Shown piece by piece: positions 1 through 56,992 of a DNA stretch of 56,992 nt. The translations under genes were made by a program, and so were the position numbers. Source of the stretch: Rhodospirillales bacterium (GTDB lineage Bacteria; Pseudomonadota; Alphaproteobacteria; UBA828); the NCBI GenBank assembly GCA_028818855.1, contig JAPPMY010000269.1, forward strand, positions 1-56,992, read 5' to 3'. Below the pieces are notes generated by a model. It was given only the letters and a program-made list of their open reading frames with translations, was not told the origin of the DNA and searched no databases. How positions within the stretch are numbered: position 1 is the first letter of the stretch; each line of letters begins with the position of its first letter.

Positions 1-791
1 GCGCGCTGGAGGGCCGAGAGGTCTTCGGTGAAGCGGCCCAGCATCTCCAGCACCGCCCCCCGGTTGTTGAGGAAGATGTCGCGCCACATGACCGGGTCCG
101 ACGAGGCGATGCGCGTGAAGTCGCGGAAGCCGGCGGCGGCGTACTTGAACACCTCCTGCCGGGTCTCCTCCTCCAGGTCGGTGACCGTGCCGACGATGTT
201 GTAGGCGATGAGATGCGGCAGGTGCGAGGTGATGGCGAGCACGGCGTCGTGGTGCTCGACGTCCATCACCTCCACCGTCATGCCGGCCATGCGCCAGAGC
301 TGGGCGATGCGCTCCACCGCGGCCGGGTCCGCGTCCGCCGGCGGGGTCAGGATGCACCAGCGGCCGTCGAACAGCGCGGCGAACCCGGCCTCCGGCCCCG
401 AGTGCTCGGTGCCCGCCACCGGGTGGCCGGGGACCAGGTGGACGCCCGCCGGCAGGTGCGGAGCAAGCGCGGAGACCACCGCGCCCTTGACCGAGCCCAC
501 GTCGGTCAGGATCGCGCCGGCGGCCAGGTGCGGGCCGATCTGCGCCGCGAGCGATGCGAACGTGCCGACCGGCGTGCCCAGCACCACGAGGTCGCAGCCT
601 TGGACGGCCTCCGCGGGATCGAGCGTCACCCGGTCCACGAAGCCGAGCGCCACCGAGGTGTCGAGTGTCGCCTGGCTCCGCGCGCAGCCGACGATCTCCG
701 TCCCTGGCGTCTTCTCGCGCAGCACGCGCGCGAGCGAGGAGTTGATCAGGCCGAGGCCGATCAGGGCGACGCTGGCGAAGGGCTCCTTCAC
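1..791 (-). CDS. tyrA: Prephenate/arogenate dehydrogenase, 3' end cut by window edge
   Basis: This gene encodes the NAD(P)-dependent dehydrogenase that oxidatively decarboxylates prephenate or arogenate in tyrosine synthesis. Translation from the GTG at 791 gives VKEPFASVALIGLGLINSSL, a Rossmann start (GLGLINSS), followed by LVVLGTPVG, DVGSVKGAV and the substrate-site motif VPGHPVAGTEHSG, then SHLPHLIAY and the late motif SSDPVMWRDIFLNN, all typical of TyrA. About 263 codons are present; the family is 280-310 residues, so only a short C-terminus is missing beyond base 1. The GTGA at 788-791 overlaps the stop of hisC, showing translational coupling in a hisC-tyrA operon. The family is clear; prephenate versus arogenate preference cannot be told. 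Confidence 0.93.
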   Translation of the reverse strand, partial: MKEPFASVALIGLGLINSSLARVLREKTPGTEIVGCARSQATLDTSVALGFVDRVTLDPAEAVQGCDLVVLGTPVGTFASLAAQIGPHLAAGAILTDVGSVKGAVVSALAPHLPAGVHLVPGHPVAGTEHSGPEAGFAALFDGRWCILTPPADADPAAVERIAQLWRMAGMTVEVMDVEHHDAVLAITSHLPHLIAYNIVGTVTDLEEETRQEVFKYAAAGFRDFTRIASSDPVMWRDIFLNNRGAVLEMLGRFTEDLSALQR

Positions 792-1909
792 CGCTCGGCC
801 CCCGCCTCGGCCGCAGGCGCCGCCATGAAGGCCTCGAGAACTTGCGCTACGACCTCGTTCTCCGCCTCCAGGCCGACCGTGATCCTGAGACAGTCGCCGA
901 GGTGGTAGGGCTCCATGCGCCGCGCGACGACGCCGCGCTCGCTGAGGTAGCGGTCGGCCGCCGCGGCGCCCCGGCCGGGCTCGTCCGGGAACCGCACCAA
1001 CAGGAAGTTGCAGACGCTGGGCACGACGTGGAGCCCGCACGCCGCGAGCCTGGCGGCGAGCGCGCCGCGGCAGGCCTCGTTGTCCCGCCGGGAGCGGTCG
1101 ATGTGGTCCTGATCCTCCAGCGCCGCGAGCGCTGCGGCGAGCGCTGCCGCATTGGCGTTGAAGGGGCCGCGAATGCGGTGGATCACGTCGATGATCGCGG
1201 GCGCCGCGTAAGCCCAGCCCAGCCTCAGCGCCGCAAGCCCGTAGGCCTTGGAGAAGGTGCGGGTCATCACCACGTTGGGCGCCATGCGGGCAAGCTCGAG
1301 GCCGGGGTCGTAGTCCGTGGCGGTGACGAACTCCGCGTAGGCCGAGTCCACCACCAGCACGACATGCTCCGGCAGGCCGCCCCAGAGGCGGCGCAGCTCG
1401 CCCCGCGGGATGTAGGTTCCGGTCGGGTTGTTGGGGTTGGCGAGGTAGACGATCCGGGTCCGCTCGCTCACCAGGCTGAGGATGGCGTCGACGTCCGCCG
1501 TGTACTCGGTCTCGGGCGCGACCACGGGCGTCGCGCCGACGGCGAGCGTCGCCAGCGGATAGACCAGGAACCCGTGGCGGGAGTAGATGACCTCGTCGCC
1601 GGGGCCCGCATAGGCGTGGGCGAGGAGCTGGAGCAGCTCGTCCGAGCCGTTGCCGCAGACGATGCGCTCAGGGTCGATCCCGTGGAGCGCGCCGAGCGCG
1701 CGCCGCAGGTCCGTGGCGCCGCCGTCGGGATAGCGGTGGAGCGCGCCGGCAAGCTCCCGGTAGGCGGCTTGCGCCCTCGGGCTCGGCCCCAGCGCGGACT
1801 CGTTGGAGGAGAGCTTGATGGTGTTGGCGTGGCCGTCGGCGACAGACCGCCCGCCGACATAGGGCGAGATCTCCATGATCCCTGGGCGAGGGGTCGGCTG
1901 GACCGGCAT
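788..1909 (-). CDS. hisC: Histidinol-phosphate/aromatic aminotransferase
   Basis: A 373-residue fold-type I PLP aminotransferase. The PLP lysine is K221 in TFSKAYGLAALRLG; NPNNPTG at about 159-164 and the N-terminal KLSSNESALGPSP are HisC signatures. HisC acts on histidinol phosphate, but alphaproteobacterial copies placed beside tyrA commonly also transaminate prephenate or phenylpyruvate, and the neighbours (tyrA downstream, chorismate mutase upstream) support an aromatic role here. The gene follows the chorismate mutase by 16 bp and overlaps tyrA by 4 bp. Start at ATG 1909 is preferred; an internal ATG at residue 12 (MEISPYVGG) is possible but would remove the usual short N-terminal lead. 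Confidence 0.92.
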   Translation of the reverse strand: MPVQPTPRPGIMEISPYVGGRSVADGHANTIKLSSNESALGPSPRAQAAYRELAGALHRYPDGGATDLRRALGALHGIDPERIVCGNGSDELLQLLAHAYAGPGDEVIYSRHGFLVYPLATLAVGATPVVAPETEYTADVDAILSLVSERTRIVYLANPNNPTGTYIPRGELRRLWGGLPEHVVLVVDSAYAEFVTATDYDPGLELARMAPNVVMTRTFSKAYGLAALRLGWAYAAPAIIDVIHRIRGPFNANAAALAAALAALEDQDHIDRSRRDNEACRGALAARLAACGLHVVPSVCNFLLVRFPDEPGRGAAAADRYLSERGVVARRMEPYHLGDCLRITVGLEAENEVVAQVLEAFMAAPAAEAGAER

Positions 1910-1925
1910 CGTTGAGCCCGGCGCG

Positions 1926-2840
1926 TCAGCGGTTGCGCCGGGGCGCAGGCGGCCGCGGGTAGCTGCCCAGCACCTCGATGCGCCCGACGTCGTCGCCCAG
2001 CCGCTCGGCGAAGTCCCCTAGGCGGCCGTCATCCTCGGTCACGAAGCCATCGACCTCGATGAGCTGCCAGCGGCCCGGCGCGCCGTTCTCGTCGTGCCAG
2101 GCGACGGAGCCGGCCACCGCGATGCCGGTCACGGCCAGCGCCGAGCGGATGCGGTCGCGGCTGATGGTGTCCGACGACTGAACCGCCAGGTAGGACACGT
2201 CGTCTCCCGACGGCGCTGGCCGGGTCATGGCCACCACGAGCGCCCTGGTCTTGCCGGCGGAGCTCTTCGCGCCGTCGATCCAGGGTAGGCGGGCGACGAT
2301 CATCGGCCGCTCCTCGTCGCTCACGGCAAGCGTCAGCCACCACGGCTCGGCGCTCACGCCCACGTCGCCGCTCATCGCGTCCGCCGGCACCGGGAGCACG
2401 CCGAGCGACGCCTTGCCGTCGCGCACGCCGCGCAGCACGCCGCTCTCCGTCCGGGCGGTGAGGAGCGGCGCCTCGACGCCGAAGTGGACCCGCGCGAGAT
2501 CGGGGAAGCGGCTTTCCTCGCCGGGATCGTCCAGCGTGAACACCGAGACGGCGAAGCCGCCCTCGGCCACGAGGGTCGCCGCCATGATCTCGGACCAGAT
2601 CCGCACGATGACGGGGAAGGGGAAGGGGCCCGCGTGGCGCGCCTCGAGCCGCCTCAGGATGGCCGCCTCGCGCGCCGGGCGCAGCAGCGCGCCGGTGGCG
2701 CCCCGGGCGCGCTTGGTCTCGCTGATGCGGTTCGCGAGCGCCATGCGGCGCATGATGAGATCGTGAATCGCGTCGTCGATCCCGTCGATCTCGTCGCGCA
2801 GGGCGGCGAGCGGAGACTCCTCCGGCGGAGGCCTGTTCAT
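1926..2840 (-). CDS. Chorismate mutase (AroQ domain with degenerate PheA-like C-terminus)
   Basis: A 304-residue protein. Residues about 10-95 form an AroQ-type chorismate mutase domain (ALRDEIDGIDDAIHDLIMRR, then KRARG, RPAREAAILRRL and IWSEIMAATL), which converts chorismate to prephenate. The remaining 200 residues do not match a complete prephenate dehydratase, but the end (residues about 205-300: LAVQSSDTISRDRIRSAL, WQLIEVDGFV, IEVLGSYPRP) resembles the ACT regulatory domain of bifunctional P-proteins. It looks like a P-protein in which the dehydratase domain has shrunk to about 110 residues. It is the first gene of the chorismate mutase-hisC-tyrA operon and is divergent from metX. Confidence 0.85.
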   Translation of the reverse strand: MNRPPPEESPLAALRDEIDGIDDAIHDLIMRRMALANRISETKRARGATGALLRPAREAAILRRLEARHAGPFPFPVIVRIWSEIMAATLVAEGGFAVSVFTLDDPGEESRFPDLARVHFGVEAPLLTARTESGVLRGVRDGKASLGVLPVPADAMSGDVGVSAEPWWLTLAVSDEERPMIVARLPWIDGAKSSAGKTRALVVAMTRPAPSGDDVSYLAVQSSDTISRDRIRSALAVTGIAVAGSVAWHDENGAPGRWQLIEVDGFVTEDDGRLGDFAERLGDDVGRIEVLGSYPRPPAPRRNR

Positions 2841-3010
2841 GGCGGTGCTGACACGGCTAGAAGGGGGTGGCGAGTCCTAGCCCGAGAGCGTGGTAAAATC
2901 AAAGAGAACATTGACTTTCGGGTTGGAATCGCAACTGTCTGACCGCCTTTCGGCGTGAACCCGGCCCGCGCCCCGATGGGGAAGGGCGGCCGGGCGGAGA
3001 CCTGCGAGCG
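2841..3010 (+). promoter_or_regulatory. Structured leader/promoter region of metX
   Basis: This 170-bp divergent spacer is locally AT-rich at 2893-2918. It holds a possible -35 TTGACT (2911-2916) without a convincing -10. CGGGTT (2919-2924) can pair with AACCCG (2958-2963), enclosing a CGCC-TTT-CGGCG-type hairpin (2944-2955); GTTG (2922-2925) can alternatively pair with CAAC (2932-2935). The mutually exclusive pairings suggest a regulatory leader for metX. The conserved core of the SAM-II class, which often precedes metX in this phylum, was not recognised. A weak GGAG lies 12 nt before the metX ATG. Confidence 0.4.
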
Positions 3011-4171
3011 ATGACCGCAATGCCTGAGAGCCAAGCAGCGGCGGCGCACGTGCAGACCGGCCTGAGCGTCGAGCTGGGCCGGGACAGGCCGCTTGAGCTC
3101 GACTGCGGCGTCTCGCTCGGGCCTTTCACGCTCGCCTACCAGACCTACGGCACGCTGAATGCGGAGCGCTCCAACGCGGTGCTCCTCTGCCATGCGCTCA
3201 CCGGCGACCAGTTCGTCCTCGGCCCCCACCCGGTCACCGGCAAGCCCGGCTGGTGGGAGCTGATGGTGGGGCCCGGCAAGACCTTCGACACCGAGCGCTA
3301 CTTCGTGATCTGCAGCAACGTGCTGGGGGGCTGCATGGGCACCGTCGGGCCGAAGGAGACCAACCCCTCGACCGGGCGGCCCTGGGGTCTCGACTTCCCG
3401 GTGATCACGATCCGCGACATGGTCAAGGCCCAGGCCATGCTGATCGACCATCTGGGGATCGAGCAACTCTTCTGCGTCTCCGGCGGCTCCATGGGCGGCA
3501 TGCAGGCGCTGCAATGGGTGGCGAGCTATCCTGAGCGCTGCTACACGGCGCTGCCCATCGCGTGCGCCGCCAAGCACTCGGCCCAGAACATCGCGCTCAA
3601 CGAGGTCGGCCGGCAGGCGATCATGGCCGACCCCGAGTGGCGCGAGGGGCGCTATCAGGAGCTTGGCACCAACCCGGTCGGCGGCCTCGCGGTGGCGCGC
3701 ATGGCGGCCCACATCACCTATCTCTCGGAAGCCGCGCTGCAGCGGAAGTTCGGCCGGGCGCTGCAGGACAGGAGCAACGTCACCTACGGCTTCGACGCGG
3801 ACTTCCAGGTGGAGAGCTACCTGCGCCACCAGGGGCAGAGCTTCGTCGAGCGATTCGACGCCAACTCCTACCTCTACATCACCCGCGCAATGGACTACTT
3901 CGACCTCGCGGCCGAGTACGAGGGCGTGCTGGCGAACGCGTTTCGCGGCGCCGAGACCCGCTTCTGCGTGATCTCGTTCACCGGCGACTGGCTGTACCCG
4001 ACGTCCGAGAACCGCGCGTTCGTCCGCGCGCTCGCCGCCGTCGCCGCCAACGTGAGCTTCGTCGAGGTGGTGAGCGACAAGGGGCACGACGCCTTTCTCC
4101 TCGACGAGCCCGACATGTTCGAGACCCTGCGCGGCTTCCTGAGCGGCGCTGCGGAAAAGCGCGGGCTCTGA
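3011..4171 (+). CDS. metX: Homoserine O-acyltransferase MetX
   Basis: A 386-residue alpha/beta-hydrolase that acylates L-homoserine with acetyl-CoA (or succinyl-CoA in some members), the first step of methionine synthesis by direct sulfhydrylation. The nucleophile is Ser160 in [12 protein letters not shown]; the other triad members are Asp326 (FTGDWLYPT) and His359 ([10 protein letters not shown]). LLCHALTGD and the oxyanion region GGCMGTVGP are also typical. Length matches the family. It starts at ATG 3011; the GTG-initiated metW follows 18 bp downstream, the usual alphaproteobacterial metXW pair. The acyl donor cannot be decided from these motifs. Confidence 0.95.
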
Positions 4172-4189
4172 CGCCGTGAGCGGGAGCCG

Positions 4190-4822
4190 GTGAGTACCCA
4201 GCGCGGGCGGCGGGGCGCGCGGCCCGACCATCGCCTGATCGCCGAGCTGGTGGAGCCGGGCTCGCGCCTGCTCGACATCGGCTGCGGCGACGGCGCCCTG
4301 CTGGAGCTGCTCGCGCGCGAGAAGAACGTCGACGGGCGCGGCATCGAGATCAGCCACGAGGGGGTGAACGCCTCGGTGCGGCGCGGGCTCTCGGTCATCC
4401 AGGGAGACGCGGAGACCGACCTCGCGGACTACCCGGACGCGGCCTTCGACTATGTCGTGCTGAGCCAGACCCTGCCGGCGATCCGCGACCCCAAAGGCGT
4501 GCTGCTGGAGCTGCTCAGGATCGGCCAGAGCGCGATCGTCTCGATCCCCAACTTCGGGCACTGGCGCAACCGGCTGCACCTGCTGACGCGGGGGCGGATG
4601 CCGGCGCCGCCGGCCTCCGGCGATCTCTGGTACGAGACGCCGATGATCCGGCCCTGCACGATCAAGGATTTCGTGATGCTCTGCCGTGGGCTCGGCATTC
4701 GCATCGAGCGGCGCACCCAGGTGGATTCACGCGGCCGCGTGCGGCGCTTCACCGGCACCGGCCGCTTCGCCAACCTGTTCGGCGAGCAAGCGGTGTTCCT
4801 GCTCTCGTCCGAGAGACGGTAA
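4190..4822 (+). CDS. metW: MetW, methyltransferase-like methionine biosynthesis protein
   Basis: A 210-residue class I SAM-dependent methyltransferase-fold protein. The SAM-binding glycine motif is LLDIGCGDGALLELL (residues about 25-39); VLSQTLPAIRDP and IPNFGHWRNRLHLL are MetW signatures. MetW works with MetX in the alphaproteobacterial methionine pathway, and recent work on the family describes MetW as a partner needed for MetX activity; the gene is almost always next to metX, as here. The start is GTG 4190, preceded by GGGAG. Its last 96 bp overlap the tail of the convergent methyltransferase gene on the other strand. Confidence 0.92.
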   Translation: MSTQRGRRGARPDHRLIAELVEPGSRLLDIGCGDGALLELLAREKNVDGRGIEISHEGVNASVRRGLSVIQGDAETDLADYPDAAFDYVVLSQTLPAIRDPKGVLLELLRIGQSAIVSIPNFGHWRNRLHLLTRGRMPAPPASGDLWYETPMIRPCTIKDFVMLCRGLGIRIERRTQVDSRGRVRRFTGTGRFANLFGEQAVFLLSSERR

Positions 4823-5572
4823 GGCGCAGCCTCCTGCGGCCGTGCGGGCGCCGGCTGGCACCGGCTGCGGCAGCGGCATGATGACCCGGCGCCTCTGTCG
4901 CGCGCTCACCGGGCGCGCCTCGAACACGGTCTTGCCGGCCTCCACGTAGACGAGGCCGCCGAAGGGGCGCCCGAGATGGCGGCCCAGGCGCTGCCAGACG
5001 GCGGCGGTGCGCAGAACCGCGCGGCTGCCGGTCGGCGGCAGGAACAGCATCGCGCCGCTGGCAACCGGGGCAAAGCGGTGCTCGCGCAGGAGCCGGCCGA
5101 GCTGGGAGGCGCTGAAGGGCGAGCCGTGGCCGAAGGGCGTGGCCTCGGCGCGCGCCCAGAGGCCGTGGCGGTTCGGCACCAGCACGAGGATGCGCCCGTT
5201 CGGCCGCATCACGCGCCAGATCTCCTCCAGCATCGCGCGGCGCTGCTCGCTGAACTCGAGCCCGTGGACGACGAGGATGCGGTCGATGCAGCCGTCGGGC
5301 AGCGGGAGCGCGCCGTCGTCGGCGAGCATGACCAGCCGCCCGCCGCTCTCGGGCCAGGCCATCACGCCCTGGCCCGCCGGCATGACCGCGAGCACGCGCT
5401 CAGCCTCCGCGCGGAAGTGGCCGAGGAAGGGCACCGGATAGCCCAGCCCCAATACCGACTCCTCGCGCACGCTCGGCCAGACGCGGCGGATCTGCTGGCC
5501 CAGGATGCGGCGCGTCACCCGGCCGAGCCGAGTGAGATAGAAGGCGTTGAGGTCGACGACGTCCTGATGCAT
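4727..5572 (-). CDS. SAM-dependent methyltransferase domain protein
   Basis: A 281-residue protein of the class I methyltransferase superfamily. Motif I is degenerate (VLGLGYPVPFLGHF), but the later part is recognisable: LPLPDGCIDRILVVHGLEF (motifs II-IV, residues about 88-107) and EEIWRVMRPNGRILVLVPNRHGLWAR (motif V-VI region). The substrate is unknown. The last 33 or so residues are read through the 3' end of metW on the opposite strand because no in-frame stop occurs earlier; this alanine/glycine-rich tail is probably not a structured domain. Start at ATG 5572. Confidence 0.8.
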   Translation of the reverse strand: MHQDVVDLNAFYLTRLGRVTRRILGQQIRRVWPSVREESVLGLGYPVPFLGHFRAEAERVLAVMPAGQGVMAWPESGGRLVMLADDGALPLPDGCIDRILVVHGLEFSEQRRAMLEEIWRVMRPNGRILVLVPNRHGLWARAEATPFGHGSPFSASQLGRLLREHRFAPVASGAMLFLPPTGSRAVLRTAAVWQRLGRHLGRPFGGLVYVEAGKTVFEARPVSARQRRRVIMPLPQPVPAGARTAAGGCALPSLGREQEHRLLAEQVGEAAGAGEAPHAAA

Positions 5573-5691
5573 GGCCGGCTATGGTAGCAGCCCACGCCGG
5601 CCCGTCTCAGCTTCGGGATGCTGGCCCGCTTGCGTCCCCTCAGACCGAAACAGGACAGCCCGGAGCGTCCGCAAGCCGATGGAACCGCAAC

Positions 5692-6432
5692 TCAGTAAAT
5701 GCTGAACGGGAAGTATCGGGCGTTGATCCGCTCGTAGGCGCCATTCGCGAGGATGGCCTCGAGCGCGCCGTTCAGACGCGACAGAAGGGACGCGTCCTCG
5801 TGGTGCACCGCGATGCCGATCCCTTCGTCCAGCCGGTAACCCTCGCCGACGAACTCGAAGCCGGCGCCCTCCGCACCCTGAAGCCAGGCGTGCGAGCCCA
5901 GGCCGTCGCCGAACATCGCATCCAGCCGACCGGCCACGAGGTCCCCGTAGAGTTCCTCCTGGCCGGCATAGAGCTTGATGGTCGCCGTGCCGGCCAGGTT
6001 GGCCTCGAGCCAGTCGGAGGCGATCGTGGCGCGCGCCGCGCCGATGGTCGTGCCCGCCGCGTCGGCCGGGTCGAAGCCGGAGCCCTTGCGCGCGACGAAG
6101 CGGACCAGGTTGCTGTAGTAGCGCTCCGTGAAGCTCACCAGCTGGCGCCGCTTCTCGGTGATCGACATGCTGGCGGCGATCGCGTCGAAGCTGCCGGCGC
6201 GCAGTTCCGGGATCAGCCGCTCCCATTCCTCCAGCACGATCTCGCACTCGGCGCCGATTTCTTCGCAGAGCGCGAGCGCGATGTCGACGTCGAAGCCGGC
6301 GATCTCGCCGGCATCGTCGACATAGTTGAACGGCGGATAGCCGCTGGTCGTGGCGATCCGCAGCTTCTCCGCGGCGAGCGCGGGCGTCGCCGCGAGGAGC
6401 GCCAGAGCCAAAGCCGTCGTCAGCAGTCTCAC
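5692..6432 (-). CDS. Amino acid ABC transporter substrate-binding protein (family 3)
   Basis: A periplasmic binding protein of the polar amino acid family (SBP_bac_3). From the GTG at 6432 the protein begins VRLLTTALALALLAATPALA-AEK, a textbook Sec signal peptide, and an AGGGAGAAGG Shine-Dalgarno lies just upstream, so this start is preferred over GTG 6462 or ATG 6450. KLRIATTSGYPPFNYVD, GEIAGFDVDIALALCEEIG, FDAIAASMSITEKRR and FTERYYSN are the family signatures. No permease or ATPase gene accompanies it here, so it is an orphan binding protein; the ligand is probably an amino acid but is not determinable. Confidence 0.88.
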   Translation of the reverse strand: MRLLTTALALALLAATPALAAEKLRIATTSGYPPFNYVDDAGEIAGFDVDIALALCEEIGAECEIVLEEWERLIPELRAGSFDAIAASMSITEKRRQLVSFTERYYSNLVRFVARKGSGFDPADAAGTTIGAARATIASDWLEANLAGTATIKLYAGQEELYGDLVAGRLDAMFGDGLGSHAWLQGAEGAGFEFVGEGYRLDEGIGIAVHHEDASLLSRLNGALEAILANGAYERINARYFPFSIY

Positions 6433-6520
6433 GAGCCTTCTCCCTGTCATCACGCCGGGCACACGATTATCGAACGTGCCGCGATACCACGTGCTGCGGC
6501 ATCGGCTGGCCGGAGGCGGT

Positions 6521-6557
6521 GCTAGAGCGTATCCGTCTTAGACGGATACGCTCTAGC
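6521..6557. repeat. Perfect 17-bp palindrome with TTA loop (repeat/terminator-like)
   Basis: GCTAGAGCGTATCCGTC at 6521-6537 is followed by the loop TTA and its exact complement at 6541-6557, then CTTTTG. It lies in the 235-bp gap 6433-6667 between two minus-strand genes, which has no other open reading frame of note. A further CGCTCTAG occurs at 6663-6670, where the CTA supplies the phaB stop codon. The CTAGAGC core also occurs at 34849-34855. It is likely an intergenic repeat that also terminates transcription. Confidence 0.7.
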
Positions 6558-6667
6558 CTTTTGTCGCTCACGGCAGCCGGCCTGCGGCCGGCGCCTGCGC
6601 GGGCGCGCCGCGTTAGCGGCGGGCCGCTGTCGCGGCCTGTCGCGCGTCCGTCAAGAACGGCCGCGCT

Positions 6668-7390
6668 CTAGTACATGTGGGTGCCGCCGTTCATGGTGAT
6701 GGTCGAGCCGGTGGTCCAGGCCGCCTTGTCGTCGACGAGGAAGAGCACGGCGTGGGCCACCTCGTCCTCGTAGCCCATGCGGCGGATGGGGGACTTGTCG
6801 ACGATCTTCTTCGCGATCCGCTCGGGCATGTTGCGCATGAGGTACGTGTCCACGTAGCCCGGTGCCACGGTGTTGACCGTGATCCCGTGCTTCGCCCCTT
6901 CCTGCGCCAGCGCCTTGGTGAAGCCGTGCATGCCCGCCTTGGCGGCGACGTAGTTGACCTGGTTGAGCTGGCCGGCCTGGCCGTTCATCGAGCCGATCTG
7001 GATGATGCGGCCCCAGCCGCGCTCCATCATGCCGGGGTAGACCGCCTTCGACATGTGGAAGACGGAATCGAGATTGACCCGGACCACCCGCTGCCACTGG
7101 TCGCCGGTCATGTTCTCGAACTTGTTGTCGGAGACCGTGCCCGCGTTGTTGACGAGGATCTCGACCGGGCCGTGCTCCGCCTCGATCGCCTCCACGCCCG
7201 CGCGGCAGGCCTCGCCGTCGCTGACGTCCCACTTGCGCGCGGGGATGCCGGTCTCCTCGGTGAAGGCTGCGGCGCACGCCTCGTCGGCATGGTAGTTGAC
7301 CACCGCCGGGTGGCCTGCGTCGCGGAGCGCGCATGCGATGGCGGCGCCAATGCCCCGCGTGCCGCCGGTTACCAGTGCGAGCCGACCCAT
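6668..7390 (-). CDS. phaB: Acetoacetyl-CoA reductase
   Basis: A 240-residue short-chain dehydrogenase that reduces acetoacetyl-CoA to (R)-3-hydroxybutyryl-CoA for polyhydroxyalkanoate synthesis. Features are the cofactor motif TGGTRGIG (residues 8-15), NNAGTVSDNKFENM, the catalytic Ser in IGSMNGQAGQ and the YVAAK motif, and the PhaB-typical end GSTITMNGGTHMY. The family length is 240-246. A PHA synthase-like gene lies 87 bp upstream in the same direction. The stop codon TAG is part of a CTAG palindrome half-site. Confidence 0.93.
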   Translation of the reverse strand: MGRLALVTGGTRGIGAAIACALRDAGHPAVVNYHADEACAAAFTEETGIPARKWDVSDGEACRAGVEAIEAEHGPVEILVNNAGTVSDNKFENMTGDQWQRVVRVNLDSVFHMSKAVYPGMMERGWGRIIQIGSMNGQAGQLNQVNYVAAKAGMHGFTKALAQEGAKHGITVNTVAPGYVDTYLMRNMPERIAKKIVDKSPIRRMGYEDEVAHAVLFLVDDKAAWTTGSTITMNGGTHMY

Positions 7391-7477
7391 GCCCTCTCTC
7401 CCTGCAATGACCCGCGCCGCCGGGGGCCGATTCCTCGGCGGCGCGCGCGCCTCATATGCGCCGCTGCCGGCGCATTT

Positions 7478-8698
7478 TCAAGCGCTGGCGTGGTCCGCGA
7501 TCCATGCCGCGAGCCGGCGCCAGAGCAGGCGCTTGGCGCGGGGACTGGCCATCATGCCGATATGGCCGAGCGGCGGGCGCCAGGTCTCCACGTCCGGCAG
7601 GGCATGGCTCAACGCCTCCGACGAGGCCGGCGGCACGATGCGATCCCGCGCCGGCACGACGTTGAGCGCCGGGCAAGCGATGCGCTCGGGCCGGACCGCT
7701 TCGCCCCCCACCAGCCATGTCCCCCTGGCGGGCGCGTTCGCGCCGTACCAGTCTTCGAGGCAGGCGCGCGCCACGGGGCCGGTGAGCGGCACGGCGTCGT
7801 TCAGCCAGTCCTCGAGCGCGACGAAGTTGCGCGCCGCGGCGGAAGCCGGGGGCAGCGCGGCGAAGGCCGAGAACTTGCGCGCCGCCAGCAGGGGGTCGAG
7901 GGCCGCGAACATGGCCTGCAGCGCGTCTGCCGGCAGGTGCCCGAGACCCTCGATCAGAGCGGCGAGCCCCGGCCGGTGGGCCGCGATCATGCGCGCCTGG
8001 TGGCGGCCGTCGGCCCAGAAGTCCCAGGGTGTCGCGAGCAGCACCAGCGCCGCCACGTCGGCCCGGGCGGCCAGCGGCAGCGCCATCGTGCCCCCCATGC
8101 AGTAGCCGGCGAGGACCACCGGGCGGCCCGCGTCGCTCCGCACCGCCTCCAGCGCCGGCCGCAGGCGGCCGAGGATGTAGTCGTCGAGCCCGAATGCGCG
8201 CTCTTCCCCGCCCGGCGCGCCCCATTGCACGAGATAGGGGCGGAGGCCGCGTTCCCGCAGGTAGCGGGCGAAGCTGCGCCCGGCCGTGAGGTCGAGGATG
8301 TAGGCGCGGTTGATGAGGGAGGGCACGAGCAGCACCGCAGCGCCCGACGCCTCGCCGCCGAAGGCGAGAACCCGCGTCGCGCCGGCCTGGCAGAGCACCG
8401 GCGGGTCCGCGAGGCGGCGGCGGTAGGGATGGGCGCGGTAGCCCTCGATGCCGGCGAGGAAGCAGCCGATGCGGCGCGCGGCTTCGGTGCCGAGCGCGCG
8501 CGCGAGCGCTTCAGGCTCGGCCCGTGCCAGTGCCTCCTGCAGGGCCTCCGCCTCCGCCGGGGCCGCGTGCCGCCAGTTCAGCGATCCGCTCCTCGCAGGC
8601 GGCAAGGCGGCGATCGAGCTCAGCCAGCCGCCGAGCGCCATCCCGAGGTGGAGCGGCAGCGGCCTCGGCCCGAGCCGCGGGCTTGCCGGCGCGGCCAT
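7478..8698 (-). CDS. PhaC-like polyhydroxyalkanoate synthase (short form)
   Basis: An alpha/beta-hydrolase of the PHA synthase family. The nucleophile motif is GYCMGG with Cys200, as in PhaC (lipase box with Cys in place of Ser); VPSLINRAYILDL, YLVQWG, DDYI, the aspartate in ARDRIVPP and the histidine in PPLGHIGMM complete the pattern. Its length (406 codons from the first ATG) is like class III/IV PhaC rather than the 570-residue class I type. The N-terminus is uncertain: the first 60 or so codons overlap, in another frame, the small upstream gene ending at 8511. The conserved part begins near FLAGIEGYRAHPYRR. Neighbour phaB supports a role in PHA formation. Confidence 0.82.
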   Translation of the reverse strand: MAAPASPRLGPRPLPLHLGMALGGWLSSIAALPPARSGSLNWRHAAPAEAEALQEALARAEPEALARALGTEAARRIGCFLAGIEGYRAHPYRRRLADPPVLCQAGATRVLAFGGEASGAAVLLVPSLINRAYILDLTAGRSFARYLRERGLRPYLVQWGAPGGEERAFGLDDYILGRLRPALEAVRSDAGRPVVLAGYCMGGTMALPLAARADVAALVLLATPWDFWADGRHQARMIAAHRPGLAALIEGLGHLPADALQAMFAALDPLLAARKFSAFAALPPASAAARNFVALEDWLNDAVPLTGPVARACLEDWYGANAPARGTWLVGGEAVRPERIACPALNVVPARDRIVPPASSEALSHALPDVETWRPPLGHIGMMASPRAKRLLWRRLAAWIADHASA

Positions 8699-8882
8699 TC
8701 AGCCCGCCGCCGCCCGCGCGCCCCGCCAGCGCCGCGATGTGGAGGGCCGCGAGGCGGAGGGTGAGCGCGCCCGGACCTTCATCCCGCCCGGTGCCGGCGA
8801 CTTCCTCCTGCCAGAGGTCGAGGAATCGGCGTGCGAGAGCCGCCGGGTCGTCGTCATCGCTCATCTTCCCAGGCTCGCTCAT
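8511..8882 (-). CDS. Small PhaE-like accessory protein, overlapping the phaC-like gene
   Basis: This frame begins at ATG 8882 (alternative ATG 8864) and gives a 123-residue protein: an acidic start with DPAALARRFLDLWQEEVAG, a glycine/alanine linker, a predicted coiled coil near RRLAELDRRLAACEERIAEL and a glycine-rich tail. The FLDLWQ-plus-coiled-coil pattern is reminiscent of PhaE, the partner of short PhaC enzymes, though much shorter. It overlaps the longest form of the phaC-like gene by up to 188 bp in another frame. I support it as a gene because of composition, position and the helical pattern, but the PhaE relation is inference. Confidence 0.55.
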   Translation of the reverse strand: MSEPGKMSDDDDPAALARRFLDLWQEEVAGTGRDEGPGALTLRLAALHIAALAGRAGGGGLNGRAGKPAARAEAAAAPPRDGARRLAELDRRLAACEERIAELAARGPGGGGGPAGGTGTGRA

Positions 8883-8924
8883 GCCGCGAGTATAGCCGAT
8901 GCGTCCGAGAGACCGCGCGCGCCA

Positions 8925-9024
8925 GCGACCATTTAGGCTTGGGTGACTCTTCTGTCGCACCCGCGAACCTTCAGGCGTGGGTGACTCTTTCTGTCGCACG
9001 CGGGACCTTTCAGGCCCGCGTGAC
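8925..9024. repeat. Tandem palindromic repeats (GGGTGACTCTT...GTCGC family)
   Basis: About two and a half tandem copies of a 38-bp unit. Each has a GGGTGACTCTT(T)CTGTCGC segment and a (G)ACCTTTCAGG segment; see 8941-8957 and 8980-8997 for the first and 8929-8936, 8965-8974 and 9005-9014 for the second. The last copy forms a hairpin: CACGCGGG (8997-9004) pairs with CCCGCGTG (9015-9022). The array ends one base short of the stop codon of the following gene (9025-9027). Related copies are at 29047-29078 and 29940-29986. Confidence 0.75.
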
Positions 9025-9894
9025 TTACGGCTGCCGAGCGCAGTGCTGGTAGGTCTCGGGCCTGCGGTCGCGGAAGAACTGCCACGTGTCGCGGACCTCG
9101 CGGATCTGGTCGAGGTCGAGCTCGGCCACCACCAGCTCGTCGTCCTCATCGCCGCCCTGCGCCAGGATCTCGCCGCGCGGGTTGCAGAAGTAGCTGGAGC
9201 CGTAGAACACGTGGTTGCCGAGGCTGGGCTCGGTGCCGACCCGGTTGTTGGTGCCGATGAAGATGCCGTTGGCGATGGCGGCGCCCACCTGCTCGAGGTT
9301 CCAGATGTGGTCGCTGACGCCCCGGAAGGTCGCCGACGGGTTGAACACCAGCTCGGCGCCCGCCAGCGCGAGCGCGCGCCAGCCCTCGGGGAAGTGGCGG
9401 TCGTAGCAGATGTAGACGCCGACCTTTCCCACCGCCGTCTCGAACACCGGGTAGCCGAGGTCGCCGTCGGCGAAGTAGTGCTTCTCGTCGAAGCCGTCGA
9501 TCTTGGGAATGTGGATCTTGCGGAACTTGCCGAGGTAGCTGCCGTCGGCATCGATCACCGCGGCGGTGTTGTAGAGCGTGCCGCTGCGGTCGCGCTCGTA
9601 GACCGGCGAGACGATGACCATGCCGTGCTTGCGCGCCTGCTCGCACATCGCCCGGGTGGTGGGCCCTTCGGGCACCGCTTCGGCGGCCTCGAACCACCTG
9701 TCGTCGATGGTGGCGGGGAAGTAGGGCGCGCTGAAGACCTCCTGCAGGCCGAGCACCTGCACGCCCTGGCGCGCCGCGTCGGCGATGAGCGGCAGGTGGG
9801 CCGCGATCATGGTGTCGCGGATCGTCTCGATGGAATCGGTGGCGGGGTCCCCCTTCAGGTTCATCTGGATGAGGGCCGCCTTGACCTTGCGCAT
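9025..9894 (-). CDS. Nitrilase-superfamily amidohydrolase (beta-ureidopropionase-like), copy 1
   Basis: A 289-residue carbon-nitrogen hydrolase. The catalytic triad is visible as Glu52 (LGLQEVF), Lys126 (GKFRKIHIP) and Cys163 (YICYDRHFPEGW). The closest group I recognise is the beta-ureidopropionase/N-carbamoyl amino acid amidohydrolase branch, which releases CO2 and ammonia from N-carbamoyl compounds, for example in reductive pyrimidine degradation. The start is ATG 9894 (MRKVKAALIQ); the longer reading frame to 10086 would run through the neighbouring gene. It lies 26 bp behind a close paralogue in the same operon. The substrate is not certain. Confidence 0.88.
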   Translation of the reverse strand: MRKVKAALIQMNLKGDPATDSIETIRDTMIAAHLPLIADAARQGVQVLGLQEVFSAPYFPATIDDRWFEAAEAVPEGPTTRAMCEQARKHGMVIVSPVYERDRSGTLYNTAAVIDADGSYLGKFRKIHIPKIDGFDEKHYFADGDLGYPVFETAVGKVGVYICYDRHFPEGWRALALAGAELVFNPSATFRGVSDHIWNLEQVGAAIANGIFIGTNNRVGTEPSLGNHVFYGSSYFCNPRGEILAQGGDEDDELVVAELDLDQIREVRDTWQFFRDRRPETYQHCARQP

Positions 9895-9920
9895 CGCCGG
9901 GCCTCCTCTCGCTCGCCCGC

Positions 9921-10793
9921 TCAGACCTGCCAGGACGCGACGGCGCCGTAGGTGTCGGGCCGGCGGTCGCGGTAGAAGTTCCACGCGTCCCGCACCTCGC
10001 CGATCATGGCGAGGTCGAGGTCTGCGGTGACCAGCGCGTCCCGGTCGTCCGGCCCCTGATTCAGAATCTCGCCGCGCGGATTGCAAAAATAGCTGGAGCC
10101 GTAGAAGTGGCCGTTGTTCCAGGGCGGCTCCATGCCGACCCGGTTGTTGGCGCCGATGTAGACGCAGTTCGCGACCGCCGCCGCCGGCTGCTCCAGGGTC
10201 CAGAGGTGGTCGCTCAGGCCCCTGACGGTGGCGGACGGGTTGAAGATCACCTCGGCGCCGTTCATGGCGAGCTCGCGCCAGCCCTCGGGGAAGTGCCGGT
10301 CGTAGCAGATGTAGACGCCGACCTTGCAGAACGCGGTCTCGAACACCGGATAGCCGATGTCGCCGGGCTTGAAGTAGAACTTCTCGCAGAAGCCGACGAC
10401 GTGGGGGATGTGGATCTTGCGGAACTTGCCGAGGTAGCGGCCGTCCGCGTCGATCACGGCGGCGGTGTTGTAGTAGACGCCGGTCTGCGCCTTCTCGTAG
10501 ACCGGCACCACCAGCGCCATGCCGAGGCGTGCGGCTTCGGCCCGCATCCGTTGCACCGTCGGCCCGTCGGGCACGCGCTCGGTGGCGCGGTACCAGCGCC
10601 TCTCCTGCTCGGCGCCCACGTAAGGCAGGTTGAAGAGCTCCTGGAGCCCCAGCACCTGCACGCCTTCCTGCGCCGCCTGCTCGATGAGCGGCAGGTGGGC
10701 AGCGATCATCTTCTCGCTGATCTGCTCGGGCGTGTCGCGTTCCACGTCGCCCTTGAGGCTCATCTGTATGAGCCCGGCCTTCACCACCGCCAT
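9921..10793 (-). CDS. Nitrilase-superfamily amidohydrolase (beta-ureidopropionase-like), copy 2
   Basis: A 290-residue paralogue of the next gene, with the same triad at the same positions (Glu52, Lys126, Cys163) and the same frame of blocks (MIAAHLPLI, VQVLGLQE, YNTAAVIDADG, FNPSAT, GSSYFCNPRGEI). The two differ mainly around residues 56-75 and 131-145, segments that border the active site in this fold, so the pair may have diverged in substrate range. It is the first gene of the two-gene unit. A few genes away, mmsA could take malonate semialdehyde derived from beta-alanine, consistent with a pyrimidine-type pathway, but this link is inference. Confidence 0.88.
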   Translation of the reverse strand: MAVVKAGLIQMSLKGDVERDTPEQISEKMIAAHLPLIEQAAQEGVQVLGLQELFNLPYVGAEQERRWYRATERVPDGPTVQRMRAEAARLGMALVVPVYEKAQTGVYYNTAAVIDADGRYLGKFRKIHIPHVVGFCEKFYFKPGDIGYPVFETAFCKVGVYICYDRHFPEGWRELAMNGAEVIFNPSATVRGLSDHLWTLEQPAAAVANCVYIGANNRVGMEPPWNNGHFYGSSYFCNPRGEILNQGPDDRDALVTADLDLAMIGEVRDAWNFYRDRRPDTYGAVASWQV

Positions 10794-10879
10794 CGCCGCA
10801 ACTCCCCTGCCGCCAAGGTCGGCAGCCTAGCCCGGAATTCTGGGCAATGTCATGGTCTGTGCGGCGCTTTCCGGCCGCC

Positions 10880-10907
10880 TTGTCATGTTCCCCGTTTGTG
10901 GTACGTT
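10880..10907 (+). promoter_or_regulatory. Putative promoter of the dinJ-yafQ operon
   Basis: TTGTCA at 10880-10885 and TACGTT at 10902-10907 are 16 bp apart and lie 21 bp before the antitoxin ATG. A GAGAGGAGAGAG ribosome binding site follows. The antitoxin would be expected to bind here, but no clear palindrome is seen. Confidence 0.4.
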
Positions 10908-10928
10908 TGACGTGAGAGGAGAGAGCCC

Positions 10929-11186
10929 ATGGCCAAGACGGAAATGATCCGCGCCCGCGTCGAACCCGCCCTCAAGCACGAGGCCGAAGCTGTGTTCTCC
11001 CAGCTCGGGCTGTCGACGACCGAGGCGATCACCTTGTTCTACAAGCAGGTGACCCTGCGTCGTGGCCTGCCCTTCGCGGTGAGGCTCCCCAACGCGGAGA
11101 CGCGCGAGGCGCTGAAGCAGGCTCGTGAGAACGAGAAGCTCACCGAGTACGGCAGCGTGGAGGACCTGAAAGCCGCGCACAGCTGA
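10929..11186 (+). CDS. dinJ: RelB/DinJ-family antitoxin
   Basis: An 85-residue ribbon-helix-helix protein: the strand EMIRARVEPALKHEAEAVF and helix LGLSTTEAITLFYKQVTLR (residues about 4-45) are the DinJ DNA-binding domain, and the C-terminal part (NAETREALKQARENEKL) would wrap the toxin. Such antitoxins neutralise YafQ-type ribonucleases and repress their own operon. The toxin gene begins 3 bp after the stop codon. Strong Shine-Dalgarno GAGGAGAG upstream. Confidence 0.92.
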   Translation: MAKTEMIRARVEPALKHEAEAVFSQLGLSTTEAITLFYKQVTLRRGLPFAVRLPNAETREALKQARENEKLTEYGSVEDLKAAHS

Positions 11187-11189
11187 ACG

Positions 11190-11456
11190 ATGCGGCTGCT
11201 CACGACCGGACGGTTCGAGCGAGACCTGAGGCGATCGAGGAGGCGGGGCAAGAACCTCCACAAACTGTGGACCGTCGTCGAGCTGCTATTGCAGGAACAG
11301 CCGCTCGAGCCTCGTCACCGGGTCCACCGCTTGTCAGGCGATTGGGCGGGCTCTTGGGAGTGCCATATCGAAAGTGACTGGCTGCTGATCTGGCACCGCC
11401 GCGACGACACTCTGGTGCTCGTGAGAACCGGTACCCATTCCGACCTGTTTGACTGA
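11190..11456 (+). CDS. yafQ: YafQ-family mRNA interferase toxin
   Basis: An 88-residue RelE-superfamily toxin that would cleave mRNA on the ribosome. The YafQ active-site set is intact: histidine in HRVHRLSGDW (H46 or H43), His59 and Asp63 in CHIESDW, His83 and Phe87 in GTHSDLF. An arginine/lysine-rich N-terminus (RDLRRSRRRGK) fits ribosome contact. It is cotranscribed with dinJ. Because all catalytic residues are present, the module is probably active. Confidence 0.92.
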   Translation: MRLLTTGRFERDLRRSRRRGKNLHKLWTVVELLLQEQPLEPRHRVHRLSGDWAGSWECHIESDWLLIWHRRDDTLVLVRTGTHSDLFD

Positions 11457-11468
11457 CAGCCCTCCCCC

Positions 11469-12968
11469 CTACGACATCATCGGGAAGGAGAGGTCGATGC
11501 CTGAGCGGATGCCGGTGGGCCAGCGGGAGGTCACGGTCTTGAGCTTGGTGTAGAAGCGCACGCCCTCCATGCCGTGCATGGCGTGGTCGCCGAAGAGCGA
11601 GCGCTTCCAGCCGCCGAAGCTGTGATAGGCGACCGGCACGGGGATCGGCACGTTGACGCCGACCATGCCGATCTCCACCTTGTTCGCGAACTCGCGCGCG
11701 GCGTCGCCGTCGCGGGTGAAGATCGCGACCCCGTTGCCGAACTCGTGCTCGTTGACCATCTGCACGGCGGCGTCGTAGTCGGGCGCGCGGACCACGGAGA
11801 GCACGGGCCCGAAGATCTCCTCCTTGTAGATGCGCATGTCGGGCGTGACCCGGTCGAAGAGGCACGGCCCGATGAAGTAGCCGTTCTCGTAGCCCTGCAG
11901 CGAGAGGCCGCGGCCATCCACCACGAGGTCCGCGCCTTCTTCCACGCCGAGGTCCACGTAGCCCCGCACCTTGTCGAAGTGTGCCTTGGTCACCAGCGGC
12001 CCCATGTCGGCCTCGCCGTCAGTGCCGGGGCCGACCTTGATGCTGTCGATCTTAGGTCTAAGGTCCTCGATCAGCGCATCGCCCACCTTGTCGCCGATGG
12101 CGACCGCGACGGAGACGGCCATGCAGCGCTCGCCGGCGGAGCCATAGGCCGCGCCGATGAGGGCGTCGGACGCCATCGTGAGGTCGGCGTCGGGCATGAC
12201 GACCGCGTGGTTCTTGGCGCCCCCCAGCGCCTGCACCCGCTTGCCGTGGGCGCAGCCGGTCCGGTAGACGTACTCGGCGATGGGGGTGGAGCCCACGAAG
12301 CTCACCGCGGCGATGTCGGGATGCGCCAGGATCGCGTCCACCGCCTCCTTGTCGCCGTGGACGACGTTGAAGACGCCGTCGGGGCAGCCGGCCTCCTTCA
12401 GCCACTCGGCGAGCATCATCGAGGCCGTGGGGTCCTTCTCCGACGGCTTCAGGATGAACGTGTTGCCGCAGGCGATGGCGACCGGGAACATCCACATCGG
12501 CACCATGGCCGGGAAGTTGAAGGGCGTGATGCCGGCGACCACGCCGAGCGGCTGACGGCTGGAGAAGCTGTCGACGCCGGTGCCGACCGACTGGGTGAAG
12601 TCGCCCCGCAGCAGGTGCGGGATGCCGCAGGCGAACTCCAGCACCTCGATCCCGCGGCTCACCGAGCCCACCGCGTCCGACAGCACCTTGCCGTGCTCGC
12701 GCGTCACCACCCGGGCCAGCTCCTCCTTGCGGCTCTCGACCAGCTCCTTGAACGCGAAGATCACCCGCGCCCGCTGTATGGGGGGCGTCGCAGCCCAGCC
12801 GGGGGCGGCGTCCGCCGCAGCCTGCACGGCCTCGTCCACCTCGGCGGGCGAGGCGAAGGGCACGCGCGCGACCACCTCGCCGGCGGCCGGGTTGTAGACG
12901 TCGCCGAAGCGCTCGGAAGCGCCGGCCTGGGCTGTGCCGTTGATCCAGTGGGTGAGCGTGGAAGTCAT
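11469..12968 (-). CDS. mmsA: CoA-acylating methylmalonate-semialdehyde dehydrogenase
   Basis: A 499-residue aldehyde dehydrogenase that converts methylmalonate or malonate semialdehyde to propionyl- or acetyl-CoA, in valine, beta-alanine and inositol breakdown. Catalytic Cys282 is in [10 protein letters not shown]. The general-base motif of ordinary ALDHs is replaced by LGGAKNH (residues 248-254), the hallmark of CoA-dependent MmsA, and [15 protein letters not shown] is characteristic. Full length. Alanine dehydrogenase lies 36 bp upstream on the same strand, so the two may be co-expressed; the amidohydrolases beyond the toxin-antitoxin pair could supply beta-alanine. Confidence 0.95.
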
Positions 12969-13004
12969 CGTGGTCCCCCGATATCCGTCGGTTCGTTTCG
13001 TGGG

Positions 13005-14123
13005 TCAGGCGGCGAGCGCCTGCTCCGGCGCGAGATAGTCGTGGCCGAGGTCGAGCGCCACCGCCTCGTGCGTCACCTGCCCGCGGCAGACGTTGAGGCC
13101 CTGCATGAGGTGGGAATCGTCCCGCATGGCCCGCCGCCAGCCCTTGCCCGCCAGCGCGAGCACGAATGGCAGGGTTGCGTTGCTGAGGGCGAAGGTCGAG
13201 GTCCGCGCCACGGCGCCCGGCATGTTGGTCACGCAGTAGTGGAGGACGTTGGCCACCTTGTAGGTGGGCTCGGCGTGGGTGGTGGGCCGGCTGGTCTCGA
13301 AGCAGCCCCCCTGGTCGATCGCCACGTCGACCACCACGGCGTTGCGGCGCATGTCGTCCAGCATGTCGCGGCGCACGAGCTTGGGCGCGGCGGCGCCGAC
13401 CACGAGCACCGCGCCGATCACCAGGTCGGCGCTCTGCACCGCTCCTTCGATGGTGTGGACGGTCGAGAAGAGGGTCGTGGCGCTGGCCCCGAAAATCTCG
13501 TCGAGCTGGCGCAGGCGCGGGATCGAGCGGTCGATGATGGTGACCTGCGCCCCCATGCCGACGGCCATGCGCGCGGCATGGGTGCCGACCACGCCGCCGC
13601 CCAGGATCACGACGTCGGCGGGCGGCACGCCGGGGACGCCGCCGAGCAGGACGCCGCGCCCGCCCTGGTCCTTCTCGAGGCAATGGGCGCCGGCCTGGAT
13701 CGACATGCGGCCCGCGACCTCGCTCATCGGCGCGAGAAGCGGCAGGCCGCCGTGCGCGTCGGTCACGGTCTCGTAGGCGATGGCGATGCAGCCGGAGTCG
13801 ATCAGGGCGTTGGTCTGGTCCGCGTCGGCCGCGAGGTGGAGATAGGTGAAGAGCACCTGGTCGCGCCGCAGCATGGCGCACTCCGCCGGCTGGGGCTCCT
13901 TCACCTTCACGATCATCTCGGCCGTGCCGAAGATCTCAGTCACGTCGTCCACCACCTGGGCGCCCGCGCGCTCGTAATGCGCGTCGAGGAGCCCGATCTC
14001 CGTGCCGGCGTCCCTCTCGACCATAACCCGGTGGCCGTGCTGCACGAGCTCGCGCACGCCGGCGGGCGGAATGCCGACGCGGTACTCGTGAACCTTGGTT
14101 TCCTTGGGAACGCCGATCAGCAT
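13005..14123 (-). CDS. ald: Alanine dehydrogenase
   Basis: A 372-residue enzyme that interconverts L-alanine and pyruvate with NAD and ammonium. N-terminal [18 protein letters not shown], the substrate lysine region VKVKEPQ, the NAD motif [22 protein letters not shown] (in shorter form [10 protein letters not shown], residues about 173-182) and [13 protein letters not shown] are family signatures. Length matches. The Shine-Dalgarno GGAGAAG before ATG 14123 is good. It may run into mmsA. Confidence 0.95.
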
Positions 14124-14204
14124 GGCGGTTTCTTCTCCAGTAATCGGTTTAACCCGCTGTGGCCGGCTGCCCGGCCGGCGCAGCGCGGCCGCCCTTGCCG
14201 GCGG

Positions 14205-14951
14205 TCAGCTTTCGGCCGCTTCCGGCTGCAGCGCGTCCTGCGGACCGCTGCCCTCGCCGGACAGGCCGGGATCGGCAGGGCCTGGATCGGCCGGGCCGGA
14301 CTCCGCCGGCTCGGCTGCAGGCGCGGCCGGCTGCGCGTCGCCTGCCGGCTGCGGGGGCGTTGCGGCGGCTGCGCTGGCTTCAGCTGCAGCTGCCGCGGCG
14401 GCGGCTTTCTCTTCCCGTGCTGCCGCGCGTTCGGCCTTGGCGCGCGCCTTGCGCACCGCGTCGAGCAGCTCCGCCTCGGTGCAGATGCCGAGCAGGATCG
14501 GATCCTGCGGCGTGATGTTTTGCGTGTTCCAGTGCGTGCGCTCGCGCACCGCGGTGATGGTCGCCTTGGTGGTGCCGAGCAGCTTGCCGATCTGCGCGTC
14601 GCTCAGCTCGTCGTAGTTCTTGAGCAGCCAGGCGATGGCGTTGGGCCGGTCCTGCCGCTTGCTGACCGGCGTGTAGCGGGCGCGCCGGGTGCGCTGGGGC
14701 ACCTCCGCAGCCGGGCCAATGGCCTCCAGCCTGAGCGACGAATCCTGCTCGCAGCGCTGGAGCTCCTCGCGGGTGACCTGTCCGTTCGCGACCGGATCGA
14801 GGCCGCGGATGCCGATGGCGACCTCGCCGTCCGCAATGCCCTGCACTTCGAGGGGATGAAGCTCGCAGAACGCCGCGATCTGGTCGAACGTGAGCGTGGT
14901 GTTGTCGATCAGCCATACGGCCGTGGCCTTGGGCATCAGCAGTTCGGCCAT
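14205..14951 (-). CDS. trcR: Cell-cycle transcriptional regulator TrcR (DUF1013)
   Basis: A 248-residue protein starting MAELLMPKATAVWLIDNT, with FDQIAAFCELHPLEVQGIADGE and DAQIGKLLGTTKATITAVRE; these blocks are the conserved DUF1013 family restricted to alphaproteobacteria, named TrcR after the Caulobacter cell-cycle work. The C-terminal 90 residues are low-complexity alanine, proline and glutamate, unlike the compact form, and are probably disordered. The start at ATG 14951 is preferred over 14996 because family members begin near this point. A good sigma70-like promoter lies upstream. Confidence 0.85.
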   Translation of the reverse strand: MAELLMPKATAVWLIDNTTLTFDQIAAFCELHPLEVQGIADGEVAIGIRGLDPVANGQVTREELQRCEQDSSLRLEAIGPAAEVPQRTRRARYTPVSKRQDRPNAIAWLLKNYDELSDAQIGKLLGTTKATITAVRERTHWNTQNITPQDPILLGICTEAELLDAVRKARAKAERAAAREEKAAAAAAAAEASAAAATPPQPAGDAQPAAPAAEPAESGPADPGPADPGLSGEGSGPQDALQPEAAES

Positions 14952-15031
14952 CTTGTTCGTTCCTTCCCCTGCCGCCCGTGCGCAGGCACGCCGCAACCGG
15001 CGGGTCCGCTTCCGGGCCGCGTGAAACGGTC

Positions 15032-15060
15032 GGTATATCCCCTAGATGTAGGGAGCGCAA
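15032..15060 (-). promoter_or_regulatory. Putative sigma70-type promoter of trcR
   Basis: On the minus strand TTGCGC (15060-15055) and TATACC (15037-15032) are separated by 17 bp. The spacer contains the palindrome CCCTA-gatg-TAGGG (15040-15053), a candidate operator. Confidence 0.5.
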
Positions 15061-15079
15061 AGCCGCATTGCACGCACTC

Positions 15080-16087
15080 TTACCCGGCGTTGCGCTCCAG
15101 CAGGATCTTGCCGATGTGCCGGCCTGCCTCCATGCGGGCGTGCGCCGCCGCCGCCTCTTCCAGCGGGAGGCGGGTGTCGATGACCGGCCGGACCAGCCCG
15201 GATTCGACGAGCGGCCAGACCTGCTCCTCGAGCGCGGCCGCGATGCGGGCCTTGCTCTCCACGCTCTGAGGCCTCAGCGTCGAGCCCACGATGGAGAGCC
15301 GCTTGCGCATCAGCGCGAAAAGGTCGATCTGGGATTTCGACGCCTCCTGGACGGCGATCTGGGCGAGCCTGCCCTCGGGCCGGAGCGCCGCGAGATTGCG
15401 CTGCAGGTAGCTGCCGCCCACCATGTCGAGCACGACATCGACCCCCTCGCCCCCGGTCAGCTCCTTGACCACGGCGACGAAATCCTCGTCACGGTAGTTG
15501 ATCGCCCGCTCGGCGCCGAGCTCCTCGCAGGCGGCGCACTTCGTGGGCGAGCCGGCGGTGGCGAAGACGCGGACGCCGAGCGCAGACGCGATCTGGATCG
15601 CGGTCGTGCCGATGCCGCTGCTGCCGCCGTGGACGAGCAGCCGCTCACCGGCGCGGAGCCGGGCGCGCTCGAAGGCGTTGGTCCAGACGGTGAAGCATGT
15701 CTCTGGCAGGCCGGCGGCGTCCGCCAGCGGGAGCCCGGCGGGGGCCGGAAGCGTCTGCGTCTCCGGCGCGACACAGTATTCGGCGTAGGCGCCGCCGTGG
15801 GTGAGCGCGCAGACGGCCGCGCCCGGCGCGTGGCGCCGCGCACCCGGCCCGTTCGCGGCCACGTGCCCGGAGACCTCGAGGCCCGGAAGGTCGGACGCGC
15901 CGGGCGGCGGTGGATAGAGGCCCTGGCGCTGCATCGTGTCCGGCCGGTTGACGCCGGCTGCCGTCACCTCGATCAGCACCTCGCCGTGAGCGGGCTCGGG
16001 CAGCGGCCGCCGGGCCGGGCGCAGCACCTCCGGCCCGCCGGGCTCGGTGATCTCGATCACGGTCATTTCAGTGGGCAGCTTCGCCAT
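15080..16087 (-). CDS. NAD(P)H quinone oxidoreductase, PIG3 family
   Basis: A 335-residue zinc-free medium-chain dehydrogenase of the quinone oxidoreductase group. N-terminal VIEITEPGGPEVLRP, AAGVNRPDTMQRQGLYPPPPGAS (PIG3 signature, residues about 48-68), the nucleotide motif HGGSSGIGTTAIQIA and the late block GSTLRPQS support this. Members reduce quinones with NADPH by one-electron steps. ATG 16087 is the start; the longer frame runs into the divergent DUF1192 gene. The divergent pairing with DUF1192 recurs in alphaproteobacteria. Confidence 0.92.
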   Translation of the reverse strand: MAKLPTEMTVIEITEPGGPEVLRPARRPLPEPAHGEVLIEVTAAGVNRPDTMQRQGLYPPPPGASDLPGLEVSGHVAANGPGARRHAPGAAVCALTHGGAYAEYCVAPETQTLPAPAGLPLADAAGLPETCFTVWTNAFERARLRAGERLLVHGGSSGIGTTAIQIASALGVRVFATAGSPTKCAACEELGAERAINYRDEDFVAVVKELTGGEGVDVVLDMVGGSYLQRNLAALRPEGRLAQIAVQEASKSQIDLFALMRKRLSIVGSTLRPQSVESKARIAAALEEQVWPLVESGLVRPVIDTRLPLEEAAAAHARMEAGRHIGKILLERNAG

Positions 16088-16154
16088 GACGCCTCCAAAC
16101 GGTTTGCGCGCGCGACTATACTCAAGGCCGCCCGGCCGGCGCAGGAGAAATGGG

Positions 16155-16340
16155 ATGGACGAGGAAGCGGTCCGCATCCCGCGGGAGCAGGAATGGTCCC
16201 CGCGCGTGCTCGACGACATGTCGGTGGACGCGCTCAACGCCTACGCCGGCCAGCTCGAGGACGAGCTGGAGCGGGTGCGCGGCGCGATCGCGGCGAAGTC
16301 GGACTACCTGAGCAAGGCGGATTCGCTGTTCAGGAGCTAG
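16155..16340 (+). CDS. DUF1192 small protein
   Basis: A 61-residue acidic protein, MDEEAVRIPREQ then LSVDALNAY-like and a helical segment LEDELERVRGAIAAKSDYLSKADSLF, matching the short alphaproteobacterial DUF1192 family of unknown function. A GGAG lies 8 bp before the ATG at 16155. The helix is amphipathic and may mediate oligomerisation. It ends by overlapping the stop of the convergent soxG by 11 bp. Confidence 0.85.
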   Translation: MDEEAVRIPREQEWSPRVLDDMSVDALNAYAGQLEDELERVRGAIAAKSDYLSKADSLFRS

Positions 16341-17115
16341 GCGCGTCCTGCGGCTCCGTCTCGGGCGGGGGCTCGGCCGCCGCCGGCGGTGATGCCGGTT
16401 CGTCCCCACCGCTCCGGTTCAGCAGGGTGCGGAGCGCGCCGAGGCCGACCGGGACGCCGTCGTACTCGGCCATCGCGTCGAGCAGCGCGCCCCAGAGGTA
16501 GACCGCCGATGCCACGTCGGTAATCAGGTCGAAGGCCGGCACGTCGCCGATATCGCCCCGGATCACGATGACGTTGAGGCGAGCCACGTTGGTCTGCGCG
16601 ATGGCATCCGGGGCGAAGACCCGGGGCCTGAGATCGACCGCGCAGACCTTGGCGAGCATGGAGGGCGCATGCGCGCCCGTGAGCAGCAGCCAGCAGCTCG
16701 TCTCGTCGCGGGCCACGCGGTAGCAGCCGTCGGCCTCCGCCGTGCTCCAGGCCTTGTCGAGGGTATCGATCAGGGGGCCTTCACCGGAGCGGCCGGCAAG
16801 GATCAGGGCCTCGCCCGGGGCCAGCCGCGCGATGCGGGTGCCGTCGGCCTGGGCGTAGGCCCGGTTGCTCTCCTCGCCCATGCCCGCGCCGCAGCCGGCG
16901 AGCCAGGGCGCGATGGCCCAGCCCTTGAAGCCGATGCGCGGAAACGGCGTGAGGTCGGCGAGGCCGAGGGATTCCGCCCGCCTCGCCTCGTCGGCGGCCT
17001 CCCGTCCGAAGTCCGTTGCCACGGCGAAACCGTTCAGCGCCTCGAAGCGCGCGCCGTGCGCCGCGAGCGCGCGGTAGAGCGGCGAGCGGCGGGTCTGCTC
17101 AGCGGGCGTCGTCAC
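16330..17115 (-). CDS. soxG: Sarcosine oxidase gamma subunit
   Basis: A 261-residue protein of the SoxG family, the smaller GcvT-like subunit of the heterotetrameric sarcosine oxidase that demethylates sarcosine to glycine with transfer of the methyl group to tetrahydrofolate. RRSPLYRALAAHGARFEALNGF, RIGFKGWAIAPWL, TLDKAWSTAEADGCYRVARDE and ISCW-like WLLLTGAHA blocks fit. It starts at GTG 17115, 3 bp from the soxA stop, with GGAG upstream. The last 30 residues are proline/glutamate-rich. It is the last gene of soxBDAG. Confidence 0.88.
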   Translation of the reverse strand: MTTPAEQTRRSPLYRALAAHGARFEALNGFAVATDFGREAADEARRAESLGLADLTPFPRIGFKGWAIAPWLAGCGAGMGEESNRAYAQADGTRIARLAPGEALILAGRSGEGPLIDTLDKAWSTAEADGCYRVARDETSCWLLLTGAHAPSMLAKVCAVDLRPRVFAPDAIAQTNVARLNVIVIRGDIGDVPAFDLITDVASAVYLWGALLDAMAEYDGVPVGLGALRTLLNRSGGDEPASPPAAAEPPPETEPQDAPSS

Positions 17116-17117
17116 CG

Positions 17118-20027
17118 TCAAAGCTCCTGCCGCGCGCCGTCGGGGTCGAAGAAGGGAAGCTTCGCCACGGTGGCGCTCACCATGCGCGCACCATCCACCC
17201 TGATCTCGATCGGGGTGCCGGGCTCGCCCTGGTCGGGCGCCACGTAGGCGAGGCCGATGATCTTGTCGAGGTTCGGCGAGTAGGCGACCGAGGTGACCCG
17301 CCCGGTGATCTCGCCTGCGCGGATCACGAGATGGCACTCCTTCGGCTGCTCCACGCCGACGCCCGGCATCTCGAAGCCCACCAGCTTGCGGGTGAGCCCC
17401 TTCGCGGCCTGCATCCGCACCGAGCGGATGCCGACGTGGAAGGGCTTCTTTCTGGCGAGCGCCCAGGCCATGTCGGCCTCGTGGGGCGTGGTGAGGCCGT
17501 CGGTGTCCTGGCCGATGATGATGTGGCCCTTCTCCAGCCTGAGCAGGCGCTGCGCCTCGACGCCGAAGGGCCGGATGCCGTGATCCCTGCCGGCCTCCAT
17601 GAGCGCATCCCAGAGCGCCTCGCCCTGGCTCGACGGCACGTGCAGCTCGTAGCCCAGCTCGCCGACGAAGCCGACGCGGAGAAAGAGCGTCGGGATGCCG
17701 GCGACATGGCCCTCGCGCACGCCCATGTAGGGGAAGCCCTCGGGCGAGAGGTCGACGTCGTCGCAGAGCGTCTCCAGCACCGCGCGACAGTTGGGGCCCG
17801 CGATGTTGACGCCGGCGAGCGCCGCGGTGACGTTGGTCACGTCGACCTTGAGCCGCCACTGGGCGTTGTACCAGAGCATCTCGCGGTAGACGTTGTCGAC
17901 GCCCGAGGTCGTCGCGGTGACGTAGAAGTGGTCCTCGTGCATGCGGCAGGCGACGCCGTCGTCCACCACCACGCCACCGAGGTCGGTCATCAGCACGTAG
18001 CGCGAGCGGCCCACCGGCTGCTTGAGGTAGGCGAAGGTGTACATGCGGTTCATGAACTCGGCCGCGTCCGGCCCCCGCACGTCGAGCCCGCCCAAGGTGG
18101 AGACATCGATGATGCCCACGTTGTCGCGGACGTTCTTGGCCTCCTCCCGGATCAGCGCCTGGCGCCTGGCCTTGTCGCCGTAGAACTCGGGCCGGAGCCA
18201 GAGCCCTGCCGGCATCATGGTGGCGCCGGCCTCCAGATGGCGGAAATGCATCGCCGTGTAGCGCACCGGCTCGAAGCTGCGGCCCGCGAGATGGCCCATG
18301 GTGACCGGCACGATGGGCTGGCGCACCGTGGTGACGCCGGTCTCGTCCACGCTCCGCGACTTGGCCCGGGCCAGAATGCGCACCGCGTTGAGCGACGAAT
18401 GCCGCCCTTGCGAGGGCCCCATGCCGTTGGTGGTGAAGCGCTTGAGCAGCTCGACGTGGTCGTAGCCCTCGGCGATGGCGTCCTCGAGGTCGTGGACCTG
18501 CACGTCCTCGTCGAGGTCGACGAAGGCCTTGTGGTCGGGATGGGGGAAGATCGGCCACGCGGCGCCCGCGCCTGCCCGCTCGCTCGCGGCAGGCGCGTCG
18601 GGCTCAGGCCCGGCGTCGTGGCCGCACGCCCGGGCCGCCTGCCAGCCGGCGCGGCGGCCCTCCGCCATCGCCGCATCGAGGGCGAAGGTACCGGCCACCT
18701 CGCCCGCGGCGAAGACGCCCGGCGGTAGCTCGGCCACGGTCGTCGCATGGCGCGCGCTGTCGTAGGCGAAGGTGGCGCCGGCCTGGCGCAGCAGTGCTGC
18801 CGCCGGTGTCTGGCCGCCGCTCACGACCAGGAGGTCGCAGCTGAAGCTGTCGACGGAGGGCGCGCAGACGCCGTCGGCCTCGATCCGCGCGACGCGCACG
18901 CGGGCGAGCCGGGGCCCCTTGCGCTGGGGCACGGCCTCCCACGGCGCGGACGCGGCGTGAATCGGCACCCGGCGGGCGGCCAGCGTGTCGCTCATCGCGG
19001 TGCGCTGCGCCTCCATGCGGAGGTCGACCACGGCCGCCACCTCGACGCCCGCGTCAAGCAGGTCGAGCGCGGCGCCGTAGCCCGCGTCGTTCACCGTGGC
19101 CACCACGGCGCGGCGGCCCGGCTTCACGCCATAGAGCTTGATCAGGCGCTGCGCGGCCGAGCCCAGCATGACGCCCGGCAGGTCGTTGTTGCGGAAGACC
19201 AGCGGCTGCTCGAGGCTGCCGGTGGCCACCACCAGCGCCTTGGCTCGGAGCTTGTAGAGGCGGTTGCCGCGCACCAGGGGCAGCCAGTTGTCGGCGTAGC
19301 GGCCGAGGCACGCGGTCCCGGTCATCACCGAGATGCGCCCGGAGCCCTCGACCGCGCCGACGAGCCGGGCGCGCTCCTCCGCGGCGCGGATTCCGCCGGC
19401 GTCCGCGCGGCCGTAGAGAAGCCCGCCGCCGAGCGCCGCGTTCTCGTCCACGAGCACGACGTCCGCGCCGGCCTTCGCCGCCTCGGCTGCCGCAGCGAGT
19501 CCCGCCGCGCCGCCGCCCACCACGAGCACGTCGCAGAAGAGGTACTGCTTGTCGAAATAGCCGTGCGGGGCGTTGGTGTCGACGGTACCGAGTCCGGCAA
19601 TCCGGCGGATCATCTTGGCCCAGAGCGGCCAGGTCCAGCGCGGCTTGTAGAACGCCTTGTAGTAGAAGCCCACGGGGAAGAAGCGGTGCAGCAGGCCGAA
19701 CACCGCGAGGCGGTCGTGCCTGAGCGTGCCCCAGTAGTTCTGGCCCATGACGTCCAGATCCGGGGCCAGCGGCACGCGGTCGGCGAAGCGGTTGGGCGCG
19801 GGGCCCACCTGCACCAGCGTGTTGGCATCGAGGCCGGAGAGCGAGTGGATGCCGCGCGGGCGGTGATACTTGAAGGAGCGCGATAGCACGGAGACGTCGT
19901 TCGCCGCCAGCGCGCTCGCCACCGTGTCGCCGCGGTAGCCCTCGTACCGCCTGCCCTCGAAGCTGAAGGCGACGGGCTCCGTGCGGTCGAGGAGGAGGCC
20001 GGCGGGCTCCGGCAGGCGCGCCATCAT
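17118..20027 (-). CDS. soxA: Sarcosine oxidase alpha subunit
   Basis: A 969-residue subunit. Residues about 20-105 are the ferredoxin-like plug domain without cluster cysteines (YEGYRGDTVASALAAND, SFKYHRPRGI); the NAD/FAD-type Rossmann motif VVGGGAAGLAAAAEAAKAGA follows at about 166-185 and GSLEQPLVFRNNDLPGVM after it; the C-terminal 390 residues are a GcvT-like folate-binding domain (GIIDVSTLGGLDVRGPDA, RLEKGHIIIGQDTDG, VGFEMPG). The alpha subunit binds NAD and tetrahydrofolate and channels the imine product. ATG 20027 overlaps the soxD stop by 4 bp (ATGA). Length is normal. Confidence 0.94.
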   Translation of the reverse strand: MMARLPEPAGLLLDRTEPVAFSFEGRRYEGYRGDTVASALAANDVSVLSRSFKYHRPRGIHSLSGLDANTLVQVGPAPNRFADRVPLAPDLDVMGQNYWGTLRHDRLAVFGLLHRFFPVGFYYKAFYKPRWTWPLWAKMIRRIAGLGTVDTNAPHGYFDKQYLFCDVLVVGGGAAGLAAAAEAAKAGADVVLVDENAALGGGLLYGRADAGGIRAAEERARLVGAVEGSGRISVMTGTACLGRYADNWLPLVRGNRLYKLRAKALVVATGSLEQPLVFRNNDLPGVMLGSAAQRLIKLYGVKPGRRAVVATVNDAGYGAALDLLDAGVEVAAVVDLRMEAQRTAMSDTLAARRVPIHAASAPWEAVPQRKGPRLARVRVARIEADGVCAPSVDSFSCDLLVVSGGQTPAAALLRQAGATFAYDSARHATTVAELPPGVFAAGEVAGTFALDAAMAEGRRAGWQAARACGHDAGPEPDAPAASERAGAGAAWPIFPHPDHKAFVDLDEDVQVHDLEDAIAEGYDHVELLKRFTTNGMGPSQGRHSSLNAVRILARAKSRSVDETGVTTVRQPIVPVTMGHLAGRSFEPVRYTAMHFRHLEAGATMMPAGLWLRPEFYGDKARRQALIREEAKNVRDNVGIIDVSTLGGLDVRGPDAAEFMNRMYTFAYLKQPVGRSRYVLMTDLGGVVVDDGVACRMHEDHFYVTATTSGVDNVYREMLWYNAQWRLKVDVTNVTAALAGVNIAGPNCRAVLETLCDDVDLSPEGFPYMGVREGHVAGIPTLFLRVGFVGELGYELHVPSSQGEALWDALMEAGRDHGIRPFGVEAQRLLRLEKGHIIIGQDTDGLTTPHEADMAWALARKKPFHVGIRSVRMQAAKGLTRKLVGFEMPGVGVEQPKECHLVIRAGEITGRVTSVAYSPNLDKIIGLAYVAPDQGEPGTPIEIRVDGARMVSATVAKLPFFDPDGARQEL

Positions 20028-20623
20028 GTGGCGGGATCCCTGGGCTCGCGGGACGCCGTGTCGTCGGCAGGCGCCTCGTCCGCCGGAGTGTCGTCCGCAG
20101 GGGCTTCCTCGGCCGGCGCGGCCTCCTCAGGTGCGGCAGCCTCCTCGGCAGGTGCGGAGGTTTCGGGCGTGGGCTCCGCCGGCGTCGGGTCGGGCTCGGG
20201 CGCGGCGGTCTCCTCTGCCGGCGCGTCCCGCGCGGTCTCGGCGGGCGCCGCCTCGGCAGGTGGAGCCGGCGTCTCCGGCGGCGGCGGGGCGGCCTCCTTC
20301 GGCGGCTCCGGCTTGGCCTCGGGCGCCTCGGGCGGCGGCGGCAGGGGCTCGAAGTCGACGCGCTCCGAGAAAACCCGGCTGGCCGGATAGGTGGCGAGGA
20401 TCTCGTCGGTCACCGTGTTGCGCTCGGCGATGAACCAGTAGGAGGTGGCGACGTGGCACCACCACTCGCGCACCACGCCGGCCACGTTCTCCTCCAGCCA
20501 GACGTAGGCGGCCCACTCGTCGTCCGTGCACCGGTTGGGGTCGGGATGCGGCTCCACCGGGCCGGCGCAGACGAACTCCTGGATGTTGCGCGGCCCGTTG
20601 AGCGGACACGGCATGATCTTCAT
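20024..20623 (-). CDS. soxD: Sarcosine oxidase delta subunit with long acidic Pro/Ala/Glu tail
   Basis: Residues 1-95 form the delta subunit core: MKIMPCPLNGPRNIQEFVC, DDEWAAYVWLEENVAGVVREWW and SYWFIAERNTVTDEI. In the classical enzyme a CxxC here helps bind zinc; this copy has CPLNG, so the second cysteine is Asn, as in a recognised subgroup of SoxD proteins. Residues about 96-199 are an unusual tail of repeated Pro, Ala, Glu and Asp (APAEEAAAPEEAAPAEEAPA-type), doubling the normal length of about 100. The tail is probably disordered; it could be a spacer or tether. The stop overlaps the soxA start. Confidence 0.88.
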   Translation of the reverse strand: MKIMPCPLNGPRNIQEFVCAGPVEPHPDPNRCTDDEWAAYVWLEENVAGVVREWWCHVATSYWFIAERNTVTDEILATYPASRVFSERVDFEPLPPPPEAPEAKPEPPKEAAPPPPETPAPPAEAAPAETARDAPAEETAAPEPDPTPAEPTPETSAPAEEAAAPEEAAPAEEAPADDTPADEAPADDTASREPRDPAT

Positions 20624-20642
20624 GGCAGCGCGGCCCCTGCCC

Positions 20643-21884
20643 CTAGTGCCCGACCGAGGCCGCGCCCTTCTCGCCCAGCAGCGAGAAGTCGCGGAAGCGG
20701 TCGAGGCGGAAGGTCTCGATCAGCTCGGGTACGCGGCCGGTTGCGATCATCTCCGCCATCGTGGCGCCGCAGACCGGCGTCGCCTTGAAGCCCCAGGTGC
20801 CCCAGCCTGAATCGATGTAGTAGTTCTCGACCGGAGTGAGCCCCATGACCGGCGCGAAGTCCGGCGTCATGTCGGTCATGCCGGCCCACTGGCGCAGCAC
20901 CGGCACGTCGCCCATGAAGGGGAAGAGCTCCAGGATGTGCGCCATCAGCCCCTCCATGAAGTCGAGGGTCGACGAGGTCTGGTAGCGCGGGTAGGGGTCG
21001 GTCGCGCCGCCCATCACCAGCTCGCCCCGGTCCGACTGCGAGATGTAGACGTGCAGGCTGCCCGAGACGATGATCGGGTCGAGGAAGGGTTTGAGGGGCA
21101 GCGAGACGCAGGCCTGCAGCGGCACGGTGCGGATCGGCAGCGTGAAGCCCGCGAGCCCGGCGACCTGGCCGCTGAGCCCGGCCACCGCCTGCATCGCCTT
21201 GCCGCAGGCGATGGGCCCGCGGGTGGTCTCGAGCCCGGTGACCCGGCCATTCTCGATCCTGATGCCTGTGACCTCGGTCTCCTGGTGGATCTCGACGCCC
21301 AGCTCCTGGGCGCGGCCGGCGTAGCCCCAGGCGACCGCGTCGTGGCGGGCGAGCGCGCCCGGCGGGTGGTAGAGGGCGCCGAGCACCGGGTGGCGGACGT
21401 CTTCGGACATGTTGAGCAGCGGCACTAGGCGGGCCAGCTCGTCCCGCCCCACCACCTCGGAATCGACGCCGAGATGCTTGTTCACCTCGGCCCGCCAGCG
21501 CGAGGTGCGCATGGCCGCGTCGGAATGCGCCAGCGTGAAGTGCCCGCGCTCCGAATAGAGGATGTTGTAGTCGAGCTCCTCGCTGAGGCCCCGGTAGAGC
21601 CGCATCGACTCCTCGTAGAACTCGACGCCCTCCGGCGTCAGATAATTCGAGCGGATGATCGCCGTGTTGCGCCCGGTGTTGCCGCCGCCGAGGTAGCCCT
21701 TGTCGAACACGGCGACGTTGCGGATGCCGTGGCGGGCCGCGAGGTAGTAGGCGGCCGCGAGTCCGTGGCCGCCGCCGCCGATGATCGCCACGTCGTAGCT
21801 GGGCCGAAGCTCAGGCCGCGCGCCCAGGAAGCGCTTCACCGGCCGCCGCCGGGAGAGGCCGTATTTCAGGAGGCCGAACGCCAT
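20643..21884 (-). CDS. soxB: Sarcosine oxidase beta subunit
   Basis: A 413-residue FAD-dependent oxidoreductase (DAO family). The dinucleotide motif is VAIIGGGGHGLAAAYYLA (residues 32-49) and the end carries GWGTWGFKATPVCG. His181 in LARHDAVAW is the expected site of covalent FMN attachment in heterotetrameric sarcosine oxidase beta subunits. The beta subunit dehydrogenates sarcosine and passes electrons via FMN to oxygen. First gene of soxBDAG, with 19 bp to soxD. Close relatives act on dimethylglycine or other N-methyl amino acids, so sarcosine is likely but not proven. Confidence 0.93.
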   Translation of the reverse strand: MAFGLLKYGLSRRRPVKRFLGARPELRPSYDVAIIGGGGHGLAAAYYLAARHGIRNVAVFDKGYLGGGNTGRNTAIIRSNYLTPEGVEFYEESMRLYRGLSEELDYNILYSERGHFTLAHSDAAMRTSRWRAEVNKHLGVDSEVVGRDELARLVPLLNMSEDVRHPVLGALYHPPGALARHDAVAWGYAGRAQELGVEIHQETEVTGIRIENGRVTGLETTRGPIACGKAMQAVAGLSGQVAGLAGFTLPIRTVPLQACVSLPLKPFLDPIIVSGSLHVYISQSDRGELVMGGATDPYPRYQTSSTLDFMEGLMAHILELFPFMGDVPVLRQWAGMTDMTPDFAPVMGLTPVENYYIDSGWGTWGFKATPVCGATMAEMIATGRVPELIETFRLDRFRDFSLLGEKGAASVGH

Positions 21885-21956
21885 GGTTCGCCGTCGTCGC
21901 TCGAATGCTCGCGGTTGATAGGCCGATTTGCGTGGCGCGGCAAGAACTTATCGACG

Positions 21957-22916
21957 CTATTGGTCCGACCGCTCGGCCTCGTAGCGGGCCGCCTGATCGC
22001 GCAGCCCCCGCGCCGTGCCGGCGTTGATGAGGACTAGGCTCAGCACCAGCACCGCGACCGCGGCCCAGACCCAGTGGCTGAGCGCCGCGCCGAAGAAGAT
22101 GCTGGCCCAGAAGATGCCGGCGGCCACGACGACGTAGTTGAGCTGCGCGAAGAAGAGAGCGCCGGCGCGGCGCACGATCTCGAAGAAGCAGCTATAGGTG
22201 ATCGCCTGCCCGGCGGTGGCCCAGAGCAGCCCCCAGAGGCCGGAGGAGGCGGCGTCGGTCGGCAGGAAGAACTCGCCCTGGGCGAGCATCACGATCAGCA
22301 GCAGGAGAGCCGCCGTGATCATCATGCCGCCGCAGAGCGCGAACGCGCTCACGCCCACTGGCGAGAAGCGCGCGCCGGCCACGTTGTTCACCGCCGCCGA
22401 CAGCGGCATCAGCAGCGAGAACAGCACCCACACCCAGGCGCCCGCCTCCGGCAGGCTGCCCGTGGGCAGGACGATGAGCAGGATCCCGCCGAAGCCCAGG
22501 AGCACGCCGGCGACGCTGAGCCAGCGGAAGCGGTCGAACCGGAGCACGAGGGTGAGCGAGTAGGTGGCCGCCGGGATGAGGGCGGCGCAAAGCGTGAGCA
22601 CCGCCGGGGGCAGGCGGTCGGCCACGTAGGTGACGACGAGCAGCGGGCCGAGGAAGCCGAAGACCGCGACGAGGGCGAAGACCCGCAGGTTCTCCCGCCG
22701 GAGCGACGGCAGCCGGGAGAAGATCGCGGCGAGCGCCAGCGTCACCGCGCCCGCGAACAGCGCCTGCCAGAACGAGTAGGCGATGAAGGGGAAGCCCGCA
22801 TCGATGGCGATCTTGTTGGCCGTGAAGAGGCTGCCGTAGGAGATGCCGCCGAGCAGCAGCAGCACCGTCGGCAGCAGGAGCTTGCTCTGGCGCAGCTCGT
22901 GGAGCGACCAGCTCAT
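21957..22916 (-). CDS. EamA/DMT-family membrane transporter
   Basis: A 319-residue integral membrane protein with ten predicted hydrophobic segments in two repeats of five, as in the drug/metabolite transporter superfamily: GGISYGSLFTANKIAIDAGFPF opens the first repeat and NNVAGARFSPVGVSAFALCGG the second. Members export or import small metabolites; the substrate is unknown. It lies 72 bp upstream of soxB on the same strand, so export or uptake of an N-methyl amino acid or product is possible but only inferred from position. Confidence 0.85.
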   Translation of the reverse strand: MSWSLHELRQSKLLLPTVLLLLGGISYGSLFTANKIAIDAGFPFIAYSFWQALFAGAVTLALAAIFSRLPSLRRENLRVFALVAVFGFLGPLLVVTYVADRLPPAVLTLCAALIPAATYSLTLVLRFDRFRWLSVAGVLLGFGGILLIVLPTGSLPEAGAWVWVLFSLLMPLSAAVNNVAGARFSPVGVSAFALCGGMMITAALLLLIVMLAQGEFFLPTDAASSGLWGLLWATAGQAITYSCFFEIVRRAGALFFAQLNYVVVAAGIFWASIFFGAALSHWVWAAVAVLVLSLVLINAGTARGLRDQAARYEAERSDQ

Positions 22917-23041
22917 GGCGCGCGCAGGCGCAGCCCGGCGCGGCGCGCGGTCCGGTCTGGCGGGTGGGACGGCATGGAGGGGCGGGACGGGGCGGCTGGC
23001 GCCGGCCGTTCAGCCCGTGCTCGCGAGCGGGAGCGGCGGCG

Positions 23042-23116
23042 TGGTGGGCGCTGATGGATTTGAACCATCGACCTCTTGCATGTCAAGCAAGCGCTCTCCC
23101 CCTGAGCTAAGCGCCC
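23042..23116 (-). tRNA. tRNA-Val (anticodon GAC)
   Basis: On the minus strand a full cloverleaf can be drawn: acceptor GGGCGCT with AGCGCCC, D arm GCTC-AGGGGGA-GAGC, anticodon arm CTTGC-TTGACAT-GCAAG with GAC anticodon, and T arm GATGG-TTCAAAT-CCATC. Discriminator A is at 23045 and a CCA tail is encoded at 23042-23044. Reads GUC/GUU valine codons. No integrase or attachment-like duplicate is seen beside it. Confidence 0.96.
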
Positions 23117-23211
23117 GTGCCGCAACGCGCGAGATTGCCACCGCGTGCGCGGCGTTGGCAAGGCCGGGCGCGCGGATGACAGGGCCGGCCTTTTGGTCTA
23201 AACCGCGAGGG

Positions 23212-24129
23212 ATGAGCCGAGGACGACCAAACGCCCGGCGACGCCGCGAAGCGACCCCGCCGGAGGTGGTCAACGGGGTCATCGACGTCCGCCTGCCGGC
23301 CCGCCAGACGGCGCCGCTCATCTTCGCCTCCCCCCACAGCGGCACGGATTACGACCCCGCGTTCATCGCAAGCTCGCGGCTCGACGAGAAGAGCTTGCGC
23401 CGCTCCGAGGACAGCTTCGTCGACGAGATCTTCGCGGGCGCGCCCGAGAGCGGCGCGCCGCTCCTCCGCGCGCTCTACCCCCGCGCCTACCTGGACCCGA
23501 ACCGCGAGCCCTACGAGCTGGACCCGGAGATGTTCTCGGAGCCGCTGCCGGGGCACGTGAAGACGCGCTCCGACCGCGTGCGCGCGGGCTTCGGCACCAT
23601 CGCGCGCATGGTGGCCTCCGGCGCCGAGATCTACGCGGGCAAGATGTCCTACGCCGAGGCCGAGCGGCGCATCGAGACGCTCTATCGGCCCTACCACCGG
23701 GCGCTCGAAGGGCTGATCGAGGCGACGCTCAGGGACTTCGGCGCGGCCTTCCTGCTCGACTGCCACTCGATGCCCTCGGTGGGCGGGCCGACGGACCGGG
23801 ACCGCGGCACGCCCCGCCCGGACATCGTGCTGGGCGACCGCTTCGGCGCGTCGTGCACGCCCGCCGTGGTCGAGGCCGCGGAGCGCATCCTCCGCGATCT
23901 CGGCTTCTCGGTCCGGCGCAACGAGCCCTACGCCGGCGCCTTCACCACCGCGCACTACGGCCAGCCGGGCAAGCGCGTCCACGCGCTGCAGATCGAGGTC
24001 AACCGCCGCCTCTACATGAACGAGGCGACGGTCGCGCGCTCCCGCGACCTGCCCCGGCTCAGGAAGAAGATGACCCGCTTCATCGCCGCGATGGCGGAAG
24101 AGAGCCTCGCGCTGGTCGAGACGATCTGA
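23212..24129 (+). CDS. N-formylglutamate amidohydrolase family protein
   Basis: A 305-residue zinc hydrolase of the N-formylglutamate deformylase family, which releases glutamate and formate in the histidine pathway. FASPHSGTDY (metal histidine), RRSEDSFVDEIFAG, YPRAYLDPNREPYELD, LLDCHSMPS and QIEVNRRLYMNE are family blocks. ATG 23212 is preferred; an in-frame ATG at 23176 would add 12 residues. No other hut genes are in the window, so the substrate may be another N-formyl or N-acyl amino acid. Confidence 0.88.
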   Translation: MSRGRPNARRRREATPPEVVNGVIDVRLPARQTAPLIFASPHSGTDYDPAFIASSRLDEKSLRRSEDSFVDEIFAGAPESGAPLLRALYPRAYLDPNREPYELDPEMFSEPLPGHVKTRSDRVRAGFGTIARMVASGAEIYAGKMSYAEAERRIETLYRPYHRALEGLIEATLRDFGAAFLLDCHSMPSVGGPTDRDRGTPRPDIVLGDRFGASCTPAVVEAAERILRDLGFSVRRNEPYAGAFTTAHYGQPGKRVHALQIEVNRRLYMNEATVARSRDLPRLRKKMTRFIAAMAEESLALVETI

Positions 24130-24144
24130 ACCGCCAAGCGTCTG

Positions 24145-24174
24145 TTGAACGGGCGGCATTGCTGCAATTATGAT
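24145..24174 (+). promoter_or_regulatory. Putative promoter of the ABC importer operon
   Basis: TTGAAC (24145-24150) and TATGAT (24169-24174) are separated by 18 bp, 65 bp before the binding-protein ATG. The small palindrome ATTGC-T-GCAAT (24158-24168) lies in the spacer and could be an operator. Confidence 0.55.
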
Positions 24175-24238
24175 GCCCGCCCGTACGACCATCGACCGGT
24201 GGCGTGAGGCCGCCCGGACAACCCGCAGGGAGCAGACC

Positions 24239-25486
24239 ATGAGACTGAGCCGCAGACAGTTTTTCCAAGCCGCATCCGGCGCGCTGGCCTTCGCCAGCCT
24301 GCCTCATGTTCTGCGACGGGCCGGCATCGCCGCCGAGGATCCGATCAAGGTCGGCAACATCCTCGACCGCACCGGCATCCTCAACATCTACAGCCTGAAG
24401 CAGATCCAGGCGACGGCGATGGCGGTGGACGAGATCAACGCCGCCGGCGGCCTGCTGGGCCGGCCGCTGGAGCTGGTGTTCTACGATTCCCAGTCCGACG
24501 GCCAGTACAACTCGCAGTACGTCACCGAGGCGCTGGTCAAGGACAAGTGCGTGGTGGTGCACGGCGGCATCACCAGCTCCTCGCGCGAGGTGATGCGCCC
24601 CATCGTCAACCGCTTCAAGGGGCTGCTCTTCTACAACTCCCTCTACGAAGGGGGCGTCTGCGACCGCCGCCACGTCTCCACCGGCATGGTGCCGGCGCAG
24701 CAGCTCGAGCCGCTCTTCGACTACGTGGTGAACGAGCTTGGCGGCAAGCGCACCTACATCCTGGCCGCCGACTACAACTACGGCCACATCACGTCCAAGT
24801 GGATGCAGAAGTTCACCCGCGACAACGGCGGCGAGGATCTGGCGGTCGAGTTCTTCCCGCTCGACGTCACCAACTTCCAGCCGGCGATCTCGCGCATCCA
24901 GGCGGCGAAGCCTGACGTGGTCATGTCGGCGCTGGTGGGCGGCGCCCACATCGCCTTCTACCGCCAGTTCGAGGCCTCCATCGGCAAGGACAACATGATG
25001 CTGGCATCGGGCTCCTACGGCGTAGGGCTGGAGCACACCCAGCTCAGCCCGGAGGAGGGCAACGGCATCATCCTCGCCACCTCCTTCGTGGACGACCTCG
25101 ACACCGATGCGGCCAGGGACTTCGTGAGCCGCTTCCACGCCTACACGGGCGATACGGGCTACGTGGGCGAGTACGGCGAGTATGGCGAGCGGGGCGTCAA
25201 GGTCTGGGCCGAGGCGGTGCGGCAAGCGGGCGACGCCAGCTCCGACGCGGTGATCGAGGCGCTGGCGTCGAGCAACGTCAGCGTCGCCGGCGCGGGCGGC
25301 CAGTACACGGTCGACGGGCAGACCAACCACACGACCATGGACATCCACATCGTGCGCGGCAACATGAGCCAGACCTTCGACGTGATCCGCTCGTTCTCGC
25401 AGCGCCCGCCGCTGGACACGCAGCAGGTCTGCGATCTGCACGCGAACCCGGACGACAAGACCCAGTACGAGGTCGAGGTCGAGTAG
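24239..25486 (+). CDS. Urea/short-chain amide/branched-chain amino acid ABC binding protein
   Basis: A 415-residue periplasmic binding protein (Peripla_BP_5 type). It has a twin-arginine leader (LSRRQFFQAASGALAF). KVGNILDRTGILNIY, VDEINAAGGLLGRPLELVFYDSQSD, GGITSSSREVMRPI and YNYGHITSKW resemble UrtA/AmiC/FmdD-type proteins, which bind urea or amides, more than LivJ. The ATG at 24239 has GGGAG upstream. It is the first gene of a complete five-gene importer; a strong hairpin separates it from the permease genes, allowing higher expression of the binding protein. Confidence 0.88.
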   Translation: MRLSRRQFFQAASGALAFASLPHVLRRAGIAAEDPIKVGNILDRTGILNIYSLKQIQATAMAVDEINAAGGLLGRPLELVFYDSQSDGQYNSQYVTEALVKDKCVVVHGGITSSSREVMRPIVNRFKGLLFYNSLYEGGVCDRRHVSTGMVPAQQLEPLFDYVVNELGGKRTYILAADYNYGHITSKWMQKFTRDNGGEDLAVEFFPLDVTNFQPAISRIQAAKPDVVMSALVGGAHIAFYRQFEASIGKDNMMLASGSYGVGLEHTQLSPEEGNGIILATSFVDDLDTDAARDFVSRFHAYTGDTGYVGEYGEYGERGVKVWAEAVRQAGDASSDAVIEALASSNVSVAGAGGQYTVDGQTNHTTMDIHIVRGNMSQTFDVIRSFSQRPPLDTQQVCDLHANPDDKTQYEVEVE

Positions 25487-25529
25487 GGGACGCGGCGTCA
25501 CGACGACGGTTTCGTAGCCCGGACGCAGG

Positions 25530-25562
25530 CTCCGCCGGCGGCATGGACCGCCGCCGGCGGAG
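25530..25562 (+). terminator. Intercistronic hairpin between binding protein and permease genes
   Basis: A perfect 13-bp GC stem, CTCCGCCGGCGGC (25530-25542), loop ATGGACC, and its complement (25550-25562), followed by GGCCTTTC. It is too close to the following permease gene to end the operon; partial termination or protection of the upstream mRNA is more likely. The rest of the 140-bp gap 25487-25626 holds no gene. Confidence 0.65.
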
Positions 25563-25626
25563 GGCCTTTCGTTCGCGGATGCGTGTCCCGGCCCGGCCGG
25601 CCTTGCCGGGGCGGCGGGAGTGAGCG

Positions 25627-26487
25627 GTGGATCAGGTCGCCAACTATCTCTTCCAGATCGGCTTTTCGTTCTCGATCTTCATCCTGATCAGCCTCGGGCT
25701 CGCGGTCATCTTCGGGATGATGCGGGTCATCAACCTGGCGCAGGGCGAGTTCCTCATGCTCGGCGCCTACTTCTGCACGCTGGCCAACCAGGCCGGAATC
25801 AACCTCTGGCTCTCGTTCATTCTGGCGGCGCTCGCCGTCGGCCTCTTCGGCATCATCGTCGAGCGCTTCATCATCCAGTGGCTCTACGGCCGCATCATCG
25901 ACACGCTGCTCGCCACCTGGGGGCTCAGCCTGCTGCTGGTGGGCGGGGTCACCACGATCTTCGGGCCGCAGACCGAGAGCGTGGCGGCACCGCTCGGCAA
26001 CGTGCAGGTGGGCGCCTTCGGGTTCCCCATCTACGGCCTCGTGATGATGGCGATCGCCGTGGCCCTGCTGGGGGCGGTCTACGCCTTCTGGCGCTTCACC
26101 CGCTTCGGGCTGATCGTGCGCGGCACCATGCAGAACCCGAATATCTCCGCGGCACTGGGCGTCAACCGCAGCCTCGTCTACATGCTGACCTTCGCCTTCG
26201 GCTCGGCGCTCACCGGGCTCGCCGGCGCGGTGCTGGCGCCCATCGTCGGCGCCTATCCCACGCTCGGCATCGTCTACGTCGCCAAGGCCTTCATCACGGT
26301 CATCACCGGCGGCCATCTGCCGCTGATCGGCACGGTGAGCGCGTCCAGCCTCTTCAGCACCATCGACGGCATCGTCGCCACCGTCTCCAGCTCGGTGATC
26401 GGCGAGATGACGGTGCTCTTCGTCGCCATCATCCTGCTGCGGCTGCTGCCGCTCGGGATCACCGGGCGCATGACGCGGGGCGTCTGA
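25627..26487 (+). CDS. ABC transporter permease (LivH/UrtB family)
   Basis: A 286-residue inner membrane protein starting at GTG 25627 with about eight hydrophobic segments. LGLAVIFGMMRVINLAQGEF is the LivH/UrtB signature near the N-terminus, and GLIVRGTMQNPNISAALGVN is the coupling-loop region that contacts the ATPase. It would form the channel together with the LivM-like protein, whose ATG lies 3 bp after the stop. Confidence 0.92.
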   Translation: MDQVANYLFQIGFSFSIFILISLGLAVIFGMMRVINLAQGEFLMLGAYFCTLANQAGINLWLSFILAALAVGLFGIIVERFIIQWLYGRIIDTLLATWGLSLLLVGGVTTIFGPQTESVAAPLGNVQVGAFGFPIYGLVMMAIAVALLGAVYAFWRFTRFGLIVRGTMQNPNISAALGVNRSLVYMLTFAFGSALTGLAGAVLAPIVGAYPTLGIVYVAKAFITVITGGHLPLIGTVSASSLFSTIDGIVATVSSSVIGEMTVLFVAIILLRLLPLGITGRMTRGV

Positions 26488-26490
26488 GCG

Positions 26491-27609
26491 ATGATCCGCG
26501 GCGTCATCGCCATGCAGCACTCGAGCGAGAAGCCCAGGTGGTGGTGGTGGGCGTTCATCGCAGCGCTCGCGGCCTTCTTCATCACCATGCCCTTCCACCT
26601 GGAGATATTCGTCATCCTGGAGATGTCGCGCTTCTTCGGGATGGCGATGCTGGCGCTCAGCATGGGCTTCCTCTGGGGCTTCAGCGGGATCCTGAGCTTC
26701 GGGCAGACGGCGTTCTTCGGCCTCGGCGGCTACGGCTTCACCGTGCTGGCGCTGAACACGGGCGAGACCACGGGCTCGGTCTTCTTCGCCGTGGCGCTCG
26801 GCGCGGCGGGTGCCGGCATCCTCGGCTACTTCATGATCTACGGCCGCATCAGCGAGATCTATCTCAGCGTCATCACCCTGGTCTTCACGCTGATCCTGGA
26901 GAAGGGCATCCGCGCCACCTCGGGCGATCAGTACGTCATCGGCAAGGTGCGGCTGAACGGGCAGAACGGCATCCCCACCGTGCCGCAGCTCGACGTGCCG
27001 TGGAACCCGAGCGTGCAGCTCGACATCAACTGGTTCTTCTGGGTCGGCGCCGTGCTCATGATCCTGGTCTACATCGGGCTCCGGATGATCCTGACCACGC
27101 CCTTCGGCCGGGTGCTGGTCGGTATCCGCGAGAACGAGCGCAGGACCGAGCTGCTGGGCTACGACACGCGGCGCTACAAGCTCGCGGCCTTCATGCTGGC
27201 GGGCGGCGTGGCCGGGCTCGGCGGCGCGCTCTACGCCATCTCGATCCCGCTGGCGCACCCGGAGATGTTCAGCCTGGGGCGGGCTGCGGACGTCATCATG
27301 TGGGTGCTGGTGGGCGGCAAGGGCACGCTGATCGGGCCGATCGCGGGCGTCTTCGCCATCGAGCACTTCAAGGGCTGGCTCGGCACGCAGGGCGTGGGCC
27401 AGGTCACGCTGGTGCTGGGCGCGGTGCTGATCCTCTTCGTCCTCGTCTTCCAGCGGGGCCTGGTGCCGAGCATCGGCTCCCTGCCGGGCCTCTGGCAGGA
27501 CCGCGCGTCGATCCGGCGGCGGCTGGGGGAGATCGCAGCGGACGCCCGGATGTTGACGGGGCGCAGGCCCCGGCCGCACCGGAGAGGGCGTGAGGGGGGC
27601 CGGCCGTGA
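26491..27609 (+). CDS. ABC transporter permease (LivM/UrtC family)
   Basis: A 372-residue permease with about nine membrane segments. MAMLALSMGFLWGFSGILSFGQ is the LivM/UrtC hallmark, and GRVLVGIRENERRTELLGYD is the ATPase-coupling loop. The C-terminus is arginine-rich and cytoplasmic. Its stop overlaps the GTG of the next ATPase gene (GTGA at 27606-27609), so the two are translationally coupled. Confidence 0.92.
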   Translation: MIRGVIAMQHSSEKPRWWWWAFIAALAAFFITMPFHLEIFVILEMSRFFGMAMLALSMGFLWGFSGILSFGQTAFFGLGGYGFTVLALNTGETTGSVFFAVALGAAGAGILGYFMIYGRISEIYLSVITLVFTLILEKGIRATSGDQYVIGKVRLNGQNGIPTVPQLDVPWNPSVQLDINWFFWVGAVLMILVYIGLRMILTTPFGRVLVGIRENERRTELLGYDTRRYKLAAFMLAGGVAGLGGALYAISIPLAHPEMFSLGRAADVIMWVLVGGKGTLIGPIAGVFAIEHFKGWLGTQGVGQVTLVLGAVLILFVLVFQRGLVPSIGSLPGLWQDRASIRRRLGEIAADARMLTGRRPRPHRRGREGGRP

Positions 27610-28346
27610 GCGAGGCTGCGCGCGAGCCGGGCGTCATCCTGGAGACGAAGGCGCTGGAGAAGCGCTTCGGCGGCGTGAGCGCGATCGCGGGCGTGGACTT
27701 CTCGCTCACGCGGGGCGAGCTCCGCTGCCTGATCGGCCCGAACGGCGCCGGCAAAAGCACCTTCTTCAAGATGCTCACCGCCCAGATCAGGCCGTCGAGC
27801 GGGCAGGTGCTGTTCGAGGGCCGCGACATCAGCCGCGCGCACCCGCACGAGATCTCGCGGCTCGGCATCGGCATCAAGAACCAGGTGCCGGACGTCTACG
27901 ACGGGATCACCGTGGACGAGAACCTGTGGCTGGCGGCGCGCTTCCGCCACGGCGCGCGGGCCGCGCGCACCAAGGTGGACGAGACGCTCGCCCGGCTCGA
28001 TCTCGGCGACATCCGCTGGCAGATGCTGGGCGCTTTGGCCCACGGCCAGCGCCAGTGGGTCGAGTTCGGCATGGTGATGGCGCTCGAGCCCGAGATCATC
28101 CTGCTCGACGAGCCGACGGCGGGCATGAGCATCGAGGAGACCAACCGCACGGCGGCGCTGATCCGCGAGGTGAACCGGACCACCACCATCGTCGTGGTCG
28201 AGCACGACATGCAGTTCATCCGCCAGATCGCCGATGTCGTCACCGTCTTCCACCAGGGCCGCATCCTGGCCGAGGACACCATGGCGCGCATCCAGGCCAA
28301 CCAGGCCGTGCGCGAGGTCTACCTGGGGACTTCGGGCCTTGCTTGA
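27606..28346 (+). CDS. ABC transporter ATP-binding protein (LivG/UrtD family)
   Basis: A 246-residue ATPase. Walker A GPNGAGKST (residues about 45-53), signature region ALAHGQRQWVEFGMVM, Walker B IILLDEPTAGMS and switch histidine VVEHDMQFIRQ. The signature AHGQRQW rather than LSGGQ is the form seen in UrtD, again pointing to the urea/amide subgroup of the HAAT family. GTG start at 27606 overlaps the permease stop; the stop overlaps the next gene. Confidence 0.93.
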   Translation: MSEAAREPGVILETKALEKRFGGVSAIAGVDFSLTRGELRCLIGPNGAGKSTFFKMLTAQIRPSSGQVLFEGRDISRAHPHEISRLGIGIKNQVPDVYDGITVDENLWLAARFRHGARAARTKVDETLARLDLGDIRWQMLGALAHGQRQWVEFGMVMALEPEIILLDEPTAGMSIEETNRTAALIREVNRTTTIVVVEHDMQFIRQIADVVTVFHQGRILAEDTMARIQANQAVREVYLGTSGLA

Positions 28347-29031
28347 TGTGGAAGGCCTGGGCGCCGGCTACGGCCGCATCCCGATCCTGAACGGGATCGA
28401 TTTCTCCATCGCGCGCGGCGAGATCGTGGGCGTGCTCGGCCACAACGGCATGGGCAAGACGACGCTCTTGCGCACGCTGATGGGGGAGATCCGCGCCACC
28501 GGCGGGAGCATCCGCTTCGAGGACGAGGACATCACCCGGCTTGCCATGCACCGGCGCGCGCGGCTTGGCATCGGCTACGTGCCGCAGGGCCGCGACATCT
28601 ATCCGCAGCTCAGCGTCATGGACAACCTGCGCATGGGCGAGATCGTGCGCCGCGGCCAGAGCGCCGTGCCGGAGCTGCTGGAGTATTTCCCGCTGCTGGA
28701 GGGGCTGCTGGAGCGGCCGGGGCGCGCGCTCTCCGGCGGCGAGCAGCAGATCCTGGCGCTCGCCCGCTGCCTCGCCGGCCGCCCGCGCCTCGTGCTGCTC
28801 GACGAGCCCACCGAGGGCATCCAGCCCTCGATCGTCGACCAGATCCAGGCGAAGCTCGCCGAGCTTGCCGCGGCGCTCGACCTCACGGTGCTGCTGGTGG
28901 AGCAGAACCTCCGCTTCATCCAGGCGCTGGCGGAGCGGGTGCTCATCATGCAGAAGGGCGCCATCGTCGCCACCATCGCGCCCGACCAGCTCTCCGACCA
29001 GGCCATCGTGGACGAGTACCTGGGTATCTGA
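28339..29031 (+). CDS. ABC transporter ATP-binding protein (LivF/UrtE family)
   Basis: A 230-residue ATPase if started at the TTG 28339, giving LLDVEGLGAGYG, which fits the family N-terminus; GTG 28348 is the alternative. Both lie at or just past the end of the preceding gene. Walker A GHNGMGKTT, signature ALSGGEQQILALARCLAG, Walker B LVLLDEPTEGIQPSIV and LLVEQNLRFIQ are intact. It completes the five-gene importer. A weak AGGGC-AGGC-GCCCT hairpin (29031-29044) immediately follows the stop. Confidence 0.92.
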   Translation: MLDVEGLGAGYGRIPILNGIDFSIARGEIVGVLGHNGMGKTTLLRTLMGEIRATGGSIRFEDEDITRLAMHRRARLGIGYVPQGRDIYPQLSVMDNLRMGEIVRRGQSAVPELLEYFPLLEGLLERPGRALSGGEQQILALARCLAGRPRLVLLDEPTEGIQPSIVDQIQAKLAELAAALDLTVLLVEQNLRFIQALAERVLIMQKGAIVATIAPDQLSDQAIVDEYLGI

Positions 29032-29046
29032 GGGCAGGCGCCCTGT

Positions 29047-29078
29047 CTGACGCGCGCGGGACCTTTCAGCCCCGCACG
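29047..29078. repeat. Partial copy of the GTCGC...ACCTTTCAG palindromic repeat
   Basis: GCGGG (29056-29060), loop ACCTTTCAGC and CCCGC (29071-29075) match the hairpin of the copy at 8997-9022, including the shared ACCTTTCAG loop. The GGGTGACTCTT half is missing. It lies in the 169-bp gap 29032-29200 before the DUF3486 gene; the rest of the gap shows no gene. Confidence 0.6.
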
Positions 29079-29200
29079 ATGGACCCGGACCATGGTGCGG
29101 TGGACGGGGCGGGCGGGTGGGGGCAGGGTTTGGGGATGCGGTGCGCGGATCATCAGGCCGGCGGGGCGGCCGGGCCGGACGGGCGCGGGAGAGGCGGCTG

Positions 29201-29803
29201 ATGGCGCGGCGCTCGACCGTCGAGCTGCTGCCGCCGCCGATACTGGCGGTCGTCCACGAGGCGATCGTCGAGGGCGCCACCATCGACGAGATCGTGCGCC
29301 GCATGCGCGCGGAGGGCGGCCGCTGCTCGCGCTCGGCCGTCAACCGCTACGTCAGGCCGCGACGCGAAATGCTGCGGCGCTGGCGTGAGGAAGCGGCGCT
29401 CGCCGATTTCCGGCGCACGTCGCTCGGCGGACAGCCCGAGGGCGAAAGCGGGCGGCAAGCGCTTGAGACGCTCAGGTCTCTCGCCATGCGCGCCGCCACC
29501 GTCCTCGACAGAGAAGAGAAGCCGCCGGACGTCGATCAGATCGCCACGCTGGCGCTCGCCATGCAGCGCATCGAGGGCGCCGGCAGGAGCGGCGCGGACC
29601 GCCAGGGCGCGGCTGCACGCGGTGTCACGCCACTCCCGGGCTGGCCCCGGTCCCCCGAGGAGCAGGCGAAGGGCCTCTCCGTCGATGCCATCAACCACAT
29701 CCGCGCCGCCGTCGAGGGCTATTGGGGCTTCGGGGAGCCGGACTACCGACACGGGTCGCCCGATGGCAGCGCCTCCGAGCCGGGCCGGCTTGAGCCGCCA
29801 TGA
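29201..29803 (+). CDS. Mu gp27-like protein (DUF3486), orphan phage-type DNA-binding protein
   Basis: A 200-residue protein starting MARRSTVELLPPPILAVVHE, the characteristic opening of DUF3486 proteins, which in Mu-like phages lie next to the large terminase gene and are thought to be the small terminase subunit. Residues about 25-50 (EGATIDEIVRRM, CSRSAVNRYVRP) look like a helix-turn-helix. The C-terminal part is helical then disordered. A GGGAGAGG site precedes ATG 29201. There is no terminase, portal or other phage gene nearby. Its last codons and stop lie inside a 10-bp repeat array, and copies of a palindromic repeat lie on each side. Function in the chromosome is unknown. Confidence 0.75.
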   Translation: MARRSTVELLPPPILAVVHEAIVEGATIDEIVRRMRAEGGRCSRSAVNRYVRPRREMLRRWREEAALADFRRTSLGGQPEGESGRQALETLRSLAMRAATVLDREEKPPDVDQIATLALAMQRIEGAGRSGADRQGAAARGVTPLPGWPRSPEEQAKGLSVDAINHIRAAVEGYWGFGEPDYRHGSPDGSASEPGRLEPP

Positions 29804-29900
29804 GCCACTTTGGACCGCTTGCGCCGGGCCAGTTTGTGCCAGTTTGTGCCACTATGTGCCATTATGGACCGGTATAGGCCGGTATAGGCCGCATTAACGC
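29797..29900 (+). repeat. Degenerate 10-bp tandem repeat array (AGTTTGTGCC type)
   Basis: In perfect 10-bp register from 29831 to 29900 the units are AGTTTGTGCC twice, ACTATGTGCC, ATTATGGACC, GGTATAGGCC twice and GCATTAACGC. Two earlier units (29797-29806 GCCATGAGCC and 29807-29816 ACTTTGGACC) are separated by a 14-bp imperfect unit. The stop codon TGA of the DUF3486 gene (29801-29803) is inside the first unit. Most units end in CC. The 10-bp spacing is close to one helical turn, as expected of a multimer binding site. Confidence 0.8.
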
Positions 29901-29939
29901 TCCATTCCGGCGAATTCCGGAATACGGCCGGTCCCGGGC

Positions 29940-29986
29940 GGGTGACTCTTTTTGTCGCGCTCGCGACCCTTCGGGCGCGAGCGACA
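29940..29986. repeat. Full copy of the GGGTGACTCTT...GTCGC palindromic repeat
   Basis: GGGTGACTCTTTTTGTCGC at 29940-29958 matches the copies at 8941 and 8980. The following bases form a strong hairpin: GTCG (29954-29957) with CGAC (29982-29985), CTCGCG (29960-29965) with CGCGAG (29976-29981), and a CCC-TTC-GGG top. It lies in the 283-bp gap 29804-30086; apart from the 10-bp array and a small ATTCCGG-repeat at 29913-29935, nothing else is seen there. Confidence 0.75.
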
Positions 29987-30086
29987 TGCCGCTGGAGGCG
30001 GGGCCGGGCATGAACTAGCATTCGGGCCGGACCGCCCGGCGCGCGTGGCCGGGCCGGCGCGGCAAAGAGCGGGCGAGGAGTGCGCC

Positions 30087-30863
30087 ATGGCGCGATCGAA
30101 GATTCTGCTGGCGGGCGAATCGTGGGTGACGACGGCGACGCACGTGAAGGGCTTCGACCAGTTTCCCACGGTCACCTTTCATCGCGGCGCGGATGCGCTG
30201 GCCGACGCGCTGGCCGACAGCGACTTCGCGCTCACCTACATGCCGGCGCACGAGGCGCAGACGCACTTTCCCTCGACCCTCGCGGGCTTGCGGGAATACG
30301 ACGCCGTCATCCTCAGCGACATCGGCGCCAACACCCTCCTCCTGCATCCCGATACGTGGATCGACAGCAAGCCCACGCCGAACCGGCTCAAGCTCATCCG
30401 CGACTACGTGGGCGAAGGCAGAGGCCTGATGATGGTCGGCGGCTACTACAGCTTCCAGGGCATCAACGCGGGCGCGCGCTACCGGGGAACGCCGGTCGAG
30501 GACGTGCTGCCCGTGACGATCCTTCCCTGGGACGACCGCGTCGAGGTGCCGGAGGGATTCCGGGCGGAGGTTCAGGGGTCTGGCGCCCACCCGATCCTGG
30601 ACGGCCTCGGCGCCGAGTGGCCGCTGCTGCTGGGCTACAACGAGGTCGCGCTGAAGGAGGGGGCGGAGCTGCTGCTGAAGGTCCCGGACGAAGCCGGCGG
30701 TCATCCCCTGCTGGCGACGGGCGCCTACGGCAAGGGCCGCGCGATCGCCTGGACGTCGGACATCGGCCCGCACTGGTGCCCGCCCGATTTCGTCGCGTGG
30801 GCGGGCTACGGTCGCCTCTGGCGCCAGTGCCTCGCGTGGCTGACGGAGGCCGCGGGCTCCTGA
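30087..30863 (+). CDS. Class I glutamine amidotransferase-like protein (GATase1_like)
   Basis: A 258-residue protein. YDAVILSDIGANTLLLHPDTW, IRDYVGEGRGLMMVGGYYSFQG and ILPWDDRVEVPEGF match the putative glutamine amidotransferase family with a ThuA/flavodoxin-like fold. The nucleophile position of true amidotransferases (elbow Cys) is not evident; GGYYS occupies that place, so enzyme activity is doubtful. The end (GRAIAWTSDIGPHWCPPDFVAWAGY) is also typical. ATG 30087 has GCGAGGAG upstream. First of a run of hydrolase-like genes. Confidence 0.75.
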   Translation: MARSKILLAGESWVTTATHVKGFDQFPTVTFHRGADALADALADSDFALTYMPAHEAQTHFPSTLAGLREYDAVILSDIGANTLLLHPDTWIDSKPTPNRLKLIRDYVGEGRGLMMVGGYYSFQGINAGARYRGTPVEDVLPVTILPWDDRVEVPEGFRAEVQGSGAHPILDGLGAEWPLLLGYNEVALKEGAELLLKVPDEAGGHPLLATGAYGKGRAIAWTSDIGPHWCPPDFVAWAGYGRLWRQCLAWLTEAAGS

Positions 30864-30899
30864 GACGGGCCCGGCCCGAGCCGGCGCCGACCGGGGCAC

Positions 30900-31628
30900 A
30901 TGAGCGGGCAGCGAGCGGATGGAGCGCACCCGGCAGAGGGCGCGCGCCGGGCCGGCGTACCCGCCGCGGTGCTGGCGCTCTCGACCGTCGCGCTCCTGGC
31001 GGCGGGCGGCATCGGCGCGCGCTACGGGGTGCGGGGCGACTTCGATGCGATCCATGTCCTGCTCAGCCTCTTCTTCGCGGTCAATCTGGTGATCTGCTAC
31101 TGGGAGATCTGCCTCTTCCTCAGGCGGGACGACGTCGCGGCGCGGGCCGCATACTGGCGGGAGCGGCAGCGCGAGACGGGCCGGACCCCGGCGGTGGAGT
31201 TCCTTCGCCAGAGGGTTCCGCTGGCGCGGATCGCCTCGCCCGCGCTCTGGGCGGACGTGTGGGCTGCTTACGCCCGGTACGACGGCTCCTACGCCGACCG
31301 GCGCACCTACGGCTTCAACGTCGACATCGCCAACGGCTTCGCGACGCCGATCCCGACGCTGATCCTCTGGGCCGCCTATACGGCCGACCTGATGCCGGCG
31401 CTGGTGGCGGGCATCATCGGGACGATGCTGTTCTGGCAGCTCGCCTACATGACCTCGGTCTACTGGGTGAGCTTCTTCGTGGCCGGGCGGCAGGCGCGGC
31501 TCAGCCGGCGCGAGAGGTGCATCTACATCTATGCGATGAACTGCCCGTGGGTGCTGTTCGCGCTGCTCGGGCTCTACGTCTCCATCCGCCTGATCGTGGA
31601 CGGCGACTACGGCGTGCTCGGCGCCTGA
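30900..31628 (+). CDS. Hypothetical membrane protein
   Basis: A 242-residue protein with hydrophobic segments near residues 21-40, 48-70, 138-160, 164-185 and 205-228, so about five transmembrane helices. Between the second and third lies a soluble stretch with FLRRDDVAARAAYWRERQRETGR. I do not recognise the family. It follows the amidotransferase-like gene by 36 bp and overlaps the tail of the convergent deacetylase gene by 22 bp. No signal or catalytic motif is seen. Confidence 0.75.
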   Translation: MSGQRADGAHPAEGARRAGVPAAVLALSTVALLAAGGIGARYGVRGDFDAIHVLLSLFFAVNLVICYWEICLFLRRDDVAARAAYWRERQRETGRTPAVEFLRQRVPLARIASPALWADVWAAYARYDGSYADRRTYGFNVDIANGFATPIPTLILWAAYTADLMPALVAGIIGTMLFWQLAYMTSVYWVSFFVAGRQARLSRRERCIYIYAMNCPWVLFALLGLYVSIRLIVDGDYGVLGA

Positions 31629-32545
31629 GCCTGCGCGCCTGCGGGGTCCGCCCCGCCCGCGCCGTTGAACGGCTGGCGGCGCTTGAAGTCCGCCGCCATC
31701 TCCCCCTTGGTCACCATGCGCACGCCGGAGTGCGCCATGATGTGGTCGATCAGCCGCTCCACCATCATCAGCACCTGCGGCTTGCCGGCGCAGTCGGGAT
31801 GGATCACGCAGCAGTAGATGGCGTAGTCGTAGTGGCGGTAGATCCAGTCGAACTGGTCGCGCCAGATCTCCTCGATGTCGCGCGGGTTCACCCAGCCGTG
31901 GCTGTTGGGGAAGGTCTTGACGAACATCATGGGCGGCGCGTCGTCGAGGTACCAGCTCGCCGGCAGCTCGACGAGGTCGACCGGCTCGCCCGGCACCCAG
32001 GGCTTCATCCACTCGGCCGCGTCCCTGCTGTAGTCGATCTTGGTCCAGCGGTCGCCCTTGCGCAGGTAGTAGGGGGAGTAGTCGTCCTCCATGAGGCTGC
32101 TGTCGTAGGTGAAGCCGCGCTCGGTCAGCAGGTCGATGGTGTTGGGGCTGAGCTCCCACCACGGCGCCACGTAGCCGGTGGGCCGCACGCCGCTGAGATC
32201 GGTCACCAGCTCCACGCACCTGTCGAGGACGTCGACCTCCTGCTGGCGGGACATGGCGAGCGGGTTCTCGTGGGTGTAGCCGTGGACGCCGATCTCGTGG
32301 CCCTGCTTCGCCACCATCTCCGCCTCCCGCGGGAAGCTCTCGATGGAATGGCCGGTGATGTCCCAGGTCGTCCTGATGCCGTAGCGGGCGAACATCTCCA
32401 GGATGCGCGGCACCCCCTGGCGTGCGGCGAAGACGCCGCGCGAGATGTCGCAGGGGGAATCGGCGCCGCCGAACGATCCGATCCAGAGCGAAACCGCATC
32501 GAAGTGCGGATTGAAGCAAACCTGGATGTCCTTTGCCGTGCCCAT
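31607..32545 (-). CDS. Polysaccharide deacetylase-family protein (NodB fold)
   Basis: A 312-residue carbohydrate esterase 4-like protein without signal peptide. The metal site is visible as Asp16 in FNPHFDAVSLW and His88/His92 in GHEIGVHGYTHENP; RTTWDITGHSIESFP and GYVAPWWELS continue the fold. Cytoplasmic members of this branch, such as PuuE-type allantoinases and N-deacylases, act on small molecules rather than on polymers. Given neighbouring hydrolases and the urea/amide-type importer, an amide or ureide substrate is possible; this is inference. Confidence 0.85.
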   Translation of the reverse strand: MGTAKDIQVCFNPHFDAVSLWIGSFGGADSPCDISRGVFAARQGVPRILEMFARYGIRTTWDITGHSIESFPREAEMVAKQGHEIGVHGYTHENPLAMSRQQEVDVLDRCVELVTDLSGVRPTGYVAPWWELSPNTIDLLTERGFTYDSSLMEDDYSPYYLRKGDRWTKIDYSRDAAEWMKPWVPGEPVDLVELPASWYLDDAPPMMFVKTFPNSHGWVNPRDIEEIWRDQFDWIYRHYDYAIYCCVIHPDCAGKPQVLMMVERLIDHIMAHSGVRMVTKGEMAADFKRRQPFNGAGGADPAGAQAQAPSTP

Positions 32546-32712
32546 CGTCTCGCCTCCCTCTCTCGCAGCATCGCGGTCTGCGGCGATGATAGCGCGCGAT
32601 GGCGCGGCGGGCCGCCTTTTCCGCCTTCTCTCAGCCGTGCGCGCGCGCTACGCTCGGCCAAAGGGTCGGTGCAAGGGATGCGCGGCCGGCGGCGGCCGCG
32701 GGGAGGCGAGCG

Positions 32713-33804
32713 ATGACCAAGCCGGTGCTGAACCTGACGGGCGATCCCAGGGATCGCGGCCGTGCCCACGGCGAGATCCTGGCAGGCGAGATCGACCAGA
32801 ACCTCGACCGCTACCTCAAGCGCTTCCAGCTCCTCGGCTTCGAGAAGGACGTGCTGATGGCCGAGTCCGCGACGTGGGCCGAGGCGCTCCGCCCCAGGGA
32901 TCCGATCTTCTGGGAGGAGATCGACGGCGTGGTCGAGGGCTCGGGCCGGAGCCTGGAGGAGATCACGCTGCTCAACGTCCGCTACGAGCTGCTCGTCGGC
33001 ATGATGAAGGGCAAGGCGCAGGCCGGCGGCCCGCCCGCCGGGGCGGACGGCTGCACCTCGTTCGCGGTGCTGCCCGAGCGCTCGAAGAACGGCGACACCG
33101 TGATCGGGCAGAACTGGGACTGGGTGCGCGACATCAACACCGCGGTCTCCCGGGTGACGCGCGACGACGGGCCGGACTTCATCCACATCGGCGAGGTCGG
33201 CACCATCGGCGGCATGCAGGGCGTGAACGAGCACGGCATCGGCGTCTGCATCAACGCCATGATGACGACGGAGGACGGCACTTACGAATACGAGAAGCCC
33301 TTCCGCATGCGGGTGCGGGACATCCTGAACGCCCGCAACATGCAGGAGGCGATCCTCGCGATCTGCGGCACCAACCGCACGGTCTCCATGAACTTCATCA
33401 TCGGGCACGAGGACGGCATCGCCATCGACATCGAGACGAGCCCCGACAAGGAGGCCTTCATCTACCCCGACGACGGGCTGCTCACCCACTCCAACCACTT
33501 CTGCGCGCTCGACGTGGAATCGGAGGTGGTGAAGCTCTGGCCCAACACCATGTACCGCCACGTGCGCCTGGAGAGGCTGCTGCGGCAGTCGCAGGAACTC
33601 GACGTGCCGGCGATCGGGGAGGCCATGGCCGACCACTTCGCCCATCCGCATTCGATCTGCGCGCACTACGACGAGGACGAGCCGGAGAACCTGCGGCTGG
33701 AGACCAACCATTCGGTCGTGATCTCGCTGAAGCAGCGGACGCTCCACATCACCGACACCCAGCCCTGCCGGTCCTCGTTCGAGGCCTATCCGCTGGCCGC
33801 GTGA
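32713..33804 (+). CDS. C45-family autoproteolytic acyltransferase/hydrolase
   Basis: A 363-residue Ntn-hydrolase of peptidase family C45 (acyl-CoA:6-aminopenicillanate acyltransferase type). The autocleavage site is Gly113-Cys114 in ADGCTSFAV; after cleavage Cys114 would be the N-terminal nucleophile. Also present are GRAHGEILAGEI, GQNWDW, NEHGIGVCINAM and THSNHF. Such enzymes hydrolyse or transfer acyl groups on small amides; penicillin chemistry need not be involved. ATG 32713 has GGGAGG upstream. Confidence 0.88.
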   Translation: MTKPVLNLTGDPRDRGRAHGEILAGEIDQNLDRYLKRFQLLGFEKDVLMAESATWAEALRPRDPIFWEEIDGVVEGSGRSLEEITLLNVRYELLVGMMKGKAQAGGPPAGADGCTSFAVLPERSKNGDTVIGQNWDWVRDINTAVSRVTRDDGPDFIHIGEVGTIGGMQGVNEHGIGVCINAMMTTEDGTYEYEKPFRMRVRDILNARNMQEAILAICGTNRTVSMNFIIGHEDGIAIDIETSPDKEAFIYPDDGLLTHSNHFCALDVESEVVKLWPNTMYRHVRLERLLRQSQELDVPAIGEAMADHFAHPHSICAHYDEDEPENLRLETNHSVVISLKQRTLHITDTQPCRSSFEAYPLAA

Positions 33805-33838
33805 GCGCAGGCCCGCGGGGCTCGGGCGGGGCCGCGCC

Positions 33839-34180
33839 ATGTGCGCCTTCTGCGCGATGATGGCGGACGGCAGCACCCACTGGACCGAGGCCGGCAGCGA
33901 CTCCGGGCGGACGGCGGAGGCCGAGAGCGGGCGTGCACGCTACCTCGGCCGGCTGCGCCGCGTCGCGCTGGTCAACCGGATCCTCGACCACTACGGCTGC
34001 GAGGCGTCGGACTGGGCCAACAACCAGTACGTCGTGCGCAGCCGCGCCGGGCGGACGAGCATGGTGGCGCACCTGCCCCAGGTGTGGGCGGCGGCGGAGG
34101 AGATCGCAGGCCGCCCGCTCGACCCGCTCGACCCGGATCTGCTGGACTCGCTGCGCCGCGCCATGCACGCGCCGAACTGA
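33839..34180 (+). CDS. Hypothetical small MCxxC protein
   Basis: A 113-residue protein of unknown family beginning MCAFCAMMADGSTHWTE. The N-terminal CxxC could bind metal or be redox active. A helical middle (RARYLGRLRRVALVNRILDHYG) is followed by NNQYVVRSRAGRTSMVAHLPQVW and an amphipathic end. It sits 34 bp after the C45 gene and 15 bp before the cysteine hydrolase gene, so it probably belongs with them. The ribosome binding site is weak; coding is supported by position and conserved-looking composition. Confidence 0.65.
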   Translation: MCAFCAMMADGSTHWTEAGSDSGRTAEAESGRARYLGRLRRVALVNRILDHYGCEASDWANNQYVVRSRAGRTSMVAHLPQVWAAAEEIAGRPLDPLDPDLLDSLRRAMHAPN

Positions 34181-34195
34181 CCGGACCGCGCACCG

Positions 34196-34852
34196 ATGGA
34201 CGAGCTGAATTTGGGACAGCCGGCGCTCGCAGTCGTCGACATGCAGAACGACTTCGTCGACCACGACGCGGGCTCGTATGCGATCGGGGCGGAGCGGATG
34301 GTGACGCGGATCGGCCGCGTGGTGAGCGCGGCCCGGCGCGCACAGGTGCCGATCGTCTACAGCCAGGAGGTGCACCGCGCCGACGGGCTCGACGGCGGGC
34401 GGCTGCTCTGGGACGGGCGCAGCGGCTGGGTCACCGGCAAGCATCCCCGTGCCGCGCCCGGAGAGCCGCCGGCGCCGCCCTGCATCGAGGGCACGACGGG
34501 CTTTGAGATAGTCGACGAGCTGGCGCCCGAGCCCGGCGACATCCGCATCCTCAAGCGGCGCTTCAGCATCTTCGTCGGCACCGAGCTCGACATGAACCTG
34601 CGGCGCTTGGGCGTCGACACGCTGCTCATCGTCGGCGTCTGCAGCGACGTCTGCGTGCTGTGGACAACGGGGGACGCCTACCAGCGCGATTACAAGGTGC
34701 ACGTGCTGGAGGACTGCGTGGCCGGCACCAGCCCGCAGGGCCACGAGGCGGCGCTCACGCTCATCCGTGCGCTCACCAACGCAGGCCGGCCCGTGACCGC
34801 CGCCGACGCCATCGCGGCACTGGAGCGCCGCGCCGAGGGCGCGGCGGCCTAG
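34196..34852 (+). CDS. Isochorismatase-like cysteine hydrolase
   Basis: A 218-residue hydrolase with the catalytic triad Asp15 (VVDMQNDF), Lys120 (LKRRFSIF) and Cys153 (VCSDVCVLWT). Members cleave amides such as carbamoyl-sarcosine, ureidoacrylate, biuret or nicotinamide. TTGFEIVDELAPEPGD and TGDAYQRDYKV are usual for the family. Carbamoylsarcosine would be attractive with a sarcosine oxidase operon in the same window, but no residue here proves it. The stop codon TAG forms part of a CCTAGAGC repeat. Confidence 0.87.
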   Translation: MDELNLGQPALAVVDMQNDFVDHDAGSYAIGAERMVTRIGRVVSAARRAQVPIVYSQEVHRADGLDGGRLLWDGRSGWVTGKHPRAAPGEPPAPPCIEGTTGFEIVDELAPEPGDIRILKRRFSIFVGTELDMNLRRLGVDTLLIVGVCSDVCVLWTTGDAYQRDYKVHVLEDCVAGTSPQGHEAALTLIRALTNAGRPVTAADAIAALERRAEGAAA

Positions 34853-34861
34853 AGCACCATC

Positions 34862-34887
34862 CGACCGGATTGAATCGTATTCGGTCG
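34862..34887. repeat. CTAGAGC-associated hairpin repeat
   Basis: Directly after CCTAGAGC (34848-34855), CGACCGGAT (34862-34870) pairs with ATTCGGTCG (34879-34887), loop TGAATCGT. The CTAGAGC lead-in followed by a palindrome also occurs at 6521-6557. Confidence 0.5.
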
Positions 34888-34929
34888 CCGCACGTTCGCG
34901 TCCTTGCTTGCCGAGCGGCCGAAAAGAAT

Positions 34930-35039
34930 CCCCCACCTCTCCCCAGCCCTCTCCTCCCCGGCGGGGAGGAGAGGGAGAAAAGGCTGGCGCCGCATTCGTT
35001 CCCCCTCCTCCTGGGAGGAGGGGGACAGGGGGAGGTGGG
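34930..35039. repeat. Composite palindromic repeat folding as a three-way junction
   Basis: An outer arm CCCACCT (34932-34938) pairs with AGGTGGG (35033-35039). Inside are two perfect hairpins: CCCTCTCCTCCCC (34947-34959) with its complement (34963-34975), and CCCCCTCCTCC (35001-35011) with its complement (35014-35024). Similar CCTCTCCCC-rich intergenic repeats are common in alphaproteobacteria. It fills most of the 229-bp gap 34853-35081, between convergent genes, and may serve as a bidirectional terminator. Confidence 0.7.
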
Positions 35040-35081
35040 TCGGTCGGGAGCCGCAGTGATCTCGAAAGGGAGGAAATCGCC

Positions 35082-36953
35082 CTAACCTGGCCCGGCTCGT
35101 TCGAGCGCTTCGGCCGCGGCGAGCCAGTCGCTCTCGGCTGCAGCCTCGGCGCGCTTCGCCTCGGCCAGCTCTTTGCTCAGGGCGGCGATCCGCGCGGCAT
35201 CGTTCGCCTGGGCTGCCGTGGCGAGCGCCGCCTGGAGGGATTGCTGCGCCGCCTGGGCGCGGGCGATCCCCTGCTCCGCTGCGGCCACAGCATCCTTGAG
35301 GGGCTTCCGCTCGGCGCGGGCTGCTGCCGCGGCCTGGCGCTCCGCCCTGCGCTTCGAGGGCGGACGCGGCTCGCGACCCGCGCGCCGCGGGGCATCGTTG
35401 CCGAGGATCTCGGTGCGGTAGTCGGCGAGATCGCCCTCGTAGGCGCGCACCGTGCCGCCCCGGACCAGCCACAGGCGCTCGGCCACGAGCTGGACGAGGT
35501 GCATGTCGTGGGTGATCAGGACGACCGCGCCGTCGTAGATGTCGAGCGCTTCCACCAGCGCGCGGCGGCTCTGGATGTCGAGATGGTTGGTCGGCTCGTC
35601 GAGCACCAGCAGTTGCGGCGCCCGGTGGGAGACGAGCGCGAGATTGAGCCGCGCCTTCTCCCCGCCGGAGAGCGCGGCGACGGCCACGTCCGCCTTCTCG
35701 CCGCCGAAGCCGAAGGCGCCGAGGCGCGCGCGGACGCGGTCGGGCGGGGCATCGGGCATAAGGCGCGCGAGGTGGCCGAACGCCGTGCCGGCAGGCTCGA
35801 GCATGTCGATCTGGTGCTGCGCGAAATAGCCGACCGCGAGCCTGGGCGCGCGTGTCACGGCGCCCCGCTCCGGCGCGAGCAGGTTCGCCAGCAGCTTGGC
35901 GAAGGTGGACTTGCCGTTGCCGTTCGCGCCGAGGAGCGCGATCCGCTCGCCCGGATCGATCCGCAAGGTCAGGCCGCGCAGCACGGGCCGGCCCGGCGCG
36001 TAGCCGACCGCGACGCCCGCGAGGCTCATCAGCGGCGGGGCGAGCGTCGCAGGCTCAGGCAGGGTCAGATCGGCCGTTCGCTCGTCAGCCGCGATCGGCA
36101 GGTCTTCGAGCCTCGCCAGCGCCTTGATGCGGCTCTGCGCCTGGCGCGCCTTGCTTGCGTTGTAGCGGAAGCGGTCGACGAAGCCCTGGAGCTGGCGCCG
36201 CTTCGCCTCGATCCGCGCCTGCTGCGCGCTGGCGGCGGCGAGGGACACGGCGTGGCTCTTCGCGAAGCGTGTGTAGTTGCCGGGGTAGTGGGTCAGGCCG
36301 CGGCCGGCCATGTGGAGGATGCCGTCAGGCACGGCATCGAGCAGGGTGCGGTCGTGGCTCACCACGACCAGCGCGCGGGGATAGCGCTTCAGGTGGGATT
36401 CCAGCCACGCGGCCGCTTCGAGATCGAGGTGGTTGGTCGGCTCGTCGAGCAGAAGCAGGTCGGGCTCGGCGAAGAGGGCGGCGGCGAGCGCGACACGCAT
36501 GCGCCAGCCGCCGGAGAGGTCCGCGAGCGGCGCCTGCTGCATCGCCTCGTCGATGCCGAGGCCGGCGAGAAGCCGCGCCGCCCGCGCCGGTGCCGCGTGC
36601 GCGCCGATCTCCGCAAGCCGCGCCTCGATCTCGGCGCGGCGCGCGCCCTCGGCGCCGTCTGCTTCCGCGACCAGGGCCGCGCGTTCCTCGTGCGCGGCGA
36701 GCACGGCGGCGCGGGGCGATTCCGGACCGCCCTGCACCTCCTGATCCACGAGCCTCACCGTGAGGCCGCGGGCGCGGGCGATCTCGCCCTCGTCGGGCTG
36801 GAGCCGCCCGGCGATGAGGCGCAGCAGGGTCGTCTTGCCGCAACCGTTGCGGCCCACCAGCCCGAGCCTGCGGCGGGTGCCGATCTGCGCCGTCACGCCC
36901 GCGAAGAGGAGGCGCCCGTCGACGCGGCAGGCGATGTTGCGGAGGGTCAGCAT
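35082..36953 (-). CDS. ABC-F family ATP-binding protein
   Basis: A 623-residue soluble protein with two ABC domains. First Walker A GRNGCGKTT and signature LSGGWRMRVALAAALF; second Walker A GANGNGKST and signature LSGGEKARLNLAL; both Walker B motifs read LLLDEPTNHLDL or LVLDEPTNHLDI. The linker and a C-terminal coiled coil (residues about 545-620, Ala/Glu/Lys-rich) are typical of Uup/YheS-type ABC-F factors, which act on the ribosome. No membrane domain. ATG 36953 (MLTLRNIACRVDG) is the start; the longer frame crosses the divergent gene. Confidence 0.94.
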   Translation of the reverse strand: MLTLRNIACRVDGRLLFAGVTAQIGTRRRLGLVGRNGCGKTTLLRLIAGRLQPDEGEIARARGLTVRLVDQEVQGGPESPRAAVLAAHEERAALVAEADGAEGARRAEIEARLAEIGAHAAPARAARLLAGLGIDEAMQQAPLADLSGGWRMRVALAAALFAEPDLLLLDEPTNHLDLEAAAWLESHLKRYPRALVVVSHDRTLLDAVPDGILHMAGRGLTHYPGNYTRFAKSHAVSLAAASAQQARIEAKRRQLQGFVDRFRYNASKARQAQSRIKALARLEDLPIAADERTADLTLPEPATLAPPLMSLAGVAVGYAPGRPVLRGLTLRIDPGERIALLGANGNGKSTFAKLLANLLAPERGAVTRAPRLAVGYFAQHQIDMLEPAGTAFGHLARLMPDAPPDRVRARLGAFGFGGEKADVAVAALSGGEKARLNLALVSHRAPQLLVLDEPTNHLDIQSRRALVEALDIYDGAVVLITHDMHLVQLVAERLWLVRGGTVRAYEGDLADYRTEILGNDAPRRAGREPRPPSKRRAERQAAAAARAERKPLKDAVAAAEQGIARAQAAQQSLQAALATAAQANDAARIAALSKELAEAKRAEAAAESDWLAAAEALERAGPG

Positions 36954-37062
36954 GGCTGGGCGGGTTTCTGCGTCGTCATTGCGCGCGACGCAAGGCCCGA
37001 CGGCGCCGCTGCCGCGCCTGTGCAACAATGGCGGCGCAACCAGGGATGAGGGAGAGCGCCCC

Positions 37063-37395
37063 ATGCTGATCGTCGCCGTCGTCTTCGAGTTCGTGCCCGG
37101 CGGGTTCGACCGCATCAAGGCAGAGGTCCTGGATGCCATCGAGAACTCGCGCAAGGAGCCCGGCGCCCAGATCTACGACTGGGCCATCGACGTCACCGCG
37201 CCCAACCGGGCGATCATCTTCGAGGTGTGGGACGGTCAGGCCGAGCTCGATGCGCACTTCACCCATCCCTACATGGACACGCTGGTGGCGGCGCTGAGCG
37301 CGGCCAACATCCGCGGCGACATCACCCACTACTCGGCGGAGATCTACGACGTGAGCGGCAAGCGCGACATGGGCTTCCGGCTGCCGACCGAATAG
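37063..37395 (+). CDS. Antibiotic biosynthesis monooxygenase-like (ABM) protein
   Basis: A 110-residue ferredoxin-like fold protein: MLIVAVVFEFVPGGFDRIKAEV, SRKEPGAQIYDWAID, and FEVWDGQAELDAHFTHPYM with the conserved HF pair match the dimeric ABM/YgiN family. Such proteins act as cofactor-free oxygenases on quinols or as small-molecule binding proteins. A GGGAGAG precedes the ATG. The next gene begins 23 bp downstream, so the two form an operon. Confidence 0.85.
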   Translation: MLIVAVVFEFVPGGFDRIKAEVLDAIENSRKEPGAQIYDWAIDVTAPNRAIIFEVWDGQAELDAHFTHPYMDTLVAALSAANIRGDITHYSAEIYDVSGKRDMGFRLPTE

Positions 37396-37418
37396 GGCGT
37401 GCCGGAGGAGGTAGCGCC

Positions 37419-37832
37419 GTGAGCGCCGGCCCCATCGCGCCGCCCTTCGACGAGGGCCGCGCCCGCGCCGTGGTCCAGGCCTTCGAGGAGGCGTGGAACC
37501 GCAGGGTCGCAGAGGAGATCCCCCGGACCTGCACGGCGGACACGCGCTGGCGCTACCGCGACGCGTTCGTGGGCGGGCGGGAGAACATCGTGCCGTTCCT
37601 GCGCGAGCGCTGGCCGATCCAGGAGCACTACAAGCTGAGGAAGGAGCTCTGGAGCTACTGGGCGAACCGGATCTCGGTGCGCTTCGTCAGCGAATGGCGC
37701 CACCGCGACAGCGGCCAGTGGTACCGCACCCACGGCAACGAGCACTGGGAGTTCGCGCCGGACGGGCTGCAGAGCGTGCTCGACCTCTCGGCCAACGACA
37801 TCCCGATCGAGGAGTCCGGGCGGACGCTTTAG
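37419..37832 (+). CDS. DUF1348 / SnoaL-like (NTF2 fold) protein
   Basis: A 137-residue protein starting at GTG 37419, 8 bp after GGAGGAG. FEEAWNRRVAEEIPRTCTADTRWRYRDAFVGG (in parts), ALWS-like KELWSYWANRISVRFVSEW, and WYRTHGNEHWEFAPDG are characteristic of DUF1348, a family of NTF2-like proteins of unknown function. The stop codon TAG uses the first two bases (AG) of the inverted-repeat element that follows, so the insertion point of the element sets or coincides with the end of this gene. Confidence 0.87.
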   Translation: MSAGPIAPPFDEGRARAVVQAFEEAWNRRVAEEIPRTCTADTRWRYRDAFVGGRENIVPFLRERWPIQEHYKLRKELWSYWANRISVRFVSEWRHRDSGQWYRTHGNEHWEFAPDGLQSVLDLSANDIPIEESGRTL

Positions 37833-38097
37833 CCCGCATATCTCACCAAGGTCACGGCCTGCGCGGCGCTGTCCGGCCGACAGGGTAGGAACGGCGCGCA
37901 GCGCGATGTGGGGCATCGGGCAAGCGCCGTGACGCACACTGTCGGCCGGAGAGCGCCGCCCTTCGGGTCGCGCCCAGGCGCCCGCCCGCGGCATCGCGGG
38001 CCTCAACCGTATTCCCTGATACGCTCTTCGGCCCGCTCCTGGCGGATCGAACGCCTGGGCGCGACGCAGACCGTGACCTTGGTGAGATATGCGGGCT
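37831..38097. repeat. 267-bp nested inverted-repeat element (three-way-junction fold, MITE-like)
   Basis: The 33-bp ends 37831-37863 and 38065-38097 are inverted copies with one mismatch (AGCCCGCATATCTCACC...). Directly inside lies a second inverted pair, 37864-37886 with 37936-37958 (21 of 23 match, CGGCGCT...CCGGCCGACAG), whose arm continues with ACGGCGC/GCGCCGT (37890-37896/37924-37930) and CGATG/CATCG (37904-37908/37914-37918). A third perfect pair, TCGCGCCCAGGCG (37968-37980) and 38052-38064, abuts the right end and encloses CCCGCG-GCAT-CGCGGG. No open reading frame of a transposase is present and no target duplication is evident. It exactly fills the gap between two convergent genes. 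Confidence 0.85.
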
Positions 38098-38100
38098 CGA

Positions 38101-39819
38101 CTACCAGCCCAGCGCGCGGCTCATGCGCCGGGGGTCGGCGGCGCCTTCGATCTCGCCCGTCCCGAGGTCCTTGCGGACCGCGCAGACGCCGCCTGTCCAG
38201 TGCGACCAGTCATCCAGCCGCTCGACACGGTGACCGCGCGCAGCCAGCGCATCGCCGGTGGCATCGTCGAAGCGCCCTTCGACGGTGACGAGGCCGGGGC
38301 GCGCATCATGGGGCGCGAAGGAATCCGGGTGACTGTGGGTGACGAGGCGTGGGGCCTCCACCGCATCCTGCAAGTCCAGGCCGAAGGCCAGGTGAGCGAG
38401 CAGCGTCTGCAGGTTCGCCTGGATCTGCGTGTCGCCGCCGGGAGTGCCGAAGGGCATGACCCAGCGGCCGGGCGAGAGGGCGAGGCAGGGATTGGGCGTG
38501 AGCCGGGGCCGCTTGCCCGGCGCGAGGCAGGAGGGGTGCCCCGGCACCGCCCACGACTGCGCCCCGCGCGAGGAGACCGCGAGCCCGGTCCCCGGCACCA
38601 CCGGCGTGTCCCAGCTCGTGTCCGAGGGCGTCGAGCAGAGCGCGTTCCCCTCCCCGTCGACGACGCAGACGATGGACGTATCGGGCGGCGGCTTCAATGG
38701 CGCCTGGCATGCGGCGGGCGGCGGGACGTATGCCTCGTGGCCTGCGATACGGCCGGGACGCGGCATTCCGGGTGACGCGCTCCGGGGGTCGATGGCCTTG
38801 CTCCGCTCCGTTGCGTAGGTGTCGCCGATGAGCGTATCGAGGGGAACGTCCACGAAGTCCGGGTCGCCGAGATAGCCCTCCCGGTCGGCGAACACGAGCT
38901 TGAGCGTCTCCGCGACGGTATGGAGGTAGTCGGCCGTGCCGTGCCCCTGCCGGCCTGCGCCCGCCGCCTCGGCGATGGCGAGCGCCTGCAGGAGGAACGG
39001 CCCCTGGCACCAGGCGCCGCAGGTGTGGACCTCCACCGCCCCGCCATTGAAGCGGAAGCGCCGGGAGACGGAGGGCACGACCTGACAGCGGAAGTCTTCC
39101 AGATCCTCTGCCGCCAGCAGCCCGTCGTTCTCCCTCTGGTGCGCGATGATTTGTCTGGCGATGTCGCCCCGGTAGAACGCGTGGCGCGCCGCCGCGAGGC
39201 CGGCCAGGCGGTCGCCGCCGGCCGCGCGCTCCTCGTCGCAGAGGAATTGCAGGGTCCGGCCGAGATCGGCCTGGACCAGCCGCGTGCCGGGCGCCGGCAC
39301 GGCGCCGCCCGGCATCCAGATCGCGACGTTCTCGGGCCAGTGGCGGAAGTCGTCGGCGTGAGAGCGCACGTAGTCGAGCATGACCGGGTGGCGGGGGAAG
39401 CCGCGCGACGCGTAGCGCACAGCCCGCGCCGCCACGTCGCGGAAGGTCATCGTGCCCCAGCGCTCCAGCGCCTGGATGCAGGCGTCCGGGGCGGCGGGCA
39501 CGACGGTGCGTCGCACGCCGAGCGGAATGGTTCCCCCGTGGCGCTCGATGAAGGCGTCCGCGTCGAGCGCCCGCGGCCAGCCGCCGACGCCCGCGATGGT
39601 GACGACCTCGCCGGTCCCGGCGAGGCGGACGATCATCGGCGCGACCCCGGCCACGCTCACCTGGTCGCTGTAGACGACGCCGAGGGCGAGGATCGCGGCG
39701 ACGCCCGCGTCGATGGCGTTGCCGCCGTTCTCCAGCGCCTCGAACGCGGCCAGTGCCGCAAGCTCGTGGCCTGCGCTGGCGACGTAGTGGTGGCCTCGGG
39801 TGACGGGAACGACGGACAT
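38101..39819 (-). CDS. Gamma-glutamyltransferase-family protein
   Basis: A 572-residue Ntn-hydrolase of the gamma-glutamyltranspeptidase family. The likely autocleavage nucleophile is Thr381 in PPDTSIVCVVDGEGNAL. ENGGNAIDAGVAAILALGVV near the N-terminus and MPFGTPGGDTQIQANLQ near the C-terminus are family blocks. There is no signal peptide, so unlike the periplasmic Ggt it appears cytoplasmic. Members cleave gamma-glutamyl bonds (glutathione conjugates) or act on acylated substrates. The nearby glutathione-dependent gene set makes processing of glutathione conjugates an attractive role, by inference. Its stop lies 3 bp outside the inverted-repeat element. Confidence 0.85.
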   Translation of the reverse strand: MSVVPVTRGHHYVASAGHELAALAAFEALENGGNAIDAGVAAILALGVVYSDQVSVAGVAPMIVRLAGTGEVVTIAGVGGWPRALDADAFIERHGGTIPLGVRRTVVPAAPDACIQALERWGTMTFRDVAARAVRYASRGFPRHPVMLDYVRSHADDFRHWPENVAIWMPGGAVPAPGTRLVQADLGRTLQFLCDEERAAGGDRLAGLAAARHAFYRGDIARQIIAHQRENDGLLAAEDLEDFRCQVVPSVSRRFRFNGGAVEVHTCGAWCQGPFLLQALAIAEAAGAGRQGHGTADYLHTVAETLKLVFADREGYLGDPDFVDVPLDTLIGDTYATERSKAIDPRSASPGMPRPGRIAGHEAYVPPPAACQAPLKPPPDTSIVCVVDGEGNALCSTPSDTSWDTPVVPGTGLAVSSRGAQSWAVPGHPSCLAPGKRPRLTPNPCLALSPGRWVMPFGTPGGDTQIQANLQTLLAHLAFGLDLQDAVEAPRLVTHSHPDSFAPHDARPGLVTVEGRFDDATGDALAARGHRVERLDDWSHWTGGVCAVRKDLGTGEIEGAADPRRMSRALGW

Positions 39820-39883
39820 GGCGACCTGCGAGCGCGGTGGACGGGCAAGGATTGGACCGGCGGAGTATAGACTGTAATGCAGC

Positions 39884-39900
39884 GCAGGCGTTCCGCCTGC
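39884..39900 (+). other. Hairpin in the leader of the atypical SDR gene
   Basis: GCAGGCG (39884-39890), loop TTC, CGCCTGC (39894-39900). Just upstream TTGGAC (39852-39857) and TGTAAT (39873-39878) could be promoter elements, though only 15 bp apart. The remainder of the gap to the ATG is unremarkable. Confidence 0.4.
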
Positions 39901-39928
39901 CGATCAACCTCACGGGGGCCGAGGAGCA

Positions 39929-40693
39929 ATGCAACGTGTGTGTCTCGTCATCGGAGCCGGCGCCGGGATCGGCAGCCATGTGGCAAGCCGCTTCGCCCGC
40001 GCGGGCTACCATGCCGTCCTCTGCCGGCGGACGGACGAAGGGGGCCTGAACCGCGCGGTCGCAGCCATCGTCGCGGACGGCGGCGCCGCCTCGGGCTTCC
40101 TGCTGAACGCCGTCGCTCCCGACACGATCGAAGAGCGAATCGCCGCGGTCGAAGCCGATATCGGGCCGATCGAGGTGGCGGTCTACAACCTCGGCGCCCA
40201 GATCGGCGACCGGGCGCTCGCGGATACCAGCTACAAGGCGTTCGAGCTGGGCTGGCGGCTTGCGACCTTCGGGCTGTTCCGCACCGCTGCCAGCCTCTGC
40301 CCGTTGATGGAGCGGCGCGGCCGGGGAACCATCCTCGTGACCTCGGCCACTGCGGCGATGCGCGGCAACAAGGGCCAGCATTCCCACGCGGCGGCCATGG
40401 CGGCGCGGCGCATGCTCTGCCAGAGCCTCAACGCGGAGTTCGGCCCCAAGGGCATTCACGTGGCCCACATCATCGTCGACGGCATGGTGGATGCGCCCGA
40501 TACGCTCGGCAGGATGCTGGGCGCGGACGGGTTCCGGCGACTGCGGGAGGAGCGGGGGCTGGAGAAGGACGGCCTGCTGCTGCCCGCCGAGATCGCCGAC
40601 ACCTACTTCCACCTCGCCCAGCAGCACCGCTCCGCCTGGACGCAGGAGCTCGATCTGCGGCCCTACGCCGACAAACCGTGGTGGAACGATTAG
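39929..40693 (+). CDS. SDR-family protein lacking the usual catalytic Tyr-Lys
   Basis: A 254-residue Rossmann protein. The cofactor motif VIGAGAGIGSHVA (residues 7-19) and Ser139 (LVTSAT) are present, but where YxxxK is expected the sequence is GQHSHAAAMAARRML (150-164), and NNAG is replaced by YNLGA. The block FGPKGIHVAHIIVDGMVD and the end WTQELDLRPY match an SDR subgroup in which the tyrosine is commonly absent. Activity as a classical dehydrogenase is doubtful. It is divergent from the gamma-glutamyltransferase gene and upstream of the aminotransferase. Confidence 0.85.
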   Translation: MQRVCLVIGAGAGIGSHVASRFARAGYHAVLCRRTDEGGLNRAVAAIVADGGAASGFLLNAVAPDTIEERIAAVEADIGPIEVAVYNLGAQIGDRALADTSYKAFELGWRLATFGLFRTAASLCPLMERRGRGTILVTSATAAMRGNKGQHSHAAAMAARRMLCQSLNAEFGPKGIHVAHIIVDGMVDAPDTLGRMLGADGFRRLREERGLEKDGLLLPAEIADTYFHLAQQHRSAWTQELDLRPYADKPWWND

Positions 40694-40721
40694 CGCCACG
40701 CGCCGACCTGCCGGGGCTTGC

Positions 40722-40750
40722 TTGACCGCCCTATCGGCGCTCGCTACCGT
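40722..40750 (+). promoter_or_regulatory. Putative promoter of the class IV aminotransferase gene
   Basis: TTGACC (40722-40727) and TACCGT (40745-40750) with a 17-bp spacer, 50 bp before the ATG. Confidence 0.4.
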
Positions 40751-40800
40751 CGAATGGAGCGCTGAGCGACGGGATCGAACGAGCGGAGCGGGGGCTGAAG

Positions 40801-41700
40801 ATGTCAGGTGGGTGCGTCCACATAGGCGGCGAATTCGTCGAGCTCGACGACGCCAAGATGTCGATATTCGACACCGGGTTCCTGCACAGCGACGTGGTCT
40901 ATGACGTGACCACGTCCTGGAAGGGCTACATCTTCAAGCTGTACGAGCACCTGGAGCGCTTCACGACATCCTGCGCGGGCTTCCACCTGACCAATCCCTA
41001 TTCCATCGAGGAGACGGCCCGCCTGCTGGCCGAATGCGTGCGCCGGGCGGGGGCGGAGGACGGCAGCTACATCCACATGCACGTCACCCGCGGGTTGTAT
41101 CCCGAGGGCTCGCGCGACCCCAGGCTCTGCGAGAACCAGTTCGTCTGCTACGCGGTGCCCTACGTGTGGCTCTGGGGCGAAGAGAAGTCGAAGGCGGGCG
41201 TCAACCTGCACCTGGCGAGCACCGAGCGGATTTCCAGCAAGGCCGTCGATGCCCGCTACAAGAACTTCCACTGGGCCGACCTGATCCAGTCGCAGTACGA
41301 AGCCTACGAGATGGGCCGGGACGATTCGGTGCTCTGCGGGCCGGACGGAAACCTGGCGGAGGGGCCGGGATACAACATCTGGGTGGTGAACGACGGCGTG
41401 TGCGCCACGCCCGACGCGAACTGCCTGCTCGGCATGTCGCGCAAGTCGGCGATCGAGCTGTGCGAGATGGAGGGGATTCCGTGCGAGACGCGGGTCGTAC
41501 ACCCGGACGAGCTGCGCGGCGCCGACGAGGCGTTCGTGACGTCGTCCGCCGGCGGAATCCTGCCGGTCACCGCGATCGACGACAAGCCGCTCGGCAACGG
41601 GGCGCCCGGCATCCTGACCTCGCGCCTGATGAGCAGCTACTGGCGCAAGCGCGAAGAGGGCTGGTGCGGCACGAGGATCGACGACCTGCTCGCCGCGTGA
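40801..41700 (+). CDS. Class IV (branched-chain/D-amino acid type) aminotransferase
   Basis: A 299-residue fold-type IV PLP enzyme. N-terminal MSIFDTGFLHSDVVYDVTTSW, the PLP lysine K154 in ARYKNFHWADL, and the cofactor-binding NLAEGPGYNIWVV and GMSRKSAIELCE are the family pattern shared by IlvE, DAT and aminodeoxychorismate lyase. HMHVTRGLYPEGSRDP at about 92-107 resembles the (R)-amine/D-amino acid group more than classical IlvE. It is convergent with the monooxygenase operon, separated by 150 bp (41701-41850) in which I see no gene or strong terminator. Confidence 0.9.
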   Translation: MSGGCVHIGGEFVELDDAKMSIFDTGFLHSDVVYDVTTSWKGYIFKLYEHLERFTTSCAGFHLTNPYSIEETARLLAECVRRAGAEDGSYIHMHVTRGLYPEGSRDPRLCENQFVCYAVPYVWLWGEEKSKAGVNLHLASTERISSKAVDARYKNFHWADLIQSQYEAYEMGRDDSVLCGPDGNLAEGPGYNIWVVNDGVCATPDANCLLGMSRKSAIELCEMEGIPCETRVVHPDELRGADEAFVTSSAGGILPVTAIDDKPLGNGAPGILTSRLMSSYWRKREEGWCGTRIDDLLAA

Positions 41701-41850
41701 CGCTCGGCCGGCCGCAGGGAACGTAGCCTCTCTGGCGGGCGGGCGCTGAGGCGCTGACGGTCCGGCGCCGCCGCGCACGGATCGAGGGGAGTACCGGACG
41801 GAACCGAGGCGGGCGCCCTACCCAGAGGAAGGGCATCGAATGCTCTTGCT

Positions 41851-43026
41851 CTACGCGCTGCGCACCAGCACGAGAGGCCCGTTTGGCCGATCGGGATCGA
41901 GCGTTATGCGGTGCGTCGGGTCGTGAAGCACGCAGGGCCGCGCAAACCATCCCATGCGGTAGGTTCTCTCGCTCGGGCTCGGCGCGGTGCAGATCGGCCT
42001 GGCGCCAGCCGCCAGACGGCCCTTCTTCAAGTGCTCGTAGGCGGTGCGGTACTTCTCGGCGATGAAGGGTGCGATGGTGTGCGAGCCGCGCAACCCTTCG
42101 GCGTACCGGCCGGCGCCGAACGCCACCGCGATCGCTTCCGAGAACGCGTCGAGGCGGGAAGCGGCGACGTCGACCACGAGCCCGCCGTAGCCCGCACGCG
42201 CCGCGTGGCAGAATGCGGCGTCGGCGATGGCGCGCACGGCGGGCTCGAGCGCATCGCCCGCGTCGATGCTGCGATGGACGATGCTCCGCAGATGGCGATG
42301 CACGGGAATGCCGCTGCGCTCCGGCGAGAGCGCGGCCATGGCGGCCGTCTCGCGGCTCCCCTGAAAATCCAGCCGCTTCAGGTCGGGCTGGCGCGCCAGC
42401 GCCATTCCGGCGTCGGTCCCTGAGCCCTGAACCAGATTGAAGACGCCGCCGGGTGCGCCGGCACGGTTCAGCGCATCGGCCAGAAACACCAGCGAGAGCG
42501 GCGCCTGGATCGAGGGATGGACGACCGCCGTGTTGCCCGCGGCGAGGTCCGGGGCCAGGGTCCGGATGCAGAGGGTGAGAGGGCTGCTCCAGGAGAGAAT
42601 CTGACCGATCACGCCGGGCGCACTGTCGTCCTCCGGCCGGCCCCCGCCCGCCACTTGCGCCCGGGTCTCGCGGATCGCCGACAGGATGTCGTCCCGCGCG
42701 GCCTGCGCCGGCAGCCCCGTGTCCCGGCAGGCGAGCGCTGCGACACGGTCGATCCGCTCGGCGAGGTGCGCCAGCGCGCCGTCGACCACCGCCGCACGCC
42801 GGGCGCCGGAGAGCGCCGACCAGGGGACGATGGCGGCGCGGGCCGCCGTCATCGCCTGGGCGACATCGCGGTGGGTGGAGAGCGGGACTGCAGCGATGAC
42901 GGTGCTGTCGGCGGGATCGTAGATGTCGAAGGAATAGCCCTCGCGCGTGAACCGCCACGCGCCGCCGATGAAGTTGCGCTCTGATTGGTCCTCCCAGGAA
43001 AGGTCGGCGGCGGCGCTCTCACTCAT
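41851..43026 (-). CDS. Truncated aldehyde dehydrogenase homologue without catalytic residues (probable pseudoenzyme)
   Basis: A 391-residue ALDH-superfamily protein. The fold is clear: NFIGGAWRF, YDPADSTVIAAVPLS, LAPDLAAGNTAVVHPS, NRAGAPGGVFNLVQGSG and DFQGSRETAAMA. Yet the active-site residues are replaced: WNxP reads WSSP (146-149), the cofactor lysine is His170, the ELGG motif reads RHLR (244-247), and no GQxC motif exists (Cys273 is in FCHAAR). It ends at RPNGPLVLVRS, the place of EIFGPV in active enzymes, so the last 90 or so residues are absent, and sequence after the stop does not encode them in any frame I could read. It is the last gene of the monooxygenase operon, 142 bp after tmoE (gap 43027-43168, nothing recognised). 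A structural or regulatory role is inferred. Confidence 0.85.
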   Translation of the reverse strand: MSESAAADLSWEDQSERNFIGGAWRFTREGYSFDIYDPADSTVIAAVPLSTHRDVAQAMTAARAAIVPWSALSGARRAAVVDGALAHLAERIDRVAALACRDTGLPAQAARDDILSAIRETRAQVAGGGRPEDDSAPGVIGQILSWSSPLTLCIRTLAPDLAAGNTAVVHPSIQAPLSLVFLADALNRAGAPGGVFNLVQGSGTDAGMALARQPDLKRLDFQGSRETAAMAALSPERSGIPVHRHLRSIVHRSIDAGDALEPAVRAIADAAFCHAARAGYGGLVVDVAASRLDAFSEAIAVAFGAGRYAEGLRGSHTIAPFIAEKYRTAYEHLKKGRLAAGARPICTAPSPSERTYRMGWFARPCVLHDPTHRITLDPDRPNGPLVLVRSA

Positions 43027-43168
43027 GGGCCGAGACTACCTCAGAGCGAGCGGCCGCACGGGCGCAATCCGCCCCGGTCAGCCCGCCGATGGGGTCTCCG
43101 AGGCGCAATCGGTAACGGTGGGCGGAAGGCCGGCGACCGGGCGCGAGGCGCGGCCGCCGGGAGCGCCC

Positions 43169-44191
43169 TCAGGCATCGCCGCTGAGCCCCGCCTGCCACT
43201 TCAGCTCGGCCCAGCGCGCGAGCACGTCGTCGGCGATGCCCTGGGCCGAGAGGCCGTCGACGTGCGCCGCGATCATCTCCGAGCCGGACGCGATGATCGC
43301 CTCCGCGTGGCCGTTCCACTTGGCGGCGAAATCGCGCAGGACGTTCCGGTTGGCCTCGTCCTCGGCGATGATGAACTTCACGGCTGCGGCGGTCCAGCGA
43401 TCGTGCCGCTCGCAGTCCTGGTAGAGGTTCTCCAGCAGCAGCGCGTCCAGCTCGTCGCCGGCCTGGCGCGCCGCGCGCGAGAGCTGGTTGACGAAGAGGC
43501 TGTCGCAGACCGGGCGGACGACGAGGTTGAACCCGACCAGCGCCTCGTCCCACTCGTAGACGACGAGCAGCTTCTCCATGGCCTCGCGGACGGGCTGCCA
43601 GGCGGGCGCATCCTGCCAGGCCGCGCGCTCGCTGCTGCCGAAGCCGTGCGAGGGGTGCTCCGTGCCGAGCTGGCGGGTGCGGTAGGCGATGCGCTGCACG
43701 CGGCGAAGCTGGTCGGCGACCTGGAACGACGCGCAATTCGCGACATAGGAGGACGCGGCGATCTGCTGGATGTAGGCCGAGAGCATCTGCTGCACGTGCC
43801 CCAGATAGCGGCACGGCGTCATCGCCGTGAGCAGAAGCTGCAGGCACTCGTTGGAGAGGCGCCCGTCGCTCGTGTCTTGGGCGGTGTAGGAGGTGAGAAG
43901 CGTGTCGATGTAGGCTTCCTGCACGTCCTGCATCTTGACGTAGCTGTGGTAGGTGACCCGGTCGGGGTCGCGGAAGCCCTCCCAGCTCGCGACCTTGATG
44001 GCGATGTCGTCCCGGTACTTCTTGAGCCACACGTTGCCGTGGACGTCCGGCCCCATTTCGAGCGGCGTTTCGCCCGTCATGTGGTTGAGGCCGTGGGTGA
44101 CGATCTCGTAGTCGCTGGGCTTGCCGGTCACGTCGCCGAGCGCGCTCCAGGTCTTCTTCCGCGAACGCCTGCGTGCTGTGGATTCGGCCAT
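43169..44191 (-). CDS. tmoE: Soluble diiron monooxygenase hydroxylase beta subunit (TmoE/IsoE-like)
   Basis: A 340-residue ferritin-like helical protein without metal ligands, the beta subunit of toluene/alkene monooxygenase hydroxylases. TWSALGDVTGKPSDYEIVTHGLNH, DPDRVTYHSYVKMQDVQEAYID, LSAYIQQIAASSYVANCASFQVADQLRRVQRIAYRTRQL (in parts) and WQPVREAMEKLLVVYEWDEALVGFNLVVRP are typical. It forms the (alpha-beta-gamma)2 hydroxylase with TmoA and TmoB. It lies 36 bp after tmoD. In classical operons a reductase gene (tmoF) follows; here the ALDH-like gene does. Confidence 0.92.
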   Translation of the reverse strand: MAESTARRRSRKKTWSALGDVTGKPSDYEIVTHGLNHMTGETPLEMGPDVHGNVWLKKYRDDIAIKVASWEGFRDPDRVTYHSYVKMQDVQEAYIDTLLTSYTAQDTSDGRLSNECLQLLLTAMTPCRYLGHVQQMLSAYIQQIAASSYVANCASFQVADQLRRVQRIAYRTRQLGTEHPSHGFGSSERAAWQDAPAWQPVREAMEKLLVVYEWDEALVGFNLVVRPVCDSLFVNQLSRAARQAGDELDALLLENLYQDCERHDRWTAAAVKFIIAEDEANRNVLRDFAAKWNGHAEAIIASGSEMIAAHVDGLSAQGIADDVLARWAELKWQAGLSGDA

Positions 44192-44227
44192 GATGTCCCC
44201 CAGTGTCTCTCTTGCTGCCTGGAACCG

Positions 44228-44533
44228 TCAGTTGACGTAGAACCAGCGCATCTGCTCCGTGCTCGATTGCATCCGGCCCTTGAAGGACGGCATCTCGATC
44301 TCGAGCATCGCCATGTTGAAGTCACGACCCAGGTGCTTCTCGATCGATGCCCTGGTCACGACGCAATCGCGCTCTGCGTGGATGCGGACGTAGTCCTCGC
44401 GCTCGAAGACCATCACCTCGCGCCCCGGATTGTCCTCGATCGCCGCGTCGATCACCGCATCGGCAAGCTCGCCCGTCCGAACGACCGGGCCAACCAGATT
44501 GTCATCCATTTCCGTGAATTCGTCGCCACTCAT
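44228..44533 (-). CDS. tmoD: Monooxygenase effector/coupling protein (TmoD/MmoB/DmpM family)
   Basis: A 101-residue cofactor-free regulatory protein. DDNLVGPVVRTGELADAVIDAAIEDNPGREV and RIHAERDCVVTRASIEKHLGRDF are the family core. It binds the hydroxylase near the diiron site and tunes substrate access and electron transfer. Length agrees with TmoD (about 103). It is 21 bp downstream of the Rieske ferredoxin gene. Confidence 0.93.
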   Translation of the reverse strand: MSGDEFTEMDDNLVGPVVRTGELADAVIDAAIEDNPGREVMVFEREDYVRIHAERDCVVTRASIEKHLGRDFNMAMLEIEMPSFKGRMQSSTEQMRWFYVN

Positions 44534-44554
44534 GGTCCTCGTTCCTTTCTCGCG

Positions 44555-44932
44555 CTATCCGGCGTCGGGCTCGGCGCCCACGAGAACGCGGCCGCCCTCC
44601 ACCTTCACGGGAAACGTCCGCAAGCACTCGTTCGCCGGGTTGATCCCCTGGCCGCCGTCGGCCTGGAACTCCCAGAGATGGGCGCGGCAGATGATGACGC
44701 CGTCCTCGGTCAGCTCGCCGTCCGCCAGCGACGTGCTCTGGTGCGGGCAGATGGCGTCGTAGGCGAAGTAGCGGCCGCCGTAGCGGACCAGCAGCACCTC
44801 GTGCTCGCCCACGTCGAAGGCGTCCATGTCGCCGTCCCAGAGCTCGTCCTCTGCGCAAAGCTCGACGTACTCGACGCCGTCGGACGCCGCTGGTGCGGAC
44901 GCTGCTACTCCTTCCATCGAATGTCGAACCAT
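44555..44932 (-). CDS. tmoC: Rieske-type ferredoxin of the diiron monooxygenase (TmoC-like)
   Basis: A 125-residue Rieske [2Fe-2S] protein. The cluster ligands are C62-P-H64 and C82-R-A-H85 (ICPHQST and CRAHLWEF). It transfers electrons from an NADH reductase to the hydroxylase. The gene overlaps the tmoB end; starts at ATG 44932 or ATG 44917 are both possible and neither has a good Shine-Dalgarno, so translation is probably coupled to tmoB. Confidence 0.92.
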   Translation of the reverse strand: MVRHSMEGVAASAPAASDGVEYVELCAEDELWDGDMDAFDVGEHEVLLVRYGGRYFAYDAICPHQSTSLADGELTEDGVIICRAHLWEFQADGGQGINPANECLRTFPVKVEGGRVLVGAEPDAG

Positions 44933-45171
44933 TGCAGCGGCAGGATCTCGGTCGTCGCCATCAGCTCCTCGAGCTTCTGGTCGCCCGGCAGGACCTCGCC
45001 GTTAAACAGGACCTCGAAGCCGGTGGCGTCGGGATTGTCCGGCAGGCGCCGGCCCACGCTGTGCACCGCCGCCTTCTCTGCGATCTGGTCGAAGGTGTCC
45101 TCGGTGTCGACCGCGACCAGGTGCGGAATGTGGTCGCCGACGACGCGGCCGGTTATCGGGAAGAGAGCCAT
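44905..45171 (-). CDS. tmoB: Monooxygenase hydroxylase gamma subunit (TmoB-like)
   Basis: An 88-residue ubiquitin-like subunit: MALFPITGRVVGDHIPHLVAV, EKAAVHSVGRRLPD and EVLFNGEVLPGDQKLEEL match TmoB (about 85 residues). It stabilises the hydroxylase. It lies 29 bp after tmoA and overlaps tmoC. Confidence 0.92.
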   Translation of the reverse strand: MALFPITGRVVGDHIPHLVAVDTEDTFDQIAEKAAVHSVGRRLPDNPDATGFEVLFNGEVLPGDQKLEELMATTEILPLQWFDIRWKE

Positions 45172-45200
45172 GTCGTTACCTCCGCGCTGGGATGCCGGGG

Positions 45201-46694
45201 CTATTCGGCAGCCGCCGGCATCTCCTTGTAGTCCTCGGCCCAGGTGTAGCCGTAGACGTCATCGCCCATCACCTCCGGCGTGATGCTCATGTACTCCAGC
45301 CCGCCCGCGAGGTTCATCGGCTGGATCATGCCGGCGATGAAGCGGTCGACCACGTTCATGTGGCCGGCGTAGCGCTCCGGCTCCAGCTCGAAGATCCACT
45401 TCGACATCTCGCTGTCGAAGTGATAGACGCGGCCCTTGTAGACGACCTGGTGGCACTCGAGGTGATGGCGGTCGATGCCGGAGCCGAGAGGAAGCTGCGT
45501 GATGTTGCAGAGCGACGGCAGGGTCTCCGGGAAGGCCTTCTCCATGTTGCCGTCGTTGATGTTCTTGATGATCGTGTCCCAGAGATAGCCCCAGCTGTCC
45601 TCCCAGGTGGGATACTTCTCGTTGAGCCACTTGCGCTCGGCCTTGGAGACGCCCGCATTGGGCTTCCAGAACAGCGTCGGCCGCCAGAACCAGGTGCCGA
45701 TGTGCATGGAGTGGTGCCCGTGGTCGAGCGCGACCTCGAACTGCGGCCAGTACCAGGGCTTCTCCAGCCCGTAGTCGCGCAGGATCCGCTCGTGGTGCTT
45801 GACGATCCACTCGAGCATGAACTCCTTGAACGACATCTTCCGCTTGGCGAGCGGCGTGTAGTAGTCCATCGACGTGCCGGTGAGCGTCTGGAACAGGCGG
45901 AAGGTGCGCCAGAAGGAGACGTCCAGAATCTGCTGGGCCCGCTTGGGATCGTGCTTGATGACGACGTCCAGCGTGGGGAAGCCGAGCTGGGCATGGCGCG
46001 ATTCGTCCGTCTGGATGCTCGACAGCAGGTTCGAGAAGTTGACGTCGCCCGCCTCCATCGCATCCGACGCCATGGCGATGAACTGGATGTTGGTGAAGCC
46101 GTGCTCGACCGTGAGCGAGGTCGCGAGCGCCGCTTCCACGCAGTCCGCGTTCATCATCACGTCGTCAAAGAAGTTGCGGACGGCGATGATGCCCCACTCG
46201 TTGGTGTGGAACCCCTTCTGGCACCAGTCGAAGCGCGGATCCTCGTTCAGCAGGTCGTGGCTGAAGCGCATGTCGAGCTGGGCGTGCCGGATCTCGTCGA
46301 GCATCCCGAAGGCGCCCATGCTGCGCCAGCGGGGGCTCGGGGCGAAGCGGCTGAAGCGGCTCTGCATGGTCACCGCCATCTGCTCGACCATGCAGGTCGC
46401 GCCCATGTGCAGGTGCGAAGACGCCTGGTGCCCTTCGTCGAGCTTGTTGTAGAGCTTGGCCCGCTGCATGGCCTCGCGGACCGCGCTGACGCCGGCTTCC
46501 TTCTCGCGCTGCACCATCACGTATTCGCGGTAGGAGACGCGGTAGGGCTCGTCCCAGTCCTCCCAGGCGTCGAGCGGGATGCCCTTGGCGCCGACCCACT
46601 CCTCGGGGAACGCCTCCTCGCGATCGACGTAGCTCAGCTCCCAGTCGACGTCGCGGGCGATGTCGTACCAGTCATCACGGTTCAGTAACGCCAT
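45201..46694 (-). CDS. tmoA: Soluble diiron monooxygenase hydroxylase alpha subunit (TmoA/IsoA-like)
   Basis: The 497-residue catalytic subunit. The six diiron ligands sit at exactly the positions of toluene-4-monooxygenase: Glu104 (MVEQM), Glu134 and His137 (DEIRHAQL), Glu197 (TVEHGF), Glu231 and His234 (DESRHAQLG); Thr201 of the oxygen-activating site is also kept. Such enzymes hydroxylate aromatics or epoxidise alkenes. The presence of glutathione transferase genes directly upstream points to an epoxide product, as with isoprene monooxygenase. The gap to the upstream GST gene is 96 bp. Confidence 0.95.
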   Translation of the reverse strand: MALLNRDDWYDIARDVDWELSYVDREEAFPEEWVGAKGIPLDAWEDWDEPYRVSYREYVMVQREKEAGVSAVREAMQRAKLYNKLDEGHQASSHLHMGATCMVEQMAVTMQSRFSRFAPSPRWRSMGAFGMLDEIRHAQLDMRFSHDLLNEDPRFDWCQKGFHTNEWGIIAVRNFFDDVMMNADCVEAALATSLTVEHGFTNIQFIAMASDAMEAGDVNFSNLLSSIQTDESRHAQLGFPTLDVVIKHDPKRAQQILDVSFWRTFRLFQTLTGTSMDYYTPLAKRKMSFKEFMLEWIVKHHERILRDYGLEKPWYWPQFEVALDHGHHSMHIGTWFWRPTLFWKPNAGVSKAERKWLNEKYPTWEDSWGYLWDTIIKNINDGNMEKAFPETLPSLCNITQLPLGSGIDRHHLECHQVVYKGRVYHFDSEMSKWIFELEPERYAGHMNVVDRFIAGMIQPMNLAGGLEYMSITPEVMGDDVYGYTWAEDYKEMPAAAE

Positions 46695-46729
46695 CGTTCA
46701 TGTCCCCCATACTTGCCGGCAGACCCGGC

Positions 46730-46745
46730 CGTTGCATCGGCAACG
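46730..46745 (-). other. Hairpin upstream of tmoA
   Basis: CGTTGC (46730-46735), loop ATCG, GCAACG (46740-46745), in the 96-bp gap between the GST gene and tmoA. It may protect the tmoA 5' end or attenuate transcription; no T-run follows. Confidence 0.4.
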
Positions 46746-46790
46746 CGGCGCACGGACCGGATTTCTTGCAGCCCGCGCTGGCCGCAGAGA

Positions 46791-47504
46791 TCAGATGTCG
46801 AAACGCGCCTTCATCCGGTCGAGGTAGCCGGTCAGGTTCGGCTTAGCCGCAGCGTAGTCCCTGGTGTCGAAGTTGAAGGGCGTATCGATGATGTGACGCA
46901 GGATCGAGGCGATGCCTGCGTCGATCGAGCGGGGCTCGGCACCCATCAGGAAGCCGTCGCCGCCGATCCGGGCGTCGATCGCGTCGATGTCCTCGCGGGC
47001 GCGCCCGTAGATCACGTCGCCCGACATGCGGCCCCAGCCGCCCTCCATGAACTCCATCACGATCCGGTGGCGGAAGTCGTCGGCGAAGGCGCGGAGCGGC
47101 GGCGGGATGTCGTCGGTGCCGGCGATGACCCGCAGGTAGATCTCGAAGTTCGGGGTCTCGCGCCAGCGCGGCTGGATGACGGCGGTCCAGTAGAGATGCT
47201 CGTCGATCAGGCGGTTCCACGCGTGCATGTCCGACTTCTCGGCGGCGGAGGCGCTCCCATCCAGCATGTCGCCGTACTTGCCCTTCAGGTAGTTGATGAT
47301 GGCCGTGGAATCCGCGACCTTCTCCTCGCCATCCTCGATCATCGGCAGCTTGCCGTGCGGCGTGTCCTGGTCGAGCCTCGTCAGATCCTGGTTGACGAAC
47401 TCGTGCTCGATCCCCGCCATCTTCATGTAGTAGATGGCCTTGGTGACGTAGGGGCTGATGCACGGCACCGTCCAGCCTGGCAGATACCCGTAGACCTTGA
47501 TCAT
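46791..47504 (-). CDS. Glutathione S-transferase (IsoI-like)
   Basis: A 237-residue GST. The N-terminal thioredoxin-like domain begins MIKVYGYLPGWTVPCISPYV and contains the glutathione-binding cis-Pro block GKLPMIEDG and DSTAIINYL (residues about 52-73); the helical domain follows. The opening and the length resemble the GST of isoprene clusters (IsoI), which conjugates epoxyisoprene to glutathione. That similarity is from memory of the family, not from an alignment. It lies directly upstream of tmoA and 64 bp after the SDR gene, in one apparent operon. Confidence 0.88.
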   Translation of the reverse strand: MIKVYGYLPGWTVPCISPYVTKAIYYMKMAGIEHEFVNQDLTRLDQDTPHGKLPMIEDGEEKVADSTAIINYLKGKYGDMLDGSASAAEKSDMHAWNRLIDEHLYWTAVIQPRWRETPNFEIYLRVIAGTDDIPPPLRAFADDFRHRIVMEFMEGGWGRMSGDVIYGRAREDIDAIDARIGGDGFLMGAEPRSIDAGIASILRHIIDTPFNFDTRDYAAAKPNLTGYLDRMKARFDI

Positions 47505-47568
47505 TGTTTTCCCTCCGCTGTGCGCGTCTGTTCGTCAGGCATTCCAACCGATGCCGTAGCCTATACCG

Positions 47569-48249
47569 TCACCACGCCAACTCTTCGCCGTTGGCATGCC
47601 AGAACCGGCCCGATGTCTCGAGGCTGAGCGCGTCCATCCGCCGGATCAGCCCTTCGGCCGCCTCGTCCGGCGTTATGTAGTCGAAGTCCCCCGGGAAATC
47701 CCTGGTGAGGTCGGTCGCCACCATGCCGGGATGCAGCGCGGCCACGGCGATGCCCCGCTTCGACAGGTCGTGGTGCAGGTTGAGGGTCACCATGTTGGCG
47801 CCCGCCTTGGAGGCACGGTAGGCGTACATCTGCCCGGAGCCGTTGTCCGAGAGCGAGCCGACGCGGCTTGTGATCACGCCCACCTTGGCGTCCGTCGCGA
47901 GGTGGGGAAGCGCCGCCTCGATCGCGCGCAAGGGGCCGATGGTGTTGATCTCGATCTGCCGGCGGACGTCGTCGTAGTCGATCCTGCCCAGCTCGTCGAG
48001 GCCGAGCACGCCGGCCACGTGGATGAGGCAGTCGATCTTTTCGCCCCGTGCCGCCAGGGCCCCGGCCATGGCAGCCACCGCCGCGCCGGACGTGACGTCC
48101 ACGTTGGGGATCACGGCTATGCCCGAGCCCTGGTAGGCCTCGCCCGACCCCAGGCAGACTGACACCACCGTCTCGCCCCGCGCGGCCAACTGCCGGCAGA
48201 GCGAGAGGCCGATCCCGCGGTCCGCGCCGATGATCAGACAGGTCGTCAT
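47569..48249 (-). CDS. Short-chain dehydrogenase (IsoH-like)
   Basis: A 226-residue SDR. Cofactor motif IIGADRGIGLSL (residues 6-17), catalytic Ser128 (ITSRVG), Tyr144 and Lys148 (YRASKAG) are intact. IsoH of isoprene degraders is an SDR of this size that oxidises the glutathione-alcohol conjugate to the acid; the position beside a GST and a diiron monooxygenase supports the same role. It is the first gene of the minus-strand operon, divergent from lysR, with the shared operator in the promoter region. Confidence 0.87.
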   Translation of the reverse strand: MTTCLIIGADRGIGLSLCRQLAARGETVVSVCLGSGEAYQGSGIAVIPNVDVTSGAAVAAMAGALAARGEKIDCLIHVAGVLGLDELGRIDYDDVRRQIEINTIGPLRAIEAALPHLATDAKVGVITSRVGSLSDNGSGQMYAYRASKAGANMVTLNLHHDLSKRGIAVAALHPGMVATDLTRDFPGDFDYITPDEAAEGLIRRMDALSLETSGRFWHANGEELAW

Positions 48250-48340
48250 TCAGCCGCTCACCCCCCGCTCCGGCCGATACCGAATCTCGCCTTACCCTAG
48301 GCACCGCCGGATATCGCCGCTATAGCAACTTCCCAAATTG

Positions 48341-48363
48341 ATTGTTCCGTTGGGCCGAACAAT
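48341..48363. promoter_or_regulatory. LysR-type operator, site 1 (ATTGT-N13-ACAAT)
   Basis: ATTGT (48341-48345), 13 bp, ACAAT (48359-48363); the inner bases extend the symmetry to ATTGTTC/GAACAAT. It overlaps the lysR start codon (48362-48364), which suits autorepression, and lies about 90 bp upstream of the divergent SDR gene, where it would cover the -35 of a TATAGC (-10, 48324-48319) promoter. A near-identical site is at 50608-50630. Confidence 0.7.
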
Positions 48364-49270
48364 GGATCTGAAGCATCTCTACCGGATCAGCGTGTTTCAG
48401 AAGGTCGTCGAGACCGGCAACTTCACCCGTGCGGCGCACGCGCTCAATCTCAGCAAGTCCGTCGTCAGCCAGCACGTGAGCGACCTCGAGCGCGAGCTGA
48501 ACGTGCGCCTGCTGAACCGCTCGACCCGCTCGGTCGCGATCACGCACGAGGGCCACACGCTCGCCGAGGCGGCCGAGCGGATGATCGATATCGTCGGCAC
48601 CGCCGTGGAGCGGCTGGAGACGCAGCAGGACCTGCCGTCTGGCATCATCCGGATGACGGCGTCCCAGAACCTCGCCGTCGTCTACCTCACCGGCGCGGTC
48701 AAGCGCTTCCGCGAGCGCCACCCGAAGGTCGACATCGAGCTGGACGTGCAGGACAGCATCACCAACATCATCGAGGGCGGCTACGACATCGCCTTCCGCA
48801 TCGGCTGGCTGAAGTCGACCGAGCTTCACGCGGTCAAGATCTGCGACTTCGAAATGATCCCCTGCGCGTCGCCGGCCTACCTCAAGGCGTTCGGCCCGAT
48901 CCGCTCGCCGCTGGATCTCACGCAGAAGCCCTGGATCACCCTCACCGTGATGCCGGACTTCGACCGGCTGACGCTCACCAATGCCGAGCACGACGATGCC
49001 AGCGTCAAGGTCGACCCCTCGATCCGGACGAACTCGGGCATGACCGCCAAGCAGTTCGTTCTCGACGGGGCGGGCGCCGGGCTCCTGCCGGACTACGCCA
49101 TCCGCGGCGAGATCGAGAGCGGGCGGATCGTCCGCCTGCTGCCGGGCTGGCGGCACCGGCCGGGCGCCATCGCCGCGACCTACGTGCATCGGCGCCGCAT
49201 GCCGCCCAGGCTGCGCGCCTTTCTCGACTTCCTCAAGGAGGACGCGAGAGTCGCCTTCAACCTGGGCTGA
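48362..49270 (+). CDS. LysR-family transcriptional regulator
   Basis: A 302-residue LTTR. The winged helix-turn-helix is in FQKVVETGNFTRAAHALNLS and KSVVSQHVSDLERELNVRLLNRSTR (residues about 10-55), followed by the effector-binding domain (GIIRMTASQNLAVVYL, GGYDIAFRIGWLKS). ATG 48362 fits the family start; no Shine-Dalgarno precedes it, so a leaderless message is possible. It is divergent from the GST-monooxygenase operon and convergent with the CoA-transferase gene. It is the likely regulator of both through the paired operators. Confidence 0.92.
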   Translation: MDLKHLYRISVFQKVVETGNFTRAAHALNLSKSVVSQHVSDLERELNVRLLNRSTRSVAITHEGHTLAEAAERMIDIVGTAVERLETQQDLPSGIIRMTASQNLAVVYLTGAVKRFRERHPKVDIELDVQDSITNIIEGGYDIAFRIGWLKSTELHAVKICDFEMIPCASPAYLKAFGPIRSPLDLTQKPWITLTVMPDFDRLTLTNAEHDDASVKVDPSIRTNSGMTAKQFVLDGAGAGLLPDYAIRGEIESGRIVRLLPGWRHRPGAIAATYVHRRRMPPRLRAFLDFLKEDARVAFNLG

Positions 49271-49297
49271 AGGGACGTCTCCGGCCGTCACGGGGCC

Positions 49298-50527
49298 CTA
49301 CTCGGCCGCCGCCGAATAGGCGCGCAGGGCGGGATCGTTCTCGCCGCCGATGATGCCCCTCTTGTGCAGCGCGACGATGTCCGCTTCGCTCAGGCCGAGC
49401 GCGGAGAGGACTTCGGTGCAATGCTCGCCGAGCTGCGGGGCGCCAGCGCGATGGGTTGCCGGCGAGCCCTGGAAGCGGGCGGCATTGCGGGTCTGGCGGA
49501 GCCGGCCTGCGGCGGGATGCTCGGTCTCGACCAGAACCTCGCTCGCGACCACCTGCGGATGCTCGACCACGCCGTTCCGCGTGAGCGCCGGCGCGCAGGG
49601 CACGCCGCAGGCTTCGAGGATACGCATCCATTCGTCGGTCGTGCGCTCCAGCAGCACCTGCTGGGTCAGCTCGAGCCGCTCGTCGACGTGTTCGTCGCGT
49701 GCCGAGGGCGTGGCAAAGCGTTCGTCCTCGAGCCACTCCTCCCGCTCCAGCGCCTTGCAGAGGCCGTGCCATTCGCGGTCGGACATGACGGCCACGGTCA
49801 TGTAGCCGTCCTTCGTCTCGTAGATCAGGTCGATGAAGCTCGCCGCCGCCTGGTTGGAGACCTCGGCGTCGGGATAGGTCTGGGCACCGTAGTCCGAAGC
49901 CCAGAGGAACTGGAGGATCGCATCCAGCATGGAGAGGCGGACGTGCTGGCCCCGGCCGGTGCGCTCCCGCCGGAAGAGTGCGGCGCCGATGGCCTGCGAG
50001 GCGGTCATGGCGGAGAACTTGTCCGGGAGAACGGTGCGGACCAGCCGCGGGCGCTCCTCGTCCGACCCCGCCTGGATCGTGGTGAGCCCGGAGAGCGCCT
50101 GGATCACGGGGTCGTAGACCGGCTTGTGGACCCAGGGCCCCTTCTCGCCGAAGCCGGAGAGCGACATGTAGACGATGTTCGGATTGACCCCGGCGACATC
50201 CTCGTAGCCGACGCCCAGCCTCTCGACCACGCCAGGGCGGAAGTTCTGGACGAAGACGTCGGCCGTCTCGGCGATCCTGAGCAGGAGGTCGCGGCCTTCC
50301 GGCTTCTTGAGATCCAGCGTGACCGAGCGCTTGTTGCGGTTGATGTTCAGGAACATCGACGACATGCCGCCGCGCTGGTTGCCGAGCGAGCGGACGTGAT
50401 CGCCCTTGCCCGGCACCTCGACCTTGATCACGTCGGCGCCCTGGTCGCCCAGAATCGAGGTCGCCCAGGGGCCGGACAGCATGGTGGTCAGGTCGACGAT
50501 CTTCACGCCCTCGAACGGTCCGCTCAT
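49298..50527 (-). CDS. Family III CoA-transferase (IsoG-like)
   Basis: A 409-residue CaiB/BaiF-type enzyme. FEGVKIVDLTTMLSGPWAT, LGDQGADVIKVEVPGKGD, VFVQNFRPGVVERLG and the catalytic aspartate in PVYDPVIQALSG are present. In isoprene clusters IsoG is a family III CoA-transferase/racemase-like protein proposed to form or handle the CoA thioester of the glutathionyl acid. The start is ATG 50527, 7 bp after GGGAGG; an ATG 6 bp upstream is too close to it. It is divergent from the second GST gene across a shared operator. Confidence 0.88.
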   Translation of the reverse strand: MSGPFEGVKIVDLTTMLSGPWATSILGDQGADVIKVEVPGKGDHVRSLGNQRGGMSSMFLNINRNKRSVTLDLKKPEGRDLLLRIAETADVFVQNFRPGVVERLGVGYEDVAGVNPNIVYMSLSGFGEKGPWVHKPVYDPVIQALSGLTTIQAGSDEERPRLVRTVLPDKFSAMTASQAIGAALFRRERTGRGQHVRLSMLDAILQFLWASDYGAQTYPDAEVSNQAAASFIDLIYETKDGYMTVAVMSDREWHGLCKALEREEWLEDERFATPSARDEHVDERLELTQQVLLERTTDEWMRILEACGVPCAPALTRNGVVEHPQVVASEVLVETEHPAAGRLRQTRNAARFQGSPATHRAGAPQLGEHCTEVLSALGLSEADIVALHKRGIIGGENDPALRAYSAAAE

Positions 50528-50607
50528 CCGCATCCCTCCCGCCGAGATTGCCGGCAGCCGACGATAGGTGCTCCGTCTGCAGGCGCATACTGCCGTTTCC
50601 CGAACCG

Positions 50608-50630
50608 ATTGTCTGAATATTTCGAACAAT
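50608..50630. promoter_or_regulatory. LysR-type operator, site 2 (ATTGT-N13-ACAAT)
   Basis: ATTGT (50608-50612), 13 bp, ACAAT (50626-50630); extended symmetry CCGATTGT/ACAATCGG. Like site 1 it has CGA before ACAAT and GATTGT on the left. It lies in the gap between the divergent CoA-transferase and GST genes, about 80 bp from each start. Confidence 0.7.
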
Positions 50631-50708
50631 CGGAGTGCGCCGGCCATGACATCGGTGAGAATTCCAGGCTACGTTCCCACCGACGCCGCCTGCCGAGGAT
50701 CCAGGCCC

Positions 50709-51422
50709 ATGATCGACGCCCACTACTGGCCGACGCCCAACGGATGGAAGATCTCCATCGCGCTCGAGGAGATGGACCTCGACTACCGGATCGTGCCGGT
50801 CAACATCTATCGGGGCGAGCAGTACGAGCCCGACTTCCTCGCCATAAGCCCGAACAACCGGATGCCGGCGATCGTGGATCACGACCCGGCGGACGGCGGC
50901 GAGCCTGTCGCTGTGTTCGAGTCCGGCGCGATCCTGATCTATCTGGCGGAAAAGACCGGCCGTTTCCTGCCGACCGACCTGCGCGGGCGCAAGACCGTGC
51001 TCGAATGGCTCTCGTGGCAGCTCGGCGGGCTCGGCCCGATGATCGGCCAGGCCGGCCACTTCAAGCTCTACGCGCCTGAGCAGATTCCCTACGCCATCGA
51101 GCGCTACCGCGCAGAGATGCTCCGCCTCTACGGCGTGCTCGACCGCCGGCTCGAGGGGCGCGAGTACATCGCCGGCGACTACTCCATCGCGGACATGGCC
51201 TGCTGGCCCTGGGTCATCACCTACAAGGGGCAGAAGGTGGACCTCGACGCGTTCCCCCACGTCAAGCGCTGGTACAAGGCGCTGCAGCAGCGCCCGGCGC
51301 TCCGGCGCGGCTACGATGCGGGCAAGGAGCTCGGCAAGCTCAAGACGGAGTGGGACGAGGAAACCAAGCGGAACCTCCTGCCCGGATACCGGCCGGAGGG
51401 CGCAGGCGCAAGCGCCGGCTGA
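50709..51422 (+). CDS. Glutathione S-transferase (YghU/YfcG-like), second copy
   Basis: A 237-residue GST beginning MIDAHYWPTPNGWKISIALEE, typical of nu-class/YghU-type proteins, with SPNNRMPAIVD, FESGAILIYLAEKTGRFLP and the helical-domain block YIAGDYSIADMACWPWV. These enzymes often reduce disulfides of glutathione and may remove glutathione from conjugates. ATG 50646 upstream has the better Shine-Dalgarno (GGAG, 9 bp) and would add 21 residues; the family start favours 50709. In isoprene clusters a second GST (IsoJ) is also found. Confidence 0.88.
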   Translation: MIDAHYWPTPNGWKISIALEEMDLDYRIVPVNIYRGEQYEPDFLAISPNNRMPAIVDHDPADGGEPVAVFESGAILIYLAEKTGRFLPTDLRGRKTVLEWLSWQLGGLGPMIGQAGHFKLYAPEQIPYAIERYRAEMLRLYGVLDRRLEGREYIAGDYSIADMACWPWVITYKGQKVDLDAFPHVKRWYKALQQRPALRRGYDAGKELGKLKTEWDEETKRNLLPGYRPEGAGASAG

Positions 51423-51500
51423 CCGTGCGCCTGGGTGCGGCGGTCTGGAGCCAAGTGCCATAATGGCGGCTCGCATTCGCGTTGGAGGGAGGCAGGAACC

Positions 51501-52745
51501 ATGGCCCGGCGCAAGCCGCTGAAGACGCTCCGCATCGGGATGATCGGGGCGGGCTTCATCGCCCGCTTCCACCTCGAATCCTTCACCGGCGTGCGCAACT
51601 GCGCCATCACCGGGGTCTACAGCCCGACGAAGGAGAGCCGCAATGCGCTGGCGGCGCGGGCCGACGAACTCGGGCTCGGCCCCTGCACCGCCCATTCCTC
51701 GCTCGACAGGCTGATCCGGGCGAAGGACGTGGACGCGCTCTGGATCCTCGCGCCCAACGACACCCGCGTCGCCACCATGCAGGCGATCCACAAGGCGGTG
51801 AAGGCCGGCAAGCGGCTGCGCGGCGTCGCCTGCGAGAAGCCGCTTGCGCGCAACCTCGCCGAGGCCCGCGCCATGGTGGAGCTGGCGGACGACGCCGGGC
51901 TCGCCACCGGCTACCTGGAGAACCAGGTGTTTTCAACGGCGGTCGAGCGCGGCAAGGAGATCATCTGGCGCCGCGCCGTGCCGCTCACGGGCCGGCCCTA
52001 CCTCGCGCGCGCGGCCGAGGAACATTCCGGCCCGCACATGCCCTGGTTTTGGCAGGGGGACAAGCAGGGCGGCGGGGTTCTCTCCGACATGATGTGCCAC
52101 TCGGTGGAGGTGGCACGCCACCTCCTGACGGCACCGGGCGAGACGCGGGAGACGCTGAAGATGGTGAGTGCGAACGCCACCATCGCGAACCTCAAGTGGA
52201 CCCGGCCGGCCTACGTGCGCCGGCTCAAGCGCGAGATGGGGCGCGAGGTCGACTATGGCCGCAGGCCCGCGGAGGACTTCGCGCGCGGCACGCTGGTGAT
52301 GGAGGACCCGGACGGCAACGAGGCGATGATCGAGACCACCACCTCCTGGGCCTACGTGGGCGCAGGACTCCGCATCCAGCTCGAGCTGCTGGGGCCGGAA
52401 TACTCGATGGAGTTCTCCTCGCTCGGCACCGGGCTCAAGGTCTTCATCTCGCGCGCGGTGAAGGGCGCTGCCGGCGAGGACCTGGTGGAGAAGCAGAACG
52501 CCGAGCAGGGCCTGATGCCGGCGCTCGAGGACGAGGCCGGGGTCTACGGCTACACCAGCGAGAACCGCCACATGGTGGAGTGCTTCCGCACCGGGGTGAC
52601 GCCGTCCGAGACCTTCAGCGACGGGCTCGCGGTGACCGAGATCCTGATGGCGCTCTACCGCTCGGCCGAGCTGGGGCGCACGGTGCGCTTCGGCGAGGAG
52701 GACCTCACCGACTACATCCCGCCGGTGGCGCGCGCCCCTTCTTGA
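51501..52745 (+). CDS. Gfo/Idh/MocA-family oxidoreductase
   Basis: A 414-residue NAD(P)-dependent oxidoreductase. Rossmann motif IGMIGAGFIARFHLES (residues 12-27), VACEKPLARNLAEAR with the conserved EKP, and GGGVLSDMMCHSVEVARHLL in the catalytic domain. Substrates in this family are mostly sugars, inositols and related polyols; nothing here is specific. A strong GGAGGGAGG lies before ATG 51501. It is followed after 76 bp by the flavin oxidoreductase gene in the same direction. Confidence 0.9.
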   Translation: MARRKPLKTLRIGMIGAGFIARFHLESFTGVRNCAITGVYSPTKESRNALAARADELGLGPCTAHSSLDRLIRAKDVDALWILAPNDTRVATMQAIHKAVKAGKRLRGVACEKPLARNLAEARAMVELADDAGLATGYLENQVFSTAVERGKEIIWRRAVPLTGRPYLARAAEEHSGPHMPWFWQGDKQGGGVLSDMMCHSVEVARHLLTAPGETRETLKMVSANATIANLKWTRPAYVRRLKREMGREVDYGRRPAEDFARGTLVMEDPDGNEAMIETTTSWAYVGAGLRIQLELLGPEYSMEFSSLGTGLKVFISRAVKGAAGEDLVEKQNAEQGLMPALEDEAGVYGYTSENRHMVECFRTGVTPSETFSDGLAVTEILMALYRSAELGRTVRFGEEDLTDYIPPVARAPS

Positions 52746-52821
52746 GTCAGGCAGGCGCCCCCCCATTACCCGCCGCGACTCTTCTTCGGCGGCGGTTACC
52801 CCAAAAGGAGACCGTGAAGCG

Positions 52822-54855
52822 ATGAACGGCGACTCTCTGCTCTGGACGCCGTTTCGCCTCGGCGAAATCGAGCTTCGCAACCGCTTCGTCATGCTGGCCC
52901 ACTGGAACGGGCTGGAGGCGCCGGACGGGACGCCGACGGAGGACCTCGCCGCCTACTACGCGGCGCGGGCGCGGGGCGGGACCGGCCTCATCGTGACCGG
53001 CAGCCAGGCCATGCATCCGTCCGGTCTGATGTGCCCCGCTTATGGCCGGGCGTGGGACCGCGAGGCGCTTCCGGCCTACCGGCGGCTGGTCGAAGCGGCC
53101 CACTGCAACGGCGCGCACATCTTCGCCCAGCTCAACCACGGGGGGCACACCAGCCTTGAGCACCCGCCGAAGGAGCTTTGGGCGCCCACCCAGATGCCCG
53201 AGCCCCACGCGCGCTACAACACCGTCGAGATGGGGCCGGGGGAGATCGAGGCGGTCGTCGAAGGGTTCGCGACATCGGCGGCGAACATGCGCGAGGCCGG
53301 CTTCGACGGGCTCGAGTTCAAGATCGGCCACGACGGGCTTCTGCGAAGCTTCGTCTCGCCCTTCTTCAACCGCAGGGAGGACGCCTACGGCGGCTCCTTC
53401 GAGAACCGCATGCGCCTCCCCCTGGAGGTGCTGGCCGCGATACGGGGCGCGGTCGGCCCCGACTGGCCCATCTCGATCCGCCTCTGCCTGCACGAATACA
53501 CGTCCTTCGGCTACGACCTCGACTACGGTCTCGAGATCGCCCGCGCGCTCGCGGCAAGCGGGCACGTCGACCTCTTCTGCTCCGACGCGGGCACGTTCAG
53601 CAGCTTCTGGATGGAGATTCCGCCGGCGGCGGTGCCGCAGCTCGTCTTCAACGACCTGAACGCCGCGCTCAAGCGCGCAACCCCGGTGCCGGTGGTCGCC
53701 TTCGGCCGGATCAAGAAGCCGGAGGACGCGGAGCGGATCCTTCGCGAGGGCGATGCGGACCTGATCGGGATGGCACGGCAGCTCGTCGCGGACCCGGAGA
53801 TCGCCAACAAGGTCCGGGACGGCCGGCTCGGCGAGGTGCGGCCCTGCATCGCGTGCAACGCCTGCCTCCTTCGGGTCTCGCGGGAGCTGCCCATCCGCTG
53901 CGGGCAGAACCCGGAGGCCGGGCGCGAACGCACACTGGGAGCGCCTGCGCCCGCCACCTCGCCCCGTCACGTGGCGGTGGCAGGCGGCGGCCCGGCGGGT
54001 CTCAGCGCTGCGGTGACGCTCGCCCGGCGAGGCCATCGCGTCACCCTGTTCGAGCGGGAGAGCGATCCGGGCGGCCTCGTGCGGCTTGCGGCGCGCCAAC
54101 CCTTCCACGCCGAGATCGGGGAATCGGCGCGGCACTTCGCCTCGGAGGCGGAACGCCTCGGGGTCGACATGCGTCTGGGGGTGGAGGCGAGCGTGGGTGC
54201 GATCGAGGCGCTCGACCCCGACGCGGTCGTCGTCGCCACCGGCTCGCGCCCTTACCTGCCGGGGCGCGATGCCCCGGACGGGCCGAGCACGCCGATCGCA
54301 ACGGAAGGGCTCTGGGCCTCGATGGGAGGTCTCGTCCCCGGCCTTGCCGACGATCCCCGGGTGGTCTCGGTCGACGACGTGCTGTCGGGGCGCGTCGACG
54401 CGGGGGAAAGGGTCGTGGTCCTCGACCGCAACGCGCACTGGGAAGCTTGCGGCACCGCCGAGTTTCTGCTGGAGGCCGGCCGGGAGGTCGAGTTCGTGAC
54501 TCCGCTCGGAGGGGCGGGCGTGGACCTGGAACCCGGCAACGCCCCCCTCTTCTACCAGCGCGTCCGGCGGCAGGGGCTTCGCATCACCACGCACACGGAC
54601 ATCCGTTCCATCGCGCCGGAGGGTGTGACCCTCGTCGACGTCCACACGAACGAGGAACGGATTCTCCGCGACGTCGATACGATCGTGCTCGCCATCGGGC
54701 GGCGCTCGAACGACGCGCTCTACCGGGCGCTGCGCGAGCGGCTGCCCACCTTCCGCATCGGCGACTGTCGCGCGCCCCGCCTCATCGAGCACGCAATCCA
54801 CGACGGGGATGCCATCGGGCGCGAGCTGGAGGAGCGCCTCGCTGCCTCGACGTGA
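52822..54855 (+). CDS. NADH:flavin oxidoreductase/2,4-dienoyl-CoA reductase-like enzyme
   Basis: A 677-residue three-part protein. Residues 1-345 form an old-yellow-enzyme FMN barrel (LWTPFRLGEIELRNRFVM, FAQLNHGGHTS, SPFFNRREDAYGGSFENR); the [4Fe-4S] cysteines are in CIACNACLLR and IRCGQN; the C-terminal part carries FAD and NAD domains (VAVAGGGPAGLSAAVTLARR). This is the layout of dienoyl-CoA reductase and trimethylamine or dimethylamine dehydrogenase relatives. The substrate is unknown. It may be cotranscribed with the upstream oxidoreductase. Confidence 0.9.
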   Translation: MNGDSLLWTPFRLGEIELRNRFVMLAHWNGLEAPDGTPTEDLAAYYAARARGGTGLIVTGSQAMHPSGLMCPAYGRAWDREALPAYRRLVEAAHCNGAHIFAQLNHGGHTSLEHPPKELWAPTQMPEPHARYNTVEMGPGEIEAVVEGFATSAANMREAGFDGLEFKIGHDGLLRSFVSPFFNRREDAYGGSFENRMRLPLEVLAAIRGAVGPDWPISIRLCLHEYTSFGYDLDYGLEIARALAASGHVDLFCSDAGTFSSFWMEIPPAAVPQLVFNDLNAALKRATPVPVVAFGRIKKPEDAERILREGDADLIGMARQLVADPEIANKVRDGRLGEVRPCIACNACLLRVSRELPIRCGQNPEAGRERTLGAPAPATSPRHVAVAGGGPAGLSAAVTLARRGHRVTLFERESDPGGLVRLAARQPFHAEIGESARHFASEAERLGVDMRLGVEASVGAIEALDPDAVVVATGSRPYLPGRDAPDGPSTPIATEGLWASMGGLVPGLADDPRVVSVDDVLSGRVDAGERVVVLDRNAHWEACGTAEFLLEAGREVEFVTPLGGAGVDLEPGNAPLFYQRVRRQGLRITTHTDIRSIAPEGVTLVDVHTNEERILRDVDTIVLAIGRRSNDALYRALRERLPTFRIGDCRAPRLIEHAIHDGDAIGRELEERLAAST

Positions 54856-54872
54856 GTAGAGGAGGGTTCCGG

Positions 54873-55865
54873 CTATAGAGGGTTCCGGCTCGCGTCCACG
54901 AAAGGCGCGATGTCCGCCTCGGGCCGGGCGCCGTAGTGGCCCAGGATCTCGCCGGCGGTGAGCGCGGCGACGCGGCCGCAGCGGGCGAGGTCGAAGCCCC
55001 GCGCGAGACCTAGGAGAAAGCCCGCGGCGTAGAGGTCGCCCGCGCCGGTGGTGTCGACCAGGCGGTCGATGGGCGCCGCCTCGATGGTGTGGACCGCGCC
55101 CTCACCCGCGACCACCGAGCCCCTGGCGCTCCGGGTGAGCGCAACGACGGCGCAATCCGCGCGGGCGGCGGCAAGCGCCGCCTCGAAATCCCGCACCTCG
55201 TAGAGCGCCATCGCCTCGTCTTCGTTGGCGAACAGCACGTCGATGTGGTTTGCCACCAGATCGCGCAGCTCCGCCCGGTGGCGGTCCACGCAGAAGCTGT
55301 CCGAGAGCGAGAGGCAGACCCGCCCGCCGGCCGTGTGGGCGATGCCAAGCGCCTTGCGGAAAGCCGCCTTGGCCGCCGGCGGGTCCCAGAGATAGCCCTC
55401 CATGTAGAGCAGCCGGGCGCTCGCGATGAAGTCCGCATCGATGTCGGCAGGACCGAGCTCGACACAGGCGCCGAGGTGGGTGTTCATGGTGCGCTGCGCA
55501 TCGGGGGTGACGAAGATGAGACAGCGCGCGGTCGCGGCGCCGTCCGCCGCCGCAGGCGTGGGGAAGGCGACGCCCGCCTGCCGGATGTCGCGGCGGAACA
55601 CCGCGCCGGCCGCATCGTCCCGCACCTTGCCGACGTAGCCGGCCGCGCCGCCGAGCCGCGCCACGCCCACCACGGTGTTGGCGGCCGAGCCGCCGGAGAC
55701 CTCGACCGCGGGGCCCATGCGCGCGCGCAGGACGTCGGCACGCGCGGCGTCGATCAGGGTCATCGAGCCCTTGGGAAGGCCCTCTTCGGCGAGCAGCGCG
55801 TCGTCGGCCTCGGCCACGACGTCGACGATCGCGTTGCCGATCCCGACGACATCCAGCGAACCCAT
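54873..55865 (-). CDS. PfkB-family adenosine kinase
   Basis: A 330-residue sugar/nucleoside kinase. LDVVGIGNAIVDVVAEADD, GGSAANTVVGVARLGG, and the catalytic DTTGAGDLYAAGFLLGL (Asp of GAGD) match the bacterial adenosine kinase-like PfkB group commonly placed beside housekeeping genes in alphaproteobacteria. It would phosphorylate adenosine or a related nucleoside. AAGGAGG precedes ATG 55865. Confidence 0.9.
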   Translation of the reverse strand: MGSLDVVGIGNAIVDVVAEADDALLAEEGLPKGSMTLIDAARADVLRARMGPAVEVSGGSAANTVVGVARLGGAAGYVGKVRDDAAGAVFRRDIRQAGVAFPTPAAADGAATARCLIFVTPDAQRTMNTHLGACVELGPADIDADFIASARLLYMEGYLWDPPAAKAAFRKALGIAHTAGGRVCLSLSDSFCVDRHRAELRDLVANHIDVLFANEDEAMALYEVRDFEAALAAARADCAVVALTRSARGSVVAGEGAVHTIEAAPIDRLVDTTGAGDLYAAGFLLGLARGFDLARCGRVAALTAGEILGHYGARPEADIAPFVDASRNPL

Positions 55866-55993
55866 CCGCACCTCCTTCGAGACCGCTTGCCGCCTGCGCG
55901 GCGGCGGGACTATAGGGCCGCGGCCGCGCACGGCAAAGCCGGGCTGGCGAGGCGGGGCGGCTTCCGCGATAGTCGGGGAAGCGGGAGACCAGC

Positions 55994-56665
55994 ATGACGG
56001 GACGCGGCGAGGCGGAGGCTGTCGAGAGAGCGGACCGGGCCGGTCTGCCGGCGCTGCGTGCCGGCCCCGGCGCCATGGCCGCGGCCCTCGATCGCGTGGC
56101 GCGCGAGGACGCTGCGGTACTGCAGCTGCTGCAATCGGAGGACTGCCGGCTCTTCATCGAGTCCGGCGCCGATCTCTCCTTCCGCAGCGCGAAGCCGGTC
56201 ATCGGCGAGGGGGAGCGCGCCGTCTATCAGGATTTCGACATCTGCCTCTCGATCCCCGAGCCCCACCCCCTCTGGCAGCTCACGCAAGCCGTGGAGCGGC
56301 TCATCGCCGCAAGCCTCGCCGCCATGCCCCGGCCGCCGCTGGAGGCGCTGCCACTCAACGATCTGGTGCTGCAGCGCTACCCGCCGCGCGCGCGCGGCAT
56401 CACGCCGCACCGCGACCACGTGCGCTACGTCGGCCTGGTGGTGATCGTTCAGCTCAGCGGCGACGGGCGCTTCGGCCTCTGCGCCGACCGCAGCGGCAGA
56501 GGCGCCCGCGTGCTCGAAGCCGGGCCCGGCGACGGCATCCTCATGCGGGCGCCGGGCTTCGGCGGCGCCACGCAGCGGCCCTTCCACTTCCTCGACGGGA
56601 TCGCGGTGGAGCGCTACAGCCTCGGCATGCGCTGCGACAAGACGCGGGAGGCCCAGGCCGCCTGA
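55994..56665 (+). CDS. Putative AlkB-like 2-oxoglutarate/Fe(II) dioxygenase
   Basis: A 223-residue protein with the iron ligands of the double-stranded beta-helix dioxygenases: His139 and Asp141 (TPHRDHVRYV) and His198 (RPFHFLDG), and the AlkB-style R-x5-R, Arg207 to Arg213 (RYSLGMR), that binds 2-oxoglutarate. AlkB relatives repair alkylated bases or demethylate other substrates. The N-terminal 60 residues have no known domain. It is not a close AlkB; I infer the family from the spacing of these motifs. uvrD begins 71 bp downstream. Confidence 0.65.
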   Translation: MTGRGEAEAVERADRAGLPALRAGPGAMAAALDRVAREDAAVLQLLQSEDCRLFIESGADLSFRSAKPVIGEGERAVYQDFDICLSIPEPHPLWQLTQAVERLIAASLAAMPRPPLEALPLNDLVLQRYPPRARGITPHRDHVRYVGLVVIVQLSGDGRFGLCADRSGRGARVLEAGPGDGILMRAPGFGGATQRPFHFLDGIAVERYSLGMRCDKTREAQAA

Positions 56666-56736
56666 GCACCCTCTGGTTGGGCGGCCTGCCGTCCGCGCCC
56701 GTGCTATAGTGGGCGAATCCTCCCGCGCCGTGGTCC

Positions 56737-56992
56737 ATGAACGAGCCTTTCGATCCCGCGCCCGGCCTGCCCGCCGAGCCCGACGCCCACCCGCCAGCGC
56801 CGATGCCAGCGTCGGCCTATCTCGACGGCCTGAACCCGGAGCAACGCCAGGCGGCGGAAGCGCTCGACGGCCCGCTGCTGGTGCTGGCCGGCGCCGGCAC
56901 CGGCAAGACCCGCGTGCTCACCACGCGCCTCGCCCACATTCTCGCCACCGGCCGCGCCCGGCCGGGGCAGGTGCTCGCGGTCACCTTCACCA
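56737..56992 (+). CDS. uvrD: UvrD/PcrA-type ATP-dependent DNA helicase, 5' part
   Basis: The first 85 codons of a superfamily 1 helicase. After a proline-rich lead of 30 residues come [16 protein letters not shown] (Q motif region) and the Walker [20 protein letters not shown], then GQVLAVTFT, motif Ia. The gene continues past the window. UvrD acts in nucleotide excision and mismatch repair. Confidence 0.93.

What the first reader, a model, noticed from the sequence alone, without database searches (positions are those of the whole stretch)
41851..51422. Isoprene-type, glutathione-dependent alkene oxidation cluster in an alphaproteobacterium
A TmoABCDE-type diiron monooxygenase with all metal ligands at canonical positions lies behind a GST and an SDR in one direction, and a LysR regulator, a family III CoA-transferase and a second GST adjoin. 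Monooxygenase, GST, SDR and CoA-transferase together are the inventory of the isoprene pathway (IsoABCDE, IsoI, IsoH, IsoG, IsoJ). Gene order differs: SDR-GST-ABCDE-ALDH-like on one strand and CoA-transferase/GST divergently. This suggests a distinct lineage of the pathway, perhaps for another alkene. A gamma-glutamyltransferase-like gene 2-3 kb away could process the glutathione conjugate.
Basis: partly seen in the sequence, partly recalled or inferred. Interest (0 to 1): 0.85.

Follow-up and report, generated by a model that had tools for sequence, protein, structure and literature searches.

The report
Isoprene-type alkene oxidation gene cluster
An uncultured alphaproteobacterium carries an apparently horizontally acquired gene set that probably oxidises isoprene gas and captures the toxic product with glutathione; its oxygenase groups with the well-known propene oxygenase of Xanthobacter, which uses a different capture chemistry, so it bridges two pathways usually treated as separate.

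Summary
IsoG-, IsoH- and IsoI-type genes (SDR and GST pass NCBI's IsoH and IsoI cut-offs) sit with a TmoABCDE-type diiron monooxygenase whose alpha subunit belongs to the IsoA/XamoA clade, not the toluene clade. In the alpha trees the coenzyme-M-linked propene enzyme XamoA nests inside the window's otherwise glutathione-linked group. At inspected pocket positions the window follows isoprene monooxygenases, not XamoA. Over-cut-off IsoI and IsoA-type alpha occur in the same 2 of 385 alphaproteobacterial genomes; the unit looks horizontally acquired (alpha 88%, RpoB 63% identical between the two). It is not a standard iso cluster: isoF is absent (decayed remnant in one relative; candidate reductase on another contig), a true aldH is absent, the second GST is YfcG-like and outside the conserved block, and the 'ALDH' lacks catalytic Cys and Glu. 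That dead ALDH-like protein also follows the monooxygenase in Py2 and ten other loci, but not in Comamonadaceae iso loci. Best reading: a glutathione-dependent isoprene (or close diene) oxidation unit, a new variant of a known kind. Substrate and activity are untested.

The parts
49298..50533 (-). isoG-type family III CoA-transferase, 411 aa
   Evidence: PF02515 382 bits; 82% to L008, 70% to L009, 66-70% to L010, L011, L012, L023; tree
48362..49270 (+). LysR-type regulator, divergent from the SDR
   Evidence: PF00126/PF03466; 78% to L008 LysR, 39-41% to LysR genes in L010, L011, L012, L023
47569..48249 (-). isoH-type SDR (glutathionyl-alcohol dehydrogenase)
   Evidence: NF049951 351.4 bits, cut-off 350; 83% L008, 64% WS11
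46791..47504 (-). isoI-type glutathione S-transferase
   Evidence: NF049950 335.3 bits, cut-off 300; 81% L008, 63% WS11
45201..46694 (-). hydroxylase alpha subunit of the IsoA/XamoA clade
   Evidence: PF02332; 88% L008, 79% L009, 76% XamoA and WS11 IsoA; trees; pocket positions
44905..45171 (-). gamma subunit (TmoB/IsoB-type)
   Evidence: PF06234
44555..44917 (-). Rieske ferredoxin (IsoC-type); longer frame starts at 44932
   Evidence: PF00355; start by codon score
44228..44533 (-). effector/coupling protein (IsoD-type)
   Evidence: PF02406
43169..44191 (-). hydroxylase beta subunit (IsoE-type)
   Evidence: PF02332; beta tree
41851..43026 (-). aldehyde-dehydrogenase-fold protein without catalytic Cys/Glu (aldH2-like, putative pseudoenzyme)
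   Evidence: 12 of 12 proteins of this kind lack the Asn169, Glu268 and Cys302 equivalents; 16 of 16 comparison ALDHs keep them; fold model pLDDT 82.7, ALDH fold
50709..51422 (+). YfcG-like (Nu-class) GST beside the unit; probably not IsoJ
   Evidence: outside the block conserved with relatives
38101..39819 (-). gamma-glutamyltransferase-family gene, not shown to belong

Best explanation
An apparently horizontally acquired unit (41851 to about 50549) for glutathione-dependent oxidation of isoprene or a very similar small branched diene. The five-gene monooxygenase would epoxidise the alkene, the IsoI-type GST open the epoxide with glutathione, the IsoH-type SDR oxidise the conjugate's alcohol to the acid, and the IsoG-type CoA-transferase activate it for beta-oxidation-like assimilation. 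Electrons would come from a reductase coded elsewhere (candidate on contig C69), because isoF is absent here. The catalytically dead ALDH-like protein most likely serves the monooxygenase itself (assembly, stability or regulation) rather than oxidising an aldehyde. Shown: gene content, orthology, clade, pocket positions, absence of isoF, loss of ALDH catalytic residues, co-occurrence. Inferred: substrate, reaction order, in-trans reductase, role of the dead ALDH.
For: IsoH and IsoI pass curated cut-offs. Alpha and beta trees place it in the IsoA/XamoA clade. Of 30 inspected alpha positions the window equals WS11 IsoA at 28 and Py2 XamoA equals it at 27; XamoA departs at 100 (I), 196 (L) and 266 (Y), while the window keeps T100 and V196 like all 11 Comamonadaceae and actinobacterial rows inspected (position 266 varies among those). 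IsoI over cut-off and IsoA-type alpha occur in the same 2 of 385 genomes. A glutathione synthetase family match is in the genome and ComA is not; EaCoMT matches are 31-32%, 45% over one 78-residue stretch. IsoI and IsoH steps are established for Variovorax WS11 (PMC10057887, part 1 of the text and passages).
Against: isoF and a true aldH are missing beside the unit and isoJ is not shown, although isoJ and aldH are essential in WS11 (PMC9804861 passages). Alpha is only 74-76% identical to the Comamonadaceae sequences, outside the 81-100% reported among known Gram-negative IsoA (PMC12917321 results). IsoH passes its cut-off by only 1.4 bits. IsoMO-expressing cells have a broad substrate range (PMC10667655, abstract in the listing) and Py2 oxidises isoprene too (PMC6849523 passages), so pocket positions cannot fix the substrate. 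The window has two private changes at inspected positions (A99, M208; M208 shared with L008). The MAG is rated 6.9% contaminated.
Confidence: 0.66

Rival explanations
1. Same chemistry for another small alkene (propene, butadiene, a volatile terpenoid or host-derived alkene), with glutathione in place of coenzyme M.
For: The alpha subunit's nearest characterised relative in the tree is XamoA, a propene enzyme; B, C, D are also closer to Xamo (67/65/66%) than to WS11 Iso (50/47/51%).
Against: Positions 100 and 196 are as in IsoA, not XamoA. IsoH and IsoI are closer to isoprene homologues (64 and 63% to WS11) than to the styrene ones (53 and 40%).
Confidence: 0.2
2. A decaying or non-functional remnant: isoF already lost, isoJ and aldH absent.
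For: No isoF beside the unit; relative L008 has only a broken remnant of it.
Against: The remaining genes are open frames. The related bin RHO1_bin_88 (L034) keeps B-E and the ALDH-like gene at 98-72% identity. A 48-50% identical reductase exists in the genome.
Confidence: 0.1
3. An aromatic-ring hydroxylase of the toluene monooxygenase type beside unrelated GST/SDR genes.
For: TmoABCDE-type subunit set; 46-52% identical to toluene-monooxygenase-type alphas on plasmids (hits H2-H15).
Against: The 20-row IsoA/XamoA clade is split from the other 36 rows, ToMO among them, at 100/100; alpha differs from ToMO at 100, 103, 192, 196; IsoG/H/I context.
Confidence: 0.04

Closest known systems
Isoprene degradation clusters isoGHIJ-aldH-isoABCDEF (Variovorax WS11, Ramlibacter WS9, Rhodococcus AD45)
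   Same: IsoG, IsoH, IsoI orthologues; ABCDE subunit set; inspected pocket positions; a LysR gene beside the cluster as in L010-L012 and L023
   Different: No isoF and no true aldH beside it, isoJ not shown; alpha 74-76% to Comamonadaceae sequences; LysR gene lies between isoG and isoH; B, C, D closer to XAMO; has the dead ALDH-like gene, which the Comamonadaceae loci lack
Alkene (propene) monooxygenase XamoABCDEF of Xanthobacter autotrophicus Py2 with the coenzyme M pathway
   Same: Same alpha clade (100/99), closest B, C, D outside the MAGs, and a short (387 aa) dead ALDH-like gene after the monooxygenase genes
   Different: Py2 has XamoF, EaCoMT and CoM biosynthesis genes beside it; the window has IsoG/H/I and its genome has no ComA match; I100/L196 in Py2
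Styrene glutathione pathway StyGHIJ of Gordonia rubripertincta CWB2
   Same: CoA-transferase, SDR, GST in the same order
   Different: Lower identity (60, 53, 40%); no diiron monooxygenase annotated in the 18.7 kb stretch seen
aldh2 of Rhodococcus AD45 / ibcG of Mycolicibacterium ELW1
   Same: ALDH-like gene immediately downstream of a group 2 alkene monooxygenase; its retention across AD45, Py2 and isobutylene degraders is noted in PMC13188929 (passages)
   Different: The passages I saw describe it as an aldehyde dehydrogenase; here proteins in that position are shown to lack the catalytic residues. The AD45 and ELW1 sequences themselves were not aligned here

Membership tests
Isoprene degradation (iso) cluster | IsoABCDEF six-gene monooxygenase | tested here: not met
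   A-E present; F absent beside them: three F proteins against the gap give no significant match in the window; a 48-50% XamoF-like reductase lies on contig C69
Isoprene degradation (iso) cluster | IsoI epoxide glutathione transferase | tested here: met
   NF049950 335.3 bits against cut-off 300; again over cut-off
Isoprene degradation (iso) cluster | IsoH dehydrogenase | tested here: met
   NF049951 351.4 against 350, a narrow pass
Isoprene degradation (iso) cluster | IsoG CoA-transferase | tested here: met
   82% to L008, 66-70% to the Comamonadaceae loci; proteobacterial clade 100/99
Isoprene degradation (iso) cluster | IsoJ second GST | tested here: inconclusive
   GST at 50709 lies outside the IsoJ/StyJ clade (100/99) but AU p 0.105 does not exclude it; best solved-structure match is YfcG
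Isoprene degradation (iso) cluster | functional AldH | tested here: not met
   the only ALDH-like protein in the unit lacks the Cys302, Glu268 and Asn169 equivalents
Isoprene degradation (iso) cluster | IsoA-type substrate pocket | tested here: met
   28 of 30 inspected positions equal WS11 IsoA, differing at 99 and 208; which of these line the pocket is recalled
Isoprene degradation (iso) cluster | growth on isoprene | not testable with these tools
   uncultured MAG
XAMO/coenzyme M alkene pathway (Py2) | alpha subunit in the XamoA clade | tested here: met
   clade of L009, Py2, window, L008: 100/99, 99/99
XAMO/coenzyme M alkene pathway (Py2) | coenzyme M biosynthesis and EaCoMT | tested here: not met
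   no PF02679 (ComA) match in own genome; EaCoMT matches only 31-32%, 45% over 78 residues
Toluene/aromatic monooxygenase (TMO) | alpha within the clade of ToMO | tested here: not met
   split from ToMO and relatives at 100/100

The most novel reading that the evidence does not exclude
The textbook coenzyme-M-linked propene monooxygenase of Xanthobacter Py2 descends from a glutathione-linked isoprene-type system like this one: the epoxide-processing module was exchanged (IsoG/H/I for the CoM genes) and the pocket changed (T to I at 100, V to L at 196). One accessory protein kept across the exchange is a catalytically dead aldehyde-dehydrogenase-fold protein, which would then be an assembly, stability or regulatory partner of many, though not all, alkene monooxygenases of this group rather than a pathway enzyme.
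Probability: 0.35. Interest if true: 0.72.

Novelty: new variant of a known kind. Interest (0 to 1): 0.6.

Why it matters
Isoprene is among the most abundant biogenic volatile gases and its bacterial sinks are poorly mapped. This lineage lies outside the identity range reported for known Gram-negative IsoA and includes bins whose names suggest coral-reef sponges, a setting for which the listings of my searches showed no isoprene-degradation report. It links two alkene pathways usually treated as separate, suggests that glutathione and coenzyme M modules are exchangeable behind one monooxygenase, and turns an unexplained 'aldehyde dehydrogenase' gene of alkene degraders into a testable question about a dead enzyme serving the monooxygenase.

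Tried and rejected
Second GST as IsoJ: tree and conserved-block boundary speak against it, AU does not exclude it. Gamma-glutamyltransferase as part of the pathway: no match of 35% or more in the 20 loci compared (L007-L023, L029, L030, L034). CoM pathway in this genome: no ComA match. Aromatic monooxygenase: rejected by the tree. Unit as a genus-wide trait: not supported; none of the 5 other genus genomes rated at least 92% complete has an alpha above 44%. L034, from a genome 95% identical in RpoB, does carry the unit, but its contig cuts the alpha gene, so a whole-alpha search of its genome could miss it. Dead ALDH as an obligatory part of iso-type monooxygenases: not supported; no such protein was found in the DNA held for L010, L011, L012, L014 and L023, and L012 has an ordinary ALDH downstream. 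Plasmid search with an actinobacterial ALDH-like protein gave mostly ordinary-looking ALDHs; Py2 was the only member I recognised among 25 rows shown of 1534 records. Paper search combining pseudoenzyme, aldehyde dehydrogenase, monooxygenase and isoprene: 0 papers.
Full report
Anatomy. The window is contig C24 of a 4.78 Mb MAG (96.8% complete, 6.9% contamination). Minus strand: CoA-transferase 49298-50533, SDR 47569-48249, GST 46791-47504, alpha 45201-46694, gamma 44905-45171, Rieske 44555-44917, effector 44228-44533, beta 43169-44191, ALDH-like 41851-43026. LysR 48362-49270 lies on the other strand between CoA-transferase and SDR. GC falls to 0.64-0.65 over 44-48 kb, against 0.66-0.73 in the other 2-kb bins.

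Extent of the unit. Against related contigs, DNA similarity starts at the CoA-transferase (window 50549, with L008) and stops at the ALDH-like stop codon (window 41851, with L034). In the 20 loci compared (L007-L023, L029, L030, L034), window genes outside 41851-50549 have no match of 35% or more over half their length, except the second GST (IsoJ genes, 45-48%) and two genes with one generic match each (35 and 39%). So the second GST and the gamma-glutamyltransferase are not part of what is inherited together.

Orthology. The GST scores 335.3 bits on the IsoI model (cut-off 300) and the SDR 351.4 on the IsoH model (cut-off 350). The CoA-transferase is 82% identical to that of L008 and 66-70% to those of four Comamonadaceae loci, of which L010 is the Variovorax WS11 iso plasmid. 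The IsoG, IsoH and IsoI trees pair window and L008 (100/99, 100/99, 98/98). The IsoI of L009 is divergent (47%) and unplaced, which weakens a simple story of one co-inherited module.

Monooxygenase. Alpha is 88% identical to L008 (MAG CAR2_bin_5), 79% to L009 (MAG PL25a_bin.159), and 76% to XamoA of Py2 and to WS11 IsoA. In a 56-row tree the clade (L009,(Py2,(window,L008))) has 100/99, and Py2 with window and L008 100/95. In a 28-row tree the values are 99/99 and 99/96. AU tests reject window, L008 and L009 held together without Py2 (p 0.018) and Py2 outside all IsoA-like rows (p 0.012); these groups were named after the first tree was seen, so the p values are optimistic. The beta tree recovers the same clade plus L034 (95/94) without resolving Py2 inside it. 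B, C and D are also closer to Xamo (67/65/66%) than to WS11 (50/47/51%).

Pocket. I compared 30 alpha positions in 23 rows (ToMO numbering). The iron ligands are kept. WS11 IsoA is matched at 30 by L009, 29 by L008, 28 by the window (differing at 99 and 208) and 27 by Py2 (differing at 100, 196, 266). T100 and V196 are in all 11 Comamonadaceae and actinobacterial rows inspected. That 100, 103, 192 and 196 line the active site is recalled, not computed. This favours isoprene over propene, but Py2 can oxidise isoprene without growing on it (PMC6849523 passages), so it is an inference.

What is missing. There is no isoF. L034 also goes directly from beta to the ALDH-like gene, L008 has a broken remnant of the C-terminal part of isoF, and L009 and Py2 have an isoF-type gene there. 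A reductase 48-50% identical to XamoF sits on contig C69 beside an alpha/beta-hydrolase gene; it could serve this and the genome's other diiron monooxygenases (alphas on C18 and C138). isoJ and aldH, essential in WS11 (PMC9804861 passages), are not shown in the unit. L008 has an ALDH with the LELGG and GQVC motifs upstream; the window's unit has none.

Dead ALDH. I aligned 12 ALDH-like proteins encoded after the monooxygenase genes (window, L008, L034, L009, Py2, seven actinobacterial loci) with 16 other ALDHs picked from the same and related loci. The Asn169, Glu268 and Cys302 equivalents are missing in 12 of 12 and kept in 16 of 16; Lys192 is kept in 8 of 12, so nucleotide binding is not excluded (residue names recalled from human ALDH2). 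A model of the window protein (pLDDT 82.7, 11 sequences) is an ALDH fold (TMq 0.79-0.84 in the 50 PDB rows shown). Of the 18 scan loci of the IsoA/XamoA clade, 9 show such a gene (L008, L009, L013, L016, L017, L018, L020, L029, L030). Nine do not: L010, L011, L012, L014, L023 with DNA in hand downstream, and L015, L019, L021, L022 where the contig ends soon after the monooxygenase genes. PMC13188929 (passages) noted that AD45, Py2 and isobutylene degraders all retain an ALDH gene in this place and treats it as an aldehyde dehydrogenase. PMC4676930 (passages) places AD45 aldh2 downstream of isoABCDEF, reports two isoprene-induced ALDH genes and leaves their functions open. Because it accompanies glutathione- and CoM-linked systems here (and a hydrolase-linked one in that paper), a role with the monooxygenase is the simplest inference; its absence from Comamonadaceae loci shows that it is not universal.

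Distribution and transfer. Of 385 alphaproteobacterial genomes drawn, 2 have alpha at E at most 1e-180 and 2 have IsoI over cut-off: the same two, own and G086, whose match coordinates equal those of L008. A further 39 of 385 have an IsoI-like GST at E at most 1e-30 below the cut-off. In the 21 family genomes searched, the other alphas listed at E at most 1e-100 are 41-47% identical. RpoB identity to the window's genome is 63% (L008's genome), 68% (L009's) and 95% (L034's, 786 residues), against alpha 88% for L008, so transfer between distant lineages is likely. L034, from a separate related bin, argues against the unit being mere contamination. The scan returned 27 loci; 18 fall in the IsoA/XamoA clade (L008-L023, L029, L030), of which 12 show an IsoI gene in the DNA held and 6 do not (L014, L015, L017, L019, L020, L022), some of them truncated.

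Origin. L008 and L034 carry bin names CAR2 and RHO1; PMC8163846 (passages) describes MAGs from Carteriospongia foliascens and Rhopaloeides odorabile. That these bins come from that study is an inference from the names. Its main text has no occurrence of 'isoprene'. Searches for isoprene monooxygenase with sponge (1 paper), isoprene with sponge, symbiont, monooxygenase and MAG terms (2 papers) and isoprene degradation with coral, marine and metagenome terms (20 of 159 shown) listed nothing on isoprene degradation in sponges; isoprene degraders from estuaries and other marine sites are known (PMC6849523, PMC7657509 passages). The source of the window itself is unknown.

Conclusion. It works like the isoprene pathway but is not filed as a full iso cluster, because isoF and a functional aldH were tested and not met. 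It is a new variant that joins the XAMO-lineage enzyme to the glutathione module.

Noticed in passing
L038 (own C110) 1315-1995, L035 (own C18) 350-1870, L088-L090: A second diiron monooxygenase type, seen in own genome and G014-G017, G019, has an IsoH-like SDR nearby (50-53% to the window SDR; in own genome alpha and SDR are on different contigs). In L088 also hydantoinase A/B genes, a RidA-like protein, an NMT1-type ABC transporter and a polysaccharide deacetylase; no Rieske gene was called beside it in L088-L090. IsoH-like SDR at E<=1e-45 in 7 of 22 genomes.
   Followed up: partly
L036 (own C138) and L072-L087: Other diiron monooxygenase alphas 41-47% identical to the window alpha form their own clade with own C138; 16 of 21 family genomes (own included) have an alpha at E<=1e-100, some with two side by side.
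   Followed up: partly
L142 (G048:C7) 8416-15054: Two IsoI-like GSTs (230 and 210 bits, below the 300 cut-off), one beside an IsoH-like SDR (46%), with no match to the window monooxygenase proteins in 20 kb: possibly another glutathione-dependent epoxide pathway.
   Followed up: partly
L008:13530-13920: Decayed C-terminal remnant of isoF between the beta subunit and the ALDH-like gene.
   Followed up: yes
L034:1-3437 against window 45331-41851: Protein identity falls along the operon: B 98, C 96, D 92, E 88, ALDH-like 72%.
   Followed up: no
L014, L015: Gammaproteobacterial and Acetobacteraceae MAG alphas of the IsoA-like clade (70%, 69%) without IsoG/H/I in the DNA held; L014 has other residues at inspected positions (L100, C176, V192).
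   Followed up: no
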